DNA of 23,466 bases, from positions 1-23,466 of IMG/VR virus record IMGVR_UViG_3300020428_002533. The stretch is one strand, 5' to 3'. Under the pieces are notes generated by a model. It was not told where the DNA came from. It did not search any database and saw only the letters and a list, made by a program, of their open reading frames with translations. A program made the translations under genes and the position numbers. Source of the stretch: a virus. Each line of letters begins with the position of its first letter. The stretch's first letter is position 1. Below are positions 1 through 23,466 of this stretch, piece after piece.

Positions 1-105
1 GTCCCACTCCCCGCACCCGCAATTCCAAAGGCCATCGTAGATCTCCACGAACGCCTTAGCTAGCTCGTCGCGCTGCTTGGTGAGGCGCTTAATTTCCTCA
101 CTCAC
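1..105 (-). CDS. Partial hypothetical protein (N-terminus only)
   Basis: The gene starts with GTG at 105-103 and runs off the left edge, so only 35 codons are visible. The start overlaps the stop of the upstream gene as GTGA, the usual coupling signal in this operon, which is why I accept this GTG. The visible protein begins with a charged, helix-prone stretch (SEEIKRLTKQRDELAKAF) and then enters a segment containing CGCGEWD, where two cysteines might belong to a metal site. I do not recognise a family. It is the most distal visible gene of the minus-strand polymerase operon. Confidence 0.5.
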   Translation of the reverse strand, partial: MSEEIKRLTKQRDELAKAFVEIYDGLWNCGCGEWD

Positions 106-284
106 CGCTGGCCTCCCTTCGTTCGTTCCCTTTCCCAGATCTTCCTGGGCCTCTCCTGGTCGTGCTCTATGACCTTGGCCTTCTCGATCTTGGCCTTCTC
201 AATGCCGTAGTAGGCACCGATAGCGGCCCCCGTTAGCACGGTAGCGCATATAACTACCGTCGAAATCATTTCTCTTATCTCCAT
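102..284 (-). CDS. Small single-pass membrane protein, unknown function
   Basis: This 60-residue protein has a hydrophobic segment at about residues 8-27 (from STVVICATVL to GAYYG), followed by a highly charged tail with a short repeat (IEKAKIEKAKV) and a basic end. That layout suggests an N-terminal inner-membrane anchor with a charged domain on one side. It starts 10 bases inside the preceding 52-residue gene and its stop overlaps the next GTG, so it looks translationally coupled. Small phage membrane proteins of this shape include holins, spanin components and superinfection-exclusion proteins. The position in a replication operon does not favour lysis, and I cannot choose between these. 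Confidence 0.55.
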   Translation of the reverse strand: MEIREMISTVVICATVLTGAAIGAYYGIEKAKIEKAKVIEHDQERPRKIWERERTKGGQR

Positions 285-433
285 TCCCCTGCTTCCCCTC
301 TCTCTTCTTGCTCCAGTTGTAAAACAATGATCGTAAGCTGCTCCGCTAGCAGCTCCGTATCGGGTCGTAGGCTGGGCTCCTCCCTTAGAGCCGCGGCCAG
401 TCGCTTCAGAAAACTCTTACTGATCGTTAACAT
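275..433 (-). CDS. Small hypothetical protein (52 aa)
   Basis: The reading frame begins with ATG at 433-431 and ends with TAA at 277-275. The start has a plausible ribosome site (GAGG, five bases upstream) and lies inside the end of the upstream zinc-protein gene. Its stop overlaps the following membrane-protein gene by 10 bases. The product is amphipathic and charged, starting MLTISKSFLKRLAAALREE and ending rich in glutamate, and is probably mostly helical. No family is recognised. The continuous chain of short overlaps on both sides is the main support for it being real. Confidence 0.5.
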   Translation of the reverse strand: MLTISKSFLKRLAAALREEPSLRPDTELLAEQLTIIVLQLEQEERGEAGEWR

Positions 434-771
434 AGCGTCCTCAAAAATTCTTTCCTGCTAAGGCTAAAAACGATATCGGTCTCCCCCCGGGTGACTCGGA
501 TCACCCTGCCTGCCACGTATATCCTCGAATGGTCGAGAGCTCGATACACGATACGCTCATGGTCGCTGCTCTTGTCCAAGAGGATCACGCGGATCCTTCC
601 CTTAGGGGGAGGGTCACACTTCCCACACCTCCCTCTGAGGCGGGGGCCGTTGCACCTCGAACATCTATCCCTCACGCGCATTCGAGCGCAAGAGTCACAG
701 ATACCCCTAAGCCTTCGCTTAAATGACTTCTCCCCCTCCATTGCCGTGCAGTGGTGGCAGCACCTACTCAC
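427..771 (-). CDS. Four-knuckle zinc-binding protein
   Basis: This 114-residue protein carries four CxxC pairs in its first half (Cys5/8, 25/28, 37/40, 49/52), enough for two zinc ribbons. Many arginines and lysines lie between them, suggesting nucleic acid binding. The second half (about residues 58-114) lacks cysteines until the penultimate region and looks like a small beta-rich domain. The start overlaps the stop of the RuvC-like gene as ATGA. Phages often encode small zinc-ribbon proteins near replication genes as regulators or replication accessories. I infer DNA or RNA binding but cannot assign a specific role. Confidence 0.65.
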   Translation of the reverse strand: MSRCCHHCTAMEGEKSFKRRLRGICDSCARMRVRDRCSRCNGPRLRGRCGKCDPPPKGRIRVILLDKSSDHERIVYRALDHSRIYVAGRVIRVTRGETDIVFSLSRKEFLRTLC

Positions 772-1352
772 GAAGCCCCCTTCCTCTTCTTGATCTCATA
801 CAGAGCGACTCCGCAAGCGTCTAGGACCTCGCTCCAGTGTTTTGAGGGCTCCCCTCCCCACCCTAGGATCTCAACGCCCTGGGCGGGCCTCACGTCGCGT
901 AGGGGGGTCTTGGCGTTGCGCGCCGACTGTTCCCATTTCCAGCCCAGCACCCGGCATATTTGACGGTGAGAGGCTCCCTTAGGCGTCTGGCCTTTCCATT
1001 CGGCGGGTCGTAACAGGCTAACCCTTCCAGCGCTCACTAAGGCGCTGGCGGCTCCTGTGACCGCGGCGATCATAATAAGATGGTTGGGGTCCACCTTTGA
1101 GGAGGGTCGCCCCCGGGTGTAGTAGCCGTGGTAGCTCTGGGGGTATTCCGCGGCAACTATGTCACACGGGGGGAAGGAGGGGAGGAGCTCCTTTAGCGCC
1201 TGGATCTGATACTCCACCGCGACGATCCCCTTAACGCCGCTGGGGGAAGGGACGACGCCGCACTTCAATACGACGGGTCGCCCTTCCCCCTTGTCCTCGA
1301 TCAACGCTAACCCCGTTGCGCGGGTATCTGGATCAACACCTATAACGAGCAC
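768..1352 (-). CDS. RuvC-like Holliday junction resolvase
   Basis: The 194-residue product fits the RuvC/RNase H fold of junction-cutting nucleases. It has an N-terminal strand with the first acidic residue (VIGVDPDTRATGLALI, Asp7), a second acidic position on a strand (DIVAAEYPQS, Glu69) and a C-terminal helix with the last catalytic aspartate (SEVLDACGVALYE, Asp178). Family members bind branched DNA as dimers and cut it with magnesium. In phages they resolve recombination intermediates or trim branched concatemers before packaging. It lies directly downstream of the polymerase and a small zinc gene, overlapping the latter by 20 bases, as expected for a replication operon. Confidence 0.85.
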   Translation of the reverse strand: MLVIGVDPDTRATGLALIEDKGEGRPVVLKCGVVPSPSGVKGIVAVEYQIQALKELLPSFPPCDIVAAEYPQSYHGYYTRGRPSSKVDPNHLIMIAAVTGAASALVSAGRVSLLRPAEWKGQTPKGASHRQICRVLGWKWEQSARNAKTPLRDVRPAQGVEILGWGGEPSKHWSEVLDACGVALYEIKKRKGAS

Positions 1353-1518
1353 TGTAAGCCTCCAGCGTTTCTATGTCTCCGTCCCACCAGGCCACAAACA
1401 AATCGTTCTTAACCTTGGGGTTCAAGGTCCGCCAGCAGAATGCGCAGCAGACCTTATTATCGGGTATCTCGGCAAAACAGATTAGGCACTCTGTTGGCGG
1501 CTCGAAGGGGATTTCCAT
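1333..1518 (-). CDS. Small zinc-ribbon protein
   Basis: This 61-residue protein has CLIC (Cys11/14) and CAFC (Cys25/28, with an extra Cys24), a spacing typical of a compact zinc ribbon. The remainder is short and acidic to neutral (WWDGDIETLEAYSARYRC). The start ATG at 1518 lies 37 bases inside the polymerase 3' end and the end overlaps the resolvase start by 20 bases, so it is embedded in an overlapping operon. It may help the polymerase or resolvase bind DNA, but that is only a guess from position. The cysteine pattern makes a chance frame unlikely. Confidence 0.6.
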   Translation of the reverse strand: MEIPFEPPTECLICFAEIPDNKVCCAFCWRTLNPKVKNDLFVAWWDGDIETLEAYSARYRC

Positions 1519-3452
1519 GGTACGAGTTCTCCGTTCTCAAACACCGGCTCGGCGCGCTTATCCCAGCGTTCCATAAGGGCAGCCTCTACCCGGATCGCCG
1601 TGTTATTCAAACTGCTAAGCACTTCCTTCATTGCGTTTTCCATGATCAGGATAACGACCTTCGCATACAAGGATGCTTTGTCTTTGGGCACCTCCAAGAG
1701 CACCTCGTCATGGATCGAGGCAATGAACCTTGAGCCCTCTAGGCTCCCTGTGTCGTAAATATTCTTGCACAGCTCGAACGTCGCGAGCTTCATTCCTTCC
1801 GCGCCTGGAGTCTGGAGGCCCCTTCCGTTCATGTATTGGGTATACGTGCAGCCGACGCGCTTCATGCCGCCAAAGCTGCTCGTGTACTCGAACTCTTCCC
1901 CTTCCCCCGCTAAGTAGTCCTCCATAACTGGGTAGGTTCTAAGCCAAGTGTCCCTCAGCGCTTCTGCCTTGTCCTCGTCGATACGCACCCCGTATCCCGC
2001 GCACGCCTTGACCATGGTCTTAAGCCCCATGCCCCCGGGGAATCCCAGCCCTACGGGCTTCGCTAGGGTCCTCCAATGCTTAAAGTAGACGGGGTCCGTG
2101 GCGCGCTTGCGCCGAAACTCTTCGTAGGTCTCGCCCGCTAACACTGCCCCCAGGTAAGTATGGGGGTCGATCCCTTGGTTAAGCTGCTCGCGGAGCTTGC
2201 TATACCTGTGCTCCTTGTAAGCCACGTCCGCCAGGCAGCACAACTCCAGCGCCGAATAGTCCGCGCTCAAAAAGTAGTAACCCGGGCGAGGGACGTAGCA
2301 TCCCCGCACGCGGGGGTCTACTTGCTGAATGTTTACCGAGGGGTAAAGGGGGTTCTTCTTCTTGCTGCTGTTACCCCAGCTACTGATCCTACCCGTCCGC
2401 TTCAGAGGGTCATACTGAGGAAAGATCGTGTCCGCGATCCACTCTGACCCCCGGGGCCAAGCCATAGCCGGGAAGTAGGTGGTAACCAACTTCGCGATAC
2501 TTTGCCGCTTGACGTATTGCTTAATGGTCTCGTCGTAGACGCTGAGATCCTCCATGAAGGTCTTCGCCGTAGACACCCTGCCGGTCTCTGTGATCTGGAG
2601 CTTGATCTTCTCCCGCTCGCAGACCTTTATGATATGGGGCATAAGCCCGTGCTTCTGGTTGACCCTTTCTGGCTTGGGCTTGGTGAACTTGTTGGGGTTC
2701 TTCTTGTAGGGCTTGCCGGGGCACGCTGGGGTAATGATCCCCTTCTCCACCAGGAGGGGGAAGTTGCTCAGCTTCATTTCTTGAGTCGCCTTGGCCTTGA
2801 GCTCCCTCACGCGGAGCTTGTCTACCATGAGCCCCGTCGTGGTGCTGAAGTAGAGACAGAAGGCATTATTGACGTGAAGGCTTTCAGGCTTAAAGAGCTT
2901 CAGCGGCCCGCCGGTCTCTTCTTGCTGGTCGTAGATATCGAGGGTGGTCCTGCTGTCCATCAGCGCGTAGTCCTTAAATTCGCGGGGGTAGTCCCGGAAA
3001 GAGACCCCGTCCATCTCGTCGTAGCGCACGCGGACGGTGCTCTTGTCCAGCTCGCGGATTTTGCGGAAGGCCGCTATCCCCGCTAGGCTATAGCTGAGGG
3101 GTTGAGCGGCTAAGAAGTCCAGGGAGCCGTGGACCCCCAGGTTTATGAGCTTCTCCCGAATAGCTGTATCATGGACCCTGCCCTGGCTGTAGGCTTCCCA
3201 GACCCTACGGCTAAGCCCGGGGAAGGTGTTGAGCAAACAATGGAAGTCGAAGGCGACGTTATGACCGACGAAATGTACCTTGTCGTCGAGCATGGCCTTA
3301 AACTGATCGAAGAGGTCTCGCCCCTTGTTGTTGTTCCCTACTCCCCACCCGTTAAGGCCGCTTGCAAACGTGCTGCAAACAACTTTAGGGGCAAGGTCGC
3401 CGGGTTTAATGGGGTAAGTTTCAACGTCAAACGCAATAACAACGGGTCTCAT
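1482..3452 (-). CDS. polA: Family A DNA polymerase with proofreading domain
   Basis: This 656-residue replicative polymerase has an intact 3'-5' exonuclease domain: Exo I FDVET (Asp9, Glu11), Exo II NVAFD (Asp69) and Exo III YALMD (Tyr162, Asp166). The polymerase domain follows, with TGR at 353-355, motif A DYSALEL (Asp398, Glu403), motif B RTLAKPVGLGFPGG (Arg461, Lys465) and motif C HDE (581-583). The 5'-3' nuclease of bacterial Pol I is absent, as in T7-type enzymes. Motif B is unusual: Leu469 occupies the place of E. coli Phe762, and Gly473 that of Tyr766. The ATG at 3452 follows AAGGAGTGT and is the first gene of the leftward operon. A 7-bp stem could enclose this ribosome site. Confidence 0.95.
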   Translation of the reverse strand: MRPVVIAFDVETYPIKPGDLAPKVVCSTFASGLNGWGVGNNNKGRDLFDQFKAMLDDKVHFVGHNVAFDFHCLLNTFPGLSRRVWEAYSQGRVHDTAIREKLINLGVHGSLDFLAAQPLSYSLAGIAAFRKIRELDKSTVRVRYDEMDGVSFRDYPREFKDYALMDSRTTLDIYDQQEETGGPLKLFKPESLHVNNAFCLYFSTTTGLMVDKLRVRELKAKATQEMKLSNFPLLVEKGIITPACPGKPYKKNPNKFTKPKPERVNQKHGLMPHIIKVCEREKIKLQITETGRVSTAKTFMEDLSVYDETIKQYVKRQSIAKLVTTYFPAMAWPRGSEWIADTIFPQYDPLKRTGRISSWGNSSKKKNPLYPSVNIQQVDPRVRGCYVPRPGYYFLSADYSALELCCLADVAYKEHRYSKLREQLNQGIDPHTYLGAVLAGETYEEFRRKRATDPVYFKHWRTLAKPVGLGFPGGMGLKTMVKACAGYGVRIDEDKAEALRDTWLRTYPVMEDYLAGEGEEFEYTSSFGGMKRVGCTYTQYMNGRGLQTPGAEGMKLATFELCKNIYDTGSLEGSRFIASIHDEVLLEVPKDKASLYAKVVILIMENAMKEVLSSLNNTAIRVEAALMERWDKRAEPVFENGELVPWKSPSSRQQSA

Positions 3453-3525
3453 ATCACACTCCTTGTAGTTAGAGACCCCATAATGCTACCATAGGGAGGC
3501 TGTCATGGCAAAGGAGTGTAAAACT
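3444..3525. promoter_or_regulatory. Divergent control region for polymerase and primase-helicase
   Basis: On the minus strand TTGCCA (3511-3506), a 17-base spacer and TAGCAT (3488-3483) form a credible sigma-70-type promoter for the polymerase. The plus strand offers only weaker candidates, such as TTGTAG to TACCAT with 18 bases. Both genes carry the same ribosome-site string, so AAGGAGTGT appears as an inverted pair (3456-3464 minus, 3511-3519 plus). GGGTCTC (3444-3450) and GAGACCC (3472-3478) can pair around the polymerase ribosome site, placing the start codon at the stem edge. The control function is inferred. Confidence 0.55.
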
Positions 3526-5934
3526 ATGAGAGTTCAGTGTTTCAAGGGGGTCCGTGTCAGGGCTGCCGCAACGTGGGAAGACTGGCCTAAGCGCCAGAAG
3601 TCAACAATTATGAGCCTGGGGGACGTTTGGACTAAGCGCCACGACGTTGACCTTATGATCGCCCGTTACGTGGTGCGTAGCGAGGGGGAAGTGATCCCCG
3701 CGCCGCGGCTGAAGAAGAGGAGTGAGGTATTCAACTCCTTAGCGGCGCAAGGGTATTCTATCGAGTGTCCTATTCTTATCGGGGATATCGACGAGCCGGG
3801 GCTGGCTAAAGACGCCACCATGAGCCGGGAGTTCCAGGCAAACACCGCGGCGCTGATACGTCGCCACGCTAAGGAGCTGGGGATCTATTCTGCCTGCGCG
3901 ACTCGTGGGGGGTTTCATGTTCTCTGGGTGTTCAGCGACCCGGTTAGCCCCGCTGAGAGCGAGGAGATTTACAAGGAGCTGAGCAGGAAGGCTAAGGCGC
4001 TGGGGATCGAGTTCGACCCCGCGTGTAAGGACTGGACCCGTTTAGTCCGTGCTCCCGACGTGAAGAGAGGGGAATACCAGACGGGGGAGATGGCTCATTA
4101 CTGCAAGGTCACCTTCAGGCACATGCTGACCCCTCCCCAGGTCGATATAGCGCCTGAGCTTGTTACTCAAGTAAGCCACGACGCCCCTGCGCCTGAGGAG
4201 GTTGATCCTCAGTGGCGTGAGGTGCTGGTGAGCCTCTTGAGGAGGGATCCTCATTCGGGCTTGGGATACGCTAGAGAGGCTCTCCTCTTCGGCACCGAAA
4301 CTTTCGGCGACCGGGGAGGCTCCCGGCATAACAATATGAGGAATATCCTCGGGTGGTTGGTGAACTTCGCCAGCACCAGGGGCCTTGAGTATTCACCCGA
4401 ACTCTTCTTTAACCTCCTAGCGGAGAAGGCGGATCAATGCCGCGTAGAGGGAGAGGAGCGGGACATGGTTAATGAGCTGTGGCGGCTCTGCGAATGGGTC
4501 TGCCACGCGCAAGAGAGATCGGACGCGGAACTAATGCAAGACGCCCCTGAAGAAGAACAGCCCGAAGGCGAACCGCTCCCTCTGGAGAGGGCCGCGCTGG
4601 TCTATTCGGGGGCCTTCTACCTCTTGAGGCAAGACGGTAACTACACTCAGAAGCCCGTCGCTAAAGAGTCCCTCTTCGGCGAGCTGAGGGCTCTAGGAAT
4701 GGAGAACGCCGCGCCTACTACCTACACCGATACCCGGGGCAACTTGAAGTCTCACGGGAAGGTGGAATGGCTCAACAGGTATTGCCTCACGCTCCACCAG
4801 TTTCGCTACGGAACTCACGAGGGGCATTCGCTCTATTCGGAGGCTGACGGTATCCGCTCTATGAGTGTCCCTCTTTACGCGAGGACTAAGCTAACGCCTC
4901 TGGAGCCCAACGCGGCTATTAGCGGCTGGCTGGATCTGATCGAGAAGGAGGTCACCAACGGGGGGCTTTTCAAATTACATTTAGCCCACCTCCCTAGCTA
5001 CTGGCACGCGCCCTGCGCGGCTATGGGGCTCAAGTGGCCTACGGGGGCGGGCAAGAGCCTCCTCCTCGACGCCATACGCCAGCTCGTTCACGAGGGGGTT
5101 ATCGGTGGCGCGAGCTGCTACGGGGGGTTTCAGGATCACTTGCTGAAGACGCCCTACTTGCTGGTAGACGAAGGATTCAGCCGGGTCTACTCCAGCGATA
5201 ACATTTCAGACCGCTTCAAGGAGTATGCGACCGGGGGGTCTCTGACCGTGAACCCCAAGGGGAAACCGGAGGTCTCTATCCGCGGGGTCTACCCTCGACA
5301 GGTGTTCGCCTGTGAGAGCGTTGACCTGTTTACTTCGCTCTTTGCCTCTGGTAACAAGTCCGAAGAGAGCCTCGAAGCCATGGGGCACAGAATCCGCATG
5401 TATGAGACGCCCTCGAAGAAGGTTGGGGAATACCTTCGCTCGATAGGGGGCGAGGAGACCACGCGGCGCTGGACCGACCCTCGAAACCCCCTCTTGACCC
5501 GGGCAATTTTGTGGTTGGCAGAGAAGGCTCGGGAGGGGGGAACGCTTCACCCTACCGACTGCCGTTTCGGAGTCCCCGCCGCTGAGTTCAGTGGTATCGA
5601 GGGCGCTCTGGTGACTCAGAGCAGCTCGCGGATCATGGACCACGCCCTAGCGCTCATGGTTCATTACGACAGAGAAGATTATTGGTGGGAGGAGAAGGAA
5701 TCTTACTTCTTCGAGACCGAGGAGGTCTTCGAGTTCATTAAGAAGTCGAGCTTTCTTCGCCTTTACCAGCAGTGCCGCTCGTGGACTACTAAGGAGGTCA
5801 AGCGGGAGCTCGTAAGGAAAGGCCCCAACATACGAAGGAGCAAGGGGAGGCGGCGTAGCAGCGGATACCTCGTGGCTCCAGCCAATATCGAATACAGGGT
5901 CAAGCCCGGGGGAGTTCGAGTAGATGAGGATTAG
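3526..5934 (+). CDS. AEP-type primase fused to SF3-like helicase
   Basis: The first half resembles archaeo-eukaryotic primases: PILIGDIDE supplies the DxD (Asp87, Asp89), GGFHVLW the SxH-type motif (His131) and DWTRLVRAPD the Arg-containing third motif (about 169-177). A PriCT-like linker follows (GGSRHNNMRNILGWLVN, about 264-280). The helicase half has WPTGAGKS as Walker A (Lys510, Ser511), LLVDE as Walker B (Asp548, Glu549) and HRIRM as a likely arginine finger (about 621-625). Such fusions prime DNA and unwind the fork. The Walker A has Trp where Gly is usual. An upstream ATG at 3505 with AGGGAGG is also possible; I chose 3526 because it carries the recurring GGAGTGT start module. Residue numbers use that start (802 residues). 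Confidence 0.85.
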   Translation: MRVQCFKGVRVRAAATWEDWPKRQKSTIMSLGDVWTKRHDVDLMIARYVVRSEGEVIPAPRLKKRSEVFNSLAAQGYSIECPILIGDIDEPGLAKDATMSREFQANTAALIRRHAKELGIYSACATRGGFHVLWVFSDPVSPAESEEIYKELSRKAKALGIEFDPACKDWTRLVRAPDVKRGEYQTGEMAHYCKVTFRHMLTPPQVDIAPELVTQVSHDAPAPEEVDPQWREVLVSLLRRDPHSGLGYAREALLFGTETFGDRGGSRHNNMRNILGWLVNFASTRGLEYSPELFFNLLAEKADQCRVEGEERDMVNELWRLCEWVCHAQERSDAELMQDAPEEEQPEGEPLPLERAALVYSGAFYLLRQDGNYTQKPVAKESLFGELRALGMENAAPTTYTDTRGNLKSHGKVEWLNRYCLTLHQFRYGTHEGHSLYSEADGIRSMSVPLYARTKLTPLEPNAAISGWLDLIEKEVTNGGLFKLHLAHLPSYWHAPCAAMGLKWPTGAGKSLLLDAIRQLVHEGVIGGASCYGGFQDHLLKTPYLLVDEGFSRVYSSDNISDRFKEYATGGSLTVNPKGKPEVSIRGVYPRQVFACESVDLFTSLFASGNKSEESLEAMGHRIRMYETPSKKVGEYLRSIGGEETTRRWTDPRNPLLTRAILWLAEKAREGGTLHPTDCRFGVPAAEFSGIEGALVTQSSSRIMDHALALMVHYDREDYWWEEKESYFFETEEVFEFIKKSSFLRLYQQCRSWTTKEVKRELVRKGPNIRRSKGRRRSSGYLVAPANIEYRVKPGGVRVDED

Positions 5935-7003
5935 CGCAAGCCAGATAAAGGAGTGGTCGCTGTGCCAAAAGAAATGGTATTTCAACAAGGTCTTGAAGCT
6001 CGATGGCGGGGGGAGTGGCTACGGCGCGACCTTTGGCTCCGTTGTGCATGGAGTGTTAGAAAACTTGCACCAGGGGAAGGATCTTTACCCTCTAGGCTGG
6101 GATCGAAACCTTCAAAGCGGTCACGGGGAACTCGCTCAAGCGCTCGTCGCTAAGTATCAGGAGGAGGTCAAAGAGATAGACCCCCAAGGGATCGAGAGCT
6201 ACTTCAAGCTCCCGGTTATCGAGGGGGTTGAGCTGATCGGCTACGTGGACCTTTGGAATAAAGATTCAGTCGTGGATCACAAGACGACGGGGAACCTTAA
6301 GTATGCGCTCGACGCTAAAGAGCTGGCGAGCGACACGCAAATGCTTATCTACGCGTATGCCCTTAAGGCCCTAGCGGGGGACATTCCCCCTCTGGTATCT
6401 TTGAAACACAACGTGTTTCTGAGGAAGTCTCCAGCTAAGGTTAAGACGACTCAGGCATACGCAACCAGGGAGGCTATCGAAGAACAATGGGAAACGACCA
6501 AGAAGATCGCGGAGGAAATGAAGGCGGCTTCGGAAGCGGAGGAAGCCCCGAAAGTAAGCATGGGCGGCCAGTGCCAAGCATACGGGGGCTGTCCCTACGC
6601 TGGGGTCTGCGCTGGGGCTTTGAGTTTGAGCCGCTTCCCCCGGCGCAAGATATCTAAACCAACCAAGGAGGTAATAGTGCCTCCTGTTTCAAAGGAGTGT
6701 TTGAGTATGAGTGGATTGACGTTGTATATCGGCTGCACCCCTATCAAGGGGGACGTGGAGACCATGACCTTGGACGAGGTTATGACCGTGATCCTCGCGG
6801 GGACAGGGGATAACCTTATGAAGTATCAATCTGCCGATACTTGGCATCGCCGAGACGCCCTGGTCGTGCAAGCTCAGCAGTGGGCCGCTCAAATGAGCTG
6901 CGCTGTGGTGGTCCCCGCGCGAGAAACCCTCGACGGTGACGAGAAGTCCCTTCTTCGGGGGCTCTATTCCGCCGCGAAGTTCACTATCGAGCCGCTAGGG
7001 TAA
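5924..7003 (+). CDS. Cas4/RecB-like PD-(D/E)XK nuclease with probable Fe-S cluster
   Basis: The first 240 residues fit the RecB/Cas4-type nuclease superfamily: FGSVVHGVLE (His42), GYVDLW (Asp109), VVDHKTTG (Asp118, Lys120) and DTQMLIYAYAL (Gln139, Tyr143) follow the family order. Four cysteines, one near the N-terminus (Cys14) and three clustered as QCQAYGGCPYAGVC (217, 223, 229), match the 4Fe-4S arrangement of Cas4 and AddB. No cas genes are near, so a role in phage end-processing or recombination is likelier. The start overlaps the primase-helicase stop by 11 bases. The last 98 residues look like a separate unit with its own ribosome site (see the nested gene at 6707). Confidence 0.85.
   Translation: MRISASQIKEWSLCQKKWYFNKVLKLDGGGSGYGATFGSVVHGVLENLHQGKDLYPLGWDRNLQSGHGELAQALVAKYQEEVKEIDPQGIESYFKLPVIEGVELIGYVDLWNKDSVVDHKTTGNLKYALDAKELASDTQMLIYAYALKALAGDIPPLVSLKHNVFLRKSPAKVKTTQAYATREAIEEQWETTKKIAEEMKAASEAEEAPKVSMGGQCQAYGGCPYAGVCAGALSLSRFPRRKISKPTKEVIVPPVSKECLSMSGLTLYIGCTPIKGDVETMTLDEVMTVILAGTGDNLMKYQSADTWHRRDALVVQAQQWAAQMSCAVVVPARETLDGDEKSLLRGLYSAAKFTIEPLG
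6666..6709 (+). promoter_or_regulatory. Internal translation start signals within nuclease gene
   Basis: Two ribosome-site and start-codon pairs lie in tandem inside the nuclease reading frame: AAGGAGG followed after five bases by GTG at 6677, and AAAGGAGTGT followed after six bases by ATG at 6707. The first is inside a perfect inverted repeat, AGGAGG (6666-6671) and CCTCCT (6680-6685), with an 8-base loop. The second matches the module found at five other gene starts in this window. Both starts are in frame with the nuclease. Confidence 0.6.
6707..7003 (+). CDS. Nested in-frame gene: separate C-terminal protein of nuclease ORF (candidate)
   Basis: ATG at 6707 follows AAAGGAGTGT by six bases and opens a 98-residue product (MSGLTLYIGCTPIKGDVET...) in the same frame as the nuclease. 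Its first bases, ATGAGTGGAT, are the same as at the independent gene at 7448, and the upstream signal is also shared, so this looks like a true gene start. The linker before it (about residues 238-261 of the long product) has no obvious fold. The protein has a short beta-like start and a helical C-terminal half (RRDALVVQAQQWAAQ); no family is recognised. It could be made alone, as the tail of the nuclease, or both. Confidence 0.5.
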   Translation: MSGLTLYIGCTPIKGDVETMTLDEVMTVILAGTGDNLMKYQSADTWHRRDALVVQAQQWAAQMSCAVVVPARETLDGDEKSLLRGLYSAAKFTIEPLG

Positions 7004-7006
7004 ATC

Positions 7007-7390
7007 ATGCCACGGGTGAGCCTGCTCCGAGTAGACATAAACGGGCGCTATACCGAAGTTCCCGGGACTCAGCGGGAGCGTGACGTGCTCCTGGCTCTGG
7101 AGCGTGGCGCGTCCGTGGTCCGTCGTGGGGGACCTGGCCCGGCCCGAAAGGGATCGGGGAGGCCCCCTGCGCGGGTGTGTGTATCCGAGGGGGGAGTATC
7201 TTGGCGCTGTGCGGGGTATACCGTAGATATGCTAGTGAGCAAGGGGCTCGTGCAAGCTGAGACACGCTGGAGCAGGCGCGTAAAGGACTGGGATATCGTC
7301 TACAGCCTAGCGCCACACGTTACTCGCGTATATGCCACCAGCTACGCGCACCGACATTCTGTTATTGCGCGAAAATCTCTAGTCCGTTAG
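7007..7390 (+). CDS. Hypothetical protein, possible winged-helix
   Basis: The ATG at 7007 lies three bases after the nuclease stop and has a weak ribosome site (AGGG). The 127-residue product is arginine-rich, with a glycine/proline/arginine linker at about residues 41-55. A segment around residues 64-104 (SWRCAGYTVDMLVSKGLVQ... then WDIVYSLAP) has the helix-helix-wing feel of a small winged-helix DNA-binding domain. This is pattern-based and uncertain. The gene ends exactly where a promoter-like -10 sequence for the next gene begins. Without it there would be a 440-base gap inside a tightly packed operon. Confidence 0.5.
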   Translation: MPRVSLLRVDINGRYTEVPGTQRERDVLLALERGASVVRRGGPGPARKGSGRPPARVCVSEGGVSWRCAGYTVDMLVSKGLVQAETRWSRRVKDWDIVYSLAPHVTRVYATSYAHRHSVIARKSLVR

Positions 7391-7450
7391 ACTGTTCAGC
7401 GGGGAGTGCAAGGGGCACCCCCTGAACAACTAACGGAGTGTATTGATATG
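7365..7450 (+). promoter_or_regulatory. Promoter, inverted repeat and GGAGTGT start module
   Basis: TTGCGC (7365-7370), a 17-base spacer and TAGACT (7388-7393) form a moderate sigma-70-like promoter. An inverted repeat abuts the -10: GTTCAG, a bulged C, GGGG (7394-7404) pairs with CCCC-CTGAAC (7418-7427). Seven bases later comes GGAGTGT (7435-7441), then six bases, then ATG at 7448. The repeat could be an operator overlapping the transcription start or a 5' mRNA hairpin. It has no T-tract, so an ordinary terminator is less likely. Confidence 0.55.
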
Positions 7451-8311
7451 AGTGGATCGTTATTGACTTGGACCGGCACGCGGGAGGTTACCCGCGCTGA
7501 GCTGGAGGAGAATGAGGTGTGCGAGCGCATGGGGGCTCGTCACTTCCCGATTGAGAATTACAAGGCGTTCGACGCCATGAAGAAGAAGCTGGAGAGCTCC
7601 AACTTCGAGATCACGAAGAAAAAAATTGTAGTCAAGGGGGAGGGCCTACAGGACATGTGGGCTATGTTCTGGGTTCGGCATAAAAAGCTGGACCAGTTGA
7701 ATCAGATCCTCGACCCGGTTCATGCTGTTGATCACCAGATATTCGTCAGCCGTAGCACGCGCCAAAAGGCTACTGACGACGGCTTTGGGGGCATGAACAT
7801 GCACTGCTGCTCTAACGGGCAGATCAGCAACGCGAGCCTCCTCACCAGCAAAAAACAGACGACATTCTACGGATTAGAGGCGGCGTATGAGGAGGCTGTC
7901 TCCAAATACATTGGGCTCCAAGAAGGGGCGGTAAATCGCCTCAAGCAATCCTTCGATATCTCGCTTAGCGACCTGGACCGAAAGCTCTTGGTCTATCGAG
8001 AGGCTTTCCTCCCCACCAACCCCGAAGCGATCGCTGATGTGCTCGACAAGGACGGGAACGTGATCCGGAAGGGGCAAGCCCCTCGTTTCGCAGTCCCCGC
8101 CGCTTGGGGGCGTAAGGTCGAGGCAATCCTCGCCGACCCCCAGGGGGAGGACGTTGACGGGGATTCAATGGGACACCTCTACGGGGCGTGGAGTCGTCTC
8201 TGCCGGGAGGAGACCCCCACGCAAACGAACATTGCTCGCCTGCGCCACTTCGGCGGGCGCTACCTGGAGCGCTCCGAGGCGACGCTCAGGGAGGTGCAAG
8301 CGTGGAATTAG
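7448..8311 (+). CDS. Hypothetical protein, loosely DUF932-like
   Basis: The frame is open from 7406, but ATG at 7448 is preferred because it sits six bases after GGAGTGT and shares ATGAGTGGAT with the nested start at 6707. The product has 287 residues. Its middle (FVSRSTRQKATDDGFGGMNMHCCSNGQIS, then a helical stretch) recalls the strand-turn-CxN segment of DUF932 phage/plasmid proteins, whose role is poorly known. The resemblance is weak and I hold it loosely. There is no signal peptide or membrane segment. The position next to replication genes with its own promoter-like module suggests an early DNA-related function. Confidence 0.75.
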   Translation: MSGSLLTWTGTREVTRAELEENEVCERMGARHFPIENYKAFDAMKKKLESSNFEITKKKIVVKGEGLQDMWAMFWVRHKKLDQLNQILDPVHAVDHQIFVSRSTRQKATDDGFGGMNMHCCSNGQISNASLLTSKKQTTFYGLEAAYEEAVSKYIGLQEGAVNRLKQSFDISLSDLDRKLLVYREAFLPTNPEAIADVLDKDGNVIRKGQAPRFAVPAAWGRKVEAILADPQGEDVDGDSMGHLYGAWSRLCREETPTQTNIARLRHFGGRYLERSEATLREVQAWN

Positions 8312-8652
8312 TCTCAGACGACTTGGGCACCAAGGTCGCCTACGCGACGGGGAGCCTTGAGGTCCTAGTGGATCGCGCCTTGGATCGAATCTTCTGCTCG
8401 CTAGGCGGGGGCGCGGGCGAAGAACTCCTCGTTATCCTCGATACGATCCTTGAGGAACCCGAAGACGCCAAGCCTGCGAACTTCCGGCACGAGGCGTACT
8501 TGGAGCTTTTGAAGCTGGGGCTCCTCTGCACTGAGGGGGGCTACATAACCACCCGAAGTTTGATCGGCGTTAAGGAGCTGAAAAAGGCCGCGCTGAAGTC
8601 GCAGGTCTTAATGGAGCAAGTGAGGCTCGAAATGCGGCCCACCAAGGACTAG
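8302..8652 (+). CDS. Hypothetical protein (116 aa)
   Basis: I start this gene at GTG 8302, which has AGGGAGG seven bases upstream and overlaps the previous gene by 10 bases. An upstream ATG in the same frame (8188) would put 114 bases deep inside the preceding gene and is less likely. The product (MELVSDDLGTKVAYATGSLEVLVDRAL...) is mostly helical and acidic in the first part, more basic near the end (KELKKAALKSQVLM). A short helix-turn-helix-like region (LLKLGLLCTEGGYITTRSLIG) is visible, but no family is recognised. It is the last gene before a strong terminator. Confidence 0.65.
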   Translation: MELVSDDLGTKVAYATGSLEVLVDRALDRIFCSLGGGAGEELLVILDTILEEPEDAKPANFRHEAYLELLKLGLLCTEGGYITTRSLIGVKELKKAALKSQVLMEQVRLEMRPTKD

Positions 8653-8660
8653 CTACCCCT

Positions 8661-8690
8661 GGCCCTCGCCTAGTGCGGGGGCCTTTTTTT
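8661..8690 (+). terminator. Rho-independent terminator
   Basis: A 9-bp stem (GGCCCTCGC at 8661-8669 with GCGGGGGCC at 8675-8683, one T-G wobble) has the 5-base loop CTAGT and is followed by seven T residues (8684-8690). It lies nine bases after the stop of the 8302 gene and should end the primase-helicase transcript. Confidence 0.92.
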
Positions 8691-8712
8691 ATGTACGGAG
8701 AAAATTGTCGTT

Positions 8713-8964
8713 ATGAGAAATTACGGAGCGTGGCCTTTTCATATCCAGACGGGGCTCACCGAGCAGGAGCAGCAAAACCTACTAGATCTAGTGGCGGCGC
8801 TAAGCAATAGCCCTAAATATGGGGCTTTTCGGAATACCCGACCGGGGGCTATACGCTTCATGTGTAGGGTCGTAGCCCCTCAAGTCGTGGCGCAGCTCGA
8901 AGCCGATACGCTACGCCGGAGCGCTCCAGGCAGGGATATCCCCCTAGGCTTTTCGGGGCTCTAA
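8713..8964 (+). CDS. Hypothetical protein (83 aa)
   Basis: The ATG at 8713 is the first start after the terminator. The closest ribosome-like site (GGAG at 8697-8700) is 12 bases upstream, rather far, but the start is again ATGAG. The product is a small soluble protein with a predicted helix (LTEQEQQNLLDLVAALSN) and no recognisable family. Its TAA overlaps the ATG of the SNF2-like helicase by one base, so the two are probably translated together. It may be a helicase partner, but only the coupling supports that. Confidence 0.6.
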   Translation: MRNYGAWPFHIQTGLTEQEQQNLLDLVAALSNSPKYGAFRNTRPGAIRFMCRVVAPQVVAQLEADTLRRSAPGRDIPLGFSGL

Positions 8965-10781
8965 TGAGCGTAATGCAGAGGGAGAGGGCTCGAATCTTGG
9001 ACCTCCCTCGGCACGATGGCCCCACGCCAGCAGAGGCCGAGGAAATTCAAGAGAGATACTGCACGCCCGGGGCGGGGGGCTCACTCCTCCCCGGGCAGGT
9101 CTACGCTATGTGGGAATGGCAAGAGAGGCGCGAGCTGAGATCGGGGCTCCTCGTCTCCCTGGGCGTTGGCGAGGGCAAGAGCCTCGTAGCCATGTTGGTC
9201 GCTAGTGAGTGGCATCTTCAGTACAGCACTAACAGCATGATCCTCATTCCCGCGGCGCTTCACCGTCAGCTCTGGACTCAACATATCCCCTGGGCGCGAG
9301 AGCGCTTCGCTGTCACCTGCCCGGTCGTCGCCATGGGGGGCAAACCAAAAAAAGTACGAGCTGCGCTCGCGAAAGGGGCTCGGGGGTGTTTCCTCATGCC
9401 CTATTCGCTGCTGAGTCAGCCTGACGGTAGGGATCTTCTGGAATGGATCGACCCCGATCTAGTGATCGCGGACGAGGCTCATTTGCTTCGCTCGGGGACT
9501 AGCGCTAGGACGCGGCGCTTCTGGGATTGGGCGAGGGCGAGGGACCGTCCCCCGGTGGGGGTCGCTATGTCGGGGACGCTCACCACGCGAAGCCTGCTCG
9601 ACTACTGGGAGCTAGGGAAATGGGCGCTGGGTGAGGACGTGCCCTACCCCCGGCATATCAGAGGCGCTGAGATATGGGCGAGCGCCCTAGATAGCGACCG
9701 TAGCCGTTGGATCCCCCACCAAGCCGCTAGAGAAATGAGGGGCTTGTTGCCTTGGGCTCAGGTCCAGAAGGGCCCGGGGAGGATTCAGCGAGAGGCAATT
9801 CAGCGAGCATACGCCGTGAGGCTCCGCTCCGCGCCTGGCTATGTGCCCCCGGGCGAAGGCTCGATCCCCACGGGGCTGGTGATCTCGAACCGAGAGGTCC
9901 CCGATCCTCCTTCTGAGCTGCTGGGCATGATTCGCGAGATCGAGGAGGACTGGATAGACCCTGACGGGGACGCTATTACCACTGCACTACAGAAGCACGC
10001 GAGGATCATGGAGCTCAGCGCTGGGATCTACCTCCGGCGAGTGTGGCCGGATCGCCCTGGCGTAGCTCAAGCTCGGGCCGCGTGGGAAGCCGAGCAAGAA
10101 TGGCTCAAGGCTCATGGTAGATGGGTAAGGAGTCGCCGGGTGCTGCCTAGAGGTCTCGATACCCCTGGAACAGCCCACGCCGCTATGGAGGAGGGCCGCG
10201 GGGGGCTCCCTGAGGATATCGAAGAGCTGTGGTGGCAGTGGCAAGAAGCGCAGCGGGCAGTCCCCGAAGGTGCCCCGGGGAGGGAAATAGAGGTCGTGAG
10301 GGTCAGCCCCTATAAGGTGGACGCTGCGGTCAAATGGCTCAGCGGGCGCGCTGGGATCATTTGGGTCTGGCATACCGCGCTAGGGGATTGGGTAGAGGAG
10401 CGACTTCGGGAGACAGACGTGCCGGTGCTTCGGAAGGCCGCCGGGGATACGTGGCTTCGAGGCGACGGGAGCCATAAATACGCGGTCGTAGCGAGTATCA
10501 GCGCCCACGGGACGGGTCGCGACCTACAGGACCACGGGAGGCAGTTCGTCATGCAGTGGCCCCGCTCGGGGCAGGTCATGGAGCAGCTACTAGGGCGCGT
10601 GCATAGGACGGGGCAAGAGAGAGACACGCTAGAGGTGAGGACTTGCCTGTCTACGGGGAGTGAAATAGCTTTGGCGCGGGACTGTTACCGGGATACAATG
10701 TATTCAGCGCGGACCATGGGGGGCTCGCGCAAACTTTTGCTGGCGGACTACGATCCGCCTTTGTTCACGTCAGAGAGGTAA
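8964..10781 (+). CDS. SNF2-like superfamily 2 helicase/translocase
   Basis: This 605-residue ATPase carries the superfamily 2 motifs in order: motif I LGVGEGKS (Lys72, Ser73), motif II DEAH (170-173), motif III SGT (203-205) and motif VI QLLGRVHRTGQ (541-551), the last strongly SNF2-like. Between the two RecA-like lobes lies a tryptophan- and arginine-rich insertion (about residues 360-430). Phage SNF2-like enzymes are thought to translocate on or remodel duplex DNA during replication or recombination. It is translationally coupled to the small 8713 gene and followed by a probable ssDNA-binding-type gene. No separate ring helicase was found besides the primase-helicase. Confidence 0.9.
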   Translation: MSVMQRERARILDLPRHDGPTPAEAEEIQERYCTPGAGGSLLPGQVYAMWEWQERRELRSGLLVSLGVGEGKSLVAMLVASEWHLQYSTNSMILIPAALHRQLWTQHIPWARERFAVTCPVVAMGGKPKKVRAALAKGARGCFLMPYSLLSQPDGRDLLEWIDPDLVIADEAHLLRSGTSARTRRFWDWARARDRPPVGVAMSGTLTTRSLLDYWELGKWALGEDVPYPRHIRGAEIWASALDSDRSRWIPHQAAREMRGLLPWAQVQKGPGRIQREAIQRAYAVRLRSAPGYVPPGEGSIPTGLVISNREVPDPPSELLGMIREIEEDWIDPDGDAITTALQKHARIMELSAGIYLRRVWPDRPGVAQARAAWEAEQEWLKAHGRWVRSRRVLPRGLDTPGTAHAAMEEGRGGLPEDIEELWWQWQEAQRAVPEGAPGREIEVVRVSPYKVDAAVKWLSGRAGIIWVWHTALGDWVEERLRETDVPVLRKAAGDTWLRGDGSHKYAVVASISAHGTGRDLQDHGRQFVMQWPRSGQVMEQLLGRVHRTGQERDTLEVRTCLSTGSEIALARDCYRDTMYSARTMGGSRKLLLADYDPPLFTSER

Positions 10782-10789
10782 GTGGTAAA

Positions 10790-11359
10790 ATGGGAAGAAG
10801 TAAAAAAACGGTAGCGGTGGAGGCTGATCCCACTGAGGCGCTTGACGAGGCGATCCTCAAGGGAATGTTTGAGGCAATGCCCAAGAGGGTGAGCCGGAAG
10901 GTGCTCGCTGAGAAGGACCTCACGGCGGGGGATTACATTCTCCAGATCACAGGCCGGGCGGTTGTCCCTAAGCTGGAGCCCAATGTTCCCCGCCTAGGGC
11001 CTAGTTACCAGAAGTTTGGGTTAAGGGTGCTTGAGGTCGTGGACGGGAACGAGGAGAGCCTCCAGGCGGGGGACGAGACCTTTAGCATGTGGTCTAACGT
11101 CCCCAAGCAACTGGGGTTCTTCTACGATCATATCCAAGCGCTGGCGCTTTACGCCCTGGGGTACGATCAGGAGAAGTGCGCGGGGGCGGATTGGGCCAAG
11201 CTGCTGCAAGCAGGAGTATTCGACGGGGCGATCTTCCGGGGGGCCGCGGCGCGAAGCTGGACCAACAGCAAGGGTCAGGTCCGTTTCAACCTGGATGTCG
11301 TCAAGGTGAAGGTGGATCCCGAAGAGCTTAGCCCTGAGGCGAAGCGTTACGTCATGTAA
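10790..11359 (+). CDS. Putative ssDNA-binding-type replication protein
   Basis: The 189-residue product starts nine bases after the SNF2 stop. After a charged N-terminus (GRSKKTVAVEADPTEA...) it has a beta-rich core (LTAGDYILQITGRAVVPKL..., FGLRVLEVVDG, DETFSMWSNV) and a helical segment, then a final strand (QVRFNLDVVKVKVD). The 'aGdY...I...' opening and two-part beta layout resemble phage OB-fold or DUF669-type proteins found next to replication enzymes. This is a fold-level impression supported by context; I see no diagnostic motif. The gene is followed by a terminator and the repeat-rich region. Confidence 0.5.
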   Translation: MGRSKKTVAVEADPTEALDEAILKGMFEAMPKRVSRKVLAEKDLTAGDYILQITGRAVVPKLEPNVPRLGPSYQKFGLRVLEVVDGNEESLQAGDETFSMWSNVPKQLGFFYDHIQALALYALGYDQEKCAGADWAKLLQAGVFDGAIFRGAAARSWTNSKGQVRFNLDVVKVKVDPEELSPEAKRYVM

Positions 11360-11388
11360 CACCTGAGGGTGGAGAATAATTTCGCGAG

Positions 11389-11432
11389 CGGAGAAAAATA
11401 TTCTTCTCCGGGGGGCCTATTAGGCCCCTTTT
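11389..11432 (+). terminator. Double hairpin with terminator
   Basis: The first hairpin pairs CGGAGAA (11389-11395) with TTCTCCG (11404-11410). The second pairs GGGGCC (11412-11417) with GGCCCC (11423-11428) around TATTA and is followed by TTTT and then more T after CTCG. The second has the form of a rho-independent terminator for the SNF2/ssDNA-binding transcript. Confidence 0.75.
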
Positions 11433-11447
11433 CTCGTTTTTAGGGGG

Positions 11448-11578
11448 AAAAATAGGGAAAAGTCGCTGAGAAATAGGGGCTTATTTGCTTATTTAAGGAA
11501 ATAAGGGCTTATTTTTGGGGGACTTTTCCTTATTTTTGGAGACTTTTCCCTTATTTTCTGGGCGATTTGGGCTTATTT
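11448..11578. repeat. Helically phased CTTATTT iterons with inverted copies
   Basis: CTTATTT occurs at 11480, 11488, 11508, 11529, 11550 and 11572. The last five are 20, 21, 21 and 22 bases apart, about two helical turns. Inverted forms appear at 11450 and 11471 (AAATAGG, 21 apart) and 11499 (AAATAAG). ACTTTTCCCT (11542) has an exact inverted copy at 11454-11463 and a near copy at 11522. This spacing suits side-by-side binding of an initiator or regulator on one DNA face. Confidence 0.8.
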
Positions 11579-11699
11579 GGGGCCGCGGAGAAAAATCGGG
11601 CTCGAATTGCCACCACCTAAAAAAATTATTCTCCGCCTAAGAGTAGATACGCTAGGAGGTTACCGGAAATCCATATATTTTAGTCAAAAACCTACATCA

Positions 11700-11713
11700 T
11701 GTGCGCGCGCACA
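11700..11713. repeat. Perfect 14-bp alternating purine-pyrimidine palindrome
   Basis: TGTGCGCGCGCACA is self-complementary and alternates purine and pyrimidine throughout, the classic Z-DNA-prone composition. A GC-only stretch (CGCGGGCGGGCGCGC) follows. Function is unknown; it may be a structural element or a protein site in the candidate origin. Confidence 0.7.
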
Positions 11714-11815
11714 CGCGGGCGGGCGCGCAAGGCTAAATATTTTTCTCCGGTGGCAGCAGCGGATTTTGGGGCGGGGTAGGTCTCACTCGCGGTGTTACAG
11801 GAAGAGACACCCTCA

Positions 11816-11867
11816 GCGGTGAGGCGAGGAGGCGAGGAGGCGAGGCGGCGCGGTGAGGCGAGGAGGC
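11816..11867. repeat. Purine-rich tandem repeats
   Basis: An 18-base string (GCGGTGAGGCGAGGAGGC) occurs at 11816-11833 and 11850-11867. Between and within the copies the 8-base unit GGCGAGGA/C is repeated in tandem at 11823, 11831 and 11839. The strand is nearly all G and A with scattered C. CCCTCAGCGG is also repeated at 11810 and 11892. Confidence 0.8.
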
Positions 11868-11914
11868 CAGGGGAGGTTTCGGGTCAGCCACCCCTCAGCG
11901 GCTTTTGCTTCGGA

Positions 11915-11952
11915 GGGGGCCCGGGGGAGGGCGCTAGGGGCTGGGGCGGGGG
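11915..11952 (+). other. Potential G-quadruplex motif
   Basis: Six runs of three to five G (11915-11919, 11923-11927, 11929-11931, 11937-11940, 11943-11946, 11948-11952) lie within 38 bases, separated by one to five bases. This satisfies the usual G-quadruplex pattern several times over. It lies about 50 bases before the candidate promoter of the 12050 gene. Confidence 0.7.
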
Positions 11953-12001
11953 CTATTACTTCTTGTGTTTTTTTGTTGCTTAAAGCGCTCGCTTCGTGCT
12001 C

Positions 12002-12052
12002 TGCTATAGGCTCGGGGGAATTCGCCCTCGTTAATTAGGAGTGTGTTTTATG
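12002..12052 (+). promoter_or_regulatory. Extended -10 promoter, hairpin and GGAGTGT start module
   Basis: TGCTATAGG (12002-12010) resembles an extended -10 element; no good -35 is seen. It is followed by CGGGGG (12013-12018), the loop AATTCG and CCCTCG (12025-12030), a 6-bp stem with one wobble. Seven bases later comes GGAGTGT (12038-12044), then five bases and ATG at 12050. It should drive the four-gene operon to 13390. Confidence 0.5.
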
Positions 12053-12445
12053 AGAAGGAAGCTATCAGGGCCGCGACTTCAGGCGGCCTGGGAGGCGTTT
12101 GTAAGAGCGTTTGAGTGTTGCCCTGAATATGAATGGGAGATTGAACGCATACTGAAGGACGCCCGGCGGCGCTTTAAGGGGCCTGGGGGGCTCCGAGAGG
12201 CAAAGGGGCGCATCATGGAGGATTTTATAGAAGCCTTCGACGCCCCAGAAGAGGTCAAGGTTTCAGCGCTGTTTAATGCGTTCTGGTCTTGTCGCTCTCG
12301 CATAATGGGGGTCCACGCTTCCGAGAGGTTCGACAGGTTACGCGGTGTGTTTTCCCCCCCGACTTGGCTTTGCCAGGCAGAGAGGGACCTAGCCACGGTG
12401 CGCGGAGTTGTCAGGGATTTTAGAGCGCATGAGGTGAGATCGTGA
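12050..12445 (+). CDS. Hypothetical early protein (131 aa)
   Basis: The frame is open from GTG 12041, but that codon lies inside the ribosome-site string; ATG 12050, five bases after GGAGTGT, is the better start. The product is helical and basic at the start (MRRKLSGPRLQAAWEAFVRAF), with three cysteines scattered and no CxxC pair. No family is recognised. It leads a four-gene operon of small proteins joined by ATGA/GTGA overlaps, sitting between the candidate origin and a strong terminator. Phage genes in such positions are often host-takeover or regulatory factors, but nothing in this sequence shows a specific role. Confidence 0.7.
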   Translation: MRRKLSGPRLQAAWEAFVRAFECCPEYEWEIERILKDARRRFKGPGGLREAKGRIMEDFIEAFDAPEEVKVSALFNAFWSCRSRIMGVHASERFDRLRGVFSPPTWLCQAERDLATVRGVVRDFRAHEVRS

Positions 12446-12816
12446 GGGAGACCACGACCAAAGAGGGGAACAAGATCACCAGGTATGGGGTGTATGAGAC
12501 CCCCGCTCAGAACAGGTATTCATTCGACTTTAACGGGGGGAAGCTGTTTCCCTGGTTTGGTCTCCCCTCGGAAGGATGGGAACAATACGATACAGACCAA
12601 GACGCCAGCTACTTTGGGGTGTGGGTCAATCGAGGGGCTAGGGCCACGGTTACTTACGCCGAGGGTGATGTGAGCGTTGTGCGGTGCGCAACGGGTGAGG
12701 AATTCACGCGGGAGCTTAAGAGCATGTCCGATTTCTACGGGGACCCGCCCCCGGCTTTTGTGACTATTGACGACGAAGGGAACGCCACCGCCCACATTCT
12801 CCCGAGGCCAGAATGA
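12442..12816 (+). CDS. Hypothetical protein (124 aa)
   Basis: The GTG at 12442 overlaps the preceding stop as GTGA and has GAGGTGAG about five bases upstream, so translation is probably coupled. The 124-residue product is rich in aromatic residues (YGVYETPAQNRYSFDFNGGKLFPWFG, YFGVWVNRG), likely beta-rich, with an acidic C-terminal half (FVTIDDEGNATAHILPRPE). No signal peptide or membrane segment is visible and I do not recognise a family. Confidence 0.65.
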   Translation: MRETTTKEGNKITRYGVYETPAQNRYSFDFNGGKLFPWFGLPSEGWEQYDTDQDASYFGVWVNRGARATVTYAEGDVSVVRCATGEEFTRELKSMSDFYGDPPPAFVTIDDEGNATAHILPRPE

Positions 12817-13106
12817 GCCGCGCCGAACTTCGACAAGCCCTCGCATCCTGTGTCTGGGCTCAGGAGGACGCCCGCGCCGCGGGGGTTGCCGCCTTCGGCA
12901 TCGGCAACCTAGAAGGGGTCGCCAAGTATGCGGCCCAGCTCGGGAGCTACCGCGCCGCGGCCTATGATCTCGCGGGGGGGATCGAGGGGGCGGGGTTCCC
13001 TTGGAGGACCACACCTAGTTACATGGCGAAATGGTACCGCCACCGCCACCAGGTAGGCAAGCGCGCCGCGCGCGCCTTAGCTAAGTGGAAAGGGGGCGCG
13101 CTATGA
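12813..13106 (+). CDS. Hypothetical alanine-rich protein (97 aa)
   Basis: ATG at 12813 overlaps the previous stop as ATGA. The product is alanine- and arginine-rich and probably all helical (AELRQALASCVWAQEDARAAGVAAF, YAAQLGSYRAAAYDLAGG), ending in a basic segment (YRHRHQVGKRAARALAKWKGG) that could bind nucleic acid. No known family is recognised. It is the third gene of the small-protein operon. Confidence 0.65.
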   Translation: MSRAELRQALASCVWAQEDARAAGVAAFGIGNLEGVAKYAAQLGSYRAAAYDLAGGIEGAGFPWRTTPSYMAKWYRHRHQVGKRAARALAKWKGGAL

Positions 13107-13390
13107 CCGGCGAAGATTCCCCCCCGCCCTTCTTCGTTCTCACCCTGGACGAAGACGAGCTGCGCGCCGCGGAGTTTGCGCGGGGCTATGGATGGGGCTC
13201 TGCTATCGCGGGGCTTGACTCGGGAGCTAACGAGCTGAACGAAGACGAAGCGCGCGCCATCGCGGCGGCGATCGACTCCGACATGGAAGGGGGACATGAC
13301 GCTTTCCCCTGCCTCGATTTCGGCTCCAGGGTGGGCAGTGACTTAGCCGACAAGCTGATGAAGCTCTGGAGACTGGTGAACGAGGACTGA
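13103..13390 (+). CDS. Hypothetical acidic protein (95 aa)
   Basis: ATG at 13103 overlaps the preceding stop as ATGA and follows AAGGGGG by about five bases. A same-frame start at 13085 would sit further inside the upstream gene and is less likely. The product is strongly acidic (LTLDEDELRAAEFARGYGWG, ANELNEDEARAIAAAIDSDMEGG) and helical, contrasting with the basic tail of the upstream protein. Small acidic phage proteins can act as DNA mimics or inhibitors, but that is speculation. It ends 29 bases before a strong terminator. Confidence 0.65.
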   Translation: MTGEDSPPPFFVLTLDEDELRAAEFARGYGWGSAIAGLDSGANELNEDEARAIAAAIDSDMEGGHDAFPCLDFGSRVGSDLADKLMKLWRLVNED

Positions 13391-13419
13391 GGCGCCCTTA
13401 GAAGCCCTCTAATCGAATC

Positions 13420-13455
13420 AGAGCCCCGGGACGCATGACCCGGGGCTCTTTTTTT
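13420..13455 (+). terminator. Strong rho-independent terminator
   Basis: A perfect 11-bp stem, AGAGCCCCGGG (13420-13430) with CCCGGGGCTCT (13439-13449), encloses an 8-base loop and runs into seven T (13449-13455). It should end the operon that starts at 12050. Confidence 0.93.
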
Positions 13456-13468
13456 GTGCAAGCTCAGG

Positions 13469-13558
13469 CGGGCTCTCAGGAGCCCGTACATAGAACGAGC
13501 CCCGGCCTTGAGACCGGGGCTCGTTTGGGGGTGGGGGCTCTACTCGGATTCGAGAGCC
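13469..13558. repeat. Cluster of related GAGCC hairpins
   Basis: Three further stems share GAGCC arms with the terminator before them: CGGGCTC/GAGCCCG (13469-13486, 4-base loop), AACGAGCCCCGG/CCGGGGCTCGTT (13494-13525, 12 bp, 8-base loop) and GGCTCT/AGAGCC (13536-13558). None has a long T-tract. They lie between converging genes and may act as back-up terminators in both directions. Confidence 0.75.
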
Positions 13559-13574
13559 GCTTCCTCAACGGCGC

Positions 13575-13778
13575 TCATGATGTCGCCCTGTAGTGAGGCG
13601 ACCCCAGGACAACGGGAGCATCCCAGTAGTATTTGAAGCCCGCGCCGCTGTAGGCAGCAACAGCGCGCTCTGGCCTTCGCCCGCTCGCTCGGTCCTCAAT
13701 GAACTCCAGACGCCCCGCGCGGGTGTCCAGCTCGAATCCTTGCGCCCTCTGGCGCTCTTGCTCGTGTTCCCAATTCAC
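13575..13778 (-). CDS. Hypothetical small protein, convergent gene (67 aa)
   Basis: The GTG at 13778 lies five bases after GGAGTGT (minus strand 13790-13784), the same start string as the polymerase and primase-helicase, which is the main reason to call this gene. The product begins NWEHEQERQRAQGFELDTRAG and is charged and helical, then becomes more aromatic (GFKYYWDAP). It ends with TGA at 13577-13575. One base out of frame the sequence stays open to 13540 and reads like a normal acidic C-terminus (LQGDIMSAVEEAALESE), so the end may be affected by a frameshift in a GGGG run. No family is recognised. Confidence 0.6.
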   Translation of the reverse strand: MNWEHEQERQRAQGFELDTRAGRLEFIEDRASGRRPERAVAAYSGAGFKYYWDAPVVLGSPHYRATS

Positions 13779-13842
13779 TTAACACACTCCTTGTTGGCTG
13801 GAGAATCCCAGCCCCTACACGCTACCAAATCACCACCGACAA
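13776..13842 (-). promoter_or_regulatory. Promoter-like sequence, hairpin and GGAGTGT start module (minus)
   Basis: On the minus strand TTGTCG (13842-13837), a 17-base spacer and TGTAGG (13819-13814) form a weak promoter. A perfect inverted repeat abuts it: GGCTGG (13813-13808), six bases, CCAGCC (13801-13796). GGAGTGT (13790-13784) and GTG (13778) follow. The order matches the 7365 and 12002 modules. Confidence 0.45.
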
Positions 13843-14287
13843 AAACACTCCCCGGGTCATGCCCGATTCCCTCCCCAGCCGGATGCGGACCCTTGGCGGA
13901 CCTAGGGTCGTTTTGAGCAGGGGACAAGGGGAGCTCTAAGGCATTGGTATACAATCACTTACGAGCAGAACCATGGTCCCCCCTTTCCAAGTGTAAAGGA
14001 TTTATATGCTTTATTGCATACTGAGCCATGGTTTGTCACGCTATGTGCCATGGTTTATTGCATAATGTGCCATGGTTTCAGGCGATGTCAGTGTTTACGG
14101 GGGGGAGGGGCTCCATGCGGTCCGAAACCATACCCCGGTAAGTCACTCTAAAATTTTTACAGGTTCACTTTTCCCTAAATACCCCCCGGACAAAGGTCGC
14201 CTTAGTATCAAAGGAGTTACGTAATCAAAAATTTATAGTGCTAAGGGAGTTGTTGAATTGGGGAGTAAGGGGGGTTAGATTTACCTT
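13779..14287. other. Non-coding control region before late operon
   Basis: No supported gene lies in these 509 bases. They hold the minus-strand module at 13776-13842, a GACCCT/AGGGTC stem (13888-13909), phased CCATGG repeats (14010-14078) and one copy of ACTTTTCCCT (14167-14176), which is shared with the iteron block. TATAGT (14234-14239) could be a -10 element but has no clear -35, so late transcription may need an activator. Confidence 0.6.
14010..14078. repeat. 22-bp-phased GCCATGGTTT repeats
   Basis: GCCATGGTTT starts at 14025, 14047 and 14069, exactly 22 bases apart. A longer 25-base copy (14010-14034 and 14054-14078, starting TTTATTGCATA) matches at 23 positions with a 44-base period. 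A fourth CCATGG is at 13971, and an inverted half-site AAACCAT at 14125. Each core is itself palindromic, as expected for dimer-binding sites. It lies 210 bases before the first late gene. Confidence 0.85.
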
Positions 14288-14656
14288 ATGGACATAGAAG
14301 AACTGGCTAAGATCACAGAGCGCGCTGCGGGCCTAGAGAAGCGCTGTAAGGAGCTAGAATCAAGATATCGATCCATGGAGCGTCGGCTGCAAGAGGCCAA
14401 CCAGGAGCTTAAGAAGACGCAGGAGAGGCTATCTCGCGCCCTTAAAAAACGCCGGGGCGATATTTTGAACGTGGACGACGAGCATCTTCTCTTTAAGGCC
14501 CGAGCGACTTTGGTATTCAACAAGCATATTGGGGGCGGAAGGGCCCTCAACGTGAGGGGGCCTTACCTCCGCGCGTCGTATAGCGCGAACGGGGAGGAGA
14601 AGGGGTCTCTCTTCTCGAAGGCAATGAAGGATCTTCGGACCCGTGGCTGGAAGTAG
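14288..14656 (+). CDS. Coiled-coil protein at head of late operon
   Basis: The ATG at 14288 opens a 122-residue product with a long predicted coiled coil (about residues 2-58, ELAKITERAAGLEKRCKELE and following heptads), then a smaller beta-type domain ending in a basic tail (AMKDLRTRGWK). A G-rich stretch upstream is the only ribosome-site candidate and is rather distant. The gene overlaps the next by 14 bases. A coiled-coil protein two genes before the large terminase could be a small terminase subunit or a structural/regulatory factor; I cannot tell which. Confidence 0.65.
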   Translation: MDIEELAKITERAAGLEKRCKELESRYRSMERRLQEANQELKKTQERLSRALKKRRGDILNVDDEHLLFKARATLVFNKHIGGGRALNVRGPYLRASYSANGEEKGSLFSKAMKDLRTRGWK

Positions 14657-14945
14657 GGGGACGTTTCGCAACTCGAAGAAGATACCCGACTATGTGCCCA
14701 TAGCGGATAAGGAGGAGCTGGAGGGAATCGAGTCCCTGAATTCGCTCACGGATAAAAAGGTAGACGCGCTAGAGCACTCAGCGATAACCTACCTAGAGCG
14801 GGAGCTAAAGATCCTTACGTCGTCACCGGGGAATTTTGCGGAGGTGGCTCGGGTCTTGAAGATCCTGAAGGAGCATAAGGCGAAAAGTGATCCGCTTCGG
14901 GCAAAAGCTACTCATAAAGCAAGAGCCTGGTCAATGGACGATTGA
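14643..14945 (+). CDS. Putative small terminase subunit (weak)
   Basis: The GTG at 14643 opens a 100-residue frame directly before the large terminase, the usual place of the small terminase that recognises the packaging site. The N-terminus is basic (AGSRGTFRNSKK), the middle helical (ALEHSAITYLERELKIL, EVARVLKILKEHKAK), compatible with an oligomerising helical protein but with no diagnostic helix-turn-helix. The end overlaps the large terminase by 59 bases, which is long for this genome, and the ribosome site is weak, so the start is uncertain. Assignment is by position only. Confidence 0.45.
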   Translation: MAGSRGTFRNSKKIPDYVPIADKEELEGIESLNSLTDKKVDALEHSAITYLERELKILTSSPGNFAEVARVLKILKEHKAKSDPLRAKATHKARAWSMDD

Positions 14946-16779
14946 CCCTAAGCTGAAGGGGACTCTCCTTCAGGCTGAGATCAAAGGGGCAGAGCGGGCC
15001 GCTCGCCTTTTCTCTTGGATAGAGAGCTACTTACATATCCGCACGAAGAAGGGGGAACTTCGGCGGATTAACTTCAATACGATTCAGGAACTCCTCGCGC
15101 AGTATGTGGCTTACTGCTGGGCAGTGGGAATCTCCATTCGCGTCATTAACCCGAAGGGGCGCCAAATGGGGACGAGCACCTTTTGGCAGGCGCTTACTAT
15201 GGCGTTGTGCGAGTTGAGGAAAGGCTACCGAGCGGTGTTAGTCGCGCACAATGAGGCGGGGGCTACGGATATCTTCGGGAAGGCGAAGACTTTCTACCGG
15301 GAAATGGAGGAGAGCTGGCCTATCTATTTGGTGGCGGAGCAGAGGAACCGAATGGATTGGTTCAGCGGGTCTTCACTATCGGCAGCGACGATCAAGACGG
15401 GGGACGGGCTGGGGAAGGGGGGGAGTATCAACGCGATACACTTCTCCGAGAGCGCTAACTTCATGGATAAGGGGCTGGACGCCGTAGGTGCGGAGGTGAG
15501 TATCACCGCGTCTATGGATAAGGGGCCTATGTCTATGGTGATCCACGAATCGACCGCTAAGGGCAGGGATCCCTATTATTACGCTAAGTGCGAGAGGTCG
15601 CTTCGGGGGGAGAGCGAATTCCAGCTCATATTTTTGCCGTGGTTCTTAGAGAAGGGCTACAGCATGACCTGGGAAGAGTTCCGCCTGGGGCATACGAAGC
15701 GGGGGAGGCCCGACCCCGGCAGTCGCTTCCAGCCTAAGAAGGACGAGAAGGCGCTTAGACTCCTCCTAGCGAATCAAACGGTCGCGGAGCACCAGGTATT
15801 CTATCGCTACAACTATGAGCTCACCGACGAGCAGCTTATCTGGCGGCGTTGGGCTATCGGGAGTATCTGTAAAGGAAAACTCGATTTATTTCAGAGATAC
15901 TACCCGTCTACCTACGAGGAGGCGTTCACTGCTTCGACTAACTGTATGTTTAGCGAGGATACCCTGGAGTTCTACAGAGGGCTGAACAAGATCGCGCCCC
16001 ACACCGGAATGCTCGTAGAGAAGCCGGATTACAAGGGTCCGCCGCGGCTGGGGTATGATTTCAGGGAAATGAGGAGGGAGGCAAGCCCCCTGAAAATATG
16101 GGAAATGCCCGTAGAATCAGAGCGCTACGTGGTGGGGGCGGATCCCGGCGGCGCTAACGTCCACAGCGACCCTAACTGTGCCTATGTCCTAAAGAAGAGG
16201 GACATGAGGGTGGTAGCCTGTGTGTATGGGACTATGGACTGGGAAAAATTTAGCGACTTGGTTGAAGCTACGTCTGTGTTCTATAACGAGGCGCTCCTCG
16301 CGGTCGAAAATAACCTCAACCGCGCTATTTGCTCTCGTCTTCATAGCAGAGGCCGCGCTAATCTATATTACTATCAGGATTTTAATGTGTTAAGGATCGG
16401 GAAGGAGAAGACGCCTGGCTTCAACACCAACGCGCGCACCCGACCCGAAATCCTATCTATCTTGGAAGAAGCCTGCCGTAAAAAAGCGGTGTATTGCTCT
16501 GATCCGGGGTTCGTCAGGGAAATGATGACCTTCGTCTGGATCCCTAAGAAGAACTCGGCTACGGACGGGCGCTACATGGCAGTGGGGACCAATAAGGACG
16601 ACAGGATCATGGCTATGGCTATCGCGGTCTACCTCTGCCCCCGAGCGGACTGGAGCCACAACCCTATCTCCCCCTCCGATTTTGTTGAATCGAAAAACAC
16701 GCGGGCTTATGCTAGGTTCCTAGAGTTAGAGAAGGATTCGAGGAACCGTGGGACTCAATCCCCGCTCAACTTAATGTAG
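14887..16779 (+). CDS. terL: Terminase large subunit
   Basis: This 630-residue packaging motor has both expected domains. The ATPase shows NPKGRQMGTST as the Walker A (Lys90, then Gly-Thr-Ser-Thr), INAIHFSES as the Walker B region (Glu188) and HESTAKG as the coupling motif (about 220-226). The RNase H-like nuclease has GADPGG (Asp419), LLAVENN (Glu474) and NKDDRIMAMA (Asp571/572) as metal ligands, and YPSTYEEAFTAS links the domains. The enzyme cuts concatemers and pumps DNA into the prohead through the portal. I use GTG 14887, preceded by AAGG; the ATG at 14935 is in another frame. The portal gene follows after six bases. Confidence 0.95.
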   Translation: MIRFGQKLLIKQEPGQWTIDPKLKGTLLQAEIKGAERAARLFSWIESYLHIRTKKGELRRINFNTIQELLAQYVAYCWAVGISIRVINPKGRQMGTSTFWQALTMALCELRKGYRAVLVAHNEAGATDIFGKAKTFYREMEESWPIYLVAEQRNRMDWFSGSSLSAATIKTGDGLGKGGSINAIHFSESANFMDKGLDAVGAEVSITASMDKGPMSMVIHESTAKGRDPYYYAKCERSLRGESEFQLIFLPWFLEKGYSMTWEEFRLGHTKRGRPDPGSRFQPKKDEKALRLLLANQTVAEHQVFYRYNYELTDEQLIWRRWAIGSICKGKLDLFQRYYPSTYEEAFTASTNCMFSEDTLEFYRGLNKIAPHTGMLVEKPDYKGPPRLGYDFREMRREASPLKIWEMPVESERYVVGADPGGANVHSDPNCAYVLKKRDMRVVACVYGTMDWEKFSDLVEATSVFYNEALLAVENNLNRAICSRLHSRGRANLYYYQDFNVLRIGKEKTPGFNTNARTRPEILSILEEACRKKAVYCSDPGFVREMMTFVWIPKKNSATDGRYMAVGTNKDDRIMAMAIAVYLCPRADWSHNPISPSDFVESKNTRAYARFLELEKDSRNRGTQSPLNLM

Positions 16780-16785
16780 GTAACC

Positions 16786-18885
16786 ATGGCGTATTCTACG
16801 GACAAGAAGAAAAAGGGCAAGAAGGCCAAGGGGTCGGGTGGTCAAGCCCGTGCCCGGGTCGTAGCTCAGTTCTGGTCCGATAGAATCAAAGCGGCTAAGG
16901 AAGCTAAGGAGTCCTACGATATCCGAGCTCAGAAGGTGCTCGAATACTTCCGAGATAGCAGCGTGCTTTTCGAGGACGGGGAGATCGCCAGCCGTTTTAT
17001 GGAGTTCGGTCATGGTTCTGTCATGGTTTCGGTTCCAAAGGTAGCTCAAATGAGGGCGGCCCTCGGCCCGAGGCTCTACCTCCCGCGCCCCGTCCGAAAC
17101 GTGGAGGCTAGGACCGACGACGGGGTAATGGTAGGGCTCGCCAGGGTCATGGAGAGCTATATCAACTACTCCGCGGTAGAGACCAAGCTCGCCCGGGAGC
17201 TGCGGAAGTCAATCGACGACGCTCTCTTGCGCGGAAGGGGCTTCTTGGAGACGGGCTGGGACGACGTTCGTAAATGCGTGGCGAGCTGGTATATCTCGTC
17301 CGACGACGTGTTGATCGACCCCGACGTGACCGGCATGGAACATGCCGAATGGATCGCCATTAGAAACCGGGAGTCCTACTGGCGAACCAAGCGCCGGGTA
17401 AATGAGAAGTGGAGAATTAAGGACCTCGACAAGAGGGCCAAGCAAGAGGAGAGCGTAGGAGACACGGAGTTTTTAAGTAAGGAGTCCCCGGAGGAATCCG
17501 ACGCCGCGCCAAGTAACTACATTTTGGAAAGCTGGGTGATCCTCTCCAAAATGGGGTATGGGTTTAGAGGAGCTGACGCGGGGGAGGGAGCCACCCGATA
17601 CGACGACAAAGACGACTTCTGCCGGATCGAGGTGGTCGTAGACCATGAATTCCCTCTAGCGGAGGGCCCCTGGCCGGTTCCCCTGCACTTGGACCGGGAA
17701 TGGCCGCTTACTAAGGTCGATTTCGTAGAGTCCGTGGACGAATTATGGCCTAATTCGGTCTTTGGGCAGGTGCTGCCCGCCCAGAAGGCGGTAGACCTCC
17801 TTACTAGCCTGAGGATCACCTCGTGTAAGAACCGGGACCGTATGGTGGTGTTCTGTGACGCGAAGGTGGAGCGCGAGGTTCAGGACATGCTGAGGAAGGG
17901 CTCAGCAGCGGACTTTATCTCTATCGACGTGAGGAAGGGCGGGCGGCTACAGGATTCGGTGCAGGTCGCCAACTTCGGGCAGGGTAGCCCAGAGACAGCG
18001 GGCGAGCGCCAGTTTTTGATCGACCAAATGGAGACGACTACGGGCGTGACCCCCTATTTGACGGGGGCCAGCCAGCAGGGGAGCCAAGACCGCTCCGCTA
18101 CGGCGACCCGTGCTAGGACAGACGCCAGCACTACCCGCGTTACGGACCTCCAGAATAGGGTGGAGGAGATAGCTACTGACGCGGCGCGTAAGGAAGCGGT
18201 GACGATCCGGCTCGAACTCATGCCCGACGAAGTGGCTTATTACGTGAGGGTCTCCGATATCAGCCTCTTCTACGTGGGGATCTACTTGCCCGGGGCGGGG
18301 GAGATCCCCGTAAGAGACCCCCGGACTAAGGAGGAGAAGGAGGCGGACTCTAAGGCGGAAAAAGAGCCGCCTCTGACCCTGGAGTATATTTTCCCGCCCG
18401 CCAGCGACTACTTTGAGGAGCGGGAGGAGGCGCTTCAGGCCGCCGCGGGGCTTTGGCAGACTATCGTTACGCGGAGCTCCACAGATATCCGTATTCAGCG
18501 GCTCTTACAGATCATTCAGGACCAGGGGATAGACGAGACCGGAAAACCCCAAGCGCTGAGCGTATCCCCTGTTACAGTTGAGCGGGTATGGGCAGACACT
18601 CAGTCACTCTCAGCAGAGGAACTAATGAGAGAGACGACGTATACGGTAGCTACGGGGGCCGGAAACAAGTTCGATAAGGCGGCTGAACAAGAGAACGCTA
18701 ATAACTTGGCACAGACGGCACTCCCGGCTATGCTGCAAATGGGAGACATTCAGGGAGCTAACGCTATCTTGGAAATTCGCGACGACGCTTACGATATTCC
18801 CGAAGATAAGCGGATCCGCATTCAGGGTCCGCCAGCGCCACCTCCCCAGCAACAGCAACAGCCCCAGGGCGGGCAGTCTCAATGA
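16786..18885 (+). CDS. Portal protein
   Basis: The 699-residue product follows the large terminase, the usual place of the portal, and is close to the length of P22-type portals. It has a lysine-rich N-terminus (DKKKKGKKAKG), a long helical core, and a segment typical of portals near the clip and stem region (LTGASQQGSQDRSATATRAR, about 425-445, followed by LQNRVEEIATDAARKEAV). The C-terminus is proline- and glutamine-rich (PPAPPPQQQQQPQ) and probably disordered. Portals form the dodecameric ring at one vertex through which DNA passes. The stop overlaps the next start as ATGA. The size favours a podovirus-type or similar short-neck arrangement, but morphology is not settled. Confidence 0.85.
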   Translation: MAYSTDKKKKGKKAKGSGGQARARVVAQFWSDRIKAAKEAKESYDIRAQKVLEYFRDSSVLFEDGEIASRFMEFGHGSVMVSVPKVAQMRAALGPRLYLPRPVRNVEARTDDGVMVGLARVMESYINYSAVETKLARELRKSIDDALLRGRGFLETGWDDVRKCVASWYISSDDVLIDPDVTGMEHAEWIAIRNRESYWRTKRRVNEKWRIKDLDKRAKQEESVGDTEFLSKESPEESDAAPSNYILESWVILSKMGYGFRGADAGEGATRYDDKDDFCRIEVVVDHEFPLAEGPWPVPLHLDREWPLTKVDFVESVDELWPNSVFGQVLPAQKAVDLLTSLRITSCKNRDRMVVFCDAKVEREVQDMLRKGSAADFISIDVRKGGRLQDSVQVANFGQGSPETAGERQFLIDQMETTTGVTPYLTGASQQGSQDRSATATRARTDASTTRVTDLQNRVEEIATDAARKEAVTIRLELMPDEVAYYVRVSDISLFYVGIYLPGAGEIPVRDPRTKEEKEADSKAEKEPPLTLEYIFPPASDYFEEREEALQAAAGLWQTIVTRSSTDIRIQRLLQIIQDQGIDETGKPQALSVSPVTVERVWADTQSLSAEELMRETTYTVATGAGNKFDKAAEQENANNLAQTALPAMLQMGDIQGANAILEIRDDAYDIPEDKRIRIQGPPAPPPQQQQQPQGGQSQ

Positions 18886-19247
18886 GCGACGACAACGACC
18901 CTAACTGGATCTCCAAGCGCTTCGGATACCCCGACAAGAACGGGAAGAGACGCACTAAGTTCGGGATCAAGCTCCGTCACGGCATGACCGACGAGGGCTG
19001 GAGCGAGTATAGGAGCGACTTGGCGCGCTTCCCCGGCGACCCCCAGGCATACGTGGACGGTCCTGCCGCCAAACAAAAACTAATCGATCAGCGCAAACGC
19101 GAGGGGTGGGTAGAGGGTCCATCTTTCAGCGACGTAGCAGCGAACTTTGCTAAGCAACCCGAGGTCAACTCGGAAGCTATGGTGAGGGAAGCCTATGCGC
19201 GTGCAGAAGCCACGGGGTTCAGGGACGAAGGGGAAACCAATGAGTGA
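18882..19247 (+). CDS. Hypothetical protein between portal and scaffold
   Basis: ATG at 18882 overlaps the portal stop as ATGA. The 121-residue protein is charged and soluble (NDPNWISKRFGYPDKNGKRRTKFGIK, then GWSEYRSDLARFPGDPQAYVDG) with a helical, acidic end. No membrane segment, signal or enzyme motif is visible and no family is recognised. Its location between portal and scaffold suggests a head-assembly accessory, but I cannot name one. Its end overlaps the scaffold start by eight bases. Confidence 0.65.
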   Translation: MSDDNDPNWISKRFGYPDKNGKRRTKFGIKLRHGMTDEGWSEYRSDLARFPGDPQAYVDGPAAKQKLIDQRKREGWVEGPSFSDVAANFAKQPEVNSEAMVREAYARAEATGFRDEGETNE

Positions 19248-20355
19248 AGAAGCAGCCACGACAACCACCGCTCCAGTAGGAGAGGAGGCTTTCAAGGAAA
19301 TACTCGAACAGGCCAGGGAGGAACATAGGGACGATTCCCAGCCTGAAGACGAGAGCGAGGAGTTTTCAGAAGACTACGATTCGCAAGAGACTTCGGAAAT
19401 AGAAGAGGAAGAAGGCGAGGACGAAGATTACCTCGACGATTCCGACGAAGACTCAGACGAAGAGGAGACTGAGGAAGACGAAGACGACTCGGATGCAGAA
19501 GCGGAGAGAGATCAGGACGAAGAAGGAGAAGAGGATGCCGAGTCTGAGGACGAGCAACCTACCTTATCGCCTGAGGTCCGTGAGATGCAGAGCCAGCTCC
19601 AAGCAGCGCTCGGAATGCTGGACCAGCAAAAGAAGTTCAACGGGGAACTCGTTGATCAGCTTAAGAATTATCAGGCGTCCCTTCAGGGGCGGGGGCAGCA
19701 ACAACAGCAGCCCGCGCCGAAACGCACTTTAGAAACCCAACAGTTAGAGGACGCTTTTAGGCTTAGTTTGTTCGGCACCGCAGAGGATAAAGAGGCTTAC
19801 GAGGCTTTACCCCCTACGGTTAAGAAGAAGGCAAAAGACGCAGTTCAGCGTTACTCCCAAGAGGAGACCTTGAATATCCTTTACCCAGAAAAGCGGTATA
19901 CCGATCAGATTCGGTATTTCGTTATGCAGGACGTTCAACAATACGTCCAGCAGGCAATGGGGGGATTGACTCAAGACTATAACGCTAGAAAGGCAGAGAC
20001 CGTCTTCTCTAAACACGAAAGTAACTTTACTTCGGACGCTGATCGAAAGAGGCTCTTAGAGGTCATGGACACAATCCCGGGTAGCGACAGCAAAGACTGG
20101 GCGACACAGGAGAAGGTCTTAGAGCTAGCAGTTCAGCAGGTTCTTAAAGAGCGTAAAGAAGAGGATCTTATTAGTCGCGAGCGGGAGCTGGAAATGCGCG
20201 AGCGCCAGTTGAAGCAGAGCAAGACTAAGAGATCGGGCGCGAAAGGTAAACGAGGCCGACGTAGGTCTCGCTCCTCAGTTAATAAAATGAAATCGGGCGA
20301 CGATATAATGGCGTATGCTCGTAAACTCGAAAAGGAATTAAGAAATGGCGGGTGA
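19240..20355 (+). CDS. Scaffolding protein (head assembly)
   Basis: I take ATG 19240, with AAGGGGAAACCA upstream, over an in-frame ATG at 19195 that would lie inside the preceding gene. The 371-residue protein has the classic scaffold layout: a highly acidic, disordered first third (about residues 35-110, runs of Glu and Asp), a glutamine-rich hinge (GRGQQQQQPAPKR), a helical middle and a basic C-terminal helix region (KTKRSGAKGKRGRRRSRSS, about 326-346). In P22-type scaffolds the basic C-terminus docks on the capsid protein. It directly precedes the major capsid gene and overlaps it by 11 bases. Confidence 0.8.
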   Translation: MSEEAATTTTAPVGEEAFKEILEQAREEHRDDSQPEDESEEFSEDYDSQETSEIEEEEGEDEDYLDDSDEDSDEEETEEDEDDSDAEAERDQDEEGEEDAESEDEQPTLSPEVREMQSQLQAALGMLDQQKKFNGELVDQLKNYQASLQGRGQQQQQPAPKRTLETQQLEDAFRLSLFGTAEDKEAYEALPPTVKKKAKDAVQRYSQEETLNILYPEKRYTDQIRYFVMQDVQQYVQQAMGGLTQDYNARKAETVFSKHESNFTSDADRKRLLEVMDTIPGSDSKDWATQEKVLELAVQQVLKERKEEDLISRERELEMRERQLKQSKTKRSGAKGKRGRRRSRSSVNKMKSGDDIMAYARKLEKELRNGG

Positions 20356-21427
20356 AGGCGTTGGCGTCTCGGAAAGAGTCGCACGGACCACTATTAGTCA
20401 GTGGTCAAAGATGGTCTCAGAGCAGACTATTGATCGTTACATTCTTCTCAAAATGCTTCAGAGCAAGGGTCGTATCAGCTACGGCAACTCCGGCGGTGAA
20501 ATGCGCTGGGTTGTTCGCTACCGCGACCACGCGCTTAAGGGCTTCCCGGATAACGCACCGATCAGCTTCGGTCGTGAGCATACCTTGCTCAACGCTAAGC
20601 TGCCCTGGCGTGGCTACCACCTGACCGACGCTATCACCTTGCGTGAAAAGCTGGAGCAGGGGGGCAAGGAGGCCATGATTAAGGTCTTCTCGAACCGGGA
20701 AGAGGTCATGCGCCGCGCGGCTATGCGCCAGTTGGCGGGTGAGTGGTTCAAGGACGGTAACAGCACTGCTAACGCGGCGGCTGAGACCTTCCACGGGATT
20801 GAGTCGTTCATGGGGGCTTCTACCCACACGGACACCAATGTGCTCGCGGTTACTCAGAATGACACCTACGCGGGCCTTTCGACCCAAATTGGGGGCATTA
20901 CGGGAGCCACGAACACTAAAATGTGGTCTCCGGTTATCGTCCACACCGCGGACAACTCGAACACTTGGACCGACACTTGTGACGAGTATATCCGTAAGCT
21001 CCTGATCCAGACCTGCTACGGGGCTGGGCCTGAGGACAACACGGACTTGATCTTGTTGACGCGGGACTCCTACGAGATCCTCCTCAACAGGCTCGACGAC
21101 AAGGAGCGCTTGAACTTCAAGCGGGGCTCGGACGTGGGTATCGCCAAGTTCGGTTTCGATAAGTTCGTCGAGCTCGACGGGTGCTCTATCGGTTGGGACG
21201 CTGGCACGCCTTCAACTGACGAGCAAGGGCTGGGTTCCGTGGTCCGAGGCTACAGCTTCAACACGGATCGCATGAAGCTTAAGGTTCTTGGCTCCGGTAA
21301 GAGCCTCTTCAAGAGCCGGGTCACTTTCAACGACAACTACCAGGCGGATCATATCTTCCTGTATTTGCTCGGCAACCTCGTATTCGAGAGCCCTCGCCAC
21401 TTCGGCAAGCTCGCGGATCTCGGCTAG
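20345..21427 (+). CDS. Major capsid protein
   Basis: The 360-residue product, right after the scaffold, is the best candidate for the HK97-fold shell protein. It has an N-terminal helical arm (VSERVARTTISQWSKMVSEQTID), a basic beta-rich stretch (GEMRWVVRYRDHALKGFPDN), and the mix of loops and strands expected of a capsid (TDLILLTRDSYEILLNRL, GFDKFVELDGCSIGWD, VVRGYSFNTD). It is free of membrane or enzyme motifs. Start ATG 20345 has AAAAGGAATTAAG upstream. Codon choice is more even and C-ending than in neighbours, often seen in highly expressed capsid genes. The capsid call rests on position and composition; the exact family was not identified. Confidence 0.8.
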   Translation: MAGEGVGVSERVARTTISQWSKMVSEQTIDRYILLKMLQSKGRISYGNSGGEMRWVVRYRDHALKGFPDNAPISFGREHTLLNAKLPWRGYHLTDAITLREKLEQGGKEAMIKVFSNREEVMRRAAMRQLAGEWFKDGNSTANAAAETFHGIESFMGASTHTDTNVLAVTQNDTYAGLSTQIGGITGATNTKMWSPVIVHTADNSNTWTDTCDEYIRKLLIQTCYGAGPEDNTDLILLTRDSYEILLNRLDDKERLNFKRGSDVGIAKFGFDKFVELDGCSIGWDAGTPSTDEQGLGSVVRGYSFNTDRMKLKVLGSGKSLFKSRVTFNDNYQADHIFLYLLGNLVFESPRHFGKLADLG

Positions 21428-21447
21428 TCTAGGAAAGGAAAAATACT

Positions 21448-21948
21448 ATGACTGCTGCTGCTATTGCACACGGAACCGTGCCTTTCCCAGTGGGGGAGAC
21501 ACATGGATCAGAATTCACCGCCCTAGACGCTTTGCTGGGTGAGGAATTTCAAGGGACCAAAGGTAAGGTTTACCGCTTGGTCAAGGCGGACGCTACGGTT
21601 GCCTCCCCCGCTAAGAGGTGCTTTAAGCGCGCCTCAGCGGGGTCAGATACGGTTACGCTGACTACAGGGGCGACCGAATCTGTCTGTGGCGTTGCCGTCG
21701 CGGATCAGGTTGCTCTGACTGCGGGGGATTATTTCTTCGTCCAAGTTGCTGGCGAGGTCTCTCTTATTGAGAAGTCCGGCCAAACGGTTGCTTCGGATGA
21801 CTACATTCTCCCCGAGGCAAATGGAGAAGTTAAGCCCAGTGGCTCTACTACGAGCACGACGTTTAGCGTTTTGTTCCCGGCGCTGTGCCACACGGAGTCT
21901 AGCGGGGCTGTTACGGCATACCTCGTTTACAAGCTCTGGGGTCTTTAA
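21448..21948 (+). CDS. Probable head decoration or capsid-associated protein
   Basis: This 166-residue protein follows the major capsid gene by 20 bases with a good ribosome site (AGGAAAGGAAAAATACT). It is small, beta-rich and alanine/threonine/valine-rich (DTVTLTTGATESVCGVAVADQVALTAGDYFFVQVAGEVSLIEKSGQTV), similar in style to DUF2190-type or decoration proteins that sit on phage heads next to the capsid gene. There is no signal peptide. The assignment is from position and composition, and a tail or neck component is a possible alternative. A large hairpin follows the gene. Confidence 0.55.
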   Translation: MTAAAIAHGTVPFPVGETHGSEFTALDALLGEEFQGTKGKVYRLVKADATVASPAKRCFKRASAGSDTVTLTTGATESVCGVAVADQVALTAGDYFFVQVAGEVSLIEKSGQTVASDDYILPEANGEVKPSGSTTSTTFSVLFPALCHTESSGAVTAYLVYKLWGL

Positions 21949-21957
21949 TCCACTCTA

Positions 21958-22001
21958 GGGGCCCTCGGCACTTCCCCACTTTCCCCTGTGCCGGGGGCCC
22001 C
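21958..22001 (+). repeat. Long 14-bp hairpin after decoration gene, no T-tract
   Basis: GGGGCCCTCGGCAC (21958-21971) pairs over 14 bp with GTGCCGGGGGCCCC (21988-22001), with one T-G wobble and a 16-base loop. The absence of a T-tract and the close downstream gene suggest an mRNA stabiliser or partial terminator that raises capsid and decoration output over the genes after it. Confidence 0.8.
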
Positions 22002-22021
22002 GCTCCCCATGTGGAGGCGCT

Positions 22022-22954
22022 ATGGCTAACGTCGTATTCGGAGACCTCCTCACGTTCGCGGGGGAGGTCGCTAGTCCAGACTCTAGCGGAGCTACGGCTA
22101 CGCGGGAGTTCGTCTATTGGATCAACGCGGCTTTAGCCCGTCTCTACGCTGAGCAGAGCTGGAACCACACCCTCGGCGTAGCGAAGATCACCATAGTGCC
22201 TGAAGAGGCAGCCACGGGCATGGCTATTACCAAGGGGACTACAGCCCTCACTATTGGGCTGCTTCACGCTAAATACGTGGACGATAAATGGGACCTGCAC
22301 ATAGACGCGGAGCCCGACCAGACCTTTAGGGTCAAGACCAAGCTCTCCGGGACTACGGGGACTTTGGAGGATCAAGACATTTGGATCCAGGCTGACCTCA
22401 CGGGCGGCACCGGGGCCTTCAAGAAGACGGTCTACGAACTCCCTGATAACGCGAAGGAAATCTACTCGGTCAGGCTCATGCAGACCCGAGACCAGCTCGT
22501 GGGCGTGATTCCCCATAAGTTCGACGTGTATAGGATCGAGCAGCCTAAAGAAGTGGGCTTCCCTCGGATCTACACGCTGAGGGACAACAAGATCGAAATC
22601 TGGCCTTCTCCCAGCTCGGTTTACTACAGCTTGACGATAAGCTACCGCAAAGCCCCGGCTCGTTACACGACCGCTACGTTAACCACCACCGAAATCGACT
22701 GGCCTCAGGAGTGGGAAGACCTCGTTCAGAAGGCTATTCAGGTAGAGGCCGCGATCACGCTAGGGGAGGACAGTCCGATCCCTTACATGCTGGCGAAGAG
22801 CGAGTTCGAGGAGCGCCTAGAGAACTACAAGGCGCTGGACAGCAAGAAGGACACCCCAAGCGGGCCCATGGACCTTCAGCACCCCACGGTCGGGGGTCGC
22901 CGCTTCACGTATGACTACGGATACGGGGACGGGCCCCTGACGGACATTACATGA
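22022..22954 (+). CDS. Probable head-tail adaptor protein
   Basis: The ATG at 22022 has a ribosome site (GGAGG) seven bases upstream. The 310-residue protein starts with a helical segment (LLTFAGEVAS..., REFVYWINAALARLYAEQSW) resembling adaptor proteins that clamp below the portal in podovirus- and siphovirus-type phages. The middle is beta-rich, and the end contains a helical stretch (WEDLVQKAIQVEAAITLG) with a glycine- and tyrosine-rich tail (FTYDYGYGDG). The order capsid, decoration, adaptor supports this. The call is at the level of role; I have not identified a specific family, and a tail tubular-type protein is an alternative. Confidence 0.55.
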   Translation: MANVVFGDLLTFAGEVASPDSSGATATREFVYWINAALARLYAEQSWNHTLGVAKITIVPEEAATGMAITKGTTALTIGLLHAKYVDDKWDLHIDAEPDQTFRVKTKLSGTTGTLEDQDIWIQADLTGGTGAFKKTVYELPDNAKEIYSVRLMQTRDQLVGVIPHKFDVYRIEQPKEVGFPRIYTLRDNKIEIWPSPSSVYYSLTISYRKAPARYTTATLTTTEIDWPQEWEDLVQKAIQVEAAITLGEDSPIPYMLAKSEFEERLENYKALDSKKDTPSGPMDLQHPTVGGRRFTYDYGYGDGPLTDIT

Positions 22955-23289
22955 AGAGCCCTGGTGAAGGCATAAACGACTTCCAGGGGATCGCCAAAGA
23001 CATAGCCCCGGCGAAGCTACCGCCGCAATTCTTCCAAGAAGATCTTGGGGGAGACCGGACCAAGAGGGGTTCTTGGCAGCGTCGTCGGGGTTTTATTCAC
23101 ACCAACGTCCCTAAAATGACCAACCCGGTCACCTGTTTAACGGGCTTCCACATGCCGTTTAGCCACGGCTACATGTTCGTGGAAGGTGCTGTAATCAGGG
23201 GAGCGGTGGACCTAGGGGCCCAAACAGATACCAGCAGCTTGGCTGGAATGCTCGACTTCAGCCAAGCTGATCAGTCGGCGTTCTTGTAG
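22951..23289 (+). CDS. Hypothetical structural-type protein (112 aa)
   Basis: ATG at 22951 overlaps the adaptor stop as ATGA. The protein begins SPGEGINDFQGIAKDIAPAKLPPQ, proline- and glycine-rich with a basic arginine cluster (TKRGSWQRRRGF), and is otherwise beta-leaning, with no membrane segment. Similar openings are seen at the N-terminus of larger phage neck or tail proteins, so this may be a small neck component or a shortened version of one. No functional residue can be identified. The next gene starts eight bases after its stop. Confidence 0.55.
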   Translation: MKSPGEGINDFQGIAKDIAPAKLPPQFFQEDLGGDRTKRGSWQRRRGFIHTNVPKMTNPVTCLTGFHMPFSHGYMFVEGAVIRGAVDLGAQTDTSSLAGMLDFSQADQSAFL

Positions 23290-23297
23290 GAGGACAC

Positions 23298-23466
23298 ATG
23301 ACCTTACCTATCAAAGACGGAAACGCGGCTGTAACGGCCCTCAAGTCCACGCTAGACGGGACCGATCACGTCGTTCATAGGCATATCGACTCCATGCCTG
23401 CTACTGCGGCCTCCTCGGGAACTCCTTCTATTCCTGCTAAGGTGCTCATGGTCGGGGCTCAGAACC
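23298..23466 (+). CDS. Partial phage structural-type protein (N-terminus)
   Basis: ATG at 23298 follows a strong ribosome site (TAGGAGG, five bases before). Only 56 codons lie in the window before the right edge. The opening (MTLPIKDGNAAVTALKSTLD, then GTDHVVHRHIDSMP) looks like short virion-associated proteins common after adaptor genes in phage late operons, but the family cannot be assigned from this fragment. Confidence 0.6.
   Translation, partial: MTLPIKDGNAAVTALKSTLDGTDHVVHRHIDSMPATAASSGTPSIPAKVLMVGAQN

Follow-up and report, generated by a model that had tools for sequence, protein, structure and literature searches.

The stretch of DNA analysed here, referred to as the window, comprises 23,466 bases of viral sequence from an uncultivated phage; the record is probably a fragment. 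It carries, from left to right:

768-1352, minus strand: RuvC-like gene
1482-3452, minus strand: DNA polymerase A
3505/3526-5934, plus strand: DUF5906-like protein (802/809 amino acids)
5924-7003, plus strand: PD-(D/E)XK exonuclease, a 359-amino-acid ORF
8964-10781, plus strand: helicase

The helicase gene is followed by small genes without an assigned function and then by a late block encoding a terminase, a probable portal and the major head protein. The portal is named from its place after the terminase and from relatives; it matched no library family. Judged by gene content, the two regions would be expressed early and late, respectively. Rfam and tRNA scans of the window returned nothing. 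The segment 11360-12049, about 690 bases without coding sequence, has AT-rich and GAGGCG repeats and might be an origin of replication or a control region. Three direct repeats of the TTTATTGCATAATGTGCCATGG type with 22-bp spacing occupy 14006-14078, between the early and late blocks and ahead of the late promoter; they are operator- or iteron-like.

The original prediction listed six places at which GGAGTGT stands shortly before a start codon, five of the starts reading ATGAG. All six copies and all five ATGAG starts were found where expected, together with two copies missed earlier, at 6050 (+) and 13851 (-), neither of which is followed by a gene start. The modules and the two additional copies are:

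3449..3511, minus strand: polymerase A start module, AAGGAGTGT at 3464-3456, ATGAG at 3452
3511-3483, minus strand: promoter-like site of polymerase A, TTGCCA-17-TAGCAT, with a TG-extended -10 box
3468..3530, plus strand: start module of the divergent DUF5906-like gene, AAGGAGTGT at 3511-3519, ATGAG at 3526; within it, the promoter-like site TTGTAG-18-TACCAT
6666..6711, plus strand: module in the exonuclease ORF, hairpin AGGAGG/CCTCCT at 6666-6685, AAGGAGTGT at 6692-6700, ATGAG at 6707
7385..7452, plus strand: module of a 287-amino-acid protein without an assigned function, hairpin at 7385-7435, GGAGTGT at 7435-7441, ATGAG at 7448; just upstream, a weak promoter-like TTGCGC-17-TAGACT
12013..12054, plus strand: module of the first gene after the 690 noncoding bases, hairpin CGGGGG/CCCTCG with one G-U pair, AGGAGTGT at 12037-12044, ATGAG at 12050
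13776..13813, minus strand: module of a 67-amino-acid ORF, hairpin GGCTGG(A)/(T)CCAGCC, AAGGAGTGT at 13792-13784, GTG at 13778
13845..13866, minus strand: further GGAGTGT (13851-13845) that immediately follows the stem TCGGGCATGACCCGG, with no evident gene start
6050..6056, plus strand: startless GGAGTGT within coding sequence, a chance copy

The repeated start module is real. The window holds eight copies of GGAGTGT against 2.3 in shuffled sequences (3.5-fold), and none of 100 shuffles reached eight. The arrangement GGAGTGT-N3-6-ATGAG occurs five times, compared with 0.0 in 60 shuffles, and only one shuffle in 60 attained a count of five for its best 7-mer before ATG. The ATGAG start itself is not specific to the module, as it is common at other starts of the window (5924, 8713, 8964, 12813 and 18882). 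Likeness among the modules ends at GGAGTGT, with nothing shared beyond it; the modules are therefore not simply copies of one duplicated segment, an origin that was considered and rejected.

From the sequence we infer good promoter candidates at 3452 and 3526 and weak ones at the remaining modules. At 3468-3511 the polymerase has its promoter-like site opposite that of the DUF5906-like gene, the two pointing towards each other with overlapping -10 boxes. For the latter gene an alternative ATG at 3505 has its own GGGAGG, and ATG 3526 lies in frame, seven codons inside the longest ORF; the promoter-like site would place the transcript start between the two Shine-Dalgarno sequences, favouring ATG 3526. 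The ATG at 6707 is codon 262, in frame, of the exonuclease ORF, in which the known domain extends no further than residue 229. Measured in bits per codon, the coding signal is 0.41 before dropping to -0.09 across 6620-6706, and it is back at 0.34 from 6707 on; a separate leadered gene that followed, with the ORF running through it, would produce such a pattern. It is thus plausible that ATG 6707 is the internal start of a 98-amino-acid product, for which a separate tblastn search of the phage collection gave no match. Alternatively, 5924-7003 may be a gene fusion in which the exonuclease continues in frame into a C-terminal part of 98 residues that is without relatives in the databases.

Inverted repeats had been proposed next to the string at 6666, 7394, 12013 and 13813-13796. 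Three of these four are convincing and the one at 12013 is weak, the folding z-scores being -2.2 (6666), -3.9 (7385-7435), -0.5 (12013) and -0.6 (13813). The strongest hairpin, at 7385-7435, reaches -26.4 kcal/mol, and its outer stem includes the first G of GGAGTGT; the one at 13813-13796 has a clean stem of 6-7 bp that is unexceptional for its composition. At 3452 and 3526 (z-scores of +0.5 and +0.7) no hairpin stands out against shuffles. With convincing hairpins at three of six sites and none outstanding at two, the proposal that the string is often accompanied by an inverted repeat is only moderately supported. A perfect stem of at least six Watson-Crick pairs, 3-16 nt upstream, occurs at two of the six sites compared with 5.1% of random positions, an excess that is suggestive only. 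The inverted repeats of different modules have no sequence in common.

A pattern scan of viral contigs identified a second phage with the same anatomy, G006 (IMGVR_UViG_3300001605_000014, 98 kb). It contains 26 GGAGTGT-N3-6-ATG sites, all on one strand and spread along the whole record, and most copies of AAGGAG on its minus strand continue with TG. In a tblastn comparison of the window proteins with G006 only the DNA polymerase matched, at 26.6% identity, so the two phages share at most one common gene family. Twelve G006 cassettes were sampled and aligned, eleven with GGAGTGT and one with GGAGTGC. They show a sigma70-like promoter with a TTGAC-type -35 box (often TTGACCGGAAGT) and an AT-rich -10 box, then, where the transcript is predicted to begin, a hairpin with a CACCA loop, followed by AAGGAGTG and ATG; a GAACTCAAGTTC palindrome is often present as well. 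Examples are:

L070:11946-12050, minus strand: G006 cassette
L070:10508-10620, minus strand: G006 cassette
L071:3013-3110, minus strand: G006 cassette

In the consensus stem, five of seven pairs are changed on both sides with pairing retained, that is, the changes are compensatory. On average, the upstream folding energy of all AGGAGTG starts in G006 is no different from that of its other AGGAG starts, so the hairpin belongs genuinely to such cassettes without being obligatory. The CACCA-loop hairpin pattern was found in 72 stretches of viral contigs, G006 being the sole contig with more than one, and G006-type cassettes were absent from the other viral contigs scanned.

The suggestion that the module marks early genes only fits the window, where no GGAGTGT occurs from 14288 to 23466. 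Nevertheless, the string runs along the whole G006 record and is therefore no general early marker, and the contrast within the window has a simpler likely cause. Most late genes of the window overlap within operons, and the first one seems to lack a leader, its upstream site being:

14259..14290, plus strand: promoter-like TTGAAT-17-TAGATT, its end 6 nt from the ATG (14288) of the first late gene; no module

The first late genes of the window (14288) and of two structural relatives, L007 (3892) and L008 (1545), all have -35 and -10 boxes that end 6-7 nt before the ATG, with promoter scores in the top 0.6-1.2% of ATGs of each sequence; the three encoded proteins differ little in length and show weak similarity. 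The first late transcript is probably leaderless in all three, and a leaderless mRNA would have no place for a Shine-Dalgarno module. Early leadered and late leaderless transcript classes exist in phage phiYS40 (PMC3594737), which resembles the window in having a late class without leaders and an early class with ribosome-binding leaders. It differs in its Thermus host and in the experimental demonstration of its leaderless middle and late transcripts, compared with the promoter position that points to leaderlessness in the window.

Relatives of the window were collected by terminase, portal or capsid homology (L004, L006-L016). GGAGTGT-ATG was found 0 times in 166 kb of these structural relatives and MW202816, a count that is not a same-site comparison, as the early genes of the structural relatives are not close homologues of those of the window. 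Queries with the DNA polymerase and the helicase retrieved no viral contig, a scan of genome contigs gave only distant terminases in Rhizobiales, and none of the searches by polymerase, helicase, terminase, portal or capsid found a relative with a close early region. MW202816 does carry polymerase, helicase and exonuclease genes without GGAGTGT, the situation named beforehand as arguing against the module, but at 24-29% identity they are too distant to decide the matter. The early region of L007 (L007:1-1885, minus strand) has a 51-nt cassette of hairpin, U-run and Shine-Dalgarno sequence before five early genes. This cassette differs from GGAGTGT, its hairpin and U-run lie directly upstream of the ribosome site, and two copies contain GAAGGAATGATCGAATG. 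Lineage-specific recurring start cassettes therefore seem to be usual in this group.

We consider GGAGTGT to be the central element of an expression cassette that recurs at early genes, most of them with leaders, and that resembles the start-associated sequences (SAS) and extended SAS (ESAS) of actinobacteriophages, and we regard this reading as equally likely to prove right or wrong. Such a cassette would consist of a promoter, a short 5' leader, an A-rich unstructured gap, the extended Shine-Dalgarno sequence (A/T)AGGAGTGT and a start codon 3-6 nt further on. At some sites the leader would fold into a stem-loop near the 5' end of the transcript. GGAG would recruit the 30S subunit, and the stem-loop, where present, would most likely shield the mRNA from 5'-end-dependent decay and keep the ribosome site open. 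TGT may be a lineage-specific extension, with the ribosome, S1 or a phage factor as candidate readers. The late operon would do without the module, its first mRNA being probably leaderless and its other genes translationally coupled. Against the cassette stand the hairpins, convincing at only half of the sites and, in G006, not reflected in stronger average folding upstream of AGGAGTG starts, and the promoters of the window, which are weak except at 3452 and 3526. Of the explanations offered in the original prediction, a shared 5' leader element finds support in the anatomy of the modules and in G006.

The most serious alternative, improbable on balance yet not lightly dismissed, is an ordinary strong Shine-Dalgarno sequence: GGAG would be selected at genes with leaders, and TGT would reflect codon or spacer bias and chance, without any special function. 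The sites are few, GGAG at 3-6 nt spacing is a standard ribosome-binding site, and the hairpins are weak at half of the sites. Bulged G-U pairing accounts for NGU at most, although at the polymerase start GGAG-U-GUGAU might extend its contact with the 16S tail across a single bulge. However, TGT is invariant at all six module sites. The claim that simple anti-Shine-Dalgarno pairing does not explain TGT holds in a neutral context, in which UGU comes 28th of the 64 triplets after AAGGAG when pairing with standard 16S tails is scored, and NGU variants tie; pairing as the sole cause is unsupported there. AGGAG-N3-N3-6-ATG sites carry TGT in four of six cases in the window, compared with none of 73 in loci not chosen by the pattern. 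The density of GGAGTGT-N3-6-ATG is 213 per Mb in the window, compared with 8.7 per Mb across 70 viral loci unrelated to it (Poisson P ~2e-6), and the extension recurs in G006. An ordinary bacterial ribosome-binding site was rejected because the string is rare among the 200 Pseudomonadota genomes sampled: AAGGAGTGT-N3-6-ATG occurs 0-8 times per genome among the matches listed, so the TGT extension is no general habit in Pseudomonadota, the only phylum sampled.

A more far-reaching version of the cassette reading is rather unlikely. It holds that AAGGAGTG(T), in combination with 5' hairpins (the CACCA loop in G006), is a start signal of phages without other clear kinship and has a reader different from the anti-Shine-Dalgarno, so that the leadered early genes would be switched as a set and the leaderless late operon translated by another route. 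Joint shut-off of the early genes by a phage RNA-binding repressor or a Shine-Dalgarno-cutting RNase that reads GGAGTGT is unlikely too. Its model is T4 RegB, which cuts GGAG in early Shine-Dalgarno sites and spares late ones (PMC3014915); as there, GGAG stands at early translation starts of the window and is unused by the late genes, to the extent that the whole string is confined to early genes. However, a strong RegB site depends on A-rich surroundings, GGAGRAYARAA, and this pattern had no match in the window with one mismatch allowed, and no RegB homologue or other such nuclease was found among the proteins scanned of this fragmentary record. The spread of the string along the whole of G006, which matches the window proteins in the DNA polymerase only, is a further argument against shared early shut-off. 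Finally, a DNA-level operator, in which a protein controlling transcription from early promoters would bind the inverted repeats and GGAGTGT, as has been suggested for the ESAS inverted repeats, finds a parallel in Adephagia, whose ESAS combine SigA-like promoters with an inverted repeat (PMC11373665), and in the overlapping divergent promoters, but is highly improbable and unsupported because the repeats share no sequence, GGAGTGT is asymmetric and always points toward the start codon, and 3452 and 3526 have no outstanding hairpin.

Returning to the cassette reading, several known systems offer parallels. Hairpins at the 5' end stabilise mRNA in the bla, papA and aprE leaders (reviewed in PMC3997798). 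These also place a stem-loop upstream of an open ribosome site, but each is an individual host leader, whereas the phage cassette is repeated and has a fixed ribosome-binding string. The module appears best compared with the SAS and ESAS of Cluster K and EF actinobacteriophages (PMC3203893, PMC7302621, PMC11373665), although by sequence it is not a member. In Cluster K, too, a conserved sequence with AGGAG is repeated at the ribosome-binding position immediately upstream of starts, its conservation exceeds anti-Shine-Dalgarno pairing as that of TGT does in the window, and at a subset of sites an inverted repeat lies just upstream; for the promoter in the upstream part of ESAS, the window offers good candidates at 3452 and 3526 and weak ones at the rest. 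The Cluster K consensus is, however, GGGATAGGAGCCC, which with up to two mismatches has one match in the window (1.3 by chance) and none at the modules. The ESAS inverted repeat is an imperfect one of 17 bp with a shared consensus, in contrast to the unrelated repeats of the window, which also has fewer copies. Microbacterium phages of Cluster EF form an independent group with their own start-associated sequence at the ribosome-binding site and an upstream element (PMC7302621). Their consensus, GGGAAAGGACCCC, has no match in the window with up to two mismatches, and their upstream element is centred on GTAGAG, whereas the window has variable hairpins. SAS have been described in actinobacteriophages since 2011 and are poorly understood; the window adds a further independent set, which suggests, above all with the 26 starts and compensatory stems of G006, that such cassettes arise repeatedly in phages. 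Together they provide a clean basis for comparing ribosomes, RNA decay and a phage regulator as possible targets of the extension.
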